Positions 1 to 64,000 of a stretch of DNA of 64,000 bases are shown here, in pieces. The DNA comes from Rhodococcus pseudokoreensis (GTDB taxonomy: Bacteria; Actinomycetota; Actinomycetes; Mycobacteriales; Mycobacteriaceae): NCBI RefSeq assembly GCF_017068395.1, contig NZ_CP070619.1, positions 4,030,001 through 4,094,000 of the forward strand, given 5' to 3'. Made by a program: the position numbers and the translations under genes. Numbering within the stretch: position 1 is the first letter of the stretch; every line of letters begins with the position of its first letter. The notes under the pieces are model-generated. The model had not been told where the DNA came from, ran no database searches, and saw only the letters and a program-made list of their open reading frames with translations.

Positions 1-100
1 CGGCGGCCATGGCGTAGGGCACGCACCGCCCGGGGAGGGTGTCGAGTTGCGGAGCGGCGGTGTGGACGTCGTCCAGAGCGGGGATGTCGAAGATGGTCAT
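1..100 (-). CDS. N-terminal fragment of an unidentified protein
   Basis: The first 33 codons of a minus-strand gene that leaves the window at its left edge. The ATG at 100 overlaps the TGA of the upstream esterase gene in an ATGA junction, so the two are probably translationally coupled and may act in one pathway. The visible peptide begins MTIFDIPALDDVHTA and has no recognisable motif. I cannot assign a function; the coupling to a carboxylesterase is the only clue. Confidence 0.6.
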   Translation of the reverse strand, partial: MTIFDIPALDDVHTAAPQLDTLPGRCVPYAMAA

Positions 101-1128
101 GCGTGTGTACCTGATTTCAGAGTGTGCGAGAAGAACGCCTCGACCGCCGCGAACGACGCAGTGGGGTACCGCTCGGTGAAGGCACGCCCGAAGTCGCTCA
201 CTGCGTGGGTCGAGGCCGGCGCGTGCGGATCTCGCTCGAGATGCCCTTGGTCGAGGGTCTGGTCGGGACCGAGTTCGAGGACGTGGCCGGGGTTGAAGAA
301 CCCGTGCCCGAAACCCTCGATCAGATAGAGAACGGCGTCGTTGCCGTTGGCGACGAGCGCGTCGTACAACGCCACGCTCTGCGTGGACGGCACCAGATTG
401 TCGCCGAGCCCGTGCATGATCAGAAACGGCGGCGCTCCGGACGTCACATGCAGTGCGGGGCTGGCGGATCTTGCCGCGTCCAACCGGTCGCGGATCGCGC
501 CGCCGAGCAGCGACGCCTCCGGGGACTGGTCCTCGGCCGGTGCCCGCTGCGCGGAGAGGTCGACGAGACCGGGCAGGTCGGCGGGGCCGTAGCCGTCGAC
601 GACGGCCTGCACCGCACTGTCGACGGTCACGGGATCTTCCCCGGGCAATCGTGTTGTGGCCGAATGCACTCCGGCCAGCGCGGCGAGGTGCCCGCCGGCC
701 GAAGAGCCCCACACACCGATCCGGTCGGGGTCGATGCCGTGGCCGTCGGCGTTGGCGCGCAGCCAGCGCACCGCCCGCCGGACGTCGAAGATCTGGCCGG
801 GGTGGCAGGTGCCGGGCGCAAGCCGGTAGTCGATGCTGACCATGACGTAGCCGTGTCCTGCGAAGTGCTGCACCAGATCCGGGCATGCAGTGCGGTCTTG
901 AAGCCGCCAACCTCCACCGTGAAGCCACACGATCGCAGGCAAGGGATGCGCTGCCTCGGCGGGGCGTACGAGATCGAGTAACAGATCGGGGGCGTACTCG
1001 ACGGTGGATCGGCGGACGACGGTCGAAGCCGTGTCCAAGGGACTGAACTCCTTCGGATGCAGGACCCGGGCCTGGGTCGCCGCTCGCGCGGTTGTAAGGC
1101 CCTTCCTTAGATCACTGCTGCCGGGCAC
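97..1128 (-). CDS. Alpha/beta hydrolase, HSL-type carboxylesterase/lipase
   Basis: A cytoplasmic esterase of the hormone-sensitive-lipase family, predicted to hydrolyse short acyl or aryl esters; the substrate is unknown. Seen in the 343-residue product: the oxyanion motif HGGGW at about residues 70-74, the nucleophile elbow GSSAGG at 141-146 with Ser143, and candidate acid and base at Asp243 (GLGDN) and His275 (FGHGF). The order matches the family and no catalytic residue is missing. The N-terminal 40 residues are poorly conserved in character, so a later start is possible. The TGA overlaps the ATG of the next gene downstream. No signal peptide is visible. Confidence 0.85.
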   Translation of the reverse strand: MPGSSDLRKGLTTARAATQARVLHPKEFSPLDTASTVVRRSTVEYAPDLLLDLVRPAEAAHPLPAIVWLHGGGWRLQDRTACPDLVQHFAGHGYVMVSIDYRLAPGTCHPGQIFDVRRAVRWLRANADGHGIDPDRIGVWGSSAGGHLAALAGVHSATTRLPGEDPVTVDSAVQAVVDGYGPADLPGLVDLSAQRAPAEDQSPEASLLGGAIRDRLDAARSASPALHVTSGAPPFLIMHGLGDNLVPSTQSVALYDALVANGNDAVLYLIEGFGHGFFNPGHVLELGPDQTLDQGHLERDPHAPASTHAVSDFGRAFTERYPTASFAAVEAFFSHTLKSGTHA

Positions 1129-1171
1129 TGTAGCAGCTTCCGCAACCCGAACGGAAGCAGCCGCGGCGGCG

Positions 1172-1948
1172 CTACCCGGCGATCTGCGCGTGCATCTCCC
1201 ACACGATGATCTCGGCGCCGGTGTCGGTGGTCATCTGCTGTCCACCGCCACCGCTCAGCCGGACGGCGTCCCCTTCGGCCAGGATGCCGACACCCTCCAG
1301 AGAGGCTTCGCCGCGCGCGACGAAGACGTGGAGGAACGGGGCATCGGGCAGGGTGATGGGCGCCTGGCCGGGCTGCAGCCGTGCGACGTGCATCGCGGCG
1401 TACTTGTTCTTGATGCGGATCGCCGAGTGGTCGGCGTGGCCCGGCATGCCGGACGCAACGGGGACCAGTCCGCCGGTGAGCAACTCGTGGTCGATTTCGA
1501 GTTGCTCGTAGCCCGGGGTGATCCCGGCTTCGTCGGGGACGACCCACATCTGGATGAAGTGGACCGGATCGCGGTGTTCGTCGGCGTCTCCCTGCAGTCG
1601 CCACGAGTCGTTCTTCTCCGAGTGCAGGATTCCGGTTCCCGCGCTCATGCGCTGGGCGAGTCCGGGGTAGATGACGCCGGAGTGGCCCATCGAATCCTGG
1701 TGTACCAGCGAACCCTGGAGCACCCAGGTGACGATCTCCATGTCCTGGTGCGGGTGGGTGTCGAAACCCTGTCCGGGGTCGACGATGTCGTCGTTGTTGA
1801 CCATGAGCACACCATGGTGGGTGTTAGCTGGGTCGTAGTGGTTGCTGAACGAGAAGGAATGCTTGGAATCGAGCCAGCCCACGTTCGTCTTGAAGCGGTC
1901 GTCGGCGCGGCGGACGTCGAGACGGGGTGGGGTCAGGGCGGCAGTCAT
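1172..1948 (-). CDS. Pirin family protein (cupin, possible quercetinase)
   Basis: A 258-residue bicupin of the pirin/YhhW family. The pirin metal-site pattern is visible: His65 and His67 in HPHQD, then His109 and Glu111 in ILHSE, with the conserved GTGILHSE turn in the N-terminal cupin. Family members bind Fe or another divalent metal; some bacterial ones have quercetin 2,3-dioxygenase activity and others act as redox-sensitive regulators, so the activity here is uncertain. It lies 36 bp downstream of the VOC gene on the same strand, suggesting co-transcription from the MarR-controlled divergent promoter. Confidence 0.88.
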   Translation of the reverse strand: MTAALTPPRLDVRRADDRFKTNVGWLDSKHSFSFSNHYDPANTHHGVLMVNNDDIVDPGQGFDTHPHQDMEIVTWVLQGSLVHQDSMGHSGVIYPGLAQRMSAGTGILHSEKNDSWRLQGDADEHRDPVHFIQMWVVPDEAGITPGYEQLEIDHELLTGGLVPVASGMPGHADHSAIRIKNKYAAMHVARLQPGQAPITLPDAPFLHVFVARGEASLEGVGILAEGDAVRLSGGGGQQMTTDTGAEIIVWEMHAQIAG

Positions 1949-1984
1949 GAGTGAATCCTTTCCAGAATTTTCACAGCAGGGTTT

Positions 1985-2494
1985 TCACAGAACGTGTGAG
2001 CCGTACATTTCGCCGAGCGGGTCGGCGATGAGTTCGAGGCGGGCACCGTCGGGGTCGCGGAAGTACAGCGACACCTCACTGTGTTCGATGAGTTCGACGC
2101 CGGCGTCGACCAGTTTCGTGCGCAGGTGATTCCACCGGTCGGGTTCGACGCTGATCGCGATGTGATGGAGTCCGCCGAGCACTTCCTGGTACGGCCCGAT
2201 GTCGAGGCCCGGGAAGTCGAAGAAGGCGAGCAGGTTGCTGTTGCCGATGTCGAAGAAGAAGTGCGAAGACCCGGGGTAGTCGCGATTCTCGATCAGTTCG
2301 GTCAGCGGGAACTCGAGGAGATCCTGATAGAACCGGACGGTGCGCTCGACGTCGCTGCTGATCAGCGCGGTGTGGTGGAGTCCGCGGGCCGAGGATGCGG
2401 GCCGCGACGACACGGGCTTCAGGTGCTCGGCGCGGATCCGGTCGCGTTGCGCCGCGAACCTCTGGGAGCGCTCCTGCTCGTCTGTGGTGCTCAT
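1985..2494 (-). CDS. VOC family (glyoxalase/dioxygenase fold) protein
   Basis: A 169-residue single vicinal-oxygen-chelate protein. It has a positively charged N-terminal lead of about 35 residues, then paired beta-alpha-beta-beta-beta repeats: GLHHTALISSDVERTVRFYQ opens the first and GLHHIAISVEP the second, and the end carries YFRDPDGARLELI. The metal ligands expected of the fold (His in the HHTA and HHIA strands, Glu near the end) are present. The substrate is unknown. It is transcribed divergently from the marR gene across a perfect 10-bp inverted repeat, so it is probably a direct MarR target. The start at 2494 is the only in-frame ATG that begins a plausible N-terminus. Confidence 0.85.
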   Translation of the reverse strand: MSTTDEQERSQRFAAQRDRIRAEHLKPVSSRPASSARGLHHTALISSDVERTVRFYQDLLEFPLTELIENRDYPGSSHFFFDIGNSNLLAFFDFPGLDIGPYQEVLGGLHHIAISVEPDRWNHLRTKLVDAGVELIEHSEVSLYFRDPDGARLELIADPLGEMYGSHVL

Positions 2495-2555
2495 TGCCCG
2501 AACCCCTCTCCGCGAAACGCCGATGATTGCGCTTTCAACTATCACCACAGTACAC

Positions 2556-2581
2556 CAAGTAGTTGCGCTGTCAACTACTTG
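2556..2581. promoter_or_regulatory. MarR operator, perfect inverted repeat
   Basis: CAAGTAGTTG, six bases, then CAACTACTTG: perfect 10-bp arms between the divergent VOC and marR genes. A -35-like TTGCGC at 2563-2568 and a -10-like TATGCT at 2585-2590 sit on it for the marR gene, so binding would block that promoter. Related half-sites recur before the YceI gene. Confidence 0.7.
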
Positions 2582-2596
2582 GGATATGCTGGTCCC

Positions 2597-3058
2597 GTGG
2601 AACCGACCAGATGGCTCAGCGCCGAGGAACAGAACACGTGGCGCGCCTACCTGGACGCCACCCGACTGCTCCTGCAGGCACTCGATCGGCAGCTCACCCG
2701 CGACGCCGGCATCTCCTTCACCGACTTCGAACTTCTCGTCGTGCTGTCGGAAGCGCCGCAGCGGCAACTGCGGATGCGCGAACTCGCCGACGCCGTCACC
2801 ACGACCCGCAGTGGCGTGACCCGGGCGATCAACCGGCTGGTCGAGGCGGGCTGGGTGCGCCGGGTGGAATGCGAGGACGACAAGCGGGGAATGCTCGCCG
2901 AGTTGACCGACGCCGGCGCCGAGAAACTCGCCGCCGCCAGCCCCGGACACGTGGCAGAGGTGCGTCGGAACATGTTCGACCTGCTCAGCCCCCGGGACGT
3001 CGTCATCCTCGGGCACGACTTCGGCGAAATGCGCGCCCACCTGCTGGAAAACCCCTGA
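2597..3058 (+). CDS. MarR family transcriptional regulator
   Basis: A 153-residue winged-helix regulator. The recognition region is visible: an LRMRELADAV helix, then TTRSGVTRAINRLVEAGWV (recognition helix and wing entry), then the acidic wing with DKRGMLAELTDAG. Flanking helices form the usual dimer interface. The GTG at 2597 was chosen because nothing upstream in frame looks coding. The predicted -10 hexamer ends only 7 bp before it, so the mRNA is probably leaderless. It likely represses itself, the divergent VOC/pirin genes and, by operator similarity, the downstream YceI gene. The ligand is unknown. Confidence 0.88.
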   Translation: MEPTRWLSAEEQNTWRAYLDATRLLLQALDRQLTRDAGISFTDFELLVVLSEAPQRQLRMRELADAVTTTRSGVTRAINRLVEAGWVRRVECEDDKRGMLAELTDAGAEKLAAASPGHVAEVRRNMFDLLSPRDVVILGHDFGEMRAHLLENP

Positions 3059-3081
3059 TCCACCCACCGGAAAGGCTGGTC

Positions 3082-3558
3082 ATGAGCAGCACCTCAGCGC
3101 AGAACGACTACGTCCACATCGACAAGCAGAGCCCGGCCGTCTATCAGGCGCAGATCGGCGTCGCCAAGGCCATCCGTCACGCGACCACCGAGGCCGGGAT
3201 GGACCGGCGGTTCGTCGAGTTGATCAACGTGCGCGTCTCCCAGATCAACCGCTGCGCATACTGCCTGGACGTACACGTCGCCGCAGCGCTCGCGGCGGGC
3301 GAGACCCAGCAGCGCCTCGCGGTCCTACCTGCCTGGCGGGAGACGGCACTGTTCTCCGAACGCGAGGTCGCGGCTCTCACGCTGGCCGAGTCGATCACCA
3401 CCCTCCCGGACGCACACAGTCAGGACGCCGACTACGCCTTCGCGCGGCGGTATCTGTCCGAGCAGGAGATCTCCACGGTGAGCTGGATCGCCGTCACGAT
3501 GAACGCCTTCAACCGGATCTCCATCGTCAGCCGCCACCAGGTCCAGCCGAAGCCGTAA
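3082..3558 (+). CDS. Carboxymuconolactone decarboxylase/AhpD-like protein
   Basis: A 158-residue AhpD-fold protein with the redox motif CAYC followed by LDVH (residues about 56-63), the CxxC-x3-H arrangement of AhpD-type alkylhydroperoxidases. This favours peroxide or thiol chemistry over gamma-carboxymuconolactone decarboxylation, where the cysteines are absent. An AAAGG ribosome site lies 6 bases before the ATG, and the gene follows marR by 23 bp. With the pirin, VOC and YceI neighbours it suggests a small stress or electrophile response regulon. The physiological substrate cannot be read from sequence. Confidence 0.85.
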   Translation: MSSTSAQNDYVHIDKQSPAVYQAQIGVAKAIRHATTEAGMDRRFVELINVRVSQINRCAYCLDVHVAAALAAGETQQRLAVLPAWRETALFSEREVAALTLAESITTLPDAHSQDADYAFARRYLSEQEISTVSWIAVTMNAFNRISIVSRHQVQPKP

Positions 3559-3587
3559 CCGCACTTCACCCACCTTTCACAGATTTT

Positions 3588-3640
3588 AGTTGACATTGCA
3601 ACGACTTCTCTCTAACTTAGTAGTTGCAGATTCAATTACC
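3588..3640 (+). promoter_or_regulatory. Promoter and MarR-like operators of the yceI gene
   Basis: TTGACA at 3590-3595, a 17-bp spacer and TAACTT at 3613-3618 form a near-consensus housekeeping promoter. Two sequences related to the upstream MarR operator overlap it: AGTTG-5-GCAAC at 3588-3602, across the -35, and AGTAGTTGC followed by TTCAATTACC at 3619-3640, just after the -10. MarR repression is inferred. Confidence 0.6.
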
Positions 3641-3677
3641 TCGATTCGAGTGCCCCGTTCACCGTCAAGGAGTTTTC

Positions 3678-4232
3678 ATGACCACCGCCACCGCCACCCT
3701 CCCCAACCTCACCGCCGGAACCTGGACCATCGACACCGTCCACTCCACCGTCGGCTTCTCCGTCCGCCACCTCATGGTCAGCAAGGTCCGCGGCACCTTC
3801 AACGACTTCGCAGGCGCGATCACCGTCGCCGAGGACGGCACCACCGCCGTCACCGCCGAAATCCAGGTCGCGTCCATCGACACCAAGAACACCGACCGCG
3901 ACGCCCACATCAAGTCCGCCGACTTCTTCGACGCCGAGCAGTACCCCACCGCCACCTTCACCTCCACCGCCGTCCGCGCCAAGGGCGACGACTACGTGAT
4001 CGAGGGTGACTTCACCCTCCACGGCGTCACCCGGCAGGTCGAGCTCGCCCTCGAGTTCAACGGCGTCAACCCCGGCATGGGCAACGGACCGGTCGCCGGC
4101 TTCGAAGCCACCACCGTCCTCAACCGCAAGGACTTCGGCATCACCATCGACATGCCCCTCGAAGGCGGCGGCGCCGTCGTCGGCGACAAGATCACCATCA
4201 CCCTCGAGATCGAGGCCGCCCTGCAGGCCTGA
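3678..4232 (+). CDS. YceI family lipid-binding-like protein
   Basis: A 184-residue protein made of one YceI domain, a lipocalin-like beta barrel that in characterised members binds isoprenoids or amphipathic molecules. Visible family features are the opening GTWTIDTVHSTVGFSVRHLM, the NTDRDAHIKSADFFDAEQYP stretch, and the C-terminal LNRKDFGI. There is no signal peptide, so this version is cytoplasmic, unlike periplasmic E. coli YceI. An AAGGAG ribosome site precedes the ATG by 6 bases. Its promoter overlaps MarR-type half-sites, linking it to the marR neighbourhood. Confidence 0.9.
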   Translation: MTTATATLPNLTAGTWTIDTVHSTVGFSVRHLMVSKVRGTFNDFAGAITVAEDGTTAVTAEIQVASIDTKNTDRDAHIKSADFFDAEQYPTATFTSTAVRAKGDDYVIEGDFTLHGVTRQVELALEFNGVNPGMGNGPVAGFEATTVLNRKDFGITIDMPLEGGGAVVGDKITITLEIEAALQA

Positions 4233-4248
4233 CCCACCAGCACCACCC

Positions 4249-4280
4249 GCGCCCCGTCGTCCACCCGGACGACGGGGCGC
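4249..4280 (+). terminator. Strong hairpin after the yceI gene
   Basis: Perfect 14-bp arms (4249-4262 and 4267-4280, all G/C/T against the complement) with a 4-base loop, 16 bp after the YceI stop. There is no T-tract, as is common in actinobacteria. Confidence 0.7.
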
Positions 4281-4417
4281 GGTCGTCGTGAACACGACGC
4301 AACACTTTCGATCCACGTGATCCAGGTCATTGTGATCTTGGGCCGCCTCGAGTGACCCTGGCCCCTTCGATGTCGGAGCCCGTTCGATGTCGGCGACCGC
4401 GAAACGAAGGTGACCAC

Positions 4418-4657
4418 ATGGGTAGCGACTCCGAACTCTCGTTCGCTCTCGACCTCACGCTGGACGAAGCGCGGCGGCGCAGCGCTGTCCTCGAAGCGAT
4501 CGGCGAGGACTGGGACCCTGTCGCCGTGCTGGCGGAGGAAGAGCGGGCGTACGACATGCTGTACTCCGGGCTCGACCCCGAGCAGCAGCGCATCTACGAC
4601 GAACTGGTGCAGGCGGGTGTGCTCCCGGATCGGACGGTGGGCCGTGTTGCCGATTGA
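4418..4657 (+). CDS. Small DUF6400-type protein
   Basis: A 79-residue acidic, helix-rich protein. The core LDLTLDEARRRSAVLEAIGE followed by DWDPVAVLAEEE and YSGLDPEQQRIYDEL matches what I remember of the DUF6400 family of actinobacteria, which has no known function. The start at 4418 follows GAAGG; an in-frame upstream extension looks non-coding. Its last 14 bases overlap the next small gene, so the two are probably made together. Confidence 0.7.
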   Translation: MGSDSELSFALDLTLDEARRRSAVLEAIGEDWDPVAVLAEEERAYDMLYSGLDPEQQRIYDELVQAGVLPDRTVGRVAD

Positions 4658-4880
4658 TCCCACCGCGGACTTCTCCCGTCGCGCCTGGTTGCCGTGCCCG
4701 GGCTGCGACCACGGCTCGACCTGCGGCGACTGCGGGTCCGGCCGCAACTGCGACCGGCACTGGCAGTACCTGCTGAGCAGTCAGGGAACCCACGTGCACC
4801 TGCAGTGCCCCGATTGCACGCACGTGTGGAGCATCGACACCCGCCACGGGCGGCCGCGGCGGGGCCGGAAGGCCGCGTAG
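4644..4880 (+). CDS. Small cysteine-rich zinc-ribbon protein
   Basis: A 78-residue protein with four CxxC-like knuckles: CPGC, CGDC with a nearby GRNC, and CPDC, plus histidines in HWQYLL and HVHLQC. This implies one or two bound zinc ions and possible nucleic-acid or protein binding. The GTG at 4644 lies inside the end of the preceding DUF6400-type gene, which indicates translational coupling and a joint role. The end is very basic (RPRRGRKA). Function unknown. A later start at the SRRAW region cannot be ruled out. Confidence 0.65.
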   Translation: MLPIDPTADFSRRAWLPCPGCDHGSTCGDCGSGRNCDRHWQYLLSSQGTHVHLQCPDCTHVWSIDTRHGRPRRGRKAA

Positions 4881-4900
4881 GCACGGTCCGATCGGCTGGT

Positions 4901-5683
4901 TCAGCCGCGGCTCCGCGGCCGGTCGGCGAGCAGTTGGGTGAGCCGGTGCGCCTCGCGGAGGAGGAATTCTCCCAGCTCGCGGCGTCGTTCCTCACGGAAC
5001 CGGCTCTCCACGCCGGTGATGCTCAGCGCCCAGGCCGGTGATCCCTGGGTGTCGAAGACGGCGGCGCCCATCCCCCAACTGCCCTCGACGAGCAGTCCGG
5101 GGTTGACGGTGTAGCCGTTGAGGCGGGTCTCCGCGATGCGCTCGGCGATCTTCTCCCGGCTGTGCTGCAGCCCCCATTCGCCGGTGACGTCGGCGCGCGC
5201 CAGGTACTCGTCGATCTCGCGGTCCGGCAGGTGCGACAGGATGACCATCCCCGCCGTCGCCACCCCCAGCGGAAATCGGATTCCGATGTGCAGTACGTGC
5301 GAGCGCAGCGGGAAACTGCCCTCCTCGCTCGCAATGCAGACCGTCTCGTCGCCGCGGCGAGCGGACAGGAACACGCTTTCGCCGGTCTCGCGAGCGAGAT
5401 CGCGGAGGATGTCGCGGGAGCGATCCGTGATGTCGTACCGGCTGGCGGCGAGCGAGCCGAGCAGATACAGCTCGGGTCCGAGCGACCATTTGCCCGACTT
5501 CAGGTCGCGGTCGACCAGCCCCTCCTCGGCCAGCGAGACGAGGAGGCGATGCACGGTGGGGCGGGCGAGACCCGTCTCCCGCGCCAGGGCGGACGTCGAG
5601 GATCCCGAGGATTCGAGGGCCGCGACGGCCCGCAGGATCGATCCCACCCGGTGGATGACCTGTGGCCGCTGCGCCTCGTTCAT
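4901..5683 (-). CDS. IclR family transcriptional regulator
   Basis: A 260-residue IclR protein. The N-terminal winged helix runs over about residues 10-70 (SSTSALARETGLARPTVHRL is the helix-turn-helix), followed by the GAF-like effector domain with the family signatures ARRGDETVCIA, HIGIRFPLGVATAGM and GYTVNPGLLVEGSWGMGAAV. It is transcribed divergently from the CoA-transferase/thiolase operon across about 200 bp, so it is probably the local regulator of acetoacetate or related keto-acid use. The effector is unknown. The start at 5683 is the first ATG with a natural IclR N-terminus. Confidence 0.88.
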   Translation of the reverse strand: MNEAQRPQVIHRVGSILRAVAALESSGSSTSALARETGLARPTVHRLLVSLAEEGLVDRDLKSGKWSLGPELYLLGSLAASRYDITDRSRDILRDLARETGESVFLSARRGDETVCIASEEGSFPLRSHVLHIGIRFPLGVATAGMVILSHLPDREIDEYLARADVTGEWGLQHSREKIAERIAETRLNGYTVNPGLLVEGSWGMGAAVFDTQGSPAWALSITGVESRFREERRRELGEFLLREAHRLTQLLADRPRSRG

Positions 5684-5810
5684 GACCGGAGTATACGTCC
5701 ACTCAGTGAACGCTCTTGTCCACGACGTCCAGACCGCGAGCAACATGTCGGATCTCCTTGAAATGCATGAAGCGACCCCTTTTAGTGGAGCAAAGCCCGT
5801 CGCAGAGGAC

Positions 5811-5825
5811 GTCCACTGGATGGAC
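5811..5825. promoter_or_regulatory. Candidate IclR operator
   Basis: GTCCA-CTGGA-TGGAC, a 5-bp inverted repeat in the iclR/scoA divergent region. GTCCA also occurs near 5697. Short arms make this a weak call. Confidence 0.3.
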
Positions 5826-5881
5826 GAAATGTCGCGGGAAGGCGGTTTCGCCGGGTTCGGCGGCCAGAAGAAAGGATGCAC

Positions 5882-6649
5882 ATGGGATCGAGAGTGTTCG
5901 ACACCCCGGAAGAAGCTGTCGCGGACGTGTCCGACGGCGCGACGATCGCCGTGGGCGGATTCGGCCTGTGCGGAATCCCCGACGCGCTGATCCGCGCGCT
6001 CGCCGACTCGGGTGTCGGGAACCTCGAGGTCTTCTCCAACAACTGCGGCGTGGACGACCACGGGCTCGGGATCCTGCTGGGCGCCCGCCAGATCAGCCGG
6101 GTCACCGCGTCGTACGTCGGCGAGAACAAGGAATTCGCCCGCCAGTACCTCTCCGGTGAGCTCGAGGTGGAACTCACCCCGCAGGGCACGCTCGCCGAAC
6201 GCCTCCGGGCCGGCGGTGCGGGCATCCCCGCGTTCTTCACCCCCGCCGGTGTGGGCAGCCCGGTCGCCGACGGCGGCCTGCCGTGGCGCTACGCCGCCGA
6301 CGGTTCCGTCGCGCTCGCGTCGCCCGCCAAGGAAACCCGGCAGTTCGGCGACAAGCGCTACGTCCTCGAACTCGGCATCACCGCCGACTTCGCCCTGGTC
6401 CACGCGCTGCGCGGCGACACCGCCGGCAACCTCGTCTTCGACAAGACGGCCCTGAACTTCAACCCCCTCGCGGCCATGGCCGGGAAGGTGACCATCGCGC
6501 AGGTCGAGGAACTCGTCCCCGCGGGCACCATCGATCCCGCCCAGGTGCACCTGCCCGGTGTCTTCGTTCAGCGCATCGTCGAGACCGGCCCCCAGAACAA
6601 GCGGATCGAGAAGCGGACAGTCAGCAGCACGGAAGGAGCCACTCGATGA
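5882..6649 (+). CDS. scoA: 3-oxoacid CoA-transferase subunit A (SCOT type)
   Basis: A 255-residue alpha subunit of a family I CoA-transferase that moves CoA from succinyl-CoA to acetoacetate or a similar 3-oxoacid. It shows the CoA-binding motif GGFGLCGIP near residue 25, then [12 protein letters not shown] and the stretch [20 protein letters not shown]. The long close similarity I recall is to Bacillus ScoA-type SCOT rather than to PcaI. Of two adjacent ATGs the second (5882) is used because AGAAAGGA is correctly spaced from it. It overlaps subunit B by an ATGA. Preceding IclR regulator and following thiolase support acetoacetate catabolism. Confidence 0.88.
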
Positions 6650-7308
6650 CCGGCACCAACGGATGGACACGTGACCAGATGGCCGCCCGCGCGGCCGCGG
6701 AGATGGTCGACGGCGAATACGTCAACCTCGGCATCGGACTGCCGACGCTGATCCCCGGATACCTCGGCACCGACGTCACCGTCACCCTGCATTCGGAGAA
6801 CGGGATCCTCGGCACCGGCCCCTACCCCACCGACGACAACGTCGACCCCGACCTGATCAACGCGGGCAAGGAGACGGTCACCGTCAACGCCGGCGCCGCG
6901 TTCTTCGATTCGGCGCTGTCGTTCGGCATGATCCGCGGCGGCCACATCGACACCGCCGTCCTCGGTGGCATGCAGGTTTCCCGCACCGGCGACCTCGCCA
7001 ACTGGATGGTTCCCGGCAAGATGGTCAAGGGCATGGGCGGCGCGATGGACCTCGTGCACGGGGCGAGCCGCGTCATCGTCCTCATGGAACACACCGACCG
7101 GGACGGCAACCCCAAGATCATCGACACCTGCACCCTGCCGCTGACCGGCCAGGGCGTCGTCAACCGCATCATCACCAACCTCGCCGTCATCGACGTGGTC
7201 GGCGACGGCACCCTCGCCCTGCGTGAGGTCGCCCCCGGTGTCACCGTCGACGACGTCGTCGCCGCCACCGGAACCCCCCTCGAGATCCGCGAATCCGCGC
7301 TCGTCTGA
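6646..7308 (+). CDS. scoB: 3-oxoacid CoA-transferase subunit B (SCOT type)
   Basis: A 220-residue beta subunit partnering the upstream gene. The catalytic glutamate is Glu51 in [10 protein letters not shown], the ENG signature of family I CoA-transferases, which forms the glutamyl-CoA thioester. [20 protein letters not shown] and [11 protein letters not shown] are typical of the SCOT/PcaJ beta subunit. Start and stop of the two subunits overlap by ATGA, giving coupled translation and equal amounts. The length is normal for bacterial ScoB. Confidence 0.9.
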
Positions 7309-7340
7309 CCGACATTCGACACGACACCAAGGACATACCC

Positions 7341-8540
7341 ATGACTGCACGCACCAGGTCCGTCATCGTCGCCGGGGCCCGGACCCCCGTCGGCCGGCTG
7401 ACGGGTTCACTCGCCACCCTCTCCGGATCCGACCTCGGCGGCATCGCCATCAAGGGCGCGCTCGACAAGGCCGGGGTGGCACCGGAACTGGTGGAGTACG
7501 TGATCATGGGGCAGGTCCTCACTGCCGGCGCCGGTCAGATCCCGGCCCGGCAGGCCGCGGTCGCCGCGGGCATCCCGATGTCGGTGCCCGCCGTGACCGT
7601 CAACAAGGTGTGCCTGTCCGGTCTCGACGCCATCGCGCTCGCCGACCAGCTGATCCGCGCCGGCGAGTTCGATGTCGTCGTCGCCGGTGGGCAGGAGTCG
7701 ATGTCCCAGGCGCCGCACCTGCTCCCAGGTTCACGGGGCGGTTTCAAGTACGGCGACACCACCCTCGTCGACCACCTCGCCTACGACGGCCTCTACGACA
7801 TCTTCACCGACCAGGCGATGGGCGCGCTCACCGAGACCCGGAACGCGAACACCGACAAGATCAGTCGCGAGGAGCAGGACGCCTTCGCCGCCGCGTCGCA
7901 TCAGCGTGCCGCTGCCGCGTGGAAGAACGGCCTCTTCGACGACGAGGTCGTTCCCGTCACCATCCCGCAGCGCAGGGGTGAGCCGGTCGTCGTCACCGAG
8001 GACGAAGGCGTCCGCGCCGACACCACGGCCGAGTCGCTGTCGAAGCTGCGTCCCGCGTTCAGCAAGGACGGCACCGTCACCGCCGGGTCCGCGTCGCAGA
8101 TCTCCGACGGCGCCGCGGCCGTCGTGGTGATGAGCAAGGCCAAGGCCGAGGAACTCGGGCTCGAATGGATCGCCGAGATCGGCGCCCACGGCGTCGTCGC
8201 CGGTCCGGATTCGACGCTCCAGCAGCAGCCCGCCAACGCCATCGACAAGGCCTGCGCCCGGGAGGGACTCGACGCTTCCGCCCTCGATCTCGTCGAGATC
8301 AACGAGGCCTTCGCCGCCGTCGGCATCGAGTCGACCCGGCAACTCGGAATCGACCCGTCGAAGGTCAACGTGAACGGCGGCGCCATCGCCATCGGGCATC
8401 CGCTCGGCGCGTCGGGTGCACGGGTCGTGCTGCACCTCGCGCTCGAGCTGAAGCGACGCGGTGGTGGAACCGGCGCAGCCGCGCTGTGCGGCGGCGGCGG
8501 ACAGGGCGACGCCCTGATCCTCCACGTGCCGGGAGAATGA
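7341..8540 (+). CDS. Acetyl-CoA C-acetyltransferase (thiolase)
   Basis: A 399-residue thiolase. The acyl-accepting nucleophile is Cys91 (NKVCLSG), with His353 in [16 protein letters not shown] and the acid/base Cys383 in CGGGGQG. The CGGGGQG ending matches acetoacetyl-CoA thiolases more closely than the beta-ketoadipyl-CoA thiolases of PcaF type. With ScoAB just upstream (32 bp gap) the three genes convert acetoacetate to acetoacetyl-CoA and then to two acetyl-CoA. It could still accept other 3-ketoacyl-CoAs. All catalytic residues are present. Confidence 0.92.
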
Positions 8541-8575
8541 CCCCCACTCTCGCCCAATAGGTTTCGCTCAGCGAT

Positions 8576-9238
8576 TCACGATCGACCCGAGGCGAGCGCG
8601 GCGACGGCCGTCGCGAACATGGTCGACTTGATCGCACCGAGCGTGCCGGCGTCCTTCCCGCCGAGGGGCGAAATCAGGTCGACGGCAGCGTCGAGGACCG
8701 CGCCTTCGGGCGCGGTCCCGTCGACCAACCCACTGGCGTGCGCCTCGGTGCCGCCGTACCGGTGGCCGGTGGTCATGGCGGTGATCGCGGTCTGCGGTGT
8801 CAGCTTGGCCTGGATCAGCGCCGCCATGCCCGGGGTGAACGGAATGTGGATGTCGACCTCGGGGAAGCAGTAGAACCCACGGTCCGACCGCATCACCCGG
8901 TAGTCGTGGGCGATTCCCAGCATGGCGCCCGCACCGAACGCGTGCCCGTTGACCGCGGCCACCGTCGGCAGTGGGAGCGTCAGAATTCGGCTGAACAGGG
9001 CCTGCACGCGCCCGACGTACCAGTCCGCGCGGTCGCCGTTGGCCAGCAGCCAGTCCAGGTCGAGGCCGTTGGAGTAGAACTTTCCGGTGGCCGTGGTGAC
9101 CAGGGCCTGCGCGCCCTGCTCGTGCACGTCGTCGAGGAGACCGTCGACGGTGTCGAGCCACTCGGGGGAGAAACGGTTCTCGTCTTCGCCGAGGTCGAGG
9201 ACGGCAATCTTGTCGCGGTAGGTCAGGGTGGCGGTCAT
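8576..9238 (-). CDS. Enoyl-CoA hydratase/isomerase family protein
   Basis: A 220-residue crotonase-fold protein, short for the family. It has the oxyanion-hole stretch GKFYSNGLDLDWL and the second signature AAVNGHAFGAGAMLGIAHDY; the latter lacks the usual Glu of hydratases at the first catalytic position, so an isomerase or other crotonase activity is possible. PEVDIHIPFTPGM carries the residues that close the active site. The start at 9238 overlaps the stop of the upstream TetR gene by one base (TGATG), so the two are coupled and the regulator likely controls this enzyme. Confidence 0.85.
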   Translation of the reverse strand: MTATLTYRDKIAVLDLGEDENRFSPEWLDTVDGLLDDVHEQGAQALVTTATGKFYSNGLDLDWLLANGDRADWYVGRVQALFSRILTLPLPTVAAVNGHAFGAGAMLGIAHDYRVMRSDRGFYCFPEVDIHIPFTPGMAALIQAKLTPQTAITAMTTGHRYGGTEAHASGLVDGTAPEGAVLDAAVDLISPLGGKDAGTLGAIKSTMFATAVAALASGRS

Positions 9239-9873
9239 CAGGAACCTTTCGTGGTGCTGTCGTGACGTGTCCCCGGGGACGGGGGGTCGAGAGCGAGGAC
9301 GGCCCGGACCGCCGCCTCCAGGCGCCGGCGCATGGCGTCGTCCGGTTTCCGCCGGGCACGGAGCAGCAGTCCGGTGGGGAGTCCGACGACGCACGCTTCG
9401 ATCACCTCGACCGCGCGACCGTCCCTGCGCCCCCACAACGCCTGTGCCAACCGGACGAACAGTTCGACGAGCACGGAGTCGAGGCGCGCCAACTCGTCCG
9501 CAACGTCCTCGGGGACGTCGGATCCGAGCAGTTCGTCGCGCCGCACGGTGAGCAGGAGCCGCGACGACTGCGGGAACTTCTCGGCGAAGACGGCCGGGGT
9601 GTCGGCGGCCGCGACGACGGCGTCCACGGGACCCCGCTCCAGCGCGTGCTCGACCGATTCCTGTTGCAGGTCGAGAAAGCGGTGCGCCGCCCGCAACCAT
9701 GCGCGTCCGACGAGCCCTCCGCGGGAGCCGAATGCGTGATATATGGCGCCGTTGGACATCTCCGTGGCGGCAGCGACCGCCCGCAGCGTCACCGCACTCG
9801 GCCCGCCGTCGACGGCCAGCCGTTCGGCGGTATCGAGCGCGGCGTCGAGGTCGTGGACGCGTGGCCTGGGCAT
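9238..9873 (-). CDS. TetR family transcriptional regulator
   Basis: A 211-residue TetR protein. The N-terminal DNA-binding domain spans residues 10-55, with the helix-turn-helix in VTLRAVAAATEMSNGAIYHAFGSR. The C-terminal ligand domain resembles that of TetR proteins that sense acyl-CoAs or small hydrophobic molecules, but the ligand cannot be read. It is the first gene of a two-gene unit with the enoyl-CoA hydratase. No convincing operator was identified upstream. Confidence 0.85.
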   Translation of the reverse strand: MPRPRVHDLDAALDTAERLAVDGGPSAVTLRAVAAATEMSNGAIYHAFGSRGGLVGRAWLRAAHRFLDLQQESVEHALERGPVDAVVAAADTPAVFAEKFPQSSRLLLTVRRDELLGSDVPEDVADELARLDSVLVELFVRLAQALWGRRDGRAVEVIEACVVGLPTGLLLRARRKPDDAMRRRLEAAVRAVLALDPPSPGTRHDSTTKGS

Positions 9874-10005
9874 ACGGCGAACGATAACAGATCATGCGTT
9901 CTATTACTCGTCGGTAGGTAGCGGTTGCTCGAACTGCGAGAGCCACCTGACGATCAGCTAGCCGTTGTGCCTCGAGTCACAATGGGTTAGCTTTGTCCGG
10001 ACATA

Positions 10006-10020
10006 AACACATTACGTGTT
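10006..10020. promoter_or_regulatory. Short palindrome before the sugar porter gene
   Basis: AACAC-ATTAC-GTGTT, 5-bp arms, 30 bp upstream of the porter start. Possible operator or part of the leader; arms are short, so weak. Confidence 0.25.
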
Positions 10021-10050
10021 CTGCACATGGAATACGTCGAGGAGATGTTC

Positions 10051-11469
10051 ATGGCCAGCGATCTCACCCGAACTACCGCCCAGCACCTGCCCGCCGACGC
10101 GCCTGGACGGCACTCGCACAGGCTCGGCGTCATCGCCGTCGTCGCCACCTTCGGCGGCCTGCTCTTCGGATACGACACCGGAGTCATCAACGGCGCACTC
10201 GAACCGCTCAAGGAAGACCTCCAGCTCACCTCGTTCACCGAGGGCCTGGTGGTGAGCATCCTGATCTTCGGCGCCGCGATCGGCGCCCTCATCGGCGGCC
10301 GGATGTCCGACCGGTACGGACGCCGGCACAACATCCTGGTGCTCGCCATCATCTTCATGATCGGCACCATCGGCTGCGTGCTGTCCCCCACGTGGGAGAT
10401 CCTCGCGCTGTTCCGCTTCATCCTCGGCCTCGCCGTCGGCGGTGCCTCCGCGACGGTGCCCGTCTACCTCGCCGAGATCTCCCCCGTCGAACGGCGCGGC
10501 AGCGTGGTCTCCCGCAACGAAGTCATGATCGTGTGCGGGCAGTTCGCCGCATTCGTGATCAACGCCGTCATCTTCAACATCTGGGGTGAGCACGAGAGCG
10601 TCTGGCGCTTCATGCTCCTGATCGCCGTCGCTCCGGCCATCGTCCTGTTCGCCGGAATGCTGAGGATGCCGGAGAGTCCGCGCTGGCTGATGTCGCAGGA
10701 TCGGCACGACGAAGCGCTTGCCGTGCTCCTCCAGGTCCGGTCCCCGGAGCGGGCACGTGCCGAACTGGCGGAGGTCCAGGCGCTCGCGGAGGAAGAGAAA
10801 CTGGCGCAGACCGGCGGGCCCGCGGACCTGTCGGTGAAGTGGATCCGCCGCCTCATCTTCATCGGCGTCGGACTCGGCGTGTTCCAGCAGGCCACCGGCA
10901 TCAACTCGGTGATGTACTACGGCACCCAGCTGCTCGGCGACGCCGGATTCTCCTCCAACGCAGCCATTGTCGCGAACACCCTCAACGGACTGTTCAGCGT
11001 GCTCGGCGTCCTCACCGGCATCGCCCTGATCAACCGGATCGACCGTCGCAAGATGCTCATCGGCGGTTTCGTGCTCACCACCACGTTCCACCTGCTCGTC
11101 GGCCTGTCGGCATTCCTGCTGCCCGACGGCACCGCGAAGGCCTACTTCATCCTCGTGTTCGTGGTTCTGTTCGTCTTCTCGATGCAGGGCACGATCGGCC
11201 CCCTGGTGTGGCTGATGCTGTCGGAGATCTTCCCGCTGAAGATCCGCAGCTTCGCCATCGGCATCTGCATCTTCATGCTGTGGATCGCGAATGCTATTGT
11301 CGCGCTTGTCTTCCCGCCGCTCGTGGCGGCACTGGGAATCGCGGCTACGTTCTTCATCTTCGCCGGCCTCGGCGTGCTGGCTCTCGTGTTCATCACCACC
11401 CAGGTCCCGGAAACCCGCGGCCGCTCCCTCGAGGAGCTCGAAGAGCAGTTCCGGCGCGAGTATTCGTGA
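10051..11469 (+). CDS. MFS sugar porter, probable myo-inositol/polyol transporter
   Basis: A 472-residue 12-helix proton symporter of the sugar-porter family. Family marks in order: GGLLFGYDTGVING in helix 1, DRYGRRHN in loop 2-3, PESPRWL after helix 6, FQQATGINSVMYYG in helix 7, NRIDRRK in loop 8-9 and PETRGRSLEELE at the end. Of three in-frame ATGs, 10051 is preceded by GAGGAG at 6 bases and was chosen. Two Gfo/Idh/MocA dehydrogenases lie 1.6 kb downstream, which is why inositol is the favoured substrate; glucose or other sugars are not excluded. Confidence 0.88.
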   Translation: MASDLTRTTAQHLPADAPGRHSHRLGVIAVVATFGGLLFGYDTGVINGALEPLKEDLQLTSFTEGLVVSILIFGAAIGALIGGRMSDRYGRRHNILVLAIIFMIGTIGCVLSPTWEILALFRFILGLAVGGASATVPVYLAEISPVERRGSVVSRNEVMIVCGQFAAFVINAVIFNIWGEHESVWRFMLLIAVAPAIVLFAGMLRMPESPRWLMSQDRHDEALAVLLQVRSPERARAELAEVQALAEEEKLAQTGGPADLSVKWIRRLIFIGVGLGVFQQATGINSVMYYGTQLLGDAGFSSNAAIVANTLNGLFSVLGVLTGIALINRIDRRKMLIGGFVLTTTFHLLVGLSAFLLPDGTAKAYFILVFVVLFVFSMQGTIGPLVWLMLSEIFPLKIRSFAIGICIFMLWIANAIVALVFPPLVAALGIAATFFIFAGLGVLALVFITTQVPETRGRSLEELEEQFRREYS

Positions 11470-11505
11470 CCGCCGACGCACCGAGTCTCCTGAAAGGTTG
11501 ATCCC

Positions 11506-11865
11506 ATGACAGTGCTCGTAGCAGTGACCGATACCTCCGAAGGATCGCACGCCCTCCTCGCCGGCAAGAAGGAAGCCGCGATGCTGGACACCGATCTGCT
11601 GGTGGTGAACCTCTCCCTCACCGAACCCGAAGAGGTGCACACCCTCGCGGACGACGGAGTGACCGTCCTCGACCGGATCGGCCGCGGCGACCGCGATCCC
11701 GCGACCGCCGTGCTGGATCTGATCGACGACCGGCCCGACATCGAACGCCTCGTAATCGGGGTCAAACGCCGCAGCGCGGTCGGCAAGGCACTCCTCGGCA
11801 GCGTGAGCCAGCGGCTCATCCTGCAATCCCCGATCCCGGTTCTCGCCGTCAAAACACCTCAGTAG
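11506..11865 (+). CDS. Universal stress protein (UspA) domain protein
   Basis: A 119-residue single-domain USP. The opening VLVAVTDTSEGSHAL and the ATP-loop motif GVKRRSAVGKALLGSVSQRL (the G-2x-G-9x-G-S/T form), with PIPVLAVK at the end, are all visible. It follows the sugar porter by 36 bp with AAAGG before the ATG, so it is probably co-transcribed with it. USPs of this kind bind ATP and modulate partner proteins; the association with a transporter is common. Confidence 0.88.
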   Translation: MTVLVAVTDTSEGSHALLAGKKEAAMLDTDLLVVNLSLTEPEEVHTLADDGVTVLDRIGRGDRDPATAVLDLIDDRPDIERLVIGVKRRSAVGKALLGSVSQRLILQSPIPVLAVKTPQ

Positions 11866-11886
11866 TACCTGTTTTCACGTTCCACC

Positions 11887-11935
11887 GCGGCGCCCGGCAG
11901 CAGGAAGGTCACCCCTTCCCGCCGCCGGGCGCCGC
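11887..11935. terminator. Bidirectional terminator between uspA and lacI genes
   Basis: Outer arms GCGGCGCCCGGC (11887-11898) and GCCGGGCGCCGC (11924-11935) are perfect 12-mers, with a nested GGAAGG/CCTTCC pair between them. It separates convergent genes and overlaps the lacI 3-prime end. Confidence 0.65.
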
Positions 11936-12997
11936 TGTCGAACGGCGAACACTGAGCGTCGGTGTGTGCAGGTGGATGCGCCGCGGCTGTGACGGTCGCT
12001 CCAGCCGCTGCAGCAGAAATTTCGCGGCCTGCGCACCGACCGCGAAATTGCCGTTGTTGACCGACGTCAGCGACAGGTGCCGGATCCGTGCGAGATACGT
12101 GTCGTCGTACCCGACGAGCGAGAGGTCGTCGGGGACTCTCAGGCCGCGGTCGTCGGCCGCCGACAACGCCCCGACGCAGGTGACGTCGTTGAACGCGAGG
12201 ATCGCCGTCGGCCGGGTTTCGGCGTCGAGCACCCGCCCGGCCGCGACGTATCCGCTCTCCTCGGTCATGCCTGCGAACTGCACCGACGCGAGGTCGCCGC
12301 ACCCGGCCTCGGTCATCGCCTCGGTGAACCCGTCCCGGCGCAGCGTGCCCACCACTCCGGGACCCTGCAGGTAGGCGATCCGCCGATGGCCGAGGTCCAG
12401 CAGATGCCGGGTGGCCAACCGGGCACCGGCGATGTCGTCGTCCGCCGCGATGTCGACGTTCGGCAGGCTCGGTTCGTGGGTTCCCGCGAGGACGACGGGA
12501 ACGAGGGCGGCCGCCCGTTCGATCGCGGGGCCGGCATCGGTGGTGCCCACCACCACCAACCCGTCGATCCGCTGCGACAGCAGGGTCTCGACGGTATCCC
12601 GCCCCACGCGCTGATCCAGGTGGCTATCGGCCAGCACCGGCGCGATTCCGACGGCGTCGAGCGTCGTCGTCATCCCCTCGAGCAATTCCACGAACCAGGG
12701 ATTGCGGAGGTCGTTCAACATCACCCCGACTGTGCCGCTGCGTGATTCGGACAGTCCGCGGGCAATGGTGTTCGTCCGGTAGTCGAGTTCCTTCATCGCC
12801 TGCGTGACCAACTCGCGGCGGGCGGCGCTGACATTCGCCTCGCCGCGGAGCACCCGGGACACCAGCGATTTCGACACCCCCGCCCGCGCGGCCACGTCGC
12901 GGATCGTCGGTGGGCGAAACGACGGTGCACCCGGGGCCACGTCCGCAGTCCCACCCTCGGCCGTGCCGCGATCTGATTCGTTCACGAGGGACAGCAT
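11909..12997 (-). CDS. LacI family transcriptional regulator
   Basis: A LacI-type repressor of about 362 residues. The helix-turn-helix is TIRDVAARAGVSKSLVSRVL, with the hinge region leading to NTIARGLSESRSGTVGVML; the periplasmic-binding-like effector domain follows, ending with VNNGNFAVGAQAAK and LHTPTLSVRRST. It is divergent from two Gfo/Idh/MocA dehydrogenase genes and probably responds to a polyol or inositol-like sugar. Starts at 13024, 12997 (used) or GTG 12985 are all possible; none has a good ribosome site. A central-CG palindrome at 13033-13042 is the probable operator. Confidence 0.87.
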   Translation of the reverse strand: MLSLVNESDRGTAEGGTADVAPGAPSFRPPTIRDVAARAGVSKSLVSRVLRGEANVSAARRELVTQAMKELDYRTNTIARGLSESRSGTVGVMLNDLRNPWFVELLEGMTTTLDAVGIAPVLADSHLDQRVGRDTVETLLSQRIDGLVVVGTTDAGPAIERAAALVPVVLAGTHEPSLPNVDIAADDDIAGARLATRHLLDLGHRRIAYLQGPGVVGTLRRDGFTEAMTEAGCGDLASVQFAGMTEESGYVAAGRVLDAETRPTAILAFNDVTCVGALSAADDRGLRVPDDLSLVGYDDTYLARIRHLSLTSVNNGNFAVGAQAAKFLLQRLERPSQPRRIHLHTPTLSVRRSTAAPGGGKG

Positions 12998-13032
12998 ATG
13001 GAGCCGGGGCCGTGTTACGCTCATCACAACTG

Positions 13033-13042
13033 GGACCGGTCC
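13033..13042. promoter_or_regulatory. Candidate LacI operator
   Basis: GGACCGGTCC, a perfect palindrome with the central CG typical of LacI-family sites, in the short divergent region between the lacI gene and the dehydrogenase operon. Confidence 0.5.
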
Positions 13043-13071
13043 ACGTTTGTCCCTTTCCGGAAGGAGCCGAG

Positions 13072-14256
13072 TTGAGCAAGCACGGAAGCCTGCGGCTGTC
13101 CGCGGGTATGGTCGGCGGCGGGCAGGGTGCCGACATCGGCAAGACCCACCGCTACGCCATGCGCCTGGACGACCGATACGACCTGCAGGCGGGGGTCTTC
13201 GGGCGGGACGCCGCGTCGTCGGCGCAGATCGCAGAGAGCCTCGGTGTTCCGGCCGAGCGCACCTACCGCGACTACCGGGAGATGGCCGAACGGGAATCCG
13301 CCCGCGAGGACGGCGTCGACGTGGTGGCCGTGACCACCCCCAACGACAGCCACTTCGACATCGCACGCACGTTCCTGGAGGCCGGCATCTCGGTGGTGTG
13401 TGAGAAGCCCCTCACCCGCGACTCGGAGTCGGCCGCGGAACTCGTCGCGATCGCCGAGTCGTCCGGCGCCATTCTGGCCGTTCCGCACTGCTATTCGGCG
13501 TACGCCATGGTCCGGCACGCGGCCCGGATGGTGCGCGACGGCGACCTCGGACGCATCCGGTTCGTGGCGGTGGAACACGCGTCCGGGTGGGCGGCGACAC
13601 CCCTCGAACTCGGTGAACATCGGCAGGCGCGGTGGCGCACCGACCCCGACGTCGCGGGATTCCCCAGCGTCGTCGGCGATCTCGGCACCCACGCCTTCCA
13701 GCTGTTGCGTTTCGTCACCGGCCTCGAGGCGACCCGGGTGTCTGCCGAACTGGACACCCTCGTCCCCGGACGGCGGGTGTTCGACAACGCCACCGTGCGC
13801 CTCACCCTGTCCAACGGGGCACCCGCGACGCTGTGGGCGAGCATGGCTGCTACCGGCAACGAGCACGGCCTGCGCATCCGGGTCTTCGGTGACACCGCGA
13901 GCATCGAATGGCGGCACGAAGATCCGCAGCACCTGACGGTGCGAGACCTCGACGGCGGCACCACGATCCTCGCGCAGGGAATGCGCACACTGTCCGAGGA
14001 CGCGGCCCGGCTCACCCGTCCCGGTCTGGGACACCCCGAGGGCTTCCTCGAGGCGTTCGCGAACTTTTACCGCGACCTCGCGGACGAACTCCGCGCCCGC
14101 CGCGACGGCGATCCCACCACCGTCCGCGATCTCTCCTTCCCCACCGGACGCGACGGGCTGATCGGCGTCCAGTTCGTCGAGGCGACGGCCGCCTCCGACG
14201 CCGCCGACTCGGCCTGGGTCGTTCCCGCTTTCGCACACGAAAAGGTCGGTATCTGA
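13072..14256 (+). CDS. Gfo/Idh/MocA family oxidoreductase
   Basis: A 394-residue NAD(P)-dependent sugar or polyol dehydrogenase. The Rossmann opening GMVGGGQGADIGKTHRYAM is followed by VAVTTPNDSHFDIA and the family CEKPLT motif (Lys contacts cofactor and substrate), then DLGTHAFQLL carrying the catalytic Asp-His pair. A TTG at 13072 is used because GGAAGGAG lies 6 bases before it and no ATG fits the N-terminus. It is followed one base later by a second family member, so the two enzymes probably act in sequence on an inositol-type substrate. Confidence 0.88.
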   Translation: MSKHGSLRLSAGMVGGGQGADIGKTHRYAMRLDDRYDLQAGVFGRDAASSAQIAESLGVPAERTYRDYREMAERESAREDGVDVVAVTTPNDSHFDIARTFLEAGISVVCEKPLTRDSESAAELVAIAESSGAILAVPHCYSAYAMVRHAARMVRDGDLGRIRFVAVEHASGWAATPLELGEHRQARWRTDPDVAGFPSVVGDLGTHAFQLLRFVTGLEATRVSAELDTLVPGRRVFDNATVRLTLSNGAPATLWASMAATGNEHGLRIRVFGDTASIEWRHEDPQHLTVRDLDGGTTILAQGMRTLSEDAARLTRPGLGHPEGFLEAFANFYRDLADELRARRDGDPTTVRDLSFPTGRDGLIGVQFVEATAASDAADSAWVVPAFAHEKVGI

Positions 14257-14257
14257 C

Positions 14258-15259
14258 ATGCAGCGATTCGCCCTCATCGGAGCCGGTTTCATCGGCGGAG
14301 TGCACGGCGCCAACCTCGCCGCGCACCCCGACGTCGACCTGGCCCTGGTCTTCGACATCGATCTCGCGCGCGCGACGGCCCTCGCCAAGCGGCACGGCAG
14401 CCGCGCGACCACCGATCTCGCGGAAGTCTTCGATCCCACGGCGATCGACGCCGTCTTCATCGCGTCGTCCACCGACACCCACGCCGAGCACCTCCGCACC
14501 GCGGCGACGGCGGGAATCCCGGCCCTGTGCGAGAAGCCCATCGATCTCGACCTCGCGCACGCCGTCGACGTCGTGCGCTTCGCCGACTCCCGGTCACTGC
14601 GGGCGATGGTCGATTTCAACCGCCGCTTCGACCGCGACTACGCCGAACTGCAGCGGGTGGTCGCGTCCGGCGAGATCGGCTCGGTCGAGCTGATCCAGAT
14701 GACCAGCCGCGGCCCGGCGATGCCGCCCCTCGACTACATCGCCGTCTCGGGCGGGCAGATGCGCGACCAGACCGTCCACTTCTTCGACCTGGCGCGGTGG
14801 ATCTCCGGGCTCGACCCCGACTCGGTGTTCGCGACCGGTTCCACGCTGGCCGAACCCCGCCTCGCCGAGTACGGCGACGTCGACACGTCGGCGGTGACGC
14901 TGCGTCTGCCCGGCGGCGCACTCGTCCAGATCGACTGCACCCGGCGGATCGGCTACGGCTACGACGAACGCATCGAGGTCCTCGGCTCCACGGGCATGGT
15001 CGAGGCTCGACGTCAGCGCGCCGGATCCGTCTCCCGGTACAGCGCGGGCCGCGTCGTCGACGACGGGATGCACGCGGGATGGTTCGAGAGGATCCGGGCC
15101 AGCTACCGCACCGCGCTCGACCACTTCGTCGACGCGCTGGAGAACGGCGCCCCCATCGGACCCACGCTGTCGGAGGCGTTGAAGGCGCAGGCGATCGCCG
15201 AGGCCGCGACCCGCTCGCTCACCAGCGGTCGCATGGAGACCATCGAGTACCCGGCCTGA
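14258..15259 (+). CDS. Gfo/Idh/MocA oxidoreductase, inositol 2-dehydrogenase-like
   Basis: A 333-residue dehydrogenase close to bacterial inositol 2-dehydrogenases (IolG). Seen: GAGFIGGVHGANLA at residues 8-21, FIASSTDTHAEH, CEKPIDLD with the cofactor-site Lys, RRFDRDYAELQRVVASGEIG, and DQTVHFFDLARW with the catalytic Asp/His. The gap to the upstream gene is one base. Substrate assignment to myo-inositol rests on family similarity and the sugar porter nearby; scyllo-inositol or another cyclitol is equally possible. Confidence 0.85.
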   Translation: MQRFALIGAGFIGGVHGANLAAHPDVDLALVFDIDLARATALAKRHGSRATTDLAEVFDPTAIDAVFIASSTDTHAEHLRTAATAGIPALCEKPIDLDLAHAVDVVRFADSRSLRAMVDFNRRFDRDYAELQRVVASGEIGSVELIQMTSRGPAMPPLDYIAVSGGQMRDQTVHFFDLARWISGLDPDSVFATGSTLAEPRLAEYGDVDTSAVTLRLPGGALVQIDCTRRIGYGYDERIEVLGSTGMVEARRQRAGSVSRYSAGRVVDDGMHAGWFERIRASYRTALDHFVDALENGAPIGPTLSEALKAQAIAEAATRSLTSGRMETIEYPA

Positions 15260-15265
15260 ACCGGG

Positions 15266-15889
15266 TCACACCGGGTCTCCGAGGACGACGACGTCGGCCC
15301 GGGCGCGGCCGGGCGCGACCAGCGCGGTGTTGCGTTCGTCGCTGCGCCGCACCCACTCTCGCGCCTCGTCGGGCGACTTGCCGAACCGGACGTGCCGCTC
15401 GACGAGTCGGGCGACGCGTTCGTCCCCGTCCGGGGCGAGGAACCACGCCTCGTCGAGCAGGCCACGCACCGCCGACCACGGTCCCTCGTCGAGGAGGAGG
15501 TAATTGCCCTCGGTGATCACCAGCGGAACGTCCGGCGGGACGGCGATCGACCCGGCGTACGACTCCTCGACCTCACGGTGGAACTGCGGGGCGTACACCG
15601 TCTCGCGGTCGGGGTCCCGCAGCCTGCGCAGCAGCGCCACGTACCCGGCGGCGTCGAAGGTGTCCGGTGCGCCCTTGCGTCCGGCCCGGCCGAGGCGGGC
15701 CAGTTCCGCACCCGCCAGGTGGAATCCGTCCATCGGCACGACCACCGCGGACGACCCCAACTCTGCCAGCACCGCCGCCGCCACCGTGCTCTTTCCCGAG
15801 CCCGGCGGTCCCGCGATGCCGAGAACGCGGCGTGTGCCCGGCACGGCCAGCGCCCGGGCGCGCGCGACGAGTTCCTCGAGTCGGTCCAC
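15266..15889 (-). CDS. P-loop nucleoside/sugar kinase-like protein
   Basis: A 207-residue small kinase of the uridine-kinase/pantothenate-kinase-like group (the COG1072 or PRK09270 type). Walker A is GPPGSGKST at residues 27-35; PMDGFHL follows as the substrate-binding DGF motif, and ITEGNYLLLDEGPW is the Walker B region. Such proteins phosphorylate nucleosides or sugars such as fructose; the substrate is unknown. The GTG at 15889 begins 5 bases after the stop of the upstream secreted-protein gene, and no better start exists. It converges on the dehydrogenase operon. Confidence 0.8.
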   Translation of the reverse strand: MDRLEELVARARALAVPGTRRVLGIAGPPGSGKSTVAAAVLAELGSSAVVVPMDGFHLAGAELARLGRAGRKGAPDTFDAAGYVALLRRLRDPDRETVYAPQFHREVEESYAGSIAVPPDVPLVITEGNYLLLDEGPWSAVRGLLDEAWFLAPDGDERVARLVERHVRFGKSPDEAREWVRRSDERNTALVAPGRARADVVVLGDPV

Positions 15890-15894
15890 GCCTT

Positions 15895-16302
15895 CTACGG
15901 TGTCACGTAGAACGTGCCGACGCTCGGTGTGCCGTACACGTCGTAGAGTCCCGGGAGATGAGCGGTCACGGTGACGAGGATCTGGCCGGGTCCGGTGGTG
16001 ACCGCGTCCCGGCCGGGGGTCAGGTCGGTGATGACCCCGGAGGCCCCGGTCGAAAGGTTGATCCACTGGAATTCGTATCCGTAGCCGTCCGGGGTCGGAT
16101 AGATCTGCCCGTGCCCGTGGTGGACGACGATGTTGTAGAACGCGCCGCCGCGGGTCAACGGCCAGCCGACCACCGTCCCGGGAACTTGGAGGGTGGTCAC
16201 GCCGTCGAACTGTGGCGGCTCGGCGAACGCCGGCGCGGCGCCCCCGATCCATGCGCTCACCGCGAGCACCCCGATCATCAACCGTCGCACTACTCGACTC
16301 AC
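15895..16302 (-). CDS. Secreted protein of unknown function
   Basis: A 135-residue protein with a clear Sec signal peptide: basic start MSRVVRRL, hydrophobic core and a likely cleavage at AFA-EP (about residue 28). The mature part is beta-rich (VVHHGHGQIYPTPDGYGYEF and TDLTPGRDAVTTGPGQILVT), suggesting a small beta-sandwich such as those found in mycobacterial exported proteins. I do not recognise the family. It may be co-transcribed with the downstream kinase. Confidence 0.75.
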   Translation of the reverse strand: MSRVVRRLMIGVLAVSAWIGGAAPAFAEPPQFDGVTTLQVPGTVVGWPLTRGGAFYNIVVHHGHGQIYPTPDGYGYEFQWINLSTGASGVITDLTPGRDAVTTGPGQILVTVTAHLPGLYDVYGTPSVGTFYVTP

Positions 16303-16379
16303 GTCGATCCCTCCCCTGGTTCGGATTCCGCTGATATGTCCGATTCCGGGGACGATTCGTTACGGATCGAAATCGTCGG

Positions 16380-17963
16380 TCAGAAAACCGTTCCGACGTC
16401 CCGGGCGACCAGATGGTCCATCGCGCGTTCGGCCACCGCGGCGATGGTCATCGACGGGTTGCACGCGGCGGTGTTGCCGGGCATCAGGGCGCCGTCGAGC
16501 ACGTACAGTCCGCGCTGGCCGAGCACCCGGCCTTCGAGATCGCAGACCGAGCCCATCGACGCCCCGCCGAGCGGGTGCCAGGTGGAGGGGAACAGTGCGT
16601 TGGTGTCCGTGAGGATGCTTGCCGGACCGGCGATCTGCCGCACCATCGGATCGATGGTGCCGTTCTGGATGACGGCGTCGCCCTCCTTGGGCCAGCGCAG
16701 CACTGCGTCGTCGGTGGCCGGGTCGTACACGAAACTCCCCCGCCCCTCGCTGACGCCGTAGCCGACCAGCATGGTGCTGCGTGCGTCGAACGACAGCGGA
16801 GGTATCGACGCCTGGATGACCGTGGCCGCGGCGGCGGGGTCATCCCAGTTCAGACTGCCGTAGACCACCGGACCGCCCTGCGGCACACCGAATTCTTGTT
16901 CGAGGCTCGTCCAGACGTAGATCCGGTCGGCGTTGGTGCCCCAGCCGCCCCCGAGTCCGTCGGGCAGGTCCGGAATTCGGCCCGTCGCCGCCGCGCGCAC
17001 CAGCAATTTGGTGGTGTTCAGGCTGCCTGCCATCACCAGGGCATTCGTGGTGAGGATCTTGTTCTCGAGCACGGTGCCGGACGTGTCGATCCGGTCGACG
17101 TACACCGTCCAGCGGCCGTCCGCGGCCCGCTCGACGTCGGTGACCTGGTGCAGGGTTTCCACCGTCACGCGGCCGGTCGCCTCCGCGGCGGCGATGTACG
17201 TGACGTCGACCGAGTGCTTGCCGCCGTTGTTGACCCCGAGTGCGCCGTCGCCGTTGGTGTACGAGGGCTTCATCCGGCCGCGGAGTTCGTCGAGCGCGAA
17301 GTTCCAGTCGATCGGCATCGGGATCTTCGACACCGGGAGCCCCGCGCGCTGCGCGTTCTGCGCAAACACTCTCGCCGCCTGATAATTCGGGCTGTCGATC
17401 AACTCGTCGGGGGCGACGCTGAGCTGTAACATGCGCGCGACCCGCGGGTAGTGCACCCGGTCCATCGTGGCCCAGTCGAGAGCCTCGGGCAGGTGCGCGT
17501 TGAAGACGGCCTCGGCCGGTTGCAACGTCATCCCCTGGTAGACAAGGGAACCGCCGCCGACGCCCGCGGCGCACAGTGCGGTCATGTTGTCGCCGGGCAC
17601 CGCCTCGAGAAGGCCGGTGTACGGCTCCAGCGCCACCGGCCTGCCGAACAGTTGCGGACTGGACCGGTACCAGAGGATCCGCTTGTCGGGGGCGGTCGCA
17701 CGGGGGAAGGTCTCCGCGTCCGGCCCTGTCGGCCAGCGTATTCCGCGTTCGAGTACCAGAACGGGCACGCCCGCCTCCGCGAGCCGAAGCGCGGCGACGC
17801 CGCCACCGAATCCCGACCCGACGACGATGACCCGGTGGTCTTCGCGCGTGAGCGGAACGGTCGCGCGGCGGCCGGTCCCGGCCTGCGCGACAGTCGGACT
17901 CGCCAGCGCGAGGCCCGCGGCGGCGGCCCCGGCGAGAAAGGAACGGCGGTTGAGTGCAGGCAC
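16380..17963 (-). CDS. Secreted cholesterol oxidase, GMC family
   Basis: A 527-residue FAD enzyme that oxidises cholesterol and isomerises the product to cholest-4-en-3-one with release of hydrogen peroxide. A Tat signal (NRRSFLAG followed by an Ala-rich core and a TVAQAG cleavage region) indicates export folded. The FAD site is VGSGFGGGVAALRL, followed by AAGVGGGSLVYQG; the end carries FPSTWHPLGG with the catalytic His and AACNPSMTIAA with the active Asn. The GTG at 17963 follows GGGGG at a good distance and puts the twin Arg near the N-terminus. A TetR gene lies upstream on the same strand. Confidence 0.9.
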   Translation of the reverse strand: MPALNRRSFLAGAAAAGLALASPTVAQAGTGRRATVPLTREDHRVIVVGSGFGGGVAALRLAEAGVPVLVLERGIRWPTGPDAETFPRATAPDKRILWYRSSPQLFGRPVALEPYTGLLEAVPGDNMTALCAAGVGGGSLVYQGMTLQPAEAVFNAHLPEALDWATMDRVHYPRVARMLQLSVAPDELIDSPNYQAARVFAQNAQRAGLPVSKIPMPIDWNFALDELRGRMKPSYTNGDGALGVNNGGKHSVDVTYIAAAEATGRVTVETLHQVTDVERAADGRWTVYVDRIDTSGTVLENKILTTNALVMAGSLNTTKLLVRAAATGRIPDLPDGLGGGWGTNADRIYVWTSLEQEFGVPQGGPVVYGSLNWDDPAAAATVIQASIPPLSFDARSTMLVGYGVSEGRGSFVYDPATDDAVLRWPKEGDAVIQNGTIDPMVRQIAGPASILTDTNALFPSTWHPLGGASMGSVCDLEGRVLGQRGLYVLDGALMPGNTAACNPSMTIAAVAERAMDHLVARDVGTVF

Positions 17964-18091
17964 AGATTTCCCCCAGATCACAGACGGACTCACTCGGCGA
18001 GATGTCGATCGATCAGCGTGGAGCACTTCACTTGGGCGTGCTCAAACTAGACACCTCGAGCCAGATGTGTCAAGAAATACTGGGTCTGCGG

Positions 18092-18637
18092 TTACGCCGG
18101 CATCGCGGGCAGCAGCCAGCGGGTGAGAAACCGGCGCAGGTCGTCGTCGGCGTGGACGGCGTCGTCGTCGAAGAGGACCACCGACAACGCCAGCCGCAGC
18201 GCGATCTCCACGATGTCGTCCAGACTCGGCTCCACACCGGGGTCGCGCTCGGCGAGCGGCGCGAGCAGTTCGCGCGCTACGGGTTTCGCGCGAGACATCA
18301 TGCCCGTGTCGAACACCGGGTTGCCCCGTTCCGCCTGGAGCAGGGCGGCCAGCACCGGATGCGTGCGCACCGCTTCCCGGCCCGCGACGATGAGTTCGAC
18401 GACGTACTCGCAGGTGGTGTCGGTGGCGTCCAGCCTGGAGCGGATCCCGCCCAGCACCTCGACGGCGAGACCGGAGATCGCCTGCGAGACCAGTTCCTCG
18501 CGTGAGCCGAAGTTGGAGTACACGGTCTGGCGCGTGACGCCCGCACCGCCGGCCGCCGCCGCGATGGTGACCCCTTCGAAGCCGTCGCTCGCGATCAATT
18601 CGAGCGTGGCGTCCAAGATCTTCTTCCGCGACCGCAT
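18092..18637 (-). CDS. TetR family transcriptional regulator
   Basis: A 181-residue TetR protein. The DNA-binding domain is at residues 1-50 with ITIA-type helix-turn-helix VTIAAAAGGAGVTRQTVYSNFGSREEL; the C-terminal ligand domain is all-helical and unremarkable. It lies 128 bp upstream of the cholesterol oxidase gene in the same direction and may control it, though the two could have separate promoters. The ATG at 18637 gives the standard short lead before the first helix. Confidence 0.85.
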   Translation of the reverse strand: MRSRKKILDATLELIASDGFEGVTIAAAAGGAGVTRQTVYSNFGSREELVSQAISGLAVEVLGGIRSRLDATDTTCEYVVELIVAGREAVRTHPVLAALLQAERGNPVFDTGMMSRAKPVARELLAPLAERDPGVEPSLDDIVEIALRLALSVVLFDDDAVHADDDLRRFLTRWLLPAMPA

Positions 18638-18763
18638 GCGCCCATTATCGAGCACGATTCCGATCGGCCCGGCCCCGGCTGCTCGGCGCCTCGGCAGGGT
18701 TGGTGGGTTCGGCGTCCACGTCGGGGGTGTGTTCCGACGGTGTTCTGCAACCAGCCAACCACG

Positions 18764-19152
18764 ATGGTCGAGACCGGCGGCATCACCGTCACCCGCCGCG
18801 ACAATCTGGCCGCCCACCCTGACGGCGACTTCACCCGGGGCGAGACCTCTCCCGCGCCCGCTACGACCTCGTCCCGAGCGGCTGGGTGGGGTCGACGCTG
18901 CTGATGCCGGCGGGTAGGTACTACGAGACCAAGGTGCTTGGCTACGCCCAGCTCGAACGGGCAGTGCGCTTGAGCACTGGAAAGCTGGTCAAGACCCCGA
19001 AGGATCAGCTGATGAACGAACCGGGTCTCGGTCGTGGTCGTGTAACCAACCTCAACGTCACTCGGCGCGCGCACGAGAACGATGAGGATCTCATCGCCAA
19101 GTTCAAGCAGTTCGTCGACATGAAGTGGGTGCGCCCCACCGACGTGGCGTAG
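18764..19152 (+). pseudogene. Hypothetical gene with probable internal frameshift
   Basis: Two reading frames look like one gene. From the ATG at 18764 the frame reads MVETGGITVTRRDNLAAHPD and then degenerates near 18840; from there the next frame continues RDLSRARYDLVPSGWVGST and runs to the stop at 19152 (YYETKVLGYAQLERAV, KTPKDQLMNEPGLGRG). The second frame alone could start at GTG 18886, giving 88 residues. A strong terminator starts 7 bp after the stop, which supports a genuine gene end. I do not recognise the family. Codon use is less GC-biased than in the neighbours, hinting at transfer. Confidence 0.5.
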
Positions 19153-19158
19153 GTACCT

Positions 19159-19197
19159 GAGCTGAGGCTGGTATGGGTTCCATGCCAGCCTCAGCTC
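19159..19197 (+). terminator. Long hairpin terminator
   Basis: Eighteen-base arms (19159-19176 and 19180-19197) with one wobble pair and a 3-base loop; the outer 13 pairs are GAGCTGAGGCTGG against its complement. It sits directly after the stop at 19152. Confidence 0.75.
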
Positions 19198-19417
19198 CAC
19201 CCAAACTTACCCAAGCGGCTTAATCGTCCTGTTGATCGCTTGGCCCATGTTGTAGATATTCGTGTTCAAGTTGCAGACAGGTGAGTCAACCGAGTCGGGT
19301 GGTAGGCGGATGGCAATCGCTTCCACCCCTCAACCTGCACATACCCGGGGCCGGCGACGCAGCGGGCACACTATAAGGGCTCTCAACTCGCGTTGGCGAG
19401 CCCACAGCGCAGCATTC

Positions 19418-19594
19418 TTAGAGGTCGCGAGCCTCGGTCGCCTTGTCGACCTTGTTTTGCATGGTTTCTTGCTTCAGGCGAGGATCCGACGATGCTTTCA
19501 CCCGGGGTGCCCTGGCCTTCGGCTGCGGATCAGTGGCGGTGGGCTGAGGTGGCGCTGTCCCTCCCGGTGACGCTTCACTTTGATTCTTCGCCAC
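19418..19594 (-). CDS. Small basic/proline-rich protein, last gene of a mini-operon
   Basis: A 58-residue protein starting at GTG 19594, which overlaps the end of the preceding 56-residue gene by 20 bases. The first half is rich in Pro, Thr and Ala; the second has APRVKASSDPRLKQETMQNK. The segment APRV-x3-SDP-x-L also occurs in the upstream small protein (APRVRLRSDPNL), so the two may be related or share a binding partner. Function unknown. AAGGAG lies 11 bases before the GTG. Confidence 0.5.
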   Translation of the reverse strand: MAKNQSEASPGGTAPPQPTATDPQPKARAPRVKASSDPRLKQETMQNKVDKATEARDL

Positions 19595-19745
19595 GGCGCT
19601 CAGTCTCCTTCTGCTCGATGTACCGCTTAGCCCGCGCGACCGAGCCTTGGTCACCGTCGAGATTGCCGACCAGATTTGGGTCCGACCTCAGTCGCACCCT
19701 CGGTGCAGCCTTGGGCGCGCGTTCAACTTGGGTTGATTCACTCAT
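19575..19745 (-). CDS. Small charged protein, middle gene of a mini-operon
   Basis: A 56-residue protein (MSESTQVERAPKAAPRVRLR at the start, ending RYIEQKETERRGEESK). It has a very good ribosome site, GAGGAG five bases before the ATG at 19745, and lies 25 bases after the stop of the membrane-protein gene. Residues 15-26 resemble a segment of the next small protein. The end is a charged helix. No family recognised; the strong ribosome site and overlap with the next gene are the main evidence that it is real. Confidence 0.6.
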   Translation of the reverse strand: MSESTQVERAPKAAPRVRLRSDPNLVGNLDGDQGSVARAKRYIEQKETERRGEESK

Positions 19746-19770
19746 TGCGCCTCCTCGGCTACGCGTCGAT

Positions 19771-20400
19771 CTAGTAATTCAGAATAGCCCCGATGAAGAG
19801 GACCAGTACCGCAAGAGGAAGCAAGAGGGTAGCGCCCTGCAACAGCTGGCCCTTCCGTCGAACTCGACCTTCCTCCTCTTTGAACAAGTCCGCCAAAGTG
19901 GACAGTGTGTTGAACCTGGTCACCGCCGGGTCCTCCAACGCATACCCCTCGAGCAGTTCGACCGGGGAGAGCGTGTTGGCTGTGCCAGGAAAAATAACAG
20001 CCCCGGCCAATGCGCCCGCTAGGACCGCGAGAACGCCACCGACAATCCCCCAGCCATGCAGATGGTCGATGTCCCGGAACACAAGTCCGACAATGACACC
20101 GGCAAAACCGAGTAGCACCCCTCCTCGTTGGTCCATGCTGGTAACGCGTCGTTCCTGTGAATCGACGGTTCTTTCGATGTATCCCTCGATAAGCTCGAGC
20201 GAGGGATAGCTCCCAGGGTCACTGTAACCTTCGATGGGAGGCACCTCGGTGTGCACGGCGAGAGCGCTAGCTCGTGGAAATAGGCGAGTCCAGACCATCC
20301 AGATGGCCGCTACAACTCCACCGGTGACTACGACGACCGCCATGATGTCGATCAAGGCTGCTTGCTCGAGTAGATGCGTGAGGAGTTGCAGCGGATCCAT
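19771..20400 (-). CDS. Four-helix membrane protein of unknown function
   Basis: A 209-residue protein with predicted transmembrane segments near residues 16-40, 93-108, 115-137 and 186-206. A charged soluble stretch sits between helices 1 and 2 and a helical cytoplasmic segment (about 140-185, including LADLFKEEEGRVRRKGQLLQ) between 3 and 4. The layout, an R-x-GGVLLGFAGVIVGLVF helix pair followed by a charged helix and a last helix, recalls the small transmembrane effector modules (Pycsar_TM/SLATT-like) of bacterial defence loci. That is a pattern impression only; no nucleotide cyclase is adjacent. It heads an operon with two small proteins. Confidence 0.7.
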   Translation of the reverse strand: MDPLQLLTHLLEQAALIDIMAVVVVTGGVVAAIWMVWTRLFPRASALAVHTEVPPIEGYSDPGSYPSLELIEGYIERTVDSQERRVTSMDQRGGVLLGFAGVIVGLVFRDIDHLHGWGIVGGVLAVLAGALAGAVIFPGTANTLSPVELLEGYALEDPAVTRFNTLSTLADLFKEEEGRVRRKGQLLQGATLLLPLAVLVLFIGAILNY

Positions 20401-20608
20401 CCAGCGATCATCACCTACGGAAGTCCATTGGTGGCCATTGTCGGCGCGTGTCGTGCCCGCACTTGGGCCCGAGCGCTTCCGTCAACTGCTTGCGCAGCAC
20501 AGTTTTGCGCCTCATCGAGCACCGCCACCTGAGGCGTCTGCAGGCGATCACCGGAAGTCCCTTGTGGCCGGTCGAGGCAACCATGCAGACATCGGACCGG
20601 GCTTGAAA

Positions 20609-20619
20609 TTGTGCAACAA
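20609..20619. promoter_or_regulatory. Candidate GntR operator 1
   Basis: TTGT-GCA-ACAA, 173 bp upstream of the gntR start. It fits the short inverted repeat with a 3-base spacer that FCD-type GntR proteins bind. Confidence 0.5.
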
Positions 20620-20714
20620 TAGTGCACGTCAGTACGGACCTGATCGACTCAGGAAGGGAAGATTTTCATGCCCCCGAACCGTGTTCGCAACGAGCGCTCG
20701 ACACGATACATTCG

Positions 20715-20731
20715 ATGTTGTTGTACAACAT
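20715..20731. promoter_or_regulatory. Candidate GntR operator 2
   Basis: ATGTTGT-TGT-ACAACAT: perfect 7-bp arms around the TTGTNNNACAA core, 61 bp upstream of gntR. It is the longest of the four sites and suggests autoregulation. Confidence 0.6.
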
Positions 20732-20791
20732 GACGGGTGAGGCTCCGATGATGACGATGCTCACTCCTCCCGGCGAGTCAGGTGACACACG

Positions 20792-22947
<2,156 letters not shown>

Positions 22948-22958
22948 ACACTGGCGGT

Positions 22959-22989
22959 GAGGACCTCCTCGATTCGTGAGGAGGTCCTC
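22959..22989. terminator. Terminator between rox and the ABC importer genes
   Basis: Perfect 12-bp arms GAGGACCTCCTC and GAGGAGGTCCTC with a 7-base loop, between convergent genes, so probably used in both directions. Confidence 0.75.
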
Positions 22990-23034
22990 GGCCGACTCAG
23001 GACAACACGCCGGCCGCACGTTCCCACCCGGCAC

Positions 23035-24189
23035 TCATGACCACAGCGCGACCGTCCATGCCGGGTCCAGGACGACGGTCACGTCGTCGCCCGGGTGAGC
23101 CCGCAGGTGCGCGTCGGCGTGCGCGCGGAGCGACACGTCCCCGACGGTGACGACCATCTCCTGGCGGTCGCCGAGATACTCGGTGGTCACGATGCGTCCC
23201 GGGAACCGGTTGGGGCCGTGGGTTTCCCGATCTTCGGGGATGATGCGGATGTTTTCGGGCCGGATGCACACGAACATTTCCTGGCCGGCGGCAGGCGGGG
23301 TGGGTGGCGTGGTGAAACGCTCACACCGCACCACTCCGACGGTCGTCTTGGCGTCGACGACGCGGTCGCCGGAGCCCGCCGGCCGGTCGAGCACGCCGGG
23401 GATGAGGTTGGCGCTGCCGACGAAGTCGGCCACGAACCGCGTCGCCGGCGAGTCGTAGATCTCGCTCGGGGACCCGATCTGTTCGACCCGGCCACGGTTC
23501 ATGACCACGATCGTGTCGGACATGGCCAGGGCCTCACCCTGGTCGTGCGTCACGTAGATGGTGGTGACGCCGAACTTCTGCTGGAACGAGCGCAACTCGG
23601 CGCGCAGTTGTGAGCGCAGCTTCGCGTCCAGGTTGGACAGCGGCTCGTCGAGCAGCAGGACCTCCGGCTCGCACAGCAGCGCGCGGGCCAGCGCCAGGCG
23701 CTGCTGCTGACCGCCGCTGAGCTGGGTGGACCATCGGTCCGCGTACTCCGACAGGCCCACCTGTTCGAGCATCATCCGGACGCGACGCTCCCGCTCGGCG
23801 CGAGGGTACGTCTTCCGGCCGTACTGCAGGGGGAACGCGGCGTTGTCGAACACCTTCATGTGCGGCCAGATTCCGTAGGACTGCGGCACCATCGCGATCG
23901 GCCGGACGTCGGGAGAAACGTCGCGCCCCGCCGCGGCGGAGAAGACGGCCTGACCGTTCATCCAGATCTCGCCGCTGTCGGCGGTCTCCAGCCCGGCGAG
24001 GCAGCGGAGGGTGGTCGTCTTGCCGCACCCACTGGGCCCCAGCAGGGTGAAGAAGCTGTTCTGCGGCACGGAGAAGCTGACATCGTCGATGACGCGGGTC
24101 ACCTCGCCGCTGTGCGGGCGGGTGAAGTGCTTCTGCAGGCCGGAGATCTGCACGGAATGGTCGGAACCAACGAGGTTTTTCATGTTCAC
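23035..24189 (-). CDS. ABC importer ATPase (iron/polyamine type)
   Basis: A 384-residue ATP-binding subunit of the FbpC/PotA type. Walker A GPSGCGKTT, Q-loop region MVPQSYGIWPHM, signature LSGGQQQRLALARAL, Walker B LLLDEPLSNLDAKLR and switch THDQGEALAMSD are complete; a C-terminal TOBE domain follows (CIRPENIRIIPED, VTTEYLGDRQEM). It overlaps no neighbour but is 6 bp downstream of the permease gene, forming an ATPase-permease-binding protein unit. GTG 24189 and ATG 24183 are both possible starts. Substrate: see the binding protein. Confidence 0.9.
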   Translation of the reverse strand: MNMKNLVGSDHSVQISGLQKHFTRPHSGEVTRVIDDVSFSVPQNSFFTLLGPSGCGKTTTLRCLAGLETADSGEIWMNGQAVFSAAAGRDVSPDVRPIAMVPQSYGIWPHMKVFDNAAFPLQYGRKTYPRAERERRVRMMLEQVGLSEYADRWSTQLSGGQQQRLALARALLCEPEVLLLDEPLSNLDAKLRSQLRAELRSFQQKFGVTTIYVTHDQGEALAMSDTIVVMNRGRVEQIGSPSEIYDSPATRFVADFVGSANLIPGVLDRPAGSGDRVVDAKTTVGVVRCERFTTPPTPPAAGQEMFVCIRPENIRIIPEDRETHGPNRFPGRIVTTEYLGDRQEMVVTVGDVSLRAHADAHLRAHPGDDVTVVLDPAWTVALWS

Positions 24190-24195
24190 GGCACC

Positions 24196-25968
24196 TCAGA
24201 TGTGTTGTTGGAAGCCACGGCGGTTGACCCACCAGACGGAGACGGCGGACAGGGCGAGCAGGAGGACCGCGAGGGCACTGGCCTCGGGATAGTTCGCGCT
24301 TTCACCGATCATGTCCCACAGCAGCACCACGACGGTGCGGTTGTCGGAACTGGACAGCAGCAGCGCGATCGGAAGTTCGCCCAGCGAGTTGGCGAACACC
24401 CACAGCCACGTGCTCGACACCGCGGGAGCGACGAGCGGGAAGACCACCCGCCGCAGCACGACGGCGTTGGACGCACCGCTGACGCGTCCCACCTCTTCGA
24501 GTCCCTTGTCGAGTTGCAACAGTGCCGTCTGAATCATGCGTGATCCGCGCGGGATGTACCGGGTGGTGAACGCGATGATGATGATCCAGATCGTGCCGTA
24601 GATCGGGATGGGCAGGTACAGGTAGAGGAACAGCACCGCCATGCCGAGCACGACGCTGGGGATGGCGAAGACCAGGAAGGACAGATCGAACAGGCCCCTG
24701 CCGAGGCGCCCGGCGCGGGTCGAGGCCAGCGCCAGCCACAGGGCGAATCCGGCAGTCAGCGTCGCCGTGATCAGGCTGATCACCAGGGTGTTGACGACCG
24801 CGTGCGTCAGATTCGGGTTGGTGAAGATTGCGCCGTAGTTGGCGAGGCTGAGCGCACCCAGGTTGTCGAAGTTGATCGGCTGCAGGTACGGGGTCAGGCT
24901 CGTCCAGACCAGGGTCAGGATGGGCACGATGATCGCGACGAGAACGTAGAACGAGACGATGCCGGCAACCGGGATGCGCCACCGCCCCAGCCGCACCGGT
25001 GTGGACCGGTACCCCTTGCCTCCCACCACCTGGAATCGGTGGGACTCACGGGTCTGACGCCGGTAGACGGCGATCATCACGAGGGACAGCAGGACGAGCA
25101 TGATGCCGTAGGCACTGGCCTGGCCGTAGTTGGCCAGACCCGACGGCGGCTGCAGGGACGCCTGGATGAGACTGCTGAACACGAAGATCTGGTCCGGCAT
25201 TCCGAGGATGGCCGGGATCGCGAACTCCTCGAGCGCGATGACGACGAGCAGCATGCTTGCCGCGGAAATCCCCGGCATCGTCAGCGGCAGAACCACTTTG
25301 CGGGTTCGCGTCCACCAGCCGGCACCCGACGTGGCCGCGGCCTCCTCGAATTCGAGGTTGAGCCGGGCGAACGTCGGCGCGAGCATGATGTACATGCCCG
25401 GGACACCGAAGATGCCGGCCACCAGGATCATGCCCGGCAGCGAGTAGATGTCGATCGAGAGCCCGAAAACCCGCTCGATGACGATGGCGATCGGGCCGTT
25501 GGTGGGGTTGGCGGCCAGGACCCAGGCCACCGCCATGACCGTCGCAGGCACGGCCATGGGGGCCAGCGTGCTCGGTGCGAGGAAACGGCGACCCGGAATG
25601 TCGGTCCGCTCGAACAGGTAGGCCAGGCTGACGCTGACGACCAGCGCCAGTGACACGGTGCCGACCACGAAGACGAACGAATTGAGCGCAACGTCGACGA
25701 GGCGCTTCGAGGAGAAGACCGCTGTGAAGTTGGCGAGCGTGAACCCGGAAACCTGGAAGGGCAGCTTGGTCTCGCTGTCCTTGAGGCTGCTGAACAACAG
25801 CATGCCCAGGGGGAAGAGCATGAGATAGGCGACGATCCCGCCGATGGCGATGTTGACGCCGACCAGGACGCGGTCCCGGCGCTTGGGGTGGTGTACGTCG
25901 GCGGGCTGAGGGCGTACGTCGTCGGGTCGAGGGCGTACGCCGGTGGAGAGCTGGGTGCCGGACTGCAT
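24196..25968 (-). CDS. ABC importer permease, two fused permease domains
   Basis: A 590-residue integral membrane protein with about 12 helices, containing two BPD_transp_1 modules in tandem. Each has an EAA loop: EAAATSGAGWWTRTRKVVLPL in the first half and the EEVGRVSGASNAVVLRRVVF region in the second. Fused permeases of this kind occur in FbpB-type iron and in some organic-anion importers. A hydrophilic N-terminal tail contains a short internal repeat (RPRPDDV/RPQPADV). ATG 25968 is taken as start with GGAGA upstream; an in-frame TTG at 25983 is the alternative. Confidence 0.88.
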   Translation of the reverse strand: MQSGTQLSTGVRPRPDDVRPQPADVHHPKRRDRVLVGVNIAIGGIVAYLMLFPLGMLLFSSLKDSETKLPFQVSGFTLANFTAVFSSKRLVDVALNSFVFVVGTVSLALVVSVSLAYLFERTDIPGRRFLAPSTLAPMAVPATVMAVAWVLAANPTNGPIAIVIERVFGLSIDIYSLPGMILVAGIFGVPGMYIMLAPTFARLNLEFEEAAATSGAGWWTRTRKVVLPLTMPGISAASMLLVVIALEEFAIPAILGMPDQIFVFSSLIQASLQPPSGLANYGQASAYGIMLVLLSLVMIAVYRRQTRESHRFQVVGGKGYRSTPVRLGRWRIPVAGIVSFYVLVAIIVPILTLVWTSLTPYLQPINFDNLGALSLANYGAIFTNPNLTHAVVNTLVISLITATLTAGFALWLALASTRAGRLGRGLFDLSFLVFAIPSVVLGMAVLFLYLYLPIPIYGTIWIIIIAFTTRYIPRGSRMIQTALLQLDKGLEEVGRVSGASNAVVLRRVVFPLVAPAVSSTWLWVFANSLGELPIALLLSSSDNRTVVVLLWDMIGESANYPEASALAVLLLALSAVSVWWVNRRGFQQHI

Positions 25969-26040
25969 CGCTGAAGTCTCCAAGGGTGAGGGGATAGAGT
26001 CTGCCGCCCGTCACGGGCAGCGGTGCGGCGGTGGGAGCCG

Positions 26041-27102
26041 TCAGTTGACGTTGGTACCCAAGGCCTCTTCGACCTCGGGAAAGAAATCTGAGAACTGCTC
26101 GTACTGCGCGAGGTCGGTTTCGCCGAACCATTCGACGCCGGCGGCACACAGGGCGCCGATGACACGGTTCGTGGCGGCGTCGGTGCAGTCCGTGTTGGTG
26201 GGGATGGCCGAGTTGTACGTGTCGACCAGGGCGGACTGGCCCTCTTCGGAGGCGAGGAAGGCGGTGAGCAGGCGACCGGCCGCCGGGTGCGGGGCCCCGT
26301 CGGCCACGAACAGGTAGGACTTGTTGGCGTTCGTGGGGCCGACCGGTGCGACGGCGACCGGCGCGCCCTTCGCCTCGTCCTCGAGCACGAGGTTGATGAG
26401 GTCGGTGCCGACCGGTGTCTGACCGGACACGACGAGTGTGTGGGCCTGCGTCGTGTTCTCGGTGTAGTGGGGGTTCAGCTCGGCCAGCCGGGACGCGTAG
26501 TCGAGACCGGCGTCGGTGCTGAGGGCCGGGTCCTGGGCCCACACGGTCATGAAGGAGCCACGCGACTCGACGCTGAGTTTTCCGCCGTTCCATCGCGGAT
26601 CCAGCAGGTCGTTCCAGCTCGCGGGCACATCATTCGGGGACAGGGCGTCGGTGTTGTAGGCCCAGACCTTCGGTACCGCCCACACGTAGACGAAGTCGTC
26701 GGCGAAGATCTGGTCGCTGGGCACCTCGTAGGATGCCCAGTCGACCTTCGCCGCCATGGACTGCGACGGCAGGACCGTGAGCCCACCTGCGTTGGACACG
26801 TCGAACGTCACCCGGTCGGCGGCCTGCTCCACATTGAGCTGGGTGACCAGATCCGGTGCCTTCTTGTTCGTGTACCGGACCTCGATCCCCGGGTATTTCT
26901 TCTCGAACGCGTCGATCGCCGGCTTCATCTGAGCCTCCGGCTTCGGCGCGAACCAGACGACCTCCCCTTCGGCCTTGGCCGCCTGGTACAGCTCGTCGAG
27001 GTTCTTGGTGTCCGGAACGGGCGGCGGACCGCCGCAGGCGGTCAGGACGACGGCGACTGCCATGACCGAGGCCATGCAGAGCCTGCGCCGAAAGCGCTTC
27101 AT
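26041..27102 (-). CDS. ABC importer substrate-binding lipoprotein
   Basis: A 353-residue extracellular solute-binding protein. The N-terminus is a lipoprotein signal (basic MKRFRRRL, hydrophobic core, lipobox LTACGG with Cys23). The mature fold is of the iron/thiamine-type periplasmic binding class 2: AAKAEGEVVWFAPKPEAQMK, KYPGIEVRYTNKKAPDL, SWNDLLDPRWNGGKLSVESR. The tyrosine pair used by true ferric-binding proteins is not evident to me, so an organic acid is plausible given the catabolic neighbours. Start ATG 27102; ATG 27114 overlaps the upstream stop. Confidence 0.88.
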   Translation of the reverse strand: MKRFRRRLCMASVMAVAVVLTACGGPPPVPDTKNLDELYQAAKAEGEVVWFAPKPEAQMKPAIDAFEKKYPGIEVRYTNKKAPDLVTQLNVEQAADRVTFDVSNAGGLTVLPSQSMAAKVDWASYEVPSDQIFADDFVYVWAVPKVWAYNTDALSPNDVPASWNDLLDPRWNGGKLSVESRGSFMTVWAQDPALSTDAGLDYASRLAELNPHYTENTTQAHTLVVSGQTPVGTDLINLVLEDEAKGAPVAVAPVGPTNANKSYLFVADGAPHPAAGRLLTAFLASEEGQSALVDTYNSAIPTNTDCTDAATNRVIGALCAAGVEWFGETDLAQYEQFSDFFPEVEEALGTNVN

Positions 27103-27107
27103 AGCGA

Positions 27108-27992
27108 TCAACATTCCTTCGCGGCAGTGGTGACGGAGCTGCCCCGGGAGAGCCCGTACAGCCGGCCGGCGGTGCCGCCCGCGATCAGTTCCAGGTCGGA
27201 TGTGTCGAGTGACGGCAGTTGCTCCCTGATGAGGTCGGCCAGCTCTGCCAGCGATCCGGCCGAGGCGGGGAAGTTCGAACCCCACATGACGTGGGCCGCG
27301 CCGAACTCCTCGATCAGCGTGCGGACCAGCGGTGCCGCGGATCCGCTCTCGCGCTGCGCGCGGAGTACGGCCGGCGGCGTGATCTTGATGAACACGCGGC
27401 CCGTCTCGCTGAGCTGGGGAACTCCGTCCGCGCTCGGGTACGGCGCGGAGTCCAGTTGCGGTCGGCCCGCGTGGTCGAGGATCGCGGTGAGTCCCGGGTA
27501 CTGCTGGAGGAGCCCGGCGAGGATCGGAGCGTGCTGGGCGTGCATCTGGATGCAGACCGGCACCCGGCGGTCGGACAGGAACTGCCAGACCGGCGCCATG
27601 CGCTCGTCGTCGAGCCCGCGGCCGGGCGTCGGGACGGCGGTCGTCCCGTCCGCGGCCCGGATGCGGACCCCCGAGAAGCCGCGCTCGTCGATCCAGTGGT
27701 GGAGGTCGTCGACCACCTTCGGGGAGAGGAAGTCCACCGAGCACACCCCGCTGAGGCGGTCGGGGTGCCGTGTGAGCTGGTCGGCTACGTAGCTGTTGTC
27801 GAATCCGTACACCGTGGAGGCCTGGACGACGACCAGGTGGTCGACGTCGGCGGCGTCGGCGGCGCGCAGCAGGCCGTCGATGTCGGTGGGTCGTTCCTGG
27901 GACCAGGTGGACCGGTGGCCGCCGAGCGGATCTGCGGGGTAGGCATCGGTGTCGGGCGAAATGATGTGGGTGTGTGTGTCGACGCTGAACAT
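27108..27992 (-). CDS. Amidohydrolase family 2 protein (lactonase/PDC-hydrolase-like)
   Basis: A 294-residue TIM-barrel hydrolase of the amidohydrolase_2 group that contains 2-pyrone-4,6-dicarboxylate lactonase (LigI) and other lactonases. HxH is in VDTHTHIIS at the N-terminus, then CIQMHAQ and LDHAGRPQ, and MWGSNFPAS where LigI-type enzymes carry a catalytic Asp. It is a clear paralogue of the protein at 35662-36513 (shared DTH-HIIS, YPxxPxGG, VQAxTxYGxDNSYV, PDR). GAGGT precedes the ATG. It leads the ABC importer genes on this strand, so hydrolysis follows uptake. Exact substrate unknown. Confidence 0.8.
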   Translation of the reverse strand: MFSVDTHTHIISPDTDAYPADPLGGHRSTWSQERPTDIDGLLRAADAADVDHLVVVQASTVYGFDNSYVADQLTRHPDRLSGVCSVDFLSPKVVDDLHHWIDERGFSGVRIRAADGTTAVPTPGRGLDDERMAPVWQFLSDRRVPVCIQMHAQHAPILAGLLQQYPGLTAILDHAGRPQLDSAPYPSADGVPQLSETGRVFIKITPPAVLRAQRESGSAAPLVRTLIEEFGAAHVMWGSNFPASAGSLAELADLIREQLPSLDTSDLELIAGGTAGRLYGLSRGSSVTTAAKEC

Positions 27993-28048
27993 CAGTACCT
28001 CACGACTGGTGGGTGGGGTGGCGGGCGGAAAGTGGCAGGCGGGCACGC

Positions 28049-28954
28049 TCAGGCGAGGTCGCCGAGGTGCCGGGTGAAGTCGTCGAGGAGTTCGGCCACC
28101 GTCACGGGTGTGCGGATGACGTTCTGCTGCAACGCGTAGTCGATCGCGATCTGCAGACCGGCGACGAGCTCGTCGGTCACTCCGAAGCGGAGGGCGCGCA
28201 CGCGGGGACCGGGCTCGGTTTCGGCGGCCTTGCGCGCCTCGATCCGGTCTCCGAAAGCCTGGTAGAGCGCCGATACCGTGCGGGGCTCGGCCTCGAGGAG
28301 GTCCCGCCGGACGGTGAGCACGTGGTTGATCGGCACCGTCTTGTGCCGGGCGCCCCACGCCTCCTCGGCCTCCCGCCAGTTCGGGATGATCGGCACCAGC
28401 GGCCCCTGCGCCCCGTCGAGCGCCGGCGGACCGAGGACCGCCGCCACGACGTCGCCGCGCCCCAGCACGTCGAGCACCTTGCCCGTCGTGCGCTCGACGT
28501 TCGGCGGCTCGACGTAGCTGGCGACGTGTGGCTCCTCGGTGGTCACCCAGGTGACTTCTTTGGCGTCGACGCCGAACTCCTCGTGCAGGATTCCGCGCAC
28601 CCACAGGCCGGTCGTCTGGCTGTAGGCCCGGACCGCGACCCGCTTGCCTGCCAGGTCCGCCGGGCTGATCTCGGCCGAACCGGGCCAGCGGGTCAGGGAG
28701 TGGTGGTGGAAGTCGCCGCTGAGCACCACCGGCAGCAGCGCGATCGGGGCGCCGGCCTCCCGGGCCTGCAGATAGGTGGCGATGGCCAATTCACTGAAGT
28801 CGTACCGGAGCTCACGCACCATGGGAGCGAACGCCTTGTAGATCGGATCCGCTGCCGCGAGCTCGACGGGATGCCCCTCGACGTTGAAGCCGGGTTCCGT
28901 GAGGAACGCCGTGTGCGGGTAGGACTTCGCCGCGATGGACAAGGTTGTGGACAT
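28049..28954 (-). CDS. 4,5-dihydroxyphthalate decarboxylase-like/PBP-fold protein (paralogue 1)
   Basis: A 301-residue cytoplasmic protein with the periplasmic-binding-protein type 2 fold used by 4,5-dihydroxyphthalate decarboxylase (Pht5) and its relatives. Marks shared with two paralogues in this window: RYDFSELAIATYLQAREAGAPI, RVAVRAYSQTTGLWVRGILHEEFGVD, and a W-V-T-TEEPHV strand. No signal peptide, so it is an enzyme or intracellular binder rather than an ABC binding protein. It heads the leftward transcript of the island and faces the promoter region with two TTGTNNNACAA sites. Confidence 0.75.
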   Translation of the reverse strand: MSTTLSIAAKSYPHTAFLTEPGFNVEGHPVELAAADPIYKAFAPMVRELRYDFSELAIATYLQAREAGAPIALLPVVLSGDFHHHSLTRWPGSAEISPADLAGKRVAVRAYSQTTGLWVRGILHEEFGVDAKEVTWVTTEEPHVASYVEPPNVERTTGKVLDVLGRGDVVAAVLGPPALDGAQGPLVPIIPNWREAEEAWGARHKTVPINHVLTVRRDLLEAEPRTVSALYQAFGDRIEARKAAETEPGPRVRALRFGVTDELVAGLQIAIDYALQQNVIRTPVTVAELLDDFTRHLGDLA

Positions 28955-28975
28955 GAATACAACTCCTCTGTTGCG

Positions 28976-29024
28976 TCCGAACCCGGGGAGTGCATGTGGT
29001 GTGCCTCCGAACCCGGGGAGTGCA
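28976..29024. repeat. 19-bp direct repeat, two copies
   Basis: TCCGAACCCGGGGAGTGCA at 28976-28994 and 29006-29024, identical and 30 bp apart (about three helical turns). It lies just upstream of the leftward gene start and may be a second regulator site. Confidence 0.6.
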
Positions 29025-29243
29025 CTGGTGTCAGTGCGCCGATGCCGTCATTCGACCGATGAGTGAATATCGGTTTTGTCTTACGGTTTCGCTCAATTTA
29101 CGCGGGAGTGACGCCCATTACAAGCCTTTGAGGCCCGGATCGTCTAACAACTTCGCGAAAGTCGGCGTGGAGCGGGCAGCGACGACTCCGGGTTCGCGTC
29201 CGGCGGCGCGACCACACTGGGAAAATCCACCCTCGATTCACGA

Positions 29244-29254
29244 TTGTTCTACAA
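29244..29254. promoter_or_regulatory. Candidate GntR operator 3
   Basis: TTGT-TCT-ACAA, matching the cores found before the gntR gene 8.5 kb away. Confidence 0.5.
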
Positions 29255-29352
29255 GATGAACCCGATCGAGCTGGGATTGACGGGCAATCCGATGCCAGGA
29301 AAACAAGTTCTTGCTGTTCGTCGCATCCCGCTGCTAGTCTGGCGACAGAAAG

Positions 29353-29363
29353 TTGTTAAACAA
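29353..29363. promoter_or_regulatory. Candidate GntR operator 4
   Basis: TTGT-TAA-ACAA, 109 bp downstream of operator 3 and 178 bp before the CoxG-like gene start. Confidence 0.5.
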
Positions 29364-29540
29364 TCCGAGAGCCGACCGGGGAGACTCGGATGATGCCAGA
29401 GCCATCTGGTGACCGGCCTGCTCGCTGCCGGCGAGGGCACGCCCTCCGACACCAGCTCGCTGATCGAGTCTCGCGAGTTTCCCCGAAGCGCCACAGTGGT
29501 CTGTGGTGGCTGTTCACGATCGCCAAGCGAGGACACAGTT

Positions 29541-30113
29541 GTGATAAAGATCGACGAAGCAATCGCCGTACCCGCACCACCGGGGCGGGTGTGGGAAGTC
29601 ATTTCCGACCCCACCGAGGTGGTGTCGTGCATCAACGGTGCCGAACTCGGACAGTTCCACGACGACGGCTCGTTCGACGGCACGCTGGTCGTGAAATTCA
29701 GCGCGATCCGGGTGCGGTTCGGCGCCCGGATGTCGCTGGAGCTGGACGAGCCCGCCTGGGAGGGACGACTTTCGGCGCGTGGACGGGACGGGCAGGGCGC
29801 GACGCGGTTCACCGCGCACGCGAACTTCCGGATCACCGAGGACCACGCGGGCGGCGCACGGGTGCAGGTGACCGGAGAGGTAGCCCTCGCGGGCAAGCTC
29901 GCGTCGGTGATCGAAGCGGGCGCCGGCGCCGTGGTGTCCCGGATGACCAACGACTTCACAGACGAACTGGTGCGCCGGTGCGCCGGGGACACGGCGGTCG
30001 TGCCTGCACCGAGTCGGCCGACCGTGTGGGCCCGCGTGCGCGCCTGGTGGCTCAGGACCATTCACAAGCGACAGAGCGAGCAGAGCGGAGTGGCAAGTGG
30101 CAAGACTCAATAG
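29541..30113 (+). CDS. CoxG/SRPBCC family protein
   Basis: A 190-residue START/SRPBCC-fold protein like carbon monoxide dehydrogenase subunit G. The start KIDEAIAVPAPPGRVWEVIS and the strand region CINGAELGQFHDDGSFDGTL are typical; the C-terminal tail is basic (RVRAWWLRTIHKRQ) and may associate with membrane or a partner. CoxG helps recruit molybdenum hydroxylases to the membrane, but none is present here, so a substrate- or lipid-binding role in this pathway is possible. GTG 29541 has GAGGA at 7 bases. It overlaps the aldolase gene by 17 bases. Confidence 0.8.
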   Translation: MIKIDEAIAVPAPPGRVWEVISDPTEVVSCINGAELGQFHDDGSFDGTLVVKFSAIRVRFGARMSLELDEPAWEGRLSARGRDGQGATRFTAHANFRITEDHAGGARVQVTGEVALAGKLASVIEAGAGAVVSRMTNDFTDELVRRCAGDTAVVPAPSRPTVWARVRAWWLRTIHKRQSEQSGVASGKTQ

Positions 30114-30951
30114 TGTGATCGGTGCGCTGGAATCGGGACAGCACGCCTTCGCGGCGTTCGCTGCTCCCGAGCCGGCGGCAGCGCTGGACTTCGCGACCAG
30201 CGACTACGACGGTCTGGTGTTCGAGGCCGAGCACAAGCCCTGGGACGCAACGACGTTGCGGGACAGCCTGCAGTACCTGCTCAACCGGCGACGGATATTC
30301 GAATCGGGCACGCTCGCCCCGTCGCCCACCCCGCTGATCCGGATTCCCGTCAACGGCGCCGAACACGGCCAGTGGCATGCGAAGCAGGCACTCGATCTCG
30401 GAGCGTACGGAATCGTGTGGCCGCACATCAGCCGGGTCGAGGAGGCGCGCAACGCGGTCGCGGCCTGCCGGTACCCCCGTCTGCCGGGCGAGGAGCGGTA
30501 CGACCCGCCGGGTCTGCGCGGCGACGCGCCTGCCGCCGCCGCACGTTACTGGGGCCTGTCGAACGACGAGTACTACGCGAAGGCCGACGTGTGGCCGCTC
30601 GCCCCGGACGGCGAGATCCTCGTCGTGATCCAGATCGAGGATCAACTGGGCATCGAGAACCTCCCGGCGATCCTCGAACAGGTGCCCGGAATCGGTCTCA
30701 TCCTCATCGGCGAGGGCGATCTCAGCCAGGAACTGGGCGTGCCCCGCCAACTCGACCACCCGCTGATGGTCGAGGCCAGGAGCCGGATCGTGAAGATCTG
30801 TCACGACCACGACGTCGTGGTCGGCCATCCGCACGTGACCCCGGGCAACGTCGAGCAGGTGCTCGAAGAGGGCTACCGCTTCCTCATGTCCGCGCCGGTG
30901 CGCAGCTATCCCGGCCTGGAACTGGGCCGCAAACTCACCGGTCGCTCCTGA
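30097..30951 (+). CDS. HpcH/HpaI family class II aldolase
   Basis: A 284-residue TIM-barrel, metal-dependent pyruvate aldolase. Visible: LVFEAEHKPWD, GIVWPHISRVEEA, the metal-binding IQIEDQLGIENLP (Glu) and GEGDLSQELGVP (Asp), then VGHPHVT. Family members cleave 4-hydroxy-2-oxoacids to pyruvate and an aldehyde or keto acid. Placed directly before 4-oxalomesaconate hydratase, it probably cleaves 4-carboxy-4-hydroxy-2-oxoadipate to pyruvate and oxaloacetate, a step normally done by the unrelated LigK/RraA-like enzyme. A long insert at about residues 125-150 is unusual. GTG start with GGAG at 8 bases. Confidence 0.83.
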   Translation: MARLNSVIGALESGQHAFAAFAAPEPAAALDFATSDYDGLVFEAEHKPWDATTLRDSLQYLLNRRRIFESGTLAPSPTPLIRIPVNGAEHGQWHAKQALDLGAYGIVWPHISRVEEARNAVAACRYPRLPGEERYDPPGLRGDAPAAAARYWGLSNDEYYAKADVWPLAPDGEILVVIQIEDQLGIENLPAILEQVPGIGLILIGEGDLSQELGVPRQLDHPLMVEARSRIVKICHDHDVVVGHPHVTPGNVEQVLEEGYRFLMSAPVRSYPGLELGRKLTGRS

Positions 30952-30981
30952 CCCCGAACACTCACCTGGAGAAAAACCTTC

Positions 30982-32040
30982 ATGATCATCGACTGTCACG
31001 GCCACTTCACCACCGCGCCACCGGCGCTCGGACAGTGGCGCGAGCGCCAGATCAAGGCGTTCGAGGATTCGGGCGCGCGCGTCTCACCCGAGACGCTGCA
31101 CATCAGCGACGACGAGATCAGGACCGCAATCGAACAGGGGCAGCTGAAGCTCCAGATCGAACGCGGCACCGACCTCACGGTCTTCTCCCCCGGCGCGGGA
31201 AAGATGGCCCACCACTACGGCGACGAGCAGACCAGCCTGGTCTGGTCGCAGGTCAGCAACGACCTCATCGCCCGGGTGTGCGGCCTGTTCCCCGATCGTT
31301 TCGCCGCGGTGTGCCAGCTTCCGCAGTCGCCCGGCGACGCGCTGGCCTCGTCCATCCGGAACTCTGCCGCAGAACTCGAGCGCTGCGTCGAAGAACTCGG
31401 ATTCGTCGGCTGTCTCCTCAACCCGGACCCCTCCGACGGGTACTGGCAGGCGCCGCCGCTGACCGACCGGATCTACTACCCGCTCTACGAGAAGATGGTG
31501 GAACTGGACGTGCCCGCGATGATTCACGTCGCGATGTCCCGTAACCCCGCGATCCAGGGCACCTGCGCGCACTACCTCAACGGCGACACCGCCGCCTTCA
31601 TGCAGCTGTGCCAGTCGGACCTGTTCACCGACTTCCCGACGCTGCGGCTGATCCTGCCGCACGGCGGCGGCGCGGTGCCCTACCACTGGGGCCGCTACCG
31701 CGGGATGATGCAGGACCAGGGCAGGCCCCCTCTGGAGGAATCGTTGCTGCGCAACGTCTTCTTCGACACCTGCGTCTACCACAAGCGGGGCCTCGAACTG
31801 CTCACGGACATCATCCCCGCCGAGAACGTGCTCTTCGCCTCCGAGATGATCGGCGCCGTTCGCAGCGTCGACCCGGAGACCGGGCGCCGCTTCGACGACA
31901 CCAAGGCGCTGCTGGACTCCATCGACTCCATCAGCGACGCCGACCGGCAGGCGATCTACGGCGGCAACGCGCTGAAGGTGTTCCCGCGCCTCGCAAGCCA
32001 CGTCCGGAACCACCACAAGCAAGAAGAGGTCGCGCAGTGA
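30982..32040 (+). CDS. ligJ: 4-oxalomesaconate hydratase (LigJ type)
   Basis: A 352-residue amidohydrolase-fold hydratase that adds water to 4-oxalomesaconate, giving 4-carboxy-4-hydroxy-2-oxoadipate in the protocatechuate 4,5-cleavage and gallate pathways. The HxH zinc motif is DCHGH at residues 4-8. Stretches DLTVFSPGAGKMAHH, LNPDPSDGYW, PPLTDRIYYPLYEKMVEL, LPHGGGAVPYHWGR and NVLFASEMIGAVR agree closely with LigJ as I remember it. GGAG lies 10 bases before the ATG. The stop overlaps the GTG of the ThDP enzyme gene. No missing residue seen. Confidence 0.9.
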   Translation: MIIDCHGHFTTAPPALGQWRERQIKAFEDSGARVSPETLHISDDEIRTAIEQGQLKLQIERGTDLTVFSPGAGKMAHHYGDEQTSLVWSQVSNDLIARVCGLFPDRFAAVCQLPQSPGDALASSIRNSAAELERCVEELGFVGCLLNPDPSDGYWQAPPLTDRIYYPLYEKMVELDVPAMIHVAMSRNPAIQGTCAHYLNGDTAAFMQLCQSDLFTDFPTLRLILPHGGGAVPYHWGRYRGMMQDQGRPPLEESLLRNVFFDTCVYHKRGLELLTDIIPAENVLFASEMIGAVRSVDPETGRRFDDTKALLDSIDSISDADRQAIYGGNALKVFPRLASHVRNHHKQEEVAQ

Positions 32041-33689
32041 AGGTCTACGAAGCGCTCGCAGCAGCGTTCGCCGCCGAGGGCACCACGGATGTGTTCGGCA
32101 TGATGGGCGACGCCAACATGCACTGGATGAATGCCCTGGCCACCCGCGGGACGCGCCTGTACGAGGTGCGTCACGAGGGTGCGGGTCTGAGCATGGCGCA
32201 CGGTTACGCCCGCGCATCCGGCCGGCCCGGCGTCGTGACGACGACGAGCGGGCCCGGTACCGCGCAGCTGGCCACGTCGATGATCGTGGCGAGCCGGGCG
32301 CGCATCCCGCTGGTCGCGTTCTGCGGGGAGACGCCGCTGGGTGACGAGGGCGCTGTGCAGTACCTCGACCAGCGTCGGTTCGCCGCCGCGATCGAGTGCG
32401 AGTTCCTCCAGGTGACCAAGGCCGAGTCGGCCGCAGAAGTGGTGCAGCGCGCCTTCTACCTGGCCCGCACCCAATCCCGGCCGGTGATGATCAGCGCCCC
32501 GTTCGACGTGCAGCTGCAGGAGTTCGAGGACGACATGCCGTACGTCCCGTCCACCGAGCTGCTCCGGGCCCCGAAGCTGCTACCGCACCCGGACCGGATC
32601 CAGCAGGCGTGCGAAATCATCGGGGCGAGCAAACGAGTCGTGATCGTCGCCGGCCGGGGCGCCCGCAACGCGGAAGCAGGCGAGCAGATCCTCGCGCTTC
32701 AGCGTCGCACCGGCGCCCTGCTCGCCACCACGCTGCAGGCCAAGAACTGGCTCAGCGGCGACACCGAGTACCACGTGGGGATCGCGGGACTGTTCGGCAG
32801 CAGGCTCGCGATGGAGCTGCTGCAGGAAGCCGACTGCGTGGTGTCGGTGGGCGCGAGCCTCAACCACTACACCATCGAGAGCGGATACCTGTTCCCCGAA
32901 GCCCGGTTCATCCAGATCGACACGGCGCCGCACCTGGTGATGGGAAACGGTCAGGTCGCCGACTGTTACATGCAGGCCGACGCAGTCACCGCCCTCGATG
33001 CCCTGTCGGGCGCGCTGGGGGTTCGCGGTATCGAGATGGAAGGCTTCCACACCCCCGAGGTGCACGGCCGGCTCACGGCCCCGCTGATCGACCCTGCCGA
33101 CTACCGCAGTCAGCCGGGCCTTCTCGACCCGCGCGCGGCGATCTCGGTGCTGGACGCCGAACTTCCCGGCGAGATCGGGCTGGTGCTCGGCAGCGGACAC
33201 CAGACGGACTTCGGCACCATGCTCTTCCAGCGGTCCCGCGAGATCACCTCGAACTACGGCATGTTCGGTGCCATCGGCCAGGCCCCGCTGCTGACCATCG
33301 GAACCGTCGTCGCCAACGGCGGCAAGCCGACGTTCGTGGTCGAAGGCGACGCGAGCTTCCTGATGCACCTGTCGGAGTTCGAGACCGCGTGCCGCTACGG
33401 GCTTCCGGTGCTCGTGGTCGTCATGAATGACGAAGGCCTCGGCGCGGAGTACCACAAGGCGAAGGCCAAGGGCCTCGACCCGGAGCTCGCCGTCATCCCC
33501 ACCCCCGAACTCGGCACGGTCGGGAAGGCACTCGGCGGCGGCGGCGCCACCGTCCGCACGACCGACGAACTGCGCGCCGCGCTGGCCGAGTACGTCCGCG
33601 ACCCCCGGCCCACCGTGATCGACGTGCGCATCACCCGCGACGTGCTCAGCGTGCCGTACCGGCGCATGCAGTACGGCGAGGACGTATGA
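32037..33689 (+). CDS. Thiamine-diphosphate-dependent enzyme (acetolactate synthase-like family)
   Basis: A 550-residue ThDP enzyme with the three-domain order of the family: PYR domain with catalytic Glu47 (RHEGAGLSMAHGYAR), a central Rossmann-like domain (about 190-320), and the PP domain with EGDASFLMHLSEFETACRYG and VVVMNDEG forming the GDx-to-N ThDP motif. The likely reaction is decarboxylation or carboligation of a 2-oxoacid; it cannot be called acetolactate synthase because the flavin-binding and small-subunit features are not evident. Starts at a GTGA overlap with ligJ, so it is tightly linked to that pathway. Confidence 0.82.
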   Translation: MKVYEALAAAFAAEGTTDVFGMMGDANMHWMNALATRGTRLYEVRHEGAGLSMAHGYARASGRPGVVTTTSGPGTAQLATSMIVASRARIPLVAFCGETPLGDEGAVQYLDQRRFAAAIECEFLQVTKAESAAEVVQRAFYLARTQSRPVMISAPFDVQLQEFEDDMPYVPSTELLRAPKLLPHPDRIQQACEIIGASKRVVIVAGRGARNAEAGEQILALQRRTGALLATTLQAKNWLSGDTEYHVGIAGLFGSRLAMELLQEADCVVSVGASLNHYTIESGYLFPEARFIQIDTAPHLVMGNGQVADCYMQADAVTALDALSGALGVRGIEMEGFHTPEVHGRLTAPLIDPADYRSQPGLLDPRAAISVLDAELPGEIGLVLGSGHQTDFGTMLFQRSREITSNYGMFGAIGQAPLLTIGTVVANGGKPTFVVEGDASFLMHLSEFETACRYGLPVLVVVMNDEGLGAEYHKAKAKGLDPELAVIPTPELGTVGKALGGGGATVRTTDELRAALAEYVRDPRPTVIDVRITRDVLSVPYRRMQYGEDV

Positions 33690-33732
33690 CCGCGCGGGGA
33701 CTGTTCACGACCAACGAAACGAGGACTCGTCA

Positions 33733-34614
33733 ATGAAAATCGTATTGGGCAGAGACGATCTCGCTGCCGTCGCCGTCGAGGGGGCCGCGGCCGCCGGTGC
33801 CACGGCCGAACGTGTCGACATCCGGCCCGTGCACAAGGCATCGCGCGGTTTCGTGAACGACGCGGCGGCGGACGTGTGCGAGCTGGCCGTGGTGACGCTG
33901 CTGCAGGCGGCCGCGTACGACAAGCCGGTGGCGCTGCTGCCGATCACCATGCTCGGCCGGTACCAGCATCAGACCCTGGTGACGCTGGGCGAACTGGGCG
34001 TCGAAGGTGTGCGGGGCCGGAGCGTCGGCGTGCGCTCGTGGAGCCAGACCACCGGGGTGTGGCTGCGCGGGTTCCTCAGCGAGCAGTACGGCCTCGATCT
34101 CTCCGACGTGAACTGGCACACGTACGAGGGCGGGCACGTCGACGGGGCCACCGACCCGGAGTGGGTCACGCGCGCCCCCGAGGACGCCAGACTGCAGGCC
34201 GACTTCCTCGAAGGCCGACTCGACTACGGGATCATGGGCAATGAACTGCCCTCCGACGACCGGATCCGCACCGCCATTCCCAACGCGCTCGCGGTCGCCG
34301 CCGAATGGGCTGCACGCAAGGGTTTCGCTCCGATCAACCACGTGGTGGGGTTCAGCGCGGCGGCCGCCGACGAGGACCCGAAAGCCGTACTCGCGGTGTA
34401 CGACGCGCTGGCCGAGGCCGCCGCGACTACCGCTCCCACAGCGGGTCCGGTGAACCTGAGCCCCGTCGGGTTCGACGGTCTGCGCGGACCTGTCACCGAC
34501 GCCGCCCGCTACGCCTACGAGCAGGGGGTGCTGCCGCGCCGCGTCGAATTCGACGAACTGGTCGATCGCACCTGCGCCGCGCTCGGGGTGACCGCGTCCC
34601 GGCTCGGCGGCTGA
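33733..34614 (+). CDS. 4,5-dihydroxyphthalate decarboxylase-like/PBP-fold protein (paralogue 2)
   Basis: A 293-residue second member of the set. It keeps DVCELAVVTLLQAAAYDKPV, the strand VGVRSWSQTTGVWLRGFLSEQYGLD and a W-H-TYEGGHVDGA segment, and lacks a signal peptide. Paralogue 1 shares the QTTG-W-RG core. In Pht5-type enzymes this region lines the active site that decarboxylates 4,5-dihydroxyphthalate to protocatechuate. GAGGA precedes the ATG by 7 bases. It sits 43 bp after the ThDP gene in the same operon. Confidence 0.75.
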   Translation: MKIVLGRDDLAAVAVEGAAAAGATAERVDIRPVHKASRGFVNDAAADVCELAVVTLLQAAAYDKPVALLPITMLGRYQHQTLVTLGELGVEGVRGRSVGVRSWSQTTGVWLRGFLSEQYGLDLSDVNWHTYEGGHVDGATDPEWVTRAPEDARLQADFLEGRLDYGIMGNELPSDDRIRTAIPNALAVAAEWAARKGFAPINHVVGFSAAAADEDPKAVLAVYDALAEAAATTAPTAGPVNLSPVGFDGLRGPVTDAARYAYEQGVLPRRVEFDELVDRTCAALGVTASRLGG

Positions 34615-34649
34615 ACCACTCGCTCCTTCTGGAATACGAAAGGCTGAAC

Positions 34650-35630
34650 ATGAACACGCTCTCGGTCGCACTCGGCGACTACCAGCACGTGCAGGCCCTG
34701 CTGGGCGGCGACGTCCCGGTGAACGGCTACGACGTGAAACCGGTCGAGGTCAGCCCGATCATCGGCGCATACCGCCGGATGATCCGCGATCTCGAGTTCG
34801 ACGTGTGCGAACTCGCGCCGACCTCCTACCTGATGGCGTTGCAGGCCGGCGTTCCGCTCACCGGTATCCCGGTCTTCCTCAACCGCCGCTTCCACCACGC
34901 CGACGTGCAGTGCGGTTCGGCGTCGGGAATCCGCTTCCCCGCCGATCTCCAAGGCAAGCGGATCGGTGTCCGCGCGTACACGGTGACCACCGGGGTGTGG
35001 ATGCGCGGCATCCTGCGCGACGAGTACGGCCTCGACATCGACACCGTGAAGTGGGTCGTGGACGACGACGACCACATCGAAGGCCGTGCTCCCTCGAACG
35101 TCGAGCGCGTCACCGACGGCCGCTCGCTCGGCGAGTTGCTGCGGGCCGGCGAGATCGACGCCGCATTCAGCGGCAACGCCGGCACCGGACGTGCGGGGGC
35201 GCCGCGGGCCGGGTGGTCGGCGGCGGCCGAGCAACCCGCGGTCGAGGACGGGCCGTACCCGCTGTTCCCCGACCACGAGGTGCTCGCCACCGACTGGTAC
35301 CTGCGCACCGGGATCTATCCGCTGCACTCGGTGATCGCGATCCGCAGCGAACTTGTCGACCGCGACCCGGCGTTGCCCACCGCCCTGTACGCCGCATTCG
35401 CCGAGAGCAAGCGCCGTCAGATCGAGGCCGATCCGCAGTGGTCGGCGCTGCCGCGACTGGGCAAGCAGGCCAACAAGATCCAGGGCGATCCGATCCCCTA
35501 CGGTCTCGATGCCAACGACGCGAGTGTGCGCGCGCTCGTGAAGTACTCCCGGGACCAGGGGCTCCTCGACCCGGACTTCTCCACCGATCCCCACCAGGTG
35601 TTCGCCAAGGGCGAGTACCCGGACGCCTGA
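34650..35630 (+). CDS. 4,5-dihydroxyphthalate decarboxylase-like/PBP-fold protein (paralogue 3)
   Basis: A 326-residue third paralogue and the most Pht5-like: FDVCELAPTSYLMALQAGVP, FHHADVQCGSASGIRFPADL, RIGVRAYTVTTGVWMRGILR followed by DEYGLD, and KWVVDDDDHIEGRAPSNV. The HHADV and TVTTGVWMRG stretches are those I associate with true dihydroxyphthalate decarboxylases. Having three diverged copies in one operon suggests either subunits of a hetero-oligomer or enzymes for related carboxylated aromatics. GAAAGG precedes the ATG. Confidence 0.78.
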   Translation: MNTLSVALGDYQHVQALLGGDVPVNGYDVKPVEVSPIIGAYRRMIRDLEFDVCELAPTSYLMALQAGVPLTGIPVFLNRRFHHADVQCGSASGIRFPADLQGKRIGVRAYTVTTGVWMRGILRDEYGLDIDTVKWVVDDDDHIEGRAPSNVERVTDGRSLGELLRAGEIDAAFSGNAGTGRAGAPRAGWSAAAEQPAVEDGPYPLFPDHEVLATDWYLRTGIYPLHSVIAIRSELVDRDPALPTALYAAFAESKRRQIEADPQWSALPRLGKQANKIQGDPIPYGLDANDASVRALVKYSRDQGLLDPDFSTDPHQVFAKGEYPDA

Positions 35631-35661
35631 GCCAGCCCACCGAACGAGAAAGGTGTAGACC

Positions 35662-36513
35662 TTGGACATCGTCGACACCCACTGCCACATCATCTCCGAC
35701 GACGTGACCCGCTACCCCCGGGCCCCGATCGGCGGGACCCAGTCCGGTTGGGCGACCACCCGCCCGGTCACCGCCGACGGCATGGTCGAGCGCATGGACG
35801 AGGCCGGGATCGGCCAGGCCGTACTGGTACAGGCCACAACCGCCTACGGCTACGACAACTCCTACGTACTCGACAGCCGGGCGCAGCGGCCGGACCGGTT
35901 CATCGTGGTGGGCACGGTGGATCCATTGCGGCCGGACGCCGCCGACAACCTGGAGGCCGCGGTCGGCGACACCGGCCTCGCCGGGGTCCGGCTGTTCACC
36001 AGCGGCAGCACGGTGCCCACGCAGGGCGAGTGGTTCGCCGCGCCGGAGACGTATCCCTTCTGGGACAAGGCCACCGAACTCGGAGTCACGGTGTGCCTGC
36101 AGATGCGGCTCGGTCCGGCAACCGAACAACTGCATCTTCTGCTGCGCCGGTTCCCGAAGGTCCGCGTGCTGCTCGACCACATGGGGTACCCCGACATTGC
36201 CGCCTCGCCCACCGATGCCGGTGAGACTGTGGCGGAGTTGGCTGTTCACCCCGCCCTGCACCTCAAGCTGACCCACCGCAACCTCGAACGCCTGCACGAC
36301 GCCGGCACGAAGGCCGCAGGTTTCCTGGATCCGGTGCTCAAAAGCTTCGGAGCGAACCGGATCGCGTGGGGCTCCAACCTTCCCGCCGCGGAACAGTCGC
36401 TGCCCGAACTCGTCGCCCTCGCCCAGGAGGTGCTGGCCGAGGTTCCCGAGCCCGAACGCCGGGAAATCTTCGCGGGCACGGCACGACGGCTGTACCCCGG
36501 CCTGGCCGGATAG
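35662..36513 (+). CDS. Amidohydrolase family 2 protein (paralogue of the 27.1-kb gene)
   Basis: A 283-residue TIM-barrel hydrolase related to LigI. HxH in VDTHCHIIS at residues 4-12, then VQATTAYGYDNSYV, GVRLF, VCLQMRLGP, LLDHMGYPDIA and AWGSNLPAAEQ. As in its paralogue, Asn stands where LigI-type enzymes use Asp in the last barrel strand. A TTG at 35662 with AAAGG at 8 bases is the start. It closes the rightward operon. One of the two paralogues may open 2-pyrone-4,6-dicarboxylate to feed ligJ; the other may act on a related lactone. Confidence 0.8.
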   Translation: MDIVDTHCHIISDDVTRYPRAPIGGTQSGWATTRPVTADGMVERMDEAGIGQAVLVQATTAYGYDNSYVLDSRAQRPDRFIVVGTVDPLRPDAADNLEAAVGDTGLAGVRLFTSGSTVPTQGEWFAAPETYPFWDKATELGVTVCLQMRLGPATEQLHLLLRRFPKVRVLLDHMGYPDIAASPTDAGETVAELAVHPALHLKLTHRNLERLHDAGTKAAGFLDPVLKSFGANRIAWGSNLPAAEQSLPELVALAQEVLAEVPEPERREIFAGTARRLYPGLAG

Positions 36514-36541
36514 CTACTTTTCGCAAGAAACCGCGGGTCCT

Positions 36542-36577
36542 GCCGGGTGTTCGGTTCCTCCGAGCCGAACACCCGGC
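36542..36577 (+). terminator. Terminator at the end of the catabolic operon
   Basis: GCCGGGTGTTCGG at 36542-36554 pairs with CCGAACACCCGGC at 36565-36577; inner bases can extend the stem. It begins 28 bp after the amidohydrolase stop. Confidence 0.75.
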
Positions 36578-36623
36578 CGACCGGCATGTTCAGGATCGCC
36601 GATGGAAGGGAGGAACCACGCCG

Positions 36624-37850
36624 ATGACCGTCCTCTCCGGCCTCCGCGGACAAACCTTCGCGTCGCTGCGCACCACCAACTTCCGCCGCTACATCACCGG
36701 CCAGACGATCTCGCAGGCCGGCAAGTGGATGCAGACTATTGCCCAATCATGGCTCGTCCTCGAACTTTCCGGCTCCGCCACCGCAATCGGGGCGGTGATG
36801 GCGTTGCAGACCGTGCCGATGCTCCTCGTCGCCCCGTATGGCGGCGTCGTCGCCGATCGGGTCGACAAGCGACGCCTGATGATCGCCCTGCAAACCTTGA
36901 TGGGGGTGCAGGCACTGGTCCTCGGAATCCTCACCGTCACCGGAACGGTCCACCTCTGGCACGTCTACGTTCTCGCGCTCGTGCTCGGCCTCAACCAGTG
37001 CTTCGAAACTCCGACACGCCAATCGTTTCTGCTCGAGATGGTCGGGGCCGATCAACTGCGCAACGCCGTCAGCCTGCAATCGGTGCTCACCTCCACGGCC
37101 CGCATGGTCGGTCCTGCCATCGCCGGGCTCGTCATCGCCGCCGGCGGTGTCGGACTGTGTTTCCTTCTCAACGCCGCAAGTTTCGTCGCGGTCGTGATCT
37201 CCCTGCTCACCCTCGATGTCTCGCAGCTGAATCCGTCGCCGCCAACAACCCGGGCTCGCGGCCAGCTCCGCGAGGGTCTCGCGTACGTCCGGCAGTCCTC
37301 CGAACTGACCGTACCGCTGACCATGATGGCGCTGGTTGGTTGTTTCGCCCTCGAATTCCCCGTGGTCCTGCCGGTGATCGCCGACCAGACCCTCGACGCC
37401 GGGCCGGGCGCATACGGCTTCATCACCGCCGCGATGGGCGCCGGATCGGTGATGAGCGGACTCGCGGTCGCAACCTGGGGCCGTACCGGAACCCGGCCGC
37501 TCGTCCTCACCGCGACGGCGTTCGGAGCCGCTCTCCTCGTCGCCGCGGTCGCCCCCAATCTCTGGGTCATGCTGGTCGTCATGGCCTGCGTCGGAGCATG
37601 CAGTGTCGCGTTCAACTCGACGACGAACAGCACACTGCAACTTGCCGCCGCACCGGACAAACGCGGACGGGTCATGGCCCTGTTCGGCATGGCATTCATC
37701 GGATCCACCGCGGTCGGCGGACCCATCACCGGATGGGTGTGTGAGCAATGGGGCGGCCGCGCAGGACTGCTTCTCGGAGCCGTCGCCTGCCTGATCGCCG
37801 CAGCCATCGGTGCGCTGCGTCCGAGAGACCGAACTCGGCCACCGACCTAG
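36624..37850 (+). CDS. MFS transporter, DHA3/EntS-like
   Basis: A 408-residue 12-helix transporter of the drug or siderophore exporter type (DHA3). It opens RYITGQTISQAGKWMQTIAQ, has the loop 2-3 signature GGVVADRVDKRRLM, FETPTRQSFLLEMV after helix 4, and ends LLLGAVACLIAAAIGALRPR. Substrate unknown. GGGAGGA precedes the ATG by 10 bases. A terminator separates it from the catabolic operon, so it may be independently expressed. Its stop overlaps that of the convergent kinase gene by four bases. Confidence 0.82.
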   Translation: MTVLSGLRGQTFASLRTTNFRRYITGQTISQAGKWMQTIAQSWLVLELSGSATAIGAVMALQTVPMLLVAPYGGVVADRVDKRRLMIALQTLMGVQALVLGILTVTGTVHLWHVYVLALVLGLNQCFETPTRQSFLLEMVGADQLRNAVSLQSVLTSTARMVGPAIAGLVIAAGGVGLCFLLNAASFVAVVISLLTLDVSQLNPSPPTTRARGQLREGLAYVRQSSELTVPLTMMALVGCFALEFPVVLPVIADQTLDAGPGAYGFITAAMGAGSVMSGLAVATWGRTGTRPLVLTATAFGAALLVAAVAPNLWVMLVVMACVGACSVAFNSTTNSTLQLAAAPDKRGRVMALFGMAFIGSTAVGGPITGWVCEQWGGRAGLLLGAVACLIAAAIGALRPRDRTRPPT

Positions 37851-40800
37851 TCGTGCGCCTGCTCCACGACCCACGCCGCGACCTGGGTGCGGGAGGTGAA
37901 ACCCAGCTTGGCCAGGATGTGCTCCACGTGGCCTTGGGCGGTGCGCGGTGAGATCACGAGGCGGTCGGCGATGGCCTGATTGGTCAGGCCTTCCGCGATG
38001 AGGTCGGCAACTTGGCTTTCCCTCTTGGTCAGTCGGGTCGGCGCGCCGGTGTCCGGTGTGGAGGTGCCGGGCTGCACTTCGTGGAGGGCGTAGGCGATGG
38101 CCGCGTCGAAGCCGAACCCTTCACCTTTGCGGTGGGCCGCCGCGAATGCTTTGCCCCCGAGTTCCTGCCGGGCCTTCGCGGCGAATTCCGTCTGGTAGAC
38201 GATCAGATTGGAATGGATGACCGCGGCACTGCCCACCGACCTCGCCAGCCATTGCGCGGCTCCCATCAGCACTGCGGCCCGAGTCGGGTCTCGTCTCTCG
38301 CACGCGATCCAGGCCAGCGCTTCGACGGCCGCGGCGGCGAAGCGGGGGCTGTGCACCTGCCGCGACAGCTCCAGCGATTCCTCCAGATATCGCACTGCGC
38401 GATCGGCAGCGCCCTGTCGCCACACCGCAATTCCCAAGGCCCACAGCGAATGCGATCGGTACATCTTCTCGCCGTACTTTTCGGTGATCGCGAGGACCCG
38501 CTCGTGGCATTCGACGGCTCGCTCAGTCTGGCCGGACAGTCCGTAGGCCAACCCGAGAAGATAGAGCACGTTCGTCTCGAGTGTGCGATCCCCGCGCGTG
38601 CTGAACTCCGCGAGTGCGGTTTCGAGGTGCGTGCATGCATCTGAAAGGTCCCCGCTGTAGAGGGCCAGCGTTCCGTCGGCGAAGGAGACGAACGCGCGCA
38701 TCATGGGATCGCTCGTGTGCCCGGTGAGGTTCCGCGCCTCCGCCACGAGTCCGGCCCCCGCCTCGAGATCGCCCTGCACGTTGGCCATCACGCTGGCGCA
38801 GTACAGCGCCCTGATCCGGTCGACCGTCGGTTCTCCGGGGTAGCGGTCCAGCAGGTCGGAGAACCAGCGCCGCCCTTCGCTGTACAGGCCTTGGGAGGTC
38901 CAGAACCAGCGGAGTGCGGCCGCGGTGCGCAGGCCGACGGCGGGATCGTCGTCGACGCAGAACTCCAGCGCCTCACGGAGGTTCGGTTGCTCCCGCTTCA
39001 AACGGGCGATCCAGTCCAACTGCCGGGCGCTGATCCACTCGGCCTCCGCCCCCAGCGCCAGCGTCTCGTACCAATCCCGGTGACGGCGACGCAAAGTCAC
39101 GGTCTCGCCGGTCTGCCCGAGTTTCTCGTAGCCGTACGCTCGGAGAGTCTCGAGCATCCGGAACCGCACCACCGGCCCGTGCCCCTCCCGGATCAGGATC
39201 GACTTCTCCACCAGGGAGGTCAGTGTGTCGAGCAATTCGTCCGGGCCCAGGCCGGCGCCGCAGACCTGCTCCGCGGCATCGAGTTCGACGCTGCCGGCGA
39301 ACACCGCCAACCGTCCCCACATCAGTTGCTCACCGGCGGTACACAGTTCGAAACTCCAGTCGATGGACAGCCGCAACGTCTGCTGCCGTGTCGGCGCACC
39401 GCGGCTGCCACGGGTCAGCAGCGTGTAGCGGTCGGTCAGCCGCTCGAGGATCTGCTCGGGCGACATTGCCCGCAACCGCGCAGCGGCCAGTTCGATCGGC
39501 AGCGGCAACCCGTCGAGGCGGTGACAGATCCCCGCCACCGCCGCCGCGTTGTCCTCCGTCAGCGCGAACCCGGGAACCGCGGCGGCGGCGCGGTCGGCGA
39601 ACAGGGTCACGGCGTCATATTTGGGCAATCCTCGCAACGACGGCTTCCGGTCGGGATCCGGCACGGCCAGCGGCGGCACTTGCAGCACCGCCTCCCCGCC
39701 GATGCCGAGGGATTCGCGGCTGGTCGCCAGAATCCGCAGCGCCGGGCACACCTGCAACAGTGTCTCGGCCAGCTCGGCCGCGGCGTCCACCAGGTGCTCG
39801 CAGTTGTCGAGGACCAGCAGCAGTTCTCTGGAGGCGAGGAACTCGATCAGCACCTCGCGCAGCGGCCGCGCCGAGTGGTCCCGGACACCCACGGCCGCGG
39901 CCACCGCGTCGACCAGCGACGACCCGTCGCGTAGTTCGCCCAGCTCGACCAGCCGCGCGCCGTCGTCGTACTCGCGTTGCACGGCCGCGGCGACCCGCAT
40001 CGCCAGCCGCGTCTTGCCGACACCGCCGATTCCGGTCAGCGTGACCAACCGCGACCCGGCGAGTAGGTTCTTCGCCTCGGTGAGTTCGTGCCGGCGGCCG
40101 ACGAAGCTCGTCAGTTCCAGGAGGAGGTTTCCCGTCACGCCACTCGCTGGTGTGGTGCCGCGCGGTCCGTGCCCTCGGTCGTGGACCTGCGCGTCGGGTT
40201 CCGTGCGGAGGGCCATGTCGTCGACAGAAAGACCGTGATCGAGCTGGATCCGCCGCAGTTCCTCCCCGAAGTCGGCGGCCGTCGCCGGACGTTCGCCGGG
40301 AGTACGGGACATCGCCCAAGCGATCACGTCGGACACGTCGTCGGGGATCCCGTGCTCCCGCAGGTCGGGCACGGGTTGGGTGGTGATCCGCAGGAACTGC
40401 GCGACCACCTGCTCGCCGCTGCGGCGTTCGAACGCAGCGTGGCCGGTGAGGGCACTGAACAGCGTGGCCCCGAGACCGTAGACGTCCGCGGCCGGGCTCG
40501 GCGGGTCACCCTGGAGGACCTCCGGTGCGGTGTAGGCCGGCGACCCGGTGACCGTGCCGGTGGCGGTCTCGAAACCGCCGCTGATGTGGGCGATGCCGAA
40601 GTCCGTCAACTCCGGTTCGCCGTAGTCGGTGAGCAGGATGTTCGCGGGTTTGACGTCACGGTGCAGAATGCCGAGCCGGTGCGCCGTCTCCACCGCGCCG
40701 GCGATCTTCACCCCCAGCCGCAGCACCTCGTCCAGTTCGAGGGGACCGTCCTTGCGGACCCGGGCTTCCAGCGACCCGTGCGGGTGATACGGCATCGCGA

Positions 40801-41113
40801 TGTACGGAACGCCGCTGTCGGTGGCCCCGACCTGCAGGACGCCGACGATGTTCGGATGACCGGTCAACCGGCCCATCGCCCGCTGCTCCCGGAAGAACCG
40901 GGACTTGTTCTCCTCGTCGAGATCGACAGTGAGCACCTTCACCGCCACCGTGCGATCCAGGTCCGCCTGAGTGCAGCGGTACACCACTCCGAAGCCGCCG
41001 CGCCCGATCTCCTCGGCGTCGTCGAAACCAGCCGCACCCAGCTCCGACGCCACGACGGGGACGACGTACCGCTGCGTGTCGAGCGGATCACCTTCACCCA
41101 TCGGACGGACCAC
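37847..41113 (-). CDS. PknK-like Ser/Thr kinase-ATPase-LuxR fusion
   Basis: A 1088-residue multidomain regulator. Residues 30-290 form a Hanks kinase: GRGGFG 37-42, Lys59, HRD 151-153 and DFG 171-173, all intact. A STAND-type NTPase follows (GIGGVGKT 361-368; LLLVLDNCEHL) then TPR-like helices (about 720-990), and a LuxR DNA-binding domain from 1028 (LTKRESQVADLIAEGLTNQA). The kinase domain resembles mycobacterial PknK; the C-terminal HTH differs from it. It probably links a phosphorylation signal to transcription. GTG 41113 or ATG 41101 may be the start. Confidence 0.88.
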   Translation of the reverse strand: MVRPMGEGDPLDTQRYVVPVVASELGAAGFDDAEEIGRGGFGVVYRCTQADLDRTVAVKVLTVDLDEENKSRFFREQRAMGRLTGHPNIVGVLQVGATDSGVPYIAMPYHPHGSLEARVRKDGPLELDEVLRLGVKIAGAVETAHRLGILHRDVKPANILLTDYGEPELTDFGIAHISGGFETATGTVTGSPAYTAPEVLQGDPPSPAADVYGLGATLFSALTGHAAFERRSGEQVVAQFLRITTQPVPDLREHGIPDDVSDVIAWAMSRTPGERPATAADFGEELRRIQLDHGLSVDDMALRTEPDAQVHDRGHGPRGTTPASGVTGNLLLELTSFVGRRHELTEAKNLLAGSRLVTLTGIGGVGKTRLAMRVAAAVQREYDDGARLVELGELRDGSSLVDAVAAAVGVRDHSARPLREVLIEFLASRELLLVLDNCEHLVDAAAELAETLLQVCPALRILATSRESLGIGGEAVLQVPPLAVPDPDRKPSLRGLPKYDAVTLFADRAAAAVPGFALTEDNAAAVAGICHRLDGLPLPIELAAARLRAMSPEQILERLTDRYTLLTRGSRGAPTRQQTLRLSIDWSFELCTAGEQLMWGRLAVFAGSVELDAAEQVCGAGLGPDELLDTLTSLVEKSILIREGHGPVVRFRMLETLRAYGYEKLGQTGETVTLRRRHRDWYETLALGAEAEWISARQLDWIARLKREQPNLREALEFCVDDDPAVGLRTAAALRWFWTSQGLYSEGRRWFSDLLDRYPGEPTVDRIRALYCASVMANVQGDLEAGAGLVAEARNLTGHTSDPMMRAFVSFADGTLALYSGDLSDACTHLETALAEFSTRGDRTLETNVLYLLGLAYGLSGQTERAVECHERVLAITEKYGEKMYRSHSLWALGIAVWRQGAADRAVRYLEESLELSRQVHSPRFAAAAVEALAWIACERRDPTRAAVLMGAAQWLARSVGSAAVIHSNLIVYQTEFAAKARQELGGKAFAAAHRKGEGFGFDAAIAYALHEVQPGTSTPDTGAPTRLTKRESQVADLIAEGLTNQAIADRLVISPRTAQGHVEHILAKLGFTSRTQVAAWVVEQAHD

Positions 41114-41232
41114 TCACCCCGTCGGCTCGTGCTGCCGCGCGCTGGTTCCGACGGCACGACCAGAGCGCAGATACAACCGTGGACTCGCCTCTCGATGGCG
41201 TGCCCACAAGGATATCGCTGCCATCCGTCGAA

Positions 41233-42258
41233 TCAGGGCGTCCGGGTGGAGTTCCGCACGATGAGGCGTCCGTGGAGTTTCCCCGGCGGCACGGGCCGGT
41301 CGAGGTCGTCGAGGCGGTTGACGAGTTGTGTGACGGCAACGCGGGCAAGGAGTTCGGGCTGCAGGTCGACCGAGGTGATCGGGGGCGTCGCGGATCGGGT
41401 GTGCTCCGAGTCGGAGCCGCCGACGATCTGGACGTCGCCGGGAACGTCGAATCCGCGTTCCCGGACTCGCGTGAGCATGCCGGACGCGTGCCTGCCGGTG
41501 AGGCAGTACACCGCGTCGGGCGGGTCGCTGCGGTCGAACAGTTCGTCGGCGGCGTCGCGGCCGCCGGACTCCCCGGTGGTCTCGGGCCGATGGGCGACCA
41601 GCGGGTCTTGGCCGCGCGCCGCCGCCCAGGCGCGGTAGGCGGTCTCGGCGCCGAGGTTCCACGAGTTAGGGTCGGTTCCGGCGACGAGGGCCACTCGCGT
41701 CGCCCCCGCGTCGTCGAGGTGCTTCAGCACCAGGTCGGTCATGAGTTCGGTGTCGGTGTCGATCCAGTTGTCGTACGCGGCCCGCGCCGGATCCTTGCCG
41801 ACGGACAGGAACGGCACGCCTTCGCCGAGGAGCATCTCGATGAGGGGATCGTCGGTGACGGGTTCCGTGATCAGGAACCCGTCGCAGGCGAGGGCGGCGG
41901 CCGGTGACTCTTCGCGCGTCGGGTCCGACACCAGCATGAGCCCGTATCCGAAGTCCATCGCGGCCAGCGCCGCCGAACCCGCGAACCGCAGGAAGTAGTC
42001 GACGCCCTCGGGGAGCGACGAATCCAGCGTCTCGAGGGGCCGGAGCACGAGGGCGAGGATGCCGAGGCGGTTGCTGCGCAGGCCCCTCGCCACGACGTCG
42101 GGTCGGTAGCCCAGGGACTTCGCGGTCGCGCGGACCCGCTCCCGCGTCGCGGCGGCGACGACCCCTTTGCCGCTGAACGTGTGCGACACCGTGGTGGTCG
42201 ACACCCCCGCATGCCGTGCCACGTCGGCGATGGTGGGTCGCGATCGCTTCTCCGTCAC
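41233..42258 (-). CDS. LacI family transcriptional regulator
   Basis: A 341-residue LacI protein with helix-turn-helix TIADVARHAGVSTTTVSHTF and hinge SLGYRPDVVARGLRSNRLG, followed by the effector domain with GFLITEPVTDDPLIEMLLGE and ending TPPITSVDLQPELLARVA. It starts at GTG 42258 and is divergent from an NCS1 permease/C45 hydrolase operon. Two copies of a palindrome with central CG between them are its likely operators. The ligand is expected to be a nucleobase- or amide-like compound rather than a sugar, judged from the genes it faces. Confidence 0.88.
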   Translation of the reverse strand: MTEKRSRPTIADVARHAGVSTTTVSHTFSGKGVVAAATRERVRATAKSLGYRPDVVARGLRSNRLGILALVLRPLETLDSSLPEGVDYFLRFAGSAALAAMDFGYGLMLVSDPTREESPAAALACDGFLITEPVTDDPLIEMLLGEGVPFLSVGKDPARAAYDNWIDTDTELMTDLVLKHLDDAGATRVALVAGTDPNSWNLGAETAYRAWAAARGQDPLVAHRPETTGESGGRDAADELFDRSDPPDAVYCLTGRHASGMLTRVRERGFDVPGDVQIVGGSDSEHTRSATPPITSVDLQPELLARVAVTQLVNRLDDLDRPVPPGKLHGRLIVRNSTRTP

Positions 42259-42289
42259 CGGATCAGGCTACCAACAGTCCGACCTGCAC

Positions 42290-42339
42290 CAAATCGATTT
42301 GCAAATCGCCTTCTCACGCTCTTGTCCAAATCGATTTGG
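42290..42339. promoter_or_regulatory. Two LacI operators, CAAATCGATTTG
   Basis: CAAATCGATTTG at 42290-42301 and CCAAATCGATTTGG at 42326-42339, both perfect palindromes with central CG, centres 37 bp apart. The spacing would allow looping or dual occupancy over the divergent promoters. Confidence 0.8.
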
Positions 42340-42421
42340 TTCCGTACGGTGACCCGGGTCACGCCAGATCGGCGATTGCGCCACCAGCCGCACATCCGTG
42401 CTCGTCTACCCGGAGGACCCC

Positions 42422-43852
42422 ATGGCATCGACTCGAGCAGACTCCCGCGTCTTGAAACCCGGCACGACGCCGCCGGCCGACCGTGCCGGGCAGGTGGAGA
42501 CGCACGGCATCGACTTCATCCCGGACAGCGAGCGACACGGCCGCGCCCGGGACCTGTTCGCGGTGTGGGCGGCGCCCAACGTGAGCTACCTGGCCCTGGT
42601 CGTCGGCGGCGCCCTGATCCTGATGGGACTCTCGTTCTGGCAGGCGCTCGCGGTGATCATCGTCGGCAACCTGTTCTCGATCCTCACCGGGATCGTCGCC
42701 GCCAGCGGACCGGCGTCGGGCACACCCAGCGAGGTGATCACCCGGGCGATCTTCGGCATCCGCGGCAACCGGGTGAACATCCTCGTGACCAGCTGGTTCA
42801 TCAGCGTTTGCTACCTGGCGCTGAACTGGGCGGCCGCGTCGTACACGGCGTTCCGGCTCCTCGAACGGTTCGGCATCCAAGCGACCACCCCCGTGAAGGT
42901 CGTCGTCATCCTGGCGATCGCCGCCGCCACGCTGGCCATCGGTGTGTACGGGCACGCGACGATCGTGCGGCTCTATCAGCCGCTGGCGGTCGTGCTGATC
43001 CTGATCTTCGTGGTGATGGCCGGCTATGTCGTCGGAAATGCCGACTGGGGTTACCAGCCGGCGGAAGCGCTCCACGGGATCGGACTGTGGGCGACGGTGG
43101 CCGCGGGTGTGTCCATCGTGGCGTCGGCTCCGCTGTCGTACACCAACAGCGCGGACTTCGCCCGGTACCTGCCTGCGACCACGTCGCCGGTGTCCGTCGC
43201 CATGTGGACGGCGCTCGGCGCGTTCGTCCCCAGCGTGTTGTTCACCGCGCTCGGCGCACTCGCCGGCACCGGGCTCGACATGGCCGACCCGCAGAGCGCG
43301 CTCGAGGCCGTCCTCCCGTCCTGGTTCACGCCGATCTTCCTACTCGCCGTCATCGTCGGCACCATCGCCAACAACGCGATGACCGCCTACAGTTCCGGGC
43401 TCGCGCTGCAGTCGGTCGGCCTGCGCCTGCGCCGCTCGCGCAGCGTTCTCCTCGACGGCTCGATGGGCGTCGCCATGACGCTGTACGCCCTGCTCGTCTC
43501 CAACTTCCTCGACACCGTCAGCAACATGATGCAGCTCGTCGTGACCGTGATGGGTCCCGTGATGGCCGTCTACGCCGCCGACGTCCTGTGGCGCCGCAAC
43601 CGCTACGACGGCCTCGGACTCGGCGACGAAACCAGCAGCAGCCCCTACTGGTACAGCGGCGGGATCAATTGGGCAGGAACGGTCGCCGTCTTCACCGGCA
43701 TCGCCACGGCCGCGCTCTGCGTCGCCGCCCCGGTCTACACCGGACCCGTCGCGAACGTGCTCGGCGGCATGGACCTCTCACTGCCGGTCGGGTTGCTCGT
43801 CTCCGCGGCGCTGTACGTCGTGCTGATGCGCACGTACCGAACCCGCCCGTGA
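42422..43852 (+). CDS. NCS1 family purine/cytosine permease-like transporter
   Basis: A 476-residue transporter of about 12 helices. HGIDFIPDSERHGRARDLFAVWAAPNVSYL is the NCS1 N-terminal signature region, with conserved G-rich helix 1, GTPSEVITRAIFGIRGN in loop 2-3, SYTNSADFARYLP in the central loop and NNAMTAYSSGLALQ in helix 8. NCS1 carriers take up nucleobases, allantoin, hydantoins or thiamine-like compounds. GGAGG lies 5 bases before the ATG. It is co-transcribed with the C45 hydrolase 49 bp downstream and controlled by the LacI operators. Confidence 0.87.
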   Translation: MASTRADSRVLKPGTTPPADRAGQVETHGIDFIPDSERHGRARDLFAVWAAPNVSYLALVVGGALILMGLSFWQALAVIIVGNLFSILTGIVAASGPASGTPSEVITRAIFGIRGNRVNILVTSWFISVCYLALNWAAASYTAFRLLERFGIQATTPVKVVVILAIAAATLAIGVYGHATIVRLYQPLAVVLILIFVVMAGYVVGNADWGYQPAEALHGIGLWATVAAGVSIVASAPLSYTNSADFARYLPATTSPVSVAMWTALGAFVPSVLFTALGALAGTGLDMADPQSALEAVLPSWFTPIFLLAVIVGTIANNAMTAYSSGLALQSVGLRLRRSRSVLLDGSMGVAMTLYALLVSNFLDTVSNMMQLVVTVMGPVMAVYAADVLWRRNRYDGLGLGDETSSSPYWYSGGINWAGTVAVFTGIATAALCVAAPVYTGPVANVLGGMDLSLPVGLLVSAALYVVLMRTYRTRP

Positions 43853-43901
43853 TCAATTGCTCCACAGCTTTATTCACACCATCTGGATAACTAGGACGAC
43901 C

Positions 43902-45002
43902 ATGACCGAATTCACCGCTGCCCGCCCTCACGTCTGCGTCGACGACACCCGGTCGCGCGAACGCGGTTTCGCCCGCGGCACCCAGCTGCGCACCGACCTC
44001 CCCGCATCCGTGGAACTGTATCTGCGCCTGTTCGATGCGGTCGGCGTGAGTGAGAACCGGACCCGCGACAGCGCGCACCGTCTCGCGGATGTCCTGGGGG
44101 CGTGGGGTCCCCGGTACCTCGAGGAGATCGAGGGCATCGCTGCCGGCGCCGGGCTCGAACCCTGGCACGTGATGGCGCTGAACGGCCGCACGGAGATCCT
44201 GTCCCAGGCGACCGCAACCCGCCCCGGCGAGTGTTCCACCATCGCCTACGCACCCGCGGATCGCGCGTCGGCGCCGTTCGGGATCCAAACCTGGGACTGG
44301 CATCAGGAACTCGACCCGTACTGGCACACCCATCAGGTGCACGGAACCCGCCACGCCTACGTCGGGCTGACCGAACACGGCATCCTCGGCAAGATCGGGA
44401 TGAACAGCGCCGGCCTCGGCGTGTTCTTCAACATTCTCGGCCACCGCGACGACGCACCGGCAGGGGTGCCCATGCACATCCTGTCGGCGGCGGTCCTCAG
44501 CGAAGCCGGAACCGTCGGCGAGGCCCTCGACCTGCTGCACTCGGCACCGATCGCGACCTCGGGCGCGCTGACGCTGATCGACCCCGACACCGTCGCGTGC
44601 GCCGAGGTCAGCCCCGTCGGCGTTGCCACCCTGCACCCGACCGACGGGTACCTGACGCACACCAACCACTTTCTCGACCCGGTCAACGCCGCCCGCGAGA
44701 AAGCCGGCCTGTACGAGCCCGACTCCCAGGACCGCTACGGGCTGATCACCTCCCGACAGGAGCGGTACCCGGCACCTGCGGTCGCCGATCATCTCGTCGA
44801 GTACCTGTACTCCGACCCCGGGCAACCCCAGCTGTGCTGCGTCCCCGCCCCGGACGCGCCCTTCGGTCAGCGCTGGGCCACCCTCTCGACGGTGCTGCTC
44901 GAACCCGAGCACCGGCGTGCACGCATCCTCGGCGGGACGCCGATCGACGCCCGCCGGCGGTCGTGGACCACCCTCGACGCCGCCGCTACGCCCTTCACGT
45001 GA
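43902..45002 (+). CDS. C45 family N-acyl hydrolase/acyltransferase-like protein
   Basis: A 366-residue Ntn-hydrolase of the C45 (acyl-CoA:6-aminopenicillanic acid acyltransferase-like) group. The presumed self-cleavage site and nucleophile is Cys111 in RPGECSTIAY; NGRTEIL before it and GKIGMNSAGLGVFFN after it are family marks. In fungal AT the residue before Cys is Gly; here it is Glu. These enzymes hydrolyse amides. With the NCS1 transporter and LacI regulator it probably cleaves an imported amide or N-acyl compound. Followed by a classic terminator. Confidence 0.8.
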   Translation: MTEFTAARPHVCVDDTRSRERGFARGTQLRTDLPASVELYLRLFDAVGVSENRTRDSAHRLADVLGAWGPRYLEEIEGIAAGAGLEPWHVMALNGRTEILSQATATRPGECSTIAYAPADRASAPFGIQTWDWHQELDPYWHTHQVHGTRHAYVGLTEHGILGKIGMNSAGLGVFFNILGHRDDAPAGVPMHILSAAVLSEAGTVGEALDLLHSAPIATSGALTLIDPDTVACAEVSPVGVATLHPTDGYLTHTNHFLDPVNAAREKAGLYEPDSQDRYGLITSRQERYPAPAVADHLVEYLYSDPGQPQLCCVPAPDAPFGQRWATLSTVLLEPEHRRARILGGTPIDARRRSWTTLDAAATPFT

Positions 45003-45008
45003 CCCGGG

Positions 45009-45054
45009 CACGTGAGTGGCAAAGCGTGCCGGAACACTCTTTGCCACTCACGTG
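45009..45054 (+). terminator. Large hairpin with T-tract after the C45 gene
   Basis: Perfect 16-bp arms (CACGTGAGTGGCAAAG at 45009-45024, complement at 45039-45054), 14-base loop, followed by AAGATTTTTTT. The clearest intrinsic terminator in the window; also resembles a palindromic repeat unit. Confidence 0.85.
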
Positions 45055-45149
45055 AAGATTTTTTTCCAGGTGTGTCGATCCATGCCACTCCCCGTTCGAC
45101 CTGAGGATGAGAAGGTCCAAGAGGGCCCCGACATCCAAGGAGACGAACC

Positions 45150-45572
45150 ATGAAGTACATGCTGATCATGCGCGCCACGGACGAGACCTTTGCCGCATTC
45201 CAGGACGCCGACTTCGGCGAGATCATGGACGCGATGGGCAAGTTCAACGACGAGATGATCCGGGCGGGCGTGCTGCTTGCCGCCGAGGGCCTGGACCCCG
45301 ACCCCGAATCGGGTGTCGTGGTCGACTACTCCTCCGAGACGCCGGTGGTGACCGACGGCCCCTACGGTGAGACGAAGGAGTTGTTCGGCGGCTTCTGGAT
45401 GCTCAACGTGGCGTCGAAGGAGGAAGCCGTCGAGTGGGCGAAGCGTGCCCCGATGGCCGGTCCCGGTTCGAAGGCGGAAATCCGCCGGGTCACCACCATC
45501 GACGAGTTCCCGCAGGACAACGAATGGATCCAGAAGGAGCGGGCGTGGCGCGAAGAGACCGGCCAGCTCTGA
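45150..45572 (+). CDS. YCII-related DGPF-domain protein
   Basis: A 140-residue protein of the YCII/DGPF family: MKYMLIMRATDETFAAF at the start, VTDGPYGETKELFGGFWML carrying the DGPF-type motif (here DGPY). The family has an alpha-beta ferredoxin-like fold of unknown catalytic role, and its genes are classically paired with ECF42 sigma factors. It overlaps the sigma-factor gene by 28 bases, so the two are co-translated. AAGGAG lies near the ATG. Confidence 0.9.
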   Translation: MKYMLIMRATDETFAAFQDADFGEIMDAMGKFNDEMIRAGVLLAAEGLDPDPESGVVVDYSSETPVVTDGPYGETKELFGGFWMLNVASKEEAVEWAKRAPMAGPGSKAEIRRVTTIDEFPQDNEWIQKERAWREETGQL

Positions 45573-46873
45573 ACGGGTCGGCGGGCGGCGGCCACACCGG
45601 GCGTGAGGCCGTCGCCGCCGTCTGGCGGATCGAGTCGGCGCGGATCGTCGGTGCGCTCGCCCGGTACACCGGCGATTTCGCGCTGGCCGAGGACCTCGGC
45701 CAAGAGGCGCTGGCGGAGGCACTCGTGAGCTGGCCGCGCGACGGCATCCCCAACAACCCCGCGGGATGGTTGCTCACCGTCGGCCGCCGCCGCGCGATCG
45801 ACGCGTTCCGCCGGCGCGCCGCACTCGACGAGCGGTACGCCGTCCTCGCCCACGAACTGGGCGAGGGCGGCGCCGTCTCGGGTCCCGCGCCCGCCGATCC
45901 GGCCACCGGGACCGGCGACGTACTGTGGGATCCGGACCAGATCGACGACGACATCCTCGCGTTGATGTTCATCTCCTGCCACCCGGTGTTGTCGCGGGAG
46001 GCGAGGGTGGCGCTCACGCTGCGGGTGGTCGGCGGTCTGACGAGCGACGAGATCGCGAAGGTGTTCCTCGTCCCGACCGCGACCGTGCAGGCCCGGATCA
46101 CCCGGGCGAAGAAGACGCTCGGCGCGGCCCGGGTGCCGTTCGAGGTGCCGCCCGCCGGGGAGCGGACCGAGCGACTCGGCTCGGTACTCAGCGTCATCTA
46201 CCTGATCTTCACAGAGGGGTCGTCGGCCAGCTCCGGCGGCGACCTGATCCGCCTCGACCTGGCGGGCGAGGCGCAGCGCCTCGCCCGGGTGCTGACCCGG
46301 CTCGTCCCCAACGAACCCGAGGTACACGGCCTGCTCGCGCTGCTCGAGCTGACCGCGGCGCGGTTCCCGGCCCGCACGGGGCCGGACGGTGAGCCGGTGC
46401 TGCTCGAGCAGCAGGACCGCCGCCGCTGGGACCGTTCCGCGATCCGGCGCGGACGCGCCGCCCTCGCCCGCGCCGAACAGGTCGGCCGGGGCCTGGGCGC
46501 CTACGGCCTGCAGGCGGTGATCGCCGAATGCCACGCCGTCGCGCCGTCGGTCGACGCGACGAACTGGGAGCGGATCGTCCTCGTCTACGAGGCGCTCGGC
46601 CGACTCGCGCCGTCGCCGGTGGTCGACCTCAACCGGGCGGTGGCGGTGTCCATGGCCCGGGGACCCGCCGCGGCGCTGCCGATCGTGGACGAACTGGTGG
46701 CCGCGCAGGCGCTGTCGAACTCGCACCTGCTGCCCGGCGTTCGCGGCGAACTGCTCACCCGCCTGGGGCGCACCGACGAGGCGCGGACCGAACTCGAGCT
46801 CGCTGTGACACTGTGCGGCAACGAGCGCGAGCGGACCGTGCTCGAGCGGAAGTTATCCGACCTGGACGGGTGA
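45545..46873 (+). CDS. ECF42-type RNA polymerase sigma factor
   Basis: A 442-residue extracytoplasmic-function sigma factor with a long C-terminal extension. Region 2 includes [20 protein letters not shown] and [20 protein letters not shown]; region 4 is [23 protein letters not shown] with [16 protein letters not shown]. After it comes a domain of about 220 residues with the TPR-like/DUF6596 pattern ([31 protein letters not shown]). Such proteins have no separate anti-sigma; the extension controls activity. Starts at GTG 45545 with AAGGAG at 5 bases. The DGPF gene is its usual partner and target. Confidence 0.88.
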
Positions 46874-47386
46874 CGCGAGCGGGGCGCGACGGTAGGCCGT
46901 CGTCTCGAAGTTCAGGTAGTCGCCGGCCGTCGAGTACAGGCCGTGCCCGCCCATGTGGATTTCCGGGTCCTGCGGGAGCACCAGATCCAGTGGGGTCAGC
47001 CGGCCGTCCTCCTCGCGTTGGTGGATCGTCGCGCGCCGGGCCGCCATCGACCCGGTCAGGGTGAACGACGTGTCGCGCATGCCGAGCGGCGCGAACACCC
47101 GCTCGGCCATCACCTCGCCGAGTCGCTTGCCGCGGATCGCCTCGACCACCTGACCGGCCCAGTCGATGTTCGTCCCGTACTGCCACTTCGTGCCCGGATC
47201 GAACAGCAACGGCGTCTTCAGCGACGCCCTGCTAGCCGTGATCACGCTGGGCTGGTCGTGTTCGACCCTCAGCCGGTTGTAGGTCTCGTCGAAGAAGTCG
47301 TATCCGAACCCGGCGGTGTGCAGCAACAGCATCCGGGTAGTGACGTCGTCGAGAACCTTGCCGAGCGCGGCATCGAGATCGGACAT
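46853..47386 (-). pseudogene. Truncated serine beta-lactamase-like hydrolase
   Basis: A 177-residue internal piece of a class C beta-lactamase/esterase-family protein. Present: [39 protein letters not shown] (with the YxN-like element), [23 protein letters not shown]. The N-terminal part with the SxxK nucleophile is replaced by about 20 unrelated residues after a short start, and the C-terminus breaks off after STAGDYLNF. Full members are about 390 residues, so over half is gone. It cannot be catalytic. The 3-prime end overlaps the convergent sigma-factor gene by 21 bases. Confidence 0.75.
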
Positions 47387-47534
47387 TCCACTCTCCTGTC
47401 GTGTCTGTGGTCACTGGCGGAAAGTGACGCTAGGAGCGGCGGGAGGGTGGGGGCGTCCCAGTGCGGCAGGGCACGTCTCGGTTCGGCACAATCCGGTGGC
47501 CGGCGTCACCGTCGCGGCGAGCGACACACGGAAA

Positions 47535-47565
47535 GGCCCCCGGCCGCCGTGGGCAACCGGGGGCC
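47535..47565 (-). terminator. Terminator of the UvrA-like gene
   Basis: GGCCCCCGG and CCGGGGGCC arms with a 13-base loop; read leftward it ends in TTTCC, 11 bp after the stop of the UvrA-like gene. Confidence 0.65.
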
Positions 47566-47575
47566 GACGCCGTGG

Positions 47576-50023
<2,448 letters not shown>

Positions 50024-50101
50024 CGTGTCTCCATCTGTTCGGGCGGAGCCGCGTTCACGGTCTCCATCGGTCGACTTGCTCGAACTCGGCGTTGCTCGAA
50101 C

Positions 50102-50517
50102 TCAGCGCAACTCTTGGATGCGAACCATGTTGCCCGCGGGGTCGCGGAATGCGCAGTCGCGGACCCCGTACGGCTGATCGGTCGGCTCCTGCACCACTTC
50201 GACGTCGCCGGCCTGCAGTTTCTCGAAGGTGCTGTCGAGGTCTTTGGTCGCCAGGTTGATGGCGGCGTAGGTGCCCTTCGCCATCATCTCGACGATGGTC
50301 CGGCGCTCCTCGTCGGTGACCCCGGGGTCGGCGGCGGGCGGGTGCAGGACGATGGACGTACCGGGCTGGCCGACGGGACCGACGGTGATCCACCGCAGCC
50401 CGTTGTATCCGACGTCGTTGCGCACCTCGAAGCCGAGGATGTCGCGATAGAAGCCCAGTGCGGCGTCCGGATCGTCCTGCGGGAGGTAGGTCTGGTGAAT
50501 GGTGATGTCCATGACCA

Positions 50518-50518
<1 letters not shown>
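50102..50518 (-). CDS. VOC family protein (glyoxalase-like)
   Basis: A 138-residue single-domain VOC protein: ITIHQTYLPQDDPDAALGFY opens the fold, LRWITVGPVGQPGTSIVLHP and DCAFRDPAGNMVRIQEL close it. Substrate unknown; such genes are frequently paired with AraC regulators that respond to the same compound. Its ATG at 50518 overlaps the AraC stop (TGATG), so the pair is coupled; ATG 50512 is also possible. Confidence 0.85.
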
Positions 50519-50967
<449 letters not shown>

Positions 50968-51429
50968 GTACGAAATCGTGCCACGCCGAGCGACAGTTGC
51001 CTACCCTCGCGGGTCGGCTCGGCAATGGTCGACGAGCGAGACGTGTTCGTGCGCCGCCGGGAGCCGGTCGCGTTCGGCGCCGCCGACGTGCCGAGCTTCC
51101 GTTGAACCGAGTTCCTCCCAATAGCTTTCCGAGCGCGCCTGCGGAGTTCGCCGAACGTTCATGCGCCGCCCTTTCGGGATTGCCGGGTCGGGTGGTCCGT
51201 GGGGACCCGGGCCGCAGCGACCGTTGCCGATCGCCGCGGACCGCCACCACCCCTCCGAATCGAGTCTTCCCCGCACCGTGCGGTCAAGACAGGGCCGTTC
51301 GGCCCTACCCACCACACGATCGGACGCGGACCGATCGACGGCTGCGGCCGAGGTCAGTAAGGTTGTATGTCATCCGGCCGTCTCACGCGGCCACGCTTCC
51401 GGAGCACCTCGATCACCGAGGAGGAGCGG
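50968..51429. other. 462-bp stretch without a secure gene
   Basis: Between the araC gene and the ECF sigma-factor gene. One small leftward frame with a ribosome site is listed separately; otherwise only promoter space. No clear repeat or RNA gene was seen. Confidence 0.4.
51001..51162 (-). CDS. Possible small protein
   Basis: A 53-residue frame (starting MNVRRTPQARSESYWEEL, ending VDHCRADPRG) with GAAAGGG six bases before its ATG. The composition is compatible with a real acidic/basic mixed small protein, but there is no family match and it may be chance. Confidence 0.3.
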   Translation of the reverse strand: MNVRRTPQARSESYWEELGSTEARHVGGAERDRLPAAHEHVSLVDHCRADPRG

Positions 51430-52070
51430 ATGACCGAGATCGACACCTCGTACGAGCAGCGCCTCGTCGACTCTCGTTGCGGGCGCGCGACGAGTCGGCT
51501 TTCGCCGAACTGGTCGACCGGCACACGCCGATGATGCTGCGGGTGGCGCGGGGTTATGTGGCCAGCGCGGAGGTCGCGGAGGACGTCGTCCAGGAGACCT
51601 GGATCGCCGTGCTGCAGGGCATCGACCGATTCGAGGGCCGCTCGACGCTCCGGACCTGGCTGTTCCGGATCCTCGTCAACATCGCCAAGAAGCGGGGTGT
51701 GCGGGACCGGCACGATTCCGACGCCGAACTGGCCGCCTTCACGGGCAGCCCCACCGTGGACCCGGACCGGTTCCTGCCGAGGACGGCCCCGGACGCGCCA
51801 CACCACTGGGCGACTCCCCCGACCAGCTGGCCGGAGTCTCCGGAGGGTTCGGTCCTCGGTGCCGAGGTCCTCGACGTCGCGAGCCGCGAACTCGAGCACC
51901 TCCCCGACCGTCAGCGGATCGTGGTCGTCCTGCGGGACGTCCTCGGCTACGACGCCGCGGAAGTGTCCGCGATGCTGTCGATCACCGCAGCGAATCAGCG
52001 GGTGCTGCTGCATCGGGGTCGCGCACACGTGCGCCAAGCCCTCGAGGACTATCTCGGAACGGGAGCGTGA
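51430..52070 (+). CDS. ECF sigma factor with apparent N-terminal frameshift
   Basis: An ECF sigma factor: region 2 includes ELVDRHTPMMLRVARGYV and TWLFRILVNIAKKRG, and region 4 ELEHLPDRQRIVVVLRDVLG with SAMLSITAANQRVLLHRGR. The natural start is ATG 51430 with GAGGAG upstream (MTEIDTSYEQRLVDS), but that frame stops at 51534. The sigma domain continues in another frame from about 51476 (LRARDESAFAELVD). Two extra bases near 51470-51476 (or one lost) would explain this. It could be a mutation, a sequencing error or programmed shifting; a TTG at 51477 is the only in-frame start. The zinc anti-sigma gene follows by 3 bp. Confidence 0.65.
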
Positions 52071-52073
52071 GAC

Positions 52074-52298
52074 ATGGACTGCCAGGACCTCGTCGAACTG
52101 GTCACGGCGTACCTCGAGGACGACATGGATCCCGACGCCCGGGCCCGATTCGAGACGCATCTCGGCGATTGTCCGGGTTGCGCCACCTATCTGGAGCAGA
52201 TCGAGCAGACGGTGCACACGCTCGGCACGCTGCCCCCGGAGGAGCTCGATCCGGCGCTGCGCGACCGCCTGCTCGACGCGTTCCGGGAGTGGCGCTAG
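52074..52298 (+). CDS. Zinc-finger anti-sigma factor (ZAS)
   Basis: A 74-residue protein: a zf-HC2 domain with the H-x3-C-x2-C motif HLGDCPGC, then helix and a hydrophobic end. Soluble ZAS proteins bind a cognate ECF sigma factor until an oxidative or other signal changes the zinc site. It starts 3 bases after the sigma-factor stop, the usual arrangement, and has no membrane segment. Confidence 0.85.
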   Translation: MDCQDLVELVTAYLEDDMDPDARARFETHLGDCPGCATYLEQIEQTVHTLGTLPPEELDPALRDRLLDAFREWR

Positions 52299-52417
52299 CA
52301 GCGGCGGAGTTCCGGCAAAAATAATGTCCGGCGGGGCGTAACGTTTCGAGCTCTCGCGGACACCGTTCGAGTAGCCGTGAACGCTGGGTTCGCGGCACTC
52401 GGACAGGAATTCAAGCC

Positions 52418-52711
52418 ATGAACGCCACACATTCGCACCAGGACGCACGACGCACCCACCGCAGCTCGCTGCGGAAGCGGATCGTCACCGTGGTGGTGGC
52501 CGCGGCTGCGCTCGGCGTCCTTCCCCTCGGCGCCGCGGGTGCGGTTACCCCGGTCGCCGACCACTCGGTGGTCGCAGTGGCCGCCCCCGACACCGGCCGC
52601 GACATCCCCGGGAGCAACGACGACCGCACCCACGACCGTCAGCGCGACCAGCGGCAGGAGCGCAGGGCCGAGGACATGCCCGCGATCATCTGGACCATCC
52701 CGCTCACCTGA
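52418..52711 (+). CDS. Small secreted protein
   Basis: A 97-residue protein with a basic N-terminus (RSSLRKR), a hydrophobic stretch IVTVVVAAAALGVLPLGAAG and a likely signal peptidase site near AGA-VT. The mature part is short and highly charged (DDRTHDRQRDQRQERRAED). No family recognised. Upstream lies a region with ATAAT sequences that could hold a promoter. It may be an ECF target, which is only a guess from position. Confidence 0.55.
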   Translation: MNATHSHQDARRTHRSSLRKRIVTVVVAAAALGVLPLGAAGAVTPVADHSVVAVAAPDTGRDIPGSNDDRTHDRQRDQRQERRAEDMPAIIWTIPLT

Positions 52712-52762
52712 CACTGCTCAACCATTGCCGCACAACCGCTTTCGCGGCAGTCGGGTGAATTG

Positions 52763-53779
52763 CTAGACCGGGTCGTCGTGCAGTTTCGACAGCCCCGTGA
52801 CGAAGCCCCGGGCATCCAACAGGCGCCCCGAGTGCACTGCCGGCCGTATGACGACGGCGCGGTCGGCGATGCGGGCGCCGGCGAGGACCTTCTCGAGTAG
52901 GGCTTCGAAACGGTTGACGTCGGCCAGGTCTCGCACCCACAGGGTCATGAGGAGGTTGTACCGGCTCGCGGTGGTCACCGCGAGCCGGACTTCCGCGAGC
53001 CGGGACAGCGTCGACCGGAGCCGGTCGATGGACGACGCCGGCACCTGCACGAAGTACCAGGCGTTGATCGGCCACCCGGTGTAACTGCGCGCGACATCTG
53101 CGCGGATCACGAGGTCGCCCGAGTGACGCATTGTGGCGATCGCGTCGGCAACTCGCTGGGTGCTGACGCCCGCCTTCGCGGCGATGTCGCCGGCGGGGGT
53201 CCGGCCGTCGCGGTACAACGCGCGGACGATGACGTCCTGAAGATCAGAAGGAACCTGCCGGGCCGCACGGGGCCGCGGCGCTTTGGCCGCGGGGACCCGC
53301 CGCGCCTCCTCGTCGGAGAGTGCGTTCAACCTCCAGACACTGCCCTCCACGAGAATCTCGGTGACCAGGTGCATCCGGGCTCGGACGATCAGCCTCTGAT
53401 CCCCCAGCCGGTCGATGACGAATGCCGACAAAGACTCCAGGTCCGGTGCCGCGATCACCGCAACGAGATCACGGCCACCGGACGTGTGATCGATGGTGCG
53501 CACGATTTCTTCGTCGGCGAGCAGAAATGCGGTCTCGGCGGCCTTTCCCTGTGTGCATTCGATCTCGACGACGGCCACGGCGGGAAAGTGACGACGCTGC
53601 CCGCTGATCCACGCGAGCCCCTCTTCGGTGATCCTGGCCCAGCGCCGCGCGAGCGCCACCGGATCGGTCGACAGAACCCTACCCAGCTCGGTCCACGACG
53701 CCCGCGGCTCGAGTTGCAGTGCGTGAATCAGCCGTAGATCGGCGTCTCTGCGCAGAGAATCCTGATTCGGTGAAGTCAT
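52763..53779 (-). CDS. Lrp/AsnC family regulator, duplicated
   Basis: A 338-residue protein with two Lrp/AsnC units in tandem: helix-turn-helix ADLRLIHALQLEPRASWTEL at about residue 14 and again DLQDVIVRALYRDGRTPAGD near 178, each followed by a RAM-like ligand domain (VEIECTQGKAAE; YFVQVPASSIDRLRS). Such double proteins act as dimers resembling Lrp octamer sectors. It is divergent from an MFS/amidase/M20 operon and is the probable regulator, with an amino acid or related amide as ligand. Confidence 0.83.
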   Translation of the reverse strand: MTSPNQDSLRRDADLRLIHALQLEPRASWTELGRVLSTDPVALARRWARITEEGLAWISGQRRHFPAVAVVEIECTQGKAAETAFLLADEEIVRTIDHTSGGRDLVAVIAAPDLESLSAFVIDRLGDQRLIVRARMHLVTEILVEGSVWRLNALSDEEARRVPAAKAPRPRAARQVPSDLQDVIVRALYRDGRTPAGDIAAKAGVSTQRVADAIATMRHSGDLVIRADVARSYTGWPINAWYFVQVPASSIDRLRSTLSRLAEVRLAVTTASRYNLLMTLWVRDLADVNRFEALLEKVLAGARIADRAVVIRPAVHSGRLLDARGFVTGLSKLHDDPV

Positions 53780-53864
53780 TCTGCATCAATTCCTGACATT
53801 TTACCTATCGGATTTCAATCCAGCTGAGGATACGGCCACCACACGGTTTCTGCTGGAGGAACAT

Positions 53865-55343
53865 ATGAGCACTGCGCCACACACCGGCACGACGCGAACC
53901 ACCGGAACGTCCGCGGCCGTCGGATTTCTGATCGTCATGGAGTTCGGCAGCGGGCTGTTGCAGGGGTGGTATCCCCCACTCCTCACGAGCATCGGACAGG
54001 AACACGGGACCTCGGCGGCAGCGCTGAACTGGGTGAATGCGATCTTCCTACTCGCATCGGTGGCCTGCGTCCCGATCATCGCCAAACTCGGTGACATGTA
54101 CGGCCACCGCAGGATGCTCGTGGCGTCCGCGGCGGCGGTGGCCGTGGGATCCTTCGTCGTCGCGTTCGCTCCGTCGTTCGCCGTGCTTCTCGTGGGTCGC
54201 GCCCTGCAGGCCCCGCTGATCGCTTTCCTGCCCTTGGAATTCGCCATCGTCCGGCACCGTGCTCCCGATCGGGCGGGGCGCAACATCGGCCACCTGATCG
54301 GGGCACTCACCGGCGGCGTGATCGTCGGCGGTTTCGTCGCCGGCTGGTTCATGACCCGAATCGACAACCTGACAGTGGTGCTGCTGGTTCCCGGAATCAT
54401 GCTGGCGCTCTGCGTTCCCGTCGCCCATTTCCTGGTGCGGGAGACGACCGTTCGTAGTGCGGGGCGCATCGACTGGACCGGGGCGGCACTGCTGTCCGCC
54501 GGTCTGCTCATGGTTTTGGGCGGGGTGTCCAACGGCAACGCCATCGGGTGGGGGAGCCCTCTGATCGTCGTCCTTGTCGCGGGCGGTGCGGCCACCCTGG
54601 CCGCGTTCGTGGTCGTCGAGAATCGAACGGTCAATCCCCTCATCGATTTTCGCGTGCTGACACAGGGTCGCCTGGTTCTCCCGATACTCATCGCCGCACT
54701 GCTCGGAGCCCAGTCTTTCGGTTCCCAGGCGCCCATCTCGCTGTTCTCGAGGGCCGACCCGAATGCGTACGGATACGGCCTGGGCGTGTCGGCCACGATC
54801 GCGGGCCTCCTCCTGTCGATCACCGCCACCGGCGCCTTCATCGCCTCGACGATCAGCGACCGGATCGCCCGCGCACTGACACCCCGCTTCGCGGTCGCGT
54901 TCGGCGCCCTCGTCAGCGCCGCCGCGTATACAGCGATGATCGTCTCCCACGACGGTGTGCTCGCCTTCTCGATCTGGTTGTTCCTGTTGGGCTTCGGCGT
55001 CGGAACGCTCGCCGGCGTCGTACCTGCGATCATCGTCGGCCGCGCTCCCGAGGACTCGGTCGGAATCGCCTCCGGCATCTACAACAGCTCCCGGACAGGT
55101 GCCGGATCGATCGCAGGCGCGATGTTCGCCCTGCTGATGTCGTCGCTGGTCACGTCGATAACCGTCGGTGAGAAGACGAGTTCGATCTCGTCGTTCACCT
55201 CGTACGCCACCGTGTGGGCAATCTGCGCCGCCCTCTGCATCGTCATCGCCGTCCTGTCCCCGTTCCTCGATTCGCGCCGCGCGCGGACCGCGTCCGAGAC
55301 CCCCGCACCGCCTGCCGGCGAGAACGCGCCGGCACCCGCCTGA
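53865..55343 (+). CDS. MFS transporter, DHA2-like 14-helix
   Basis: A 492-residue transporter with about 14 predicted helices. The loop 2-3 motif is LGDMYGHRRMLV, the EmrB-like LQAPLIAFLPLEFA follows helix 4, and an extra helix pair lies at the middle. The end is a polar Pro/Ala tail. GGAGGA is 6 bases before the ATG. It is the first gene of an operon with an amidase and an M20 hydrolase, so it probably imports or exports the amide substrate or product rather than acting as a general drug pump. Confidence 0.84.
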   Translation: MSTAPHTGTTRTTGTSAAVGFLIVMEFGSGLLQGWYPPLLTSIGQEHGTSAAALNWVNAIFLLASVACVPIIAKLGDMYGHRRMLVASAAAVAVGSFVVAFAPSFAVLLVGRALQAPLIAFLPLEFAIVRHRAPDRAGRNIGHLIGALTGGVIVGGFVAGWFMTRIDNLTVVLLVPGIMLALCVPVAHFLVRETTVRSAGRIDWTGAALLSAGLLMVLGGVSNGNAIGWGSPLIVVLVAGGAATLAAFVVVENRTVNPLIDFRVLTQGRLVLPILIAALLGAQSFGSQAPISLFSRADPNAYGYGLGVSATIAGLLLSITATGAFIASTISDRIARALTPRFAVAFGALVSAAAYTAMIVSHDGVLAFSIWLFLLGFGVGTLAGVVPAIIVGRAPEDSVGIASGIYNSSRTGAGSIAGAMFALLMSSLVTSITVGEKTSSISSFTSYATVWAICAALCIVIAVLSPFLDSRRARTASETPAPPAGENAPAPA

Positions 55344-55377
55344 TCACGTCATGTCACACGACCGAGAGGAATTACCC

Positions 55378-56772
55378 ATGCCCGACCAGACAATCGCCGG
55401 ACGCAGCGTCGCCGAACTGAACGACGCATTCGCCGGTGGATCGCTGACACCGCTCGACGCAGTGGAGTCGACGATCGCGCGGATCGCCGCCAAGGACGAC
55501 ACGCACCGCGCCGTCTATGTGATCGACGCCGACGAGGCCCGTGAGTCCGCCCGGCGCAGCGGTGAGCGGTGGCGCAACGGCACAGCGCTGGGCCCGCTGG
55601 ACGGAATCCCGGTGACCATCAAGGAGAACACCGCGAAAGTCGGTCTGCCGCAGTCGTACGGAACCGCCGCGCGAGAACCGGTGATCGCGACGGAGAACTC
55701 GCCCGTCGTCGACCGCCTGCAGGAGGCGGGTGCGGTGGTCGTCGCCAGCACCAGCATGCCCGACTTCAGTGGGCTCGGCTCCGGGGTGTCGTCCCGGCAC
55801 GGCATCGCCCGGAACGCCTGGGATCCTGTCTGGAACACGGGCGGTTCGTCCTCCGGTGCGGCCGTCGCCGCCGCACTCGGCTACGCGCCGGTCAACATCG
55901 GAACCGACATCGGCGGGTCGATCCGCATCCCCGCGGCGATGAACGCCGCGTTCGGTTTCAAACCGTCCTACGGGCGCGTCCCGATCAACGACACCTACCT
56001 CGGCCGCTGCGCGGGCCCGATCACCCGCACCGTTCGCGACGCCGCCCACACGATGGCCCTCATCGCCCGCCCCGATTCCCGCGACCACACCTCGCTCCCC
56101 GACGAATCGATCGACTGGACCGACCTCGACGTCGACATCCGCGGGCTCCGCCTCGGCGTCAACTTCGGCCCGGTGGAGGGCAAGACCGCCGACCCCGAGA
56201 TCGTCGCCGCGATCCGCCGGGCCGTCGCCGTGTTCGAGGCCGCGGGCGCACGGGTGGAGACCGTCGAGCCGTATCTGTCCAGGGACTACCTGAGCACCGG
56301 ATTCATCCCGTTCTTCACCGCGCATCTATGGGCCCAGATGAACGACAAGAACATCGTCGACGATCTCGGCCGGGCCGATCAGGAGATGGTCGCCGCGGTC
56401 TCGCGCATCGACTCGTTGTCCTCCCTCGAGCTCATCCAGGCGTACGACTCGATCGGGCCGTTCGTACAGGAGACCGTAAACATGCTCGGACGGTACGACG
56501 CCATCCTGTCCCCCACCGCAGGCATCCTCGCCGGACCCGCGGAGAGCCGGATGATGACCGAGTTCGCAGGCCCGGCGAACTTCACATCCGCGTTCAACGC
56601 CGCGGGCACCCCCGCCGCGTCGGTCAACTGCGGCTTCTCGGAGAACGGAAGGCCGATCGGCCTGCAGATCGCCGCCGATCGACGACAGGACCTGACCGTT
56701 CTCCGGGTCGCCGCGTGGTACGAGGCACACCGCGGTCCCGAGGCGACACCGCAGTGGAATTCCCTCGACTGA
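55378..56772 (+). CDS. Amidase signature family enzyme
   Basis: A 464-residue amidase with the complete Ser-cisSer-Lys triad: Lys82 in PVTIKEN, cis-Ser157 in NTGGSSSGAAVAA, nucleophile Ser181 in GTDIGGSIRIP. It hydrolyses an amide, possibly an aryl or acyl amide; the substrate is unknown. GAGAGGA precedes the ATG. Gap of 34 bp to the transporter and 37 bp to the M20 enzyme indicates one transcript controlled by the divergent Lrp protein. Confidence 0.88.
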   Translation: MPDQTIAGRSVAELNDAFAGGSLTPLDAVESTIARIAAKDDTHRAVYVIDADEARESARRSGERWRNGTALGPLDGIPVTIKENTAKVGLPQSYGTAAREPVIATENSPVVDRLQEAGAVVVASTSMPDFSGLGSGVSSRHGIARNAWDPVWNTGGSSSGAAVAAALGYAPVNIGTDIGGSIRIPAAMNAAFGFKPSYGRVPINDTYLGRCAGPITRTVRDAAHTMALIARPDSRDHTSLPDESIDWTDLDVDIRGLRLGVNFGPVEGKTADPEIVAAIRRAVAVFEAAGARVETVEPYLSRDYLSTGFIPFFTAHLWAQMNDKNIVDDLGRADQEMVAAVSRIDSLSSLELIQAYDSIGPFVQETVNMLGRYDAILSPTAGILAGPAESRMMTEFAGPANFTSAFNAAGTPAASVNCGFSENGRPIGLQIAADRRQDLTVLRVAAWYEAHRGPEATPQWNSLD

Positions 56773-56809
56773 TCACCCATCGACCTCTCCTTCGACCGAT
56801 AGGACGGAC

Positions 56810-58216
56810 ATGAGCACCACCCACGACCTCGCCCGACTGATCGACGAGCTCGCACCCCGATACACCGCACTCAGCGATGCCATCTGGGATGATCCCGAAT
56901 TGCGTTGGGAAGAAACAGCATCAGCAGAGAGGCACATCGAGCTGGCACGCGCGGAAGGATTTCGCATCACCCCGGCGATCGGCGGTGTGCCGACAGCGTT
57001 CAGCGCGGAAGCCGGTTCCGGTGAGCCCGTCATCGCCGTCCTCGGCGAATACGACGCGCTCGCCGGCCTCAGCCAGGAGTCCGGCAACCCGGAACGCACC
57101 CCGGACCCGGCCAACACCTCGGGCAACGGCCAGGGCTGCGGTCACCACCTCCTCGGCGCCGGGTCTCTCCTCGCCGCCACCGCCGTCAAGCGCTACCTGG
57201 AGGAGAACGGGCTGCCCGGAACCGTCCGCTACTACGGATGCCCGGCCGAGGAAGCCGCAGCCGGAAAGACCTTCATGGTCGCGGCAGGCGCCTTCGACGA
57301 CGTCGACGCGTCGATCTGCTGGCACCCGGGCGACAGCACCCTCGTACAGCGGGACCACACTCTCGCGTACATGCAGTCGTACGTGCGTTTCACGGGCCTC
57401 GCCTCGCATGCCGGGGCGTCACCGGAACTCGGCCGCAGCGCGTTGGACGCACTCGAACTGATGAGCGTGGGCGTCAACTTCCTGCGCGAGCACATGCTCT
57501 CCGACTGCCGCATCCACTACGCGATTCTCGACGGCGGCGGCCGCTCGGCGAATGTCGTCCAACCGTACGCCGAGGCGTACTACGTCGTCCGGGCACCGAA
57601 TGTCCGGGAGATGCGCGCGTTGTTCGAGCGGGTTCGCAAGATCGCCGAGGGCGCCGCCCTGATGACCGAAACCACGGTGGAAATCGAGGTCGACGGCGGC
57701 TCCTCGAACCTCCTCGGCAACGTAGTACTGGAAACGTCGATGCAGGACACGCTCCTCGAACTCGGGCCGGTGCCGTTCGACGATCAGGATCTCGCCACGG
57801 CGCGACAGTTTCTGACCGACAAGCCGCTCGACATGTTCGGCACCCGAATCGAGGAGGGTGACAGCCCTCTTCACGACGGTGTGATCACGTTCGACGCCGG
57901 CGCGCCCCGGCGAGTGCTCACGGGGTCGACCGACGTCGGCGACGTCAGCTGGGTCACGCCCACCGTGCAGTGCACCACCGCCTGCGTCAGCCGCGGCACG
58001 CCCGCGCACTCGTGGCAACTGGTCGCGCAGGGGAAGCTCCCCGCCGCGCACAAGGGCATGGTCCACGCCGCCAAGGTCATGGCCGGATCGGCGATGAACC
58101 TCCTCACCGACGCGTCCCTGCTGAAGCTCGCGAAGGAGGAGTTCCTCGAACGGACCACGAAACACCCCTACGATTCGCCGCTCGCCGACGGCGTGATCGC
58201 ACCGCCGCTGCGGTAG
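56810..58216 (+). CDS. M20 family amidohydrolase, AbgB-like
   Basis: A 468-residue peptidase M20D protein of the p-aminobenzoyl-glutamate utilisation (AbgB)/amidohydrolase group. Metal-site stretches GEYDALAGL, NGQGCGHHLLGAGS, CPAEEAAAGKTF and the terminal SRGTPAHSWQLVAQ are visible, with the lid domain in between. It should cleave an N-acyl or N-aryl amino acid amide bond. Third gene of the MFS/amidase operon; a strong terminator follows. Confidence 0.87.
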   Translation: MSTTHDLARLIDELAPRYTALSDAIWDDPELRWEETASAERHIELARAEGFRITPAIGGVPTAFSAEAGSGEPVIAVLGEYDALAGLSQESGNPERTPDPANTSGNGQGCGHHLLGAGSLLAATAVKRYLEENGLPGTVRYYGCPAEEAAAGKTFMVAAGAFDDVDASICWHPGDSTLVQRDHTLAYMQSYVRFTGLASHAGASPELGRSALDALELMSVGVNFLREHMLSDCRIHYAILDGGGRSANVVQPYAEAYYVVRAPNVREMRALFERVRKIAEGAALMTETTVEIEVDGGSSNLLGNVVLETSMQDTLLELGPVPFDDQDLATARQFLTDKPLDMFGTRIEEGDSPLHDGVITFDAGAPRRVLTGSTDVGDVSWVTPTVQCTTACVSRGTPAHSWQLVAQGKLPAAHKGMVHAAKVMAGSAMNLLTDASLLKLAKEEFLERTTKHPYDSPLADGVIAPPLR

Positions 58217-58220
58217 ATGG

Positions 58221-58252
58221 CGAGGCGGGCACTCGTCCGAGTGCCCGCCTCG
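58221..58252 (+). terminator. Terminator of the amidase operon
   Basis: Perfect 15-bp arms CGAGGCGGGCACTCG and complement, with only two bases between (so the loop opens a few pairs), starting 4 bp after the M20 stop. Confidence 0.8.
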
Positions 58253-58340
58253 GATCGGTCAGGAATCGAGAAGCGCCGCTCACCGGACCGCCCGTAGCGT
58301 CATTGCCAGAACACGACGCTGAACCGATGGGAGAGAGCTC

Positions 58341-58805
58341 ATGACGACGAACAATCAAGCAGGCAAGCGCAAGCCGGGTACGCCGGGTGCGTTTTCGCGG
58401 TGGATGCAGCGGACGATGAACGCCCGCACGAACCGCAAGATCCGACGCGGTCACGGCCAGTTCATGGGCATGGACATGCTGATCCTCAACACGGTGGGCC
58501 GCCGCAGCGGTCAGCCGCGGCAGTCACCCCTCGCGTGGTTCCCCGACGGTGACGACGCCCGGCTGGTCGTCGCGTCGGGCGGGGGAAGCCAGAATCCCGA
58601 CTGGCACGCCAACCTGATGGCCCACCCATGCAAGGTGTCGATCGAACTGCCCGGCAGCGACGCCGCACCCGTGGTCCCGCAGCAGCTCGAGGGCGCCGAC
58701 CGTGAGCGGGCCTGGCAGCGCATCGCCGCCGCACAGCCCCGCATCGCGAAGTATCAGAGCAAATCCGATCGGGTGTACCCGGTCATCCGGCTCACCGCAC
58801 GCTAA
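58341..58805 (+). CDS. Deazaflavin (F420)-dependent nitroreductase-like protein
   Basis: A 154-residue protein of the Ddn/deazaflavin-dependent oxidoreductase family (split beta-barrel). Typical features are NTVGRRSGQPRQSPLAWFP, VASGGGSQNPDWHANLMAHP and the C-terminal YQSKSDRVYPVIRL. Members use reduced F420 to reduce quinones, nitroimidazoles or other electrophiles. GGGAGAG precedes the ATG. It stands alone between two terminators or promoters. Confidence 0.87.
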   Translation: MTTNNQAGKRKPGTPGAFSRWMQRTMNARTNRKIRRGHGQFMGMDMLILNTVGRRSGQPRQSPLAWFPDGDDARLVVASGGGSQNPDWHANLMAHPCKVSIELPGSDAAPVVPQQLEGADRERAWQRIAAAQPRIAKYQSKSDRVYPVIRLTAR

Positions 58806-58811
58806 CCAAAT

Positions 58812-58837
58812 TGTCTAGACAGTACGGATGATCTAGA
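58812..58837. promoter_or_regulatory. Candidate HutC/GntR operators before the transporter gene
   Basis: TGTCTAGACA, a perfect palindrome at 58812-58821, and a second TCTAGA core at 58832-58837 in ATCTAGACGAT, centres 18 bp apart; GGTCTATC follows near 58845. TCTAGA-centred palindromes are typical of HutC-subfamily GntR proteins, one of which is encoded at 61281-62066. Confidence 0.5.
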
Positions 58838-58962
58838 CGATGCGGTCTATCTTGTTGTAATGTCCGTCACAGCGCTACACGTCCGACCGTCGGGCAAAGG
58901 TACGCAGGGCGCGGAAGACGAGGTAGAGGCATGCGGGTGGTCGTATTCGACGGGCGAGGACT

Positions 58963-59403
58963 ATGACGGCGGCAACCACCGGGCGGGTCAACTCGGCCGC
59001 TCGCTCGGCCGACCGACTCGGCATGCCGCCGTCCCTGGCGCTGGGATTCGTCGGGCTGTTGCTGTTCATGATCGGCGACGGCGTCGAATCGAACTATCTC
59101 TCCTCGTTCCTGATCCACACCGAGGGATATACCGAGTCGACGACCGCCTTCACGATCAGCATGTACGGAATCTTCGTCGCCGTCGGTTCCTGGCTCGCCG
59201 GGACGCTGTCCTCGGTCATCGGCCCGCGCCGGGTGATGTGGATCGGCGCCGCGGTGTGGGTCGGTCTCGAGGTCGTCTTCCTGATCCCCGGCGTCACGAT
59301 GGGCAACGGCTGGATCGCCATCTCCGCGTACGCATTGCGCGGCATCGGCTACCCGTTCTTCGCCTACGCGTTCCTGGTGTGGTTGACGTCCTCTCGGCCG
59401 TGA
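58963..59403 (+). pseudogene. Polyol-type MFS transporter, N-terminal half (disrupted)
   Basis: Encodes helices 1-5 of an MFS transporter of the polyol permease type (LGMPPSLALGFVGLLLFMIG, YLSSFLIHTEGYTESTTAFT, SSVIGPRRVMW). It ends after FFAYAFLVWLT with a few foreign residues (SSRP) and a stop formed at the edge of a TnpB element. The C-terminal half resumes at about 60,690. Joined together the two parts give about 353 residues, some 80-90 fewer than intact family members, so a central piece including helix 6 is lost and function is unlikely. Confidence 0.8.
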
Positions 59404-59417
59404 ACGACCGAGATTCC

Positions 59418-59439
59418 CCGCGGGACTCACGTCCCGCGG
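59418..59439 (-). ncRNA. Right-end hairpin, probable 3-prime part of an omega RNA
   Basis: CCGCGGGAC-TCAC-GTCCCGCGG, perfect 9-bp arms, 33 bp after the tnpB stop. Read on the tnpB strand it is followed by a short conserved-looking tail and then host sequence, the layout of the omega RNA scaffold and its guide. Expression is inferred. Confidence 0.55.
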
Positions 59440-59472
59440 TTCCTGTTTCACCGACAGTCGCCTCCCCGCACC

Positions 59473-60615
59473 TTAGGTGCGAGGTGGTCTCACACCGTCT
59501 CCGCAGGCTGCCACCGTCAGTCCGACGGCCAAAATGTTTCTTGCCGCGTTCACATCCCGGTCGTGGACGACGCCGCATCGGCACGTCCACTCCCGCACGT
59601 TCAGCGGCATCGCCGACGCGACCTCCCCGCACACCGAGCAGGTCTTCGACGACGGATGAAACCGATCGATCGCCACCACCCGCCGCCCGTACCAGACGGC
59701 CTTGTACTCGAGCATCGACCGGAACTCGGACCAACCCGCATCGGAGATCGCCCGCGACAACGACCGATTCTTGACCATGTTCCGCACACTCAGATCCTCG
59801 ATGGCGATCACTTGGTTTTCGCGCACCAGCCGAGTGGAGACTTTGTGCAGATAATCGCGGCGCCGATCGGCGATCCGGCCATGCATCTTCGCGACCTTCA
59901 GTCGGGCCTTGGCCCGGTTCCGGGATCCTTTCTGCTTCTTGGCCAGCGCCCGCTGCGCCTTCGCCAGCCGCTCACGGTCCGTGCGCTCGTGGCGCGGGTT
60001 GGTGATCTTCTCCCCCGTCGAGAGCGTGTAGAGGCTGGTGATCCCGGCGTCGAGCCCGACCACCCGATCGACCGGCTCGAGTTCGGGAATCGTGTCCTCG
60101 ACGAGGATCGAAATGTGGTACTGACCGCGAGCATTGCGCGAGACCGTCACCTGCGACGGCACAGCCCCCTCCGGAAGCGGCCTCGACCACCGAATATCCA
60201 GGGGTTCGGACTGCTTGGCCAACCGGAGCTGCCCGCTCCGGTAGGTGAAGCAGTTCGAATAGTAGGTCGCCGAATCCTTCGACCGGCCCTTCCTCTTGAA
60301 TTGCGGGTAGCGGGTCTGTTTGCGCCAGAACTTCTCGAACGCACCCTGCAACTGCCGCAGCGATTCCTGCAACGGCCCCTTCGACGGCTCCGCCAACCAC
60401 GCGGTCTCGGCATCGCGTTTCCATCCGGTGAGCATCGTCGAGGTGTCGCTGTAGGTCACCCTTCGCTGCTCCTGCGACCAGGCCCGCGTCCGCTCGGCCA
60501 ACGCCCGGTTGTAGACATACCGGGTGCACCCGAACGTTCGAGCAAGCTGATCCGCCTGCACCACAGTCGGATAGAAACGGTACTTGAACGCCCGCTTCAC
60601 CACCCTCCCCGCCAT
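59473..60615 (-). CDS. tnpB: TnpB RNA-guided nuclease-like protein
   Basis: A 380-residue IS200/IS605 OrfB protein. N-terminal helix-rich WED/REC region (RAFKYRFYPTVVQADQLART), then the RuvC domain with Asp189 (VVGLDAG), Glu273 (AIEDLSV) and Asp354 (HDRDVNAARN), all intact, and the zinc ribbon CSVC (326-329) with CRC (345-347). TnpB of this type uses an omega RNA to cut DNA next to a target motif and so retains the element. ATG 60615 was chosen; the frame extends 28 residues upstream without a better start. Catalytically competent by sequence. Confidence 0.9.
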   Translation of the reverse strand: MAGRVVKRAFKYRFYPTVVQADQLARTFGCTRYVYNRALAERTRAWSQEQRRVTYSDTSTMLTGWKRDAETAWLAEPSKGPLQESLRQLQGAFEKFWRKQTRYPQFKRKGRSKDSATYYSNCFTYRSGQLRLAKQSEPLDIRWSRPLPEGAVPSQVTVSRNARGQYHISILVEDTIPELEPVDRVVGLDAGITSLYTLSTGEKITNPRHERTDRERLAKAQRALAKKQKGSRNRAKARLKVAKMHGRIADRRRDYLHKVSTRLVRENQVIAIEDLSVRNMVKNRSLSRAISDAGWSEFRSMLEYKAVWYGRRVVAIDRFHPSSKTCSVCGEVASAMPLNVREWTCRCGVVHDRDVNAARNILAVGLTVAACGDGVRPPRT

Positions 60616-60660
60616 GACCCAGACACTAGCCCCACGGTCCGACAAAACCAGATCGGCTAT

Positions 60661-60680
60661 CCCGGCCCTGAAGGACCGGG
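60661..60680. repeat. Left-end hairpin of the TnpB element
   Basis: CCCGG-C-CCT-GA-AGG-A-CCGGG, an imperfect palindrome of 20 bases 45 bp upstream of the tnpB start, next to the point where the transporter frame resumes. Confidence 0.55.
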
Positions 60681-60683
60681 TTT

Positions 60684-61328
60684 GCGCCGAAAGACTCACG
60701 GATCATGTGGCGGGACCGCAGGGTCGCCGCAGGTGCATTCTTGCGGTTGGTCAACACCGCCCCCAACTTTGCGTTGTTCGTCGTCGCCCCGTTGTTCTTC
60801 ATCGACCAGATCGGGTTCTCGCAGAGCACCTATCTCGCGATCGTCACCGTGGTGTACACCGCGAACATCTTCGCCAATCTGATGTTCGGCATCGTGGGTG
60901 ACCGCTTCGGCTGGCGGCGCACCGTCACGTGGTTCGGCTGCGCGACGTGCGCGGCCGGAGTCCTGCTGCTCTACTACGTGCCGCTGTGGGTCGGCCCCAA
61001 TGTGATTGTGGTGGTGGCCTGCTGGGCGGTGTTCGGTATCGGCCTGGCCGGGTTCGTCCCGCTCACCGCGCTGGTGCCGTCGATGGTGTCTCCCGAGGAC
61101 CGGGGCAGCGCCCTCGCCGTGTACACGCTCGCCGCCGGACTGTCGGCGTTCGTGGGCCCCGCCCTGGCCGGGCTTCTCGGCGGCGCGGCGCACATGCCCG
61201 TCCTCATCTGGACGTTCGCCGGCCTGTACGTCGCCGCGGCCGCCGTCACCTACGTGCTGAGAACACCCAGCGATCCCGGATCAGCGGACCACGTTGCCGA
61301 GGTCGACCGTGCTCACGTCGACCTCTAG
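60684..61328 (+). pseudogene. Polyol-type MFS transporter, C-terminal half (disrupted)
   Basis: Continues the transporter cut by the TnpB element. From about 60,684 the frame reads APKDSRIMWRDRRVAAGAFL and then helices 7-12 (LFVVAPLFFIDQIGFSQSTY, NLMFGIVGDRFGWRRTV, PSMVSPEDRGSALAVYTLAA). An ATG at 60705 could start a 207-residue fragment but lacks a ribosome site. The last 48 bases overlap the end of the convergent GntR gene. Loss of the central part makes a working transporter unlikely. Confidence 0.78.
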
Positions 61329-62066
61329 CGGGATGATGTCGCTGCGCACCCACGTTTCGTAGACGTCGTACCGGAGACCTTCGGGCGTCCAGGACGTCGA
61401 GCGGATGCACAACATGGGTTCGCTCTCGTCGATCGCCAGCGCCTCGGCGATCTCCGGAGTCGGCCTGGCGGCGCGGATGATGCGGTTGGCGCCGCCCAGG
61501 CTGAATCCCGCGTTCGTCAGCAGCGTTGTCAGCGACGCCTCGCCGGCGAGTACGTCGCTCGCGGACGCCAGGACCGGAGTCAGGATCGGGGGGCTGTAGT
61601 TGGTGCTGAACAGCGCGGGCGTGCCGTCGAGGGAGCGAACCCGCACCAGCTCGAAACCCACTGTCTCGCTGGGCAGATTCAGCGCCTGGCAGACGTGGTC
61701 GGGAAACGTGGCAGTCCCCGAGCGCAGCACCCGGGTGCTCACCGACCGGTTCTGGTGGCCCATCGCATTCTCGAGGAAGCCCTCCTTGCCCTGGATGACC
61801 CAACCGGTGCCGTCCTTGGGGGCGCTGGCGAACACTCCGCGGTTCGGGATTCGCTGAGCAACTCCGCGAGATTCCAGGAACTGCAGGGCCTGACGGACGG
61901 TCGCCCGCGACAGTTCGAACTGGACGGAAAGCTCGTTCTCGCTGGGGAGCTTGGCTCCGCGGGCGATGGCCCCCGACGAGATCCGACCCTCCAGCACGGA
62001 CGCCAGCTGCTGGTAGTACGGCACAACCGACTGCCGATCGATCGAACCCTCGGTACTCGTAGTCAC
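61281..62066 (-). CDS. GntR family regulator, HutC subfamily (UTRA domain)
   Basis: A 261-residue GntR protein. The winged helix occupies residues 15-80 (ARGAKLPSENELSVQFELSR then ATVRQALQFLESRGV), followed by the UTRA domain (LVRVRSLDGTPALFSTNYSP, MLCIRSTSWTPEGLRYDVYE), typical of regulators that sense sugar phosphates or amino-acid derivatives. GTG 62066 has AAAGGAG at 7 bases. It is divergent from the aldolase gene, with a long palindrome between, and probably controls the surrounding carbohydrate genes including the disrupted transporter. Confidence 0.87.
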   Translation of the reverse strand: MTTSTEGSIDRQSVVPYYQQLASVLEGRISSGAIARGAKLPSENELSVQFELSRATVRQALQFLESRGVAQRIPNRGVFASAPKDGTGWVIQGKEGFLENAMGHQNRSVSTRVLRSGTATFPDHVCQALNLPSETVGFELVRVRSLDGTPALFSTNYSPPILTPVLASASDVLAGEASLTTLLTNAGFSLGGANRIIRAARPTPEIAEALAIDESEPMLCIRSTSWTPEGLRYDVYETWVRSDIIPLEVDVSTVDLGNVVR

Positions 62067-62175
62067 GGAGCGGCTCCTTTCGGCTCTCTGATGTCTCGAT
62101 CGTAGGTGTTGAGCGGCCACGGGATGTCTACGGCCTGTCCCCTTGCCCATTTGTGACCCACCCAATATAGTACGG

Positions 62176-62198
62176 ATTGTACGTACGATACGTACAAT
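62176..62198. promoter_or_regulatory. GntR operator, long palindrome
   Basis: Ten-base arms ATTGTACGTA and TACGTACAAT separated by CGA, in the divergent region of the gntR and aldolase genes. A related but looser arrangement, GTACTAG-AAC-GTACTAG, lies before the isomerase gene near 63,102-63,118. Confidence 0.7.
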
Positions 62199-62235
62199 AA
62201 TCATTCGACAGGATCAACCGAAAGTGAGTCCGAAG

Positions 62236-63018
62236 ATGAGCATGGAATACCGGATGCGCCGCACACTGCCGAACGACCGGGCGGCGATCATCATGCCCGT
62301 CGACCACGGACTGATCTTCAATCGCATCAAGGGCCTCGAGACCCCCTCGGCACCGTTCGCCGATTGGGCCGAGTCCGACGTCACCGGCTTCATGATGACC
62401 CCGGGGCAGGTCAAGCAGACCGAAAAATTCTTCGCCGAGCACCCGCACCTGAGCCGCGTGCTCACCATCGACACCTACTACGACGTCACCAACCTCGACG
62501 GCGGCGGCTCCCACGAGCTGATCACCACCGTCGACGAAGCCGTGCGGATGGGCGTCGACGCCGTGAAGATGCTGTTCCCGTGGAACATCTCCCGCAGCGA
62601 ACGCGCCGCCATGTGCGCCCGCGTCGGCAAGGTCGTCACCGCCTGCGACGCCTGGGACATCCCCCTCGTCCTCGAACCGGTCATCATGGGCGCACCCCGC
62701 ACCGACGAGGTCGCCGTCGAAGAGGAGAAGGTCGCCCGCATCGCCTACGACCTCGGCGCCCACATCATCAAGATCGCCTTCCCCGGCGAGGAGCGCACCG
62801 CCCGCCTCGTCGAAGAACTGGGCGTCCCCCTCGTCATCGCCGGCGGACCGCTGGCCGGCGACGTCACCGAGACCGTCGACGCGATCGGGCAGACCCTGCG
62901 CGCCGGCGCCCGCGGCATCATCGTCGGCCGCAACATCTGGCAGCGCGAACGCAGCGAGGGCGAGCGCGTGCTGAAGGAGATCGGCACCCTGACCCGGGGC
63001 GTCAGCTTCTCGTCCTGA
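62236..63018 (+). CDS. DhnA-type class I aldolase
   Basis: A 260-residue TIM-barrel aldolase of the DeoC/LacD/DhnA (FbaB-like) family. IIMPVDHGLIFNRIKGLE is the family opening; Schiff-base lysine candidates are in DAVKMLFPWN and HIIKIAFPGEE, with the phosphate-binding IAGGPLAGDV and ARGIIVGRNIWQ loops at the end. It likely cleaves or forms a ketose phosphate in a sugar or polyol pathway. ATG 62236 is taken; GTG 62224 is in frame with GAAAG upstream and is the alternative. Confidence 0.87.
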   Translation: MSMEYRMRRTLPNDRAAIIMPVDHGLIFNRIKGLETPSAPFADWAESDVTGFMMTPGQVKQTEKFFAEHPHLSRVLTIDTYYDVTNLDGGGSHELITTVDEAVRMGVDAVKMLFPWNISRSERAAMCARVGKVVTACDAWDIPLVLEPVIMGAPRTDEVAVEEEKVARIAYDLGAHIIKIAFPGEERTARLVEELGVPLVIAGGPLAGDVTETVDAIGQTLRAGARGIIVGRNIWQRERSEGERVLKEIGTLTRGVSFSS

Positions 63019-63155
63019 GCGGCGTGAACGGCAGCGGCGGACGCGTCGGCGAGCGTGCCCGGCTCGCCGTCGCCGCCGGGCATATGTCTTGACAAATAGC
63101 GGTACTAGAACGTACTAGTTGTGTTACGACGTCTCCCGACAGGAAGTGCACAGCG

Positions 63156-64000
63156 ATGAAAATCGGACTACTCACCGACTCGGTCAGCCATCTGCCCTTC
63201 GAAGCTGCACTGGACCTCGCGCGCACCCACGGACTGTCGTCCGTCGAGGTCGCCACGGGAAACTGGTCGGAGAGTCCGCATGCGGATCTGCCCGCCCTCG
63301 TGTCGTCCGACGGGGCGCGGGAGGAGTTCCTCGGCAAGATCACGTCCCGCGGGCTGACCCTCAGCGCTCTCACCGCCAACGGCAACCAACTCCACCCGGT
63401 CACCGGGGACCGGCAGGCAACGGTCGTCCGCGACACCATCACGGCGGCCAGCGCACTCGGAGTCCCGACAGTCGTCCTCATGTCGGGATTACCGGGCGCC
63501 GAGGGTGACTCGTCGCCCAATTGGATCACCACGTCCTGGCCGCCGGAGAACCTGGACATCCTCGCCTACCAATGGCAGGAGGTGGCGATTCCCTATTGGA
63601 AGGAACTCGCCGCCTTCGCGCGCGACGCCAACGTGCGTCTTGCCGTCGAAGCCTGTGGCGCCCAACTCGTCCACAACGTGTCGACTCTGCACCGGCTGAT
63701 CGACAGCGCCGGGGCGGACGTCGTCGGCGCCAATCTCGACCCCTCGCACCTCATGTGGATGGGCGCGGACATCCCCGCCGTCATCCGGTCCCTCGGCGAG
63801 TCCATCTTCCACGTCCACGCCAAGGACATCCGGATCAACCGGTGGAACGCCGAGAACGACGGTCTGATCGACACCGTTCCGATCACCACCCCGCACGACC
63901 GCGCATGGAACTACGTCACCCTCGGCCTGGGACATCCGGACGGGCAGCAGTTCTGGGCCGACTTCGTCTACAACCTCCGGTCCGTCGGCTACGACGGCGC
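63156..64000 (+). CDS. Sugar phosphate isomerase/epimerase-like TIM-barrel protein (partial)
   Basis: At least 281 residues of an AP-endonuclease-2-type TIM barrel (sugar isomerase/epimerase group, e.g. IolE/IolI, hydroxypyruvate isomerase), running off the right edge. MKIGLLTDSVSHLPFEAALD opens the barrel; metal ligands are suggested by LAVEACGAQLVHN, GANLDPSHLMWMG, HVHAKDIRIN and the Glu in VEVATGNWSE. It follows the aldolase by 137 bp with AGGAAG upstream and a possible GntR-type site between. Probably the isomerase of the same carbohydrate pathway. Confidence 0.85.
   Translation, partial: MKIGLLTDSVSHLPFEAALDLARTHGLSSVEVATGNWSESPHADLPALVSSDGAREEFLGKITSRGLTLSALTANGNQLHPVTGDRQATVVRDTITAASALGVPTVVLMSGLPGAEGDSSPNWITTSWPPENLDILAYQWQEVAIPYWKELAAFARDANVRLAVEACGAQLVHNVSTLHRLIDSAGADVVGANLDPSHLMWMGADIPAVIRSLGESIFHVHAKDIRINRWNAENDGLIDTVPITTPHDRAWNYVTLGLGHPDGQQFWADFVYNLRSVGYDG

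Follow-up and report, generated by a model that had tools for sequence, protein, structure and literature searches.

Why does a chromosome of Rhodococcus pseudokoreensis carry a gene for 4-oxalomesaconate hydratase (LigJ) with no ring-cleavage dioxygenase beside it? The preliminary description of the window, the whole stretch of 64,000 nucleotides analyzed here, read positions 27108 to 36513 as a lower 4,5-cleavage pathway and as the best candidate for an undescribed pathway; our search of the open-licence literature found no description of the unit, in agreement with that candidacy. Comparative sequence analysis leads us to favor, with modest confidence, the reading that the unit, at 20792 to 36513, serves to import and degrade a polycarboxylated, ring-derived acid via LigJ and an HpcH-type aldolase, with ring opening lying outside the form of the cluster found in the window.

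The comparison drew on 86 LigJ loci, namely, the best 80 of 582 confirmed places and six plasmid records chosen from 80 listed matches. Gene families were scored by tblastn with a single reference sequence each, mostly drawn from these same loci, and absences weigh less than presences because many of the contigs are short. The HpcH gene is present at 49 of the 86 loci and missing from the other 37, the loci not being independent of one another.

A conserved two-operon unit

The genes named in the preliminary description are real, being intact open reading frames whose stated family assignments match, but the true unit is larger. It consists of two operons encoding a GntR regulator, an ABC importer, two amidohydrolases (AH_A and AH_B), three dihydroxyphthalate-decarboxylase-like proteins (PhtA to PhtC), a CoxG-like protein, HpcH, LigJ, and a ThDP-dependent enzyme. 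The GntR/FCD-type regulator (20792 to 21511, plus strand) is assigned to the unit by its open reading frame, its 57% identity over 216 amino acids to the GntR protein of locus L016, and the recurrence of GntR within 9 kb of LigJ at 14 of 17 actinobacterial loci. The importer described as part of the cluster does fall within it, as three minus-strand genes at 23035 to 27114: an ATPase of the polyamine/aminoethylphosphonate-like type (23035 to 24189; 329 bits to PhnT2, under its cutoff of 457.7), a fused permease (24196 to 25983; 117 bits to PhnU2, under the cutoff), and a binding protein with a lipoprotein signal (26041 to 27114; SBP_bac_1, 55.5 bits; lipobox within residues 1 to 40). On the plus strand lie the genes for the CoxG-like protein (29538 to 30113; COXG, 44.8 bits against a cutoff of 22.2) and the ThDP-dependent enzyme (32037 to 33689; three TPP enzyme domains, below all NCBIfam cutoffs shown), together with others treated below.

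Over 22980 to 36513 the DNA resembles that of three other Rhodococcus genomes without a break. HpcH, LigJ, the ThDP enzyme, at least one Pht protein, and at least one AH protein co-occur at all 17 actinobacterial loci of the same LigJ group, a recurrence that puts the arrangement beyond chance. The system is also found in Streptomyces, Amycolatopsis, Nocardia, Actinomadura, Nonomuraea, and Actinospica, and its shared core in Proteobacteria. A meta-type lower pathway had been called unexpected in Rhodococcus, which was said to use the ortho route. Two adjoining intradiol-dioxygenase genes elsewhere in the genome (PF00775 at C6:7534237 and C6:7534848), by position and size probably PcaG/PcaH, are in keeping with the ortho route, but the system is no Rhodococcus peculiarity.

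Proposed hydration and aldol cleavage

LigJ (30982 to 32040, plus strand) is as clear a homologue as first described, matching the solved LigJ structure 6dxq over its full length (446.9 bits, residues 1 to 340). It keeps the HxH, MIHV, PHGGG, SEM, and GAVR blocks of 6dxq, which we take to be the ligand-holding residues. The predicted step, in which LigJ would add water to 2-keto-4-carboxy-3-hexenedioate (KCH, an isomer of 4-oxalomesaconate) to give 4-carboxy-4-hydroxy-2-oxoadipate (CHA), is well supported by sequence.

It is very unlikely, in our estimate, that LigJ instead acts on another tricarboxylate and that the unit degrades a nonaromatic tricarboxylic acid of plants or fungi. At the rhizobial loci L025 and L037 the core adjoins genes for a tripartite tricarboxylate transporter and MmgE/PrpD, and likewise at L027 and L039, with PrpD and TctA and no match to TctC; the ring-opening references are unmatched at all four, and the window's form too has an importer and no oxygenase. 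However, the 6dxq residue blocks are kept in the window's LigJ, HpcH and LigJ adjoin canonical LigI and PrpF (LigU) at L075, and other relatives bear ring-opening, Rieske, or FAD oxygenase genes. The Rieske reference has no match in the window.

The next enzyme is likely the HpcH/HpaI-type aldolase (30097 to 30951, plus strand; PF03328, 81.6 bits against a cutoff of 25), acting as a CHA aldolase in place of LigK, since a LigK-like RraA gene occurs at none of the 49 HpcH-bearing loci and is common at the others (20 of 37; loci not independent). Locus L075, where HpcH and LigJ stand with canonical LigI and PrpF, points the same way. Gene replacement thus moderately supports assigning to HpcH the cleavage of CHA, which would yield pyruvate and oxaloacetate. 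By tblastn the window contains neither a PrpF (LigU) nor an RraA (LigK-type) gene; both families occur elsewhere in the genome, which would allow the LigU or LigK steps to be supplied in trans. LigC, which has no tblastn match in the window, is found at 0 of 49 HpcH-bearing loci versus 4 of the other 37, which fits a substrate entering at gallate's oxidation level or at that of an open acid.

Amidohydrolases and decarboxylase-like proteins

AH_A (27108 to 27992, minus strand; PF04909, 119.9 bits) and AH_B (35662 to 36513, plus strand; PF04909, 126.9 bits) had been taken for LigI-like lactonases. The distant likeness stands (37.8 and 37.7 bits, respectively, to their best PDB matches), and with the LigI/galactaro-lactone isomerase branch they share PF04909 and the HxH, Asp-His, and Lys columns. 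The lactonase role does not, as both have Asn in place of the catalytic Asp of LigI (GTDWPH motif). Asn stands there at 44 of 44 AH_B loci, at 7 of 8 AH_A loci, and in 115 of 118 readable AH_A homologues, against Asp in 8 of 8 canonical LigI proteins. Because of this exchange the AH proteins are probably not hydrolases of a pyrone such as 2-pyrone-4,6-dicarboxylate (PDC). By analogy they are perhaps lactone isomerases, the missing Asp having a precedent in the galactaro-lactone isomerase described by Bouvier in 2014, which reportedly works without LigI's general base. Import of PDC and its hydrolysis by a true PDC hydrolase, AH_A or AH_B, would agree with the importer, with the kinship of the AH fold to LigI, and with LigJ downstream, but the exchange of the catalytic Asp for Asn in the two proteins and almost all of their relatives, and the lack of a role for the Pht proteins, make this highly improbable.

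PhtC (34650 to 35630, plus strand) matches the solved 4,5-dihydroxyphthalate decarboxylase 9jp7 over most of the protein (127.9 bits, residues 4 to 305). PhtA (28049 to 28954, minus strand; 143 bits and 35% identity to PhtC) and PhtB (33733 to 34614, plus strand; 28% identity to PhtC and 32% to PhtA, no Pfam match) are tied to the decarboxylase family through their similarity to PhtC only. Databases name dihydroxyphthalate-decarboxylase-like proteins ABC substrate-binding proteins.

Both families travel with HpcH: an AH gene is present at 40 of 49 HpcH-bearing loci versus 2 of 37 others, and at least one Pht gene at 45 of 49 versus 7 of 37, the four HpcH-bearing loci with no Pht gene being L018, L062, L072, and L075. 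They also keep close to each other. In the unit AH_A adjoins PhtA, and AH_B adjoins PhtB and PhtC; at HpcH-bearing loci a Pht gene on the same strand lies no more than 350 bp away for 26 of 50 AH genes and no more than 1.5 kb away for another 19. PrpF is found at none of the 48 loci that have PhtA, PhtB, or PhtC and at 8 of the 38 that have none of them, but a Pht protein as replacement for LigU remains a guess, given two PrpF genes outside the unit in all four unit-bearing Rhodococcus genomes.

Ring-opening candidates in the genome

As the preliminary description held, the window has no LigAB, DesB, or GalA homologue: the LigB family (PF02900, which covers GalA and DesB types) has no gene there, and tblastn of the window (E ≤ 1e-4) with a reference set that included one LigA, two types of LigB, and a VOC and a DUF3500 sequence found none of these five. 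The genome search it proposed for an unlinked 4,5-dioxygenase gave no LigA match (PF07746) anywhere and three PF02900 matches unlinked to the unit, namely C6:5980782 (1.9 Mb away), C6:7849154 (3.8 Mb away), and one on contig C1.

The C1 gene lies within an aromatic cluster and, with the PrpF and RraA genes elsewhere, could suggest that a dioxygenase far from the unit feeds a lower pathway of the canonical gallate or protocatechuate type, that LigU and LigK activities likewise come in trans, and that the Pht, AH, and ThDP proteins serve something else. We consider this quite unlikely: the genome has no LigA match, and HpcH, Pht, AH, and LigJ are kept together across classes and phyla. The C1 gene was also rejected as the missing dioxygenase, as five Rhodococcus genomes lacking the unit (G004, G010, G011, G016, and G027) have matches of this same weak type (37 to 41 bits).

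DUF3500 (PF12006) has no match in the window; the genome's single copy is some 27 kb to the left of the unit, in a separate operon with a FAD monooxygenase and a FAH gene. With this copy, the clear kinship of PhtC to a solved decarboxylase, and the absence of LigC from all 49 HpcH-bearing loci, one may picture the Pht proteins acting before ring opening, converting an aromatic polycarboxylate (e.g., 3,4,5-trihydroxyphthalate) to gallate, much as 4,5-dihydroxyphthalate decarboxylase yields protocatechuate, after which an unlinked enzyme would open gallate to 4-oxalomesaconate. This order of events seems to us unlikely, for DUF3500 sits in an operon of its own and is missing from four genomes of the window's form (G009, G427, G428, and G429), and the AH proteins would be left without explanation. 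Seven of the 11 genomes of that form, this one included, have DUF3500 somewhere, and in Rhodococcus it shows no clear link to the unit (3 of 4 genomes with it, 7 of 24 without; Fisher 0.12).

Proposed exchangeable entry enzymes in sister clusters

The absence of a ring-cleavage dioxygenase is true of the window's form but does not extend to its sister clusters, in which ring opening seems, from gene neighborhoods, to be the work of unrelated enzymes. DUF3500, for which a review (PMC12388069) proposes the role of ring-opening dioxygenase in A. nidulans, is present in 9 of 17 actinobacterial clusters (8 at the examined loci, plus L005 further along its contig); at 32 non-actinobacterial HpcH-bearing loci a divergent LigB (LigBx) occurs 13 times and VOC twice. 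At 26 of the 49 HpcH-bearing loci no ring-opening reference is found within 9 kb, in part because contigs stop short.

Among the 17 actinobacterial loci a first count gave 8 with AH_A only, 8 with DUF3500 only, 1 with neither, and none with both (Fisher 0.0004, relatedness ignored). Reading on along the L005 contig, which bears both, changed this to 7, 8, 1, and 1, respectively (Fisher 0.003, relatedness ignored), and strict exclusion was abandoned. On the core tree there are switches between entry forms, with only three independent pairs, all opposite (sign test, p 0.25). The tree labelled L005 as AH_A only, whereas the pair test scored it as bearing both; its row is partly paralogous (long branch), the core PhtC and AH_B orthologues lying beyond the examined locus, and the change count was redone without L005 and L011. 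In Streptomyces sp. 8L a DUF3500 part and an AH_A part share one contig, so the two may be halves of one pathway.

Flavonoid A-ring cleavage (fde, ifc), prompted by VOC and FAH genes at L092 and L059, was rejected, the literature offering no fit: the available portions of an isoflavone paper (PMC11069340) and of PMC4440368 make no mention of amidohydrolase, oxalomesaconate, or decarboxylase. Of the papers listed on "Amc20" (PDB 9x86), none fits by its title.

Proposed pathway and known systems

In the reading we favor, the ABC importer would bring in a polycarboxylated ring-derived acid, probably already ring-opened in the window's form unless an unlinked enzyme opens it; in sister clusters the exchangeable DUF3500, divergent LigB, or VOC would do so. 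The AH and Pht proteins, the former perhaps lactone isomerases and the latter decarboxylases or tautomerases, would act on a lactone- or enol-type intermediate, rearranging and decarboxylating it ahead of LigJ and HpcH, and the ThDP enzyme may act on a 2-oxo acid.

The unit shares LigJ with the protocatechuate 4,5-cleavage lower pathway (LigI, LigU, LigJ, and LigK; Sphingobium SYK-6, Comamonas pmd), and probably also the final stretch that leads from CHA to pyruvate and oxaloacetate. Unlike that pathway, the unit lacks LigA, LigB, LigC, canonical LigI, PrpF, and RraA-type LigK and adds the HpcH-type aldolase, Pht, Asn-type AH, ThDP, and CoxG genes. With the gallate/syringate pathways (GalA to GalD) it would share the end intermediates 4-oxalomesaconate (OMA), KCH, and CHA, as proposed for Pseudomonas sp. 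NGC7 in the portion of PMC12314914 available. There, the differences are the absence from the window of the LigB family, whose nearest chromosomal copy is 1.9 Mb away, and, by the families identified here rather than by a by-name search, LigJ for the GalB type and HpcH for GalC. From 4,5-dihydroxyphthalate decarboxylase it differs in having three paralogues beside amidohydrolases.

A broader proposal, which we hold tentatively as possible rather than probable, is an undescribed central catabolic module of Actinomycetota and Proteobacteria. In it, Asp-less LigI relatives acting as lactone isomerases, together with decarboxylases of the SBP fold, would convert a carboxylated lactone from ring opening to the substrate of LigJ, HpcH would replace LigK, and three unrelated ring-opening families would be exchangeable entry parts, DUF3500 among them as a new class of ring-opening oxygenase; the window would hold an importer-fed form with no ring opener. 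If true, Actinobacteria would have a route through 4-oxalomesaconate-type chemistry without LigAB, LigI, LigU, or LigK, and one testable pathway would unite DUF3500, Asn-type LigI relatives, and dihydroxyphthalate-decarboxylase-like proteins. Rhodococcus and Amycolatopsis are hosts for lignin conversion, for which an unrecognized funnel to pyruvate and oxaloacetate might prove useful. A single deletion should suffice to remove a unit this compact.

A conserved two-operon gene set

The gene set around LigJ in Rhodococcus pseudokoreensis is a real, conserved variant of the 4-oxalomesaconate lower pathway. Every gene named in the preliminary description is present in the window as an intact open reading frame, and together they form two arms. 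The left arm (23035-28954, minus strand) encodes an ABC ATPase, a fused permease, a lipoprotein binding protein, the amidohydrolase AH_A, and the dihydroxyphthalate-decarboxylase-like protein PhtA. The right arm (29538-36513, plus strand) encodes CoxG, an HpcH-type aldolase, LigJ, a ThDP enzyme, PhtB, PhtC, and a second amidohydrolase, AH_B. Because adjacent genes within each arm overlap or are separated by no more than about 60 bp, both arms are operon-like. The G+C content of the unit (0.65 to 0.70 in 2-kb steps) falls inside the window-wide range of 0.64 to 0.71.

The stretch 22980-36513 is collinear with loci of three other Rhodococcus genomes (L097, L098, and L099) at 88.8 to 95.3% identity. 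In genome G009, the unit's DNA is 92.5% identical to that of the window. An MFS gene (36624-37850) is absent from L098 and a rifampin monooxygenase gene (21508-22947, plus strand) from L099, so that both apparently lie outside the unit. The monooxygenase, which scored 880 bits against NCBIfam rif_monoox (cut-off, 800), is encoded between the importer genes and a GntR/FCD regulator gene (20792-21511). This regulator is part of the unit; a GntR gene of the same type lies no more than 9 kb from LigJ in 14 of 17 actinobacterial loci. Adjoining the MFS gene on the right is a gene (37847-41113, minus strand) for a 1,088-aa protein that by eye has a protein-kinase-like start and a LuxR-type end, and further along (47576-50023, minus strand) is one for an 815-aa UvrA-like protein scoring 693.5 bits, just below the UvrA cut-off of 729.8.

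The unit is rare and patchy. Within the genus, 28 genomes were compared: four, including that of R. pseudokoreensis, encode a LigJ at 94 to 100% identity, and a fifth carries a relative at 39%. Among 396 genomes sampled across the phylum, seven encode LigJ at an E value of 1e-60 or lower, two of them (our genome and G273) with the window's type of LigJ at 85% identity or more.

This variant of the lower pathway is apparently undescribed: we found no account of the unit among the open-licence papers listed on 4-oxalomesaconate hydratase or LigJ, dihydroxyphthalate decarboxylase, Rhodococcus, Streptomyces, and gallate or ellagic acid cleavage. In Pseudarthrobacter, a protocatechuate 4,5-dioxygenase made of one subunit is part of a meta-cleavage operon (PMC8431788), and a protocatechuate 3,4-route has been described in Gordonia (PMC10333787).

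LigJ and a probable substitute aldolase

Against solved 4-oxalomesaconate hydratases, LigJ scored 447 and 431 bits, with nearly all of its own length aligned, versus 212 bits for LigY, and sequence comparison found that it keeps residue blocks of the solved enzyme, which we take to be its metal and substrate ligands. The observation of a 4-oxalomesaconate-type lower pathway gene set is confirmed.

Neighbors within 9 kb were scored at 86 LigJ loci, comprising the best 80 of 582 confirmed places and six plasmid records. An HpcH gene was present near LigJ in 49 of them (17 actinobacterial and 32 others). Counted with related loci as separate and kinship ignored, as in all our comparisons of these 49 loci with the other 37, LigK-like RraA genes occurred in 0/49 versus 20/37, canonical LigA or LigB in 0/49 versus 8/37, and LigC in 0/49 versus 4/37. 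At locus L075, the same HpcH and LigJ genes adjoin canonical LigI and PrpF (LigU). The RraA distribution and L075 are most simply read as HpcH taking the place of LigK, which is listed as the 4-carboxy-4-hydroxy-2-oxoadipate aldolase in PMC12314914. PrpF and RraA genes are present elsewhere in the R. pseudokoreensis genome, making LigU or LigK steps in trans possible. In another genome (G026), adjacent PrpF and RraA genes (C19:175716 and C19:176963) resemble the GalD/GalC pair and lie about 29 kb from LigJ.

When a trihydroxylated ring such as that of gallate is opened between hydroxyls, 4-oxalomesaconate is formed with no need for a dehydrogenase, and the absence of LigC fits an opening of this type.

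Pht and amidohydrolase proteins

PhtC scored 127.9 bits against a 4,5-dihydroxyphthalate decarboxylase (9jp7), and PhtA and PhtB are 28 to 35% identical to PhtC. Database records name Pht-type proteins ABC substrate-binding proteins. The three in the window look like cytoplasmic enzymes, since none has a lipobox in its N terminus and their N-terminal hydrophobicity (0.49 to 1.44) is lower than that of the binding protein (2.43). At least one Pht gene was present in 45/49 loci with HpcH versus 7/37 others, and an amidohydrolase (AH) gene in 40/49 versus 2/37. The two types are often neighbors: of 50 AH genes in the loci with HpcH, 26 lie no more than 350 bp from a Pht gene on the same strand, 19 more lie within 1.5 kb of one, and 5 do neither.

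The interpretation given in the preliminary description is partly right; it had called AH_A and AH_B LigI-like lactonases. A column occupied by Asp in 8/8 canonical LigI proteins holds Asn in both window proteins, as it does in 44/44 AH_B and 7/8 AH_A proteins and in 115 of the 118 readable proteins among 120 listed of 620 AH_A homologues. This Asp is the general base of LigI. A LigI relative without it reportedly acts as a lactone isomerase (Bouvier 2014, cited in PMC6353982). AH_A and AH_B are therefore better described as Asp-less LigI relatives, perhaps isomerases.

In the route that we propose, a substrate acid would first be imported. The AH and Pht proteins, we infer, would rearrange and decarboxylate a polycarboxylated lactone or enol acid; the well-supported hydration by LigJ would follow, and HpcH would then, with moderate support, release pyruvate and oxaloacetate by aldol cleavage.

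Proposed exchangeable entry parts and ring opening

No ring-opening protein of our reference set had a match in the window by sequence search, nor did PF02900 (the LigB family). By eye, a short glyoxalase-like reading frame (139 aa, 50102-50521) lies about 14 kb from the unit.

Candidate ring openers do occur in sister clusters. A DUF3500 (PF12006) gene is present in 8 of the 17 actinobacterial loci, and a ninth, L005, has one further along its contig; among the 32 non-actinobacterial loci with HpcH, a divergent LigB protein (LigBx) is encoded in 13 and a VOC protein in 2. In 26 of the 49 loci with HpcH, none of the three lies within 9 kb of LigJ. A review states that DUF3500 has been proposed as the dioxygenase opening 1,2,3,5-tetrahydroxybenzene in gallate breakdown by Aspergillus nidulans (PMC12388069). 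Several DUF3500 loci also encode a carboxylesterase, an SsuA/SsuC-type importer, and a seven-bladed lactonase. A solved DUF3500 relative, Amc20 (PDB 9x86), scored 103 bits against the protein of locus L014; no fitting publication on it was among the literature matches listed. LigBx has little similarity to known LigB, scoring 27 bits against 1b4u, and two records annotate it as protocatechuate 3,4-dioxygenase. Four proteobacterial loci (L033, L042, L093, and L094) share the operon PhtC-LigJ-AH_B-transporter-LigBx-HpcH-ThDP-Pht.

The actinobacterial cluster comes in two forms, marked by AH_A or by DUF3500: of the 17 loci, 7 have AH_A only, 8 have DUF3500 only, 1 has both, and 1 has neither. In a phylogeny of five core proteins, well supported branches require at least three changes of form, and the best tree has five. 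L009, an AH_A cluster, shares 93% identity in its core with L010, a DUF3500 cluster, and 75% with the window. Supported branches give three independent pairs, all opposite (p 0.25), too few for a test. For the ring opener missing from the window, exchangeable entry parts are a better explanation than loss of a LigAB gene.

The two parts may be halves of one larger pathway rather than simple alternatives, because Streptomyces sp. 8L (L155 and L005) carries window-type and DUF3500-type parts side by side on one 25-kb contig. Of 11 genomes that have the window's form, 7 carry DUF3500 at some place; the form can exist without it, since a genome-wide search found none in the other four (G009, G427, G428, and G429). 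The single DUF3500 gene of the R. pseudokoreensis genome lies left of the window, some 27 kb from the unit, within a run of its own (L112:11170-16979) that also holds an FAD monooxygenase gene and genes that by eye encode an FAH hydrolase, an MFS protein, and a GntR protein. In this separate catabolic operon, DUF3500 may be the ring-opening step. Elsewhere on the same genome's contig C1 (L100:8827-13460), a weak LigB-type gene (PF02900, 40.6 bits) stands beside genes that by eye encode a Rieske dioxygenase, a dehydrogenase, and an amidohydrolase, forming another aromatic cluster.
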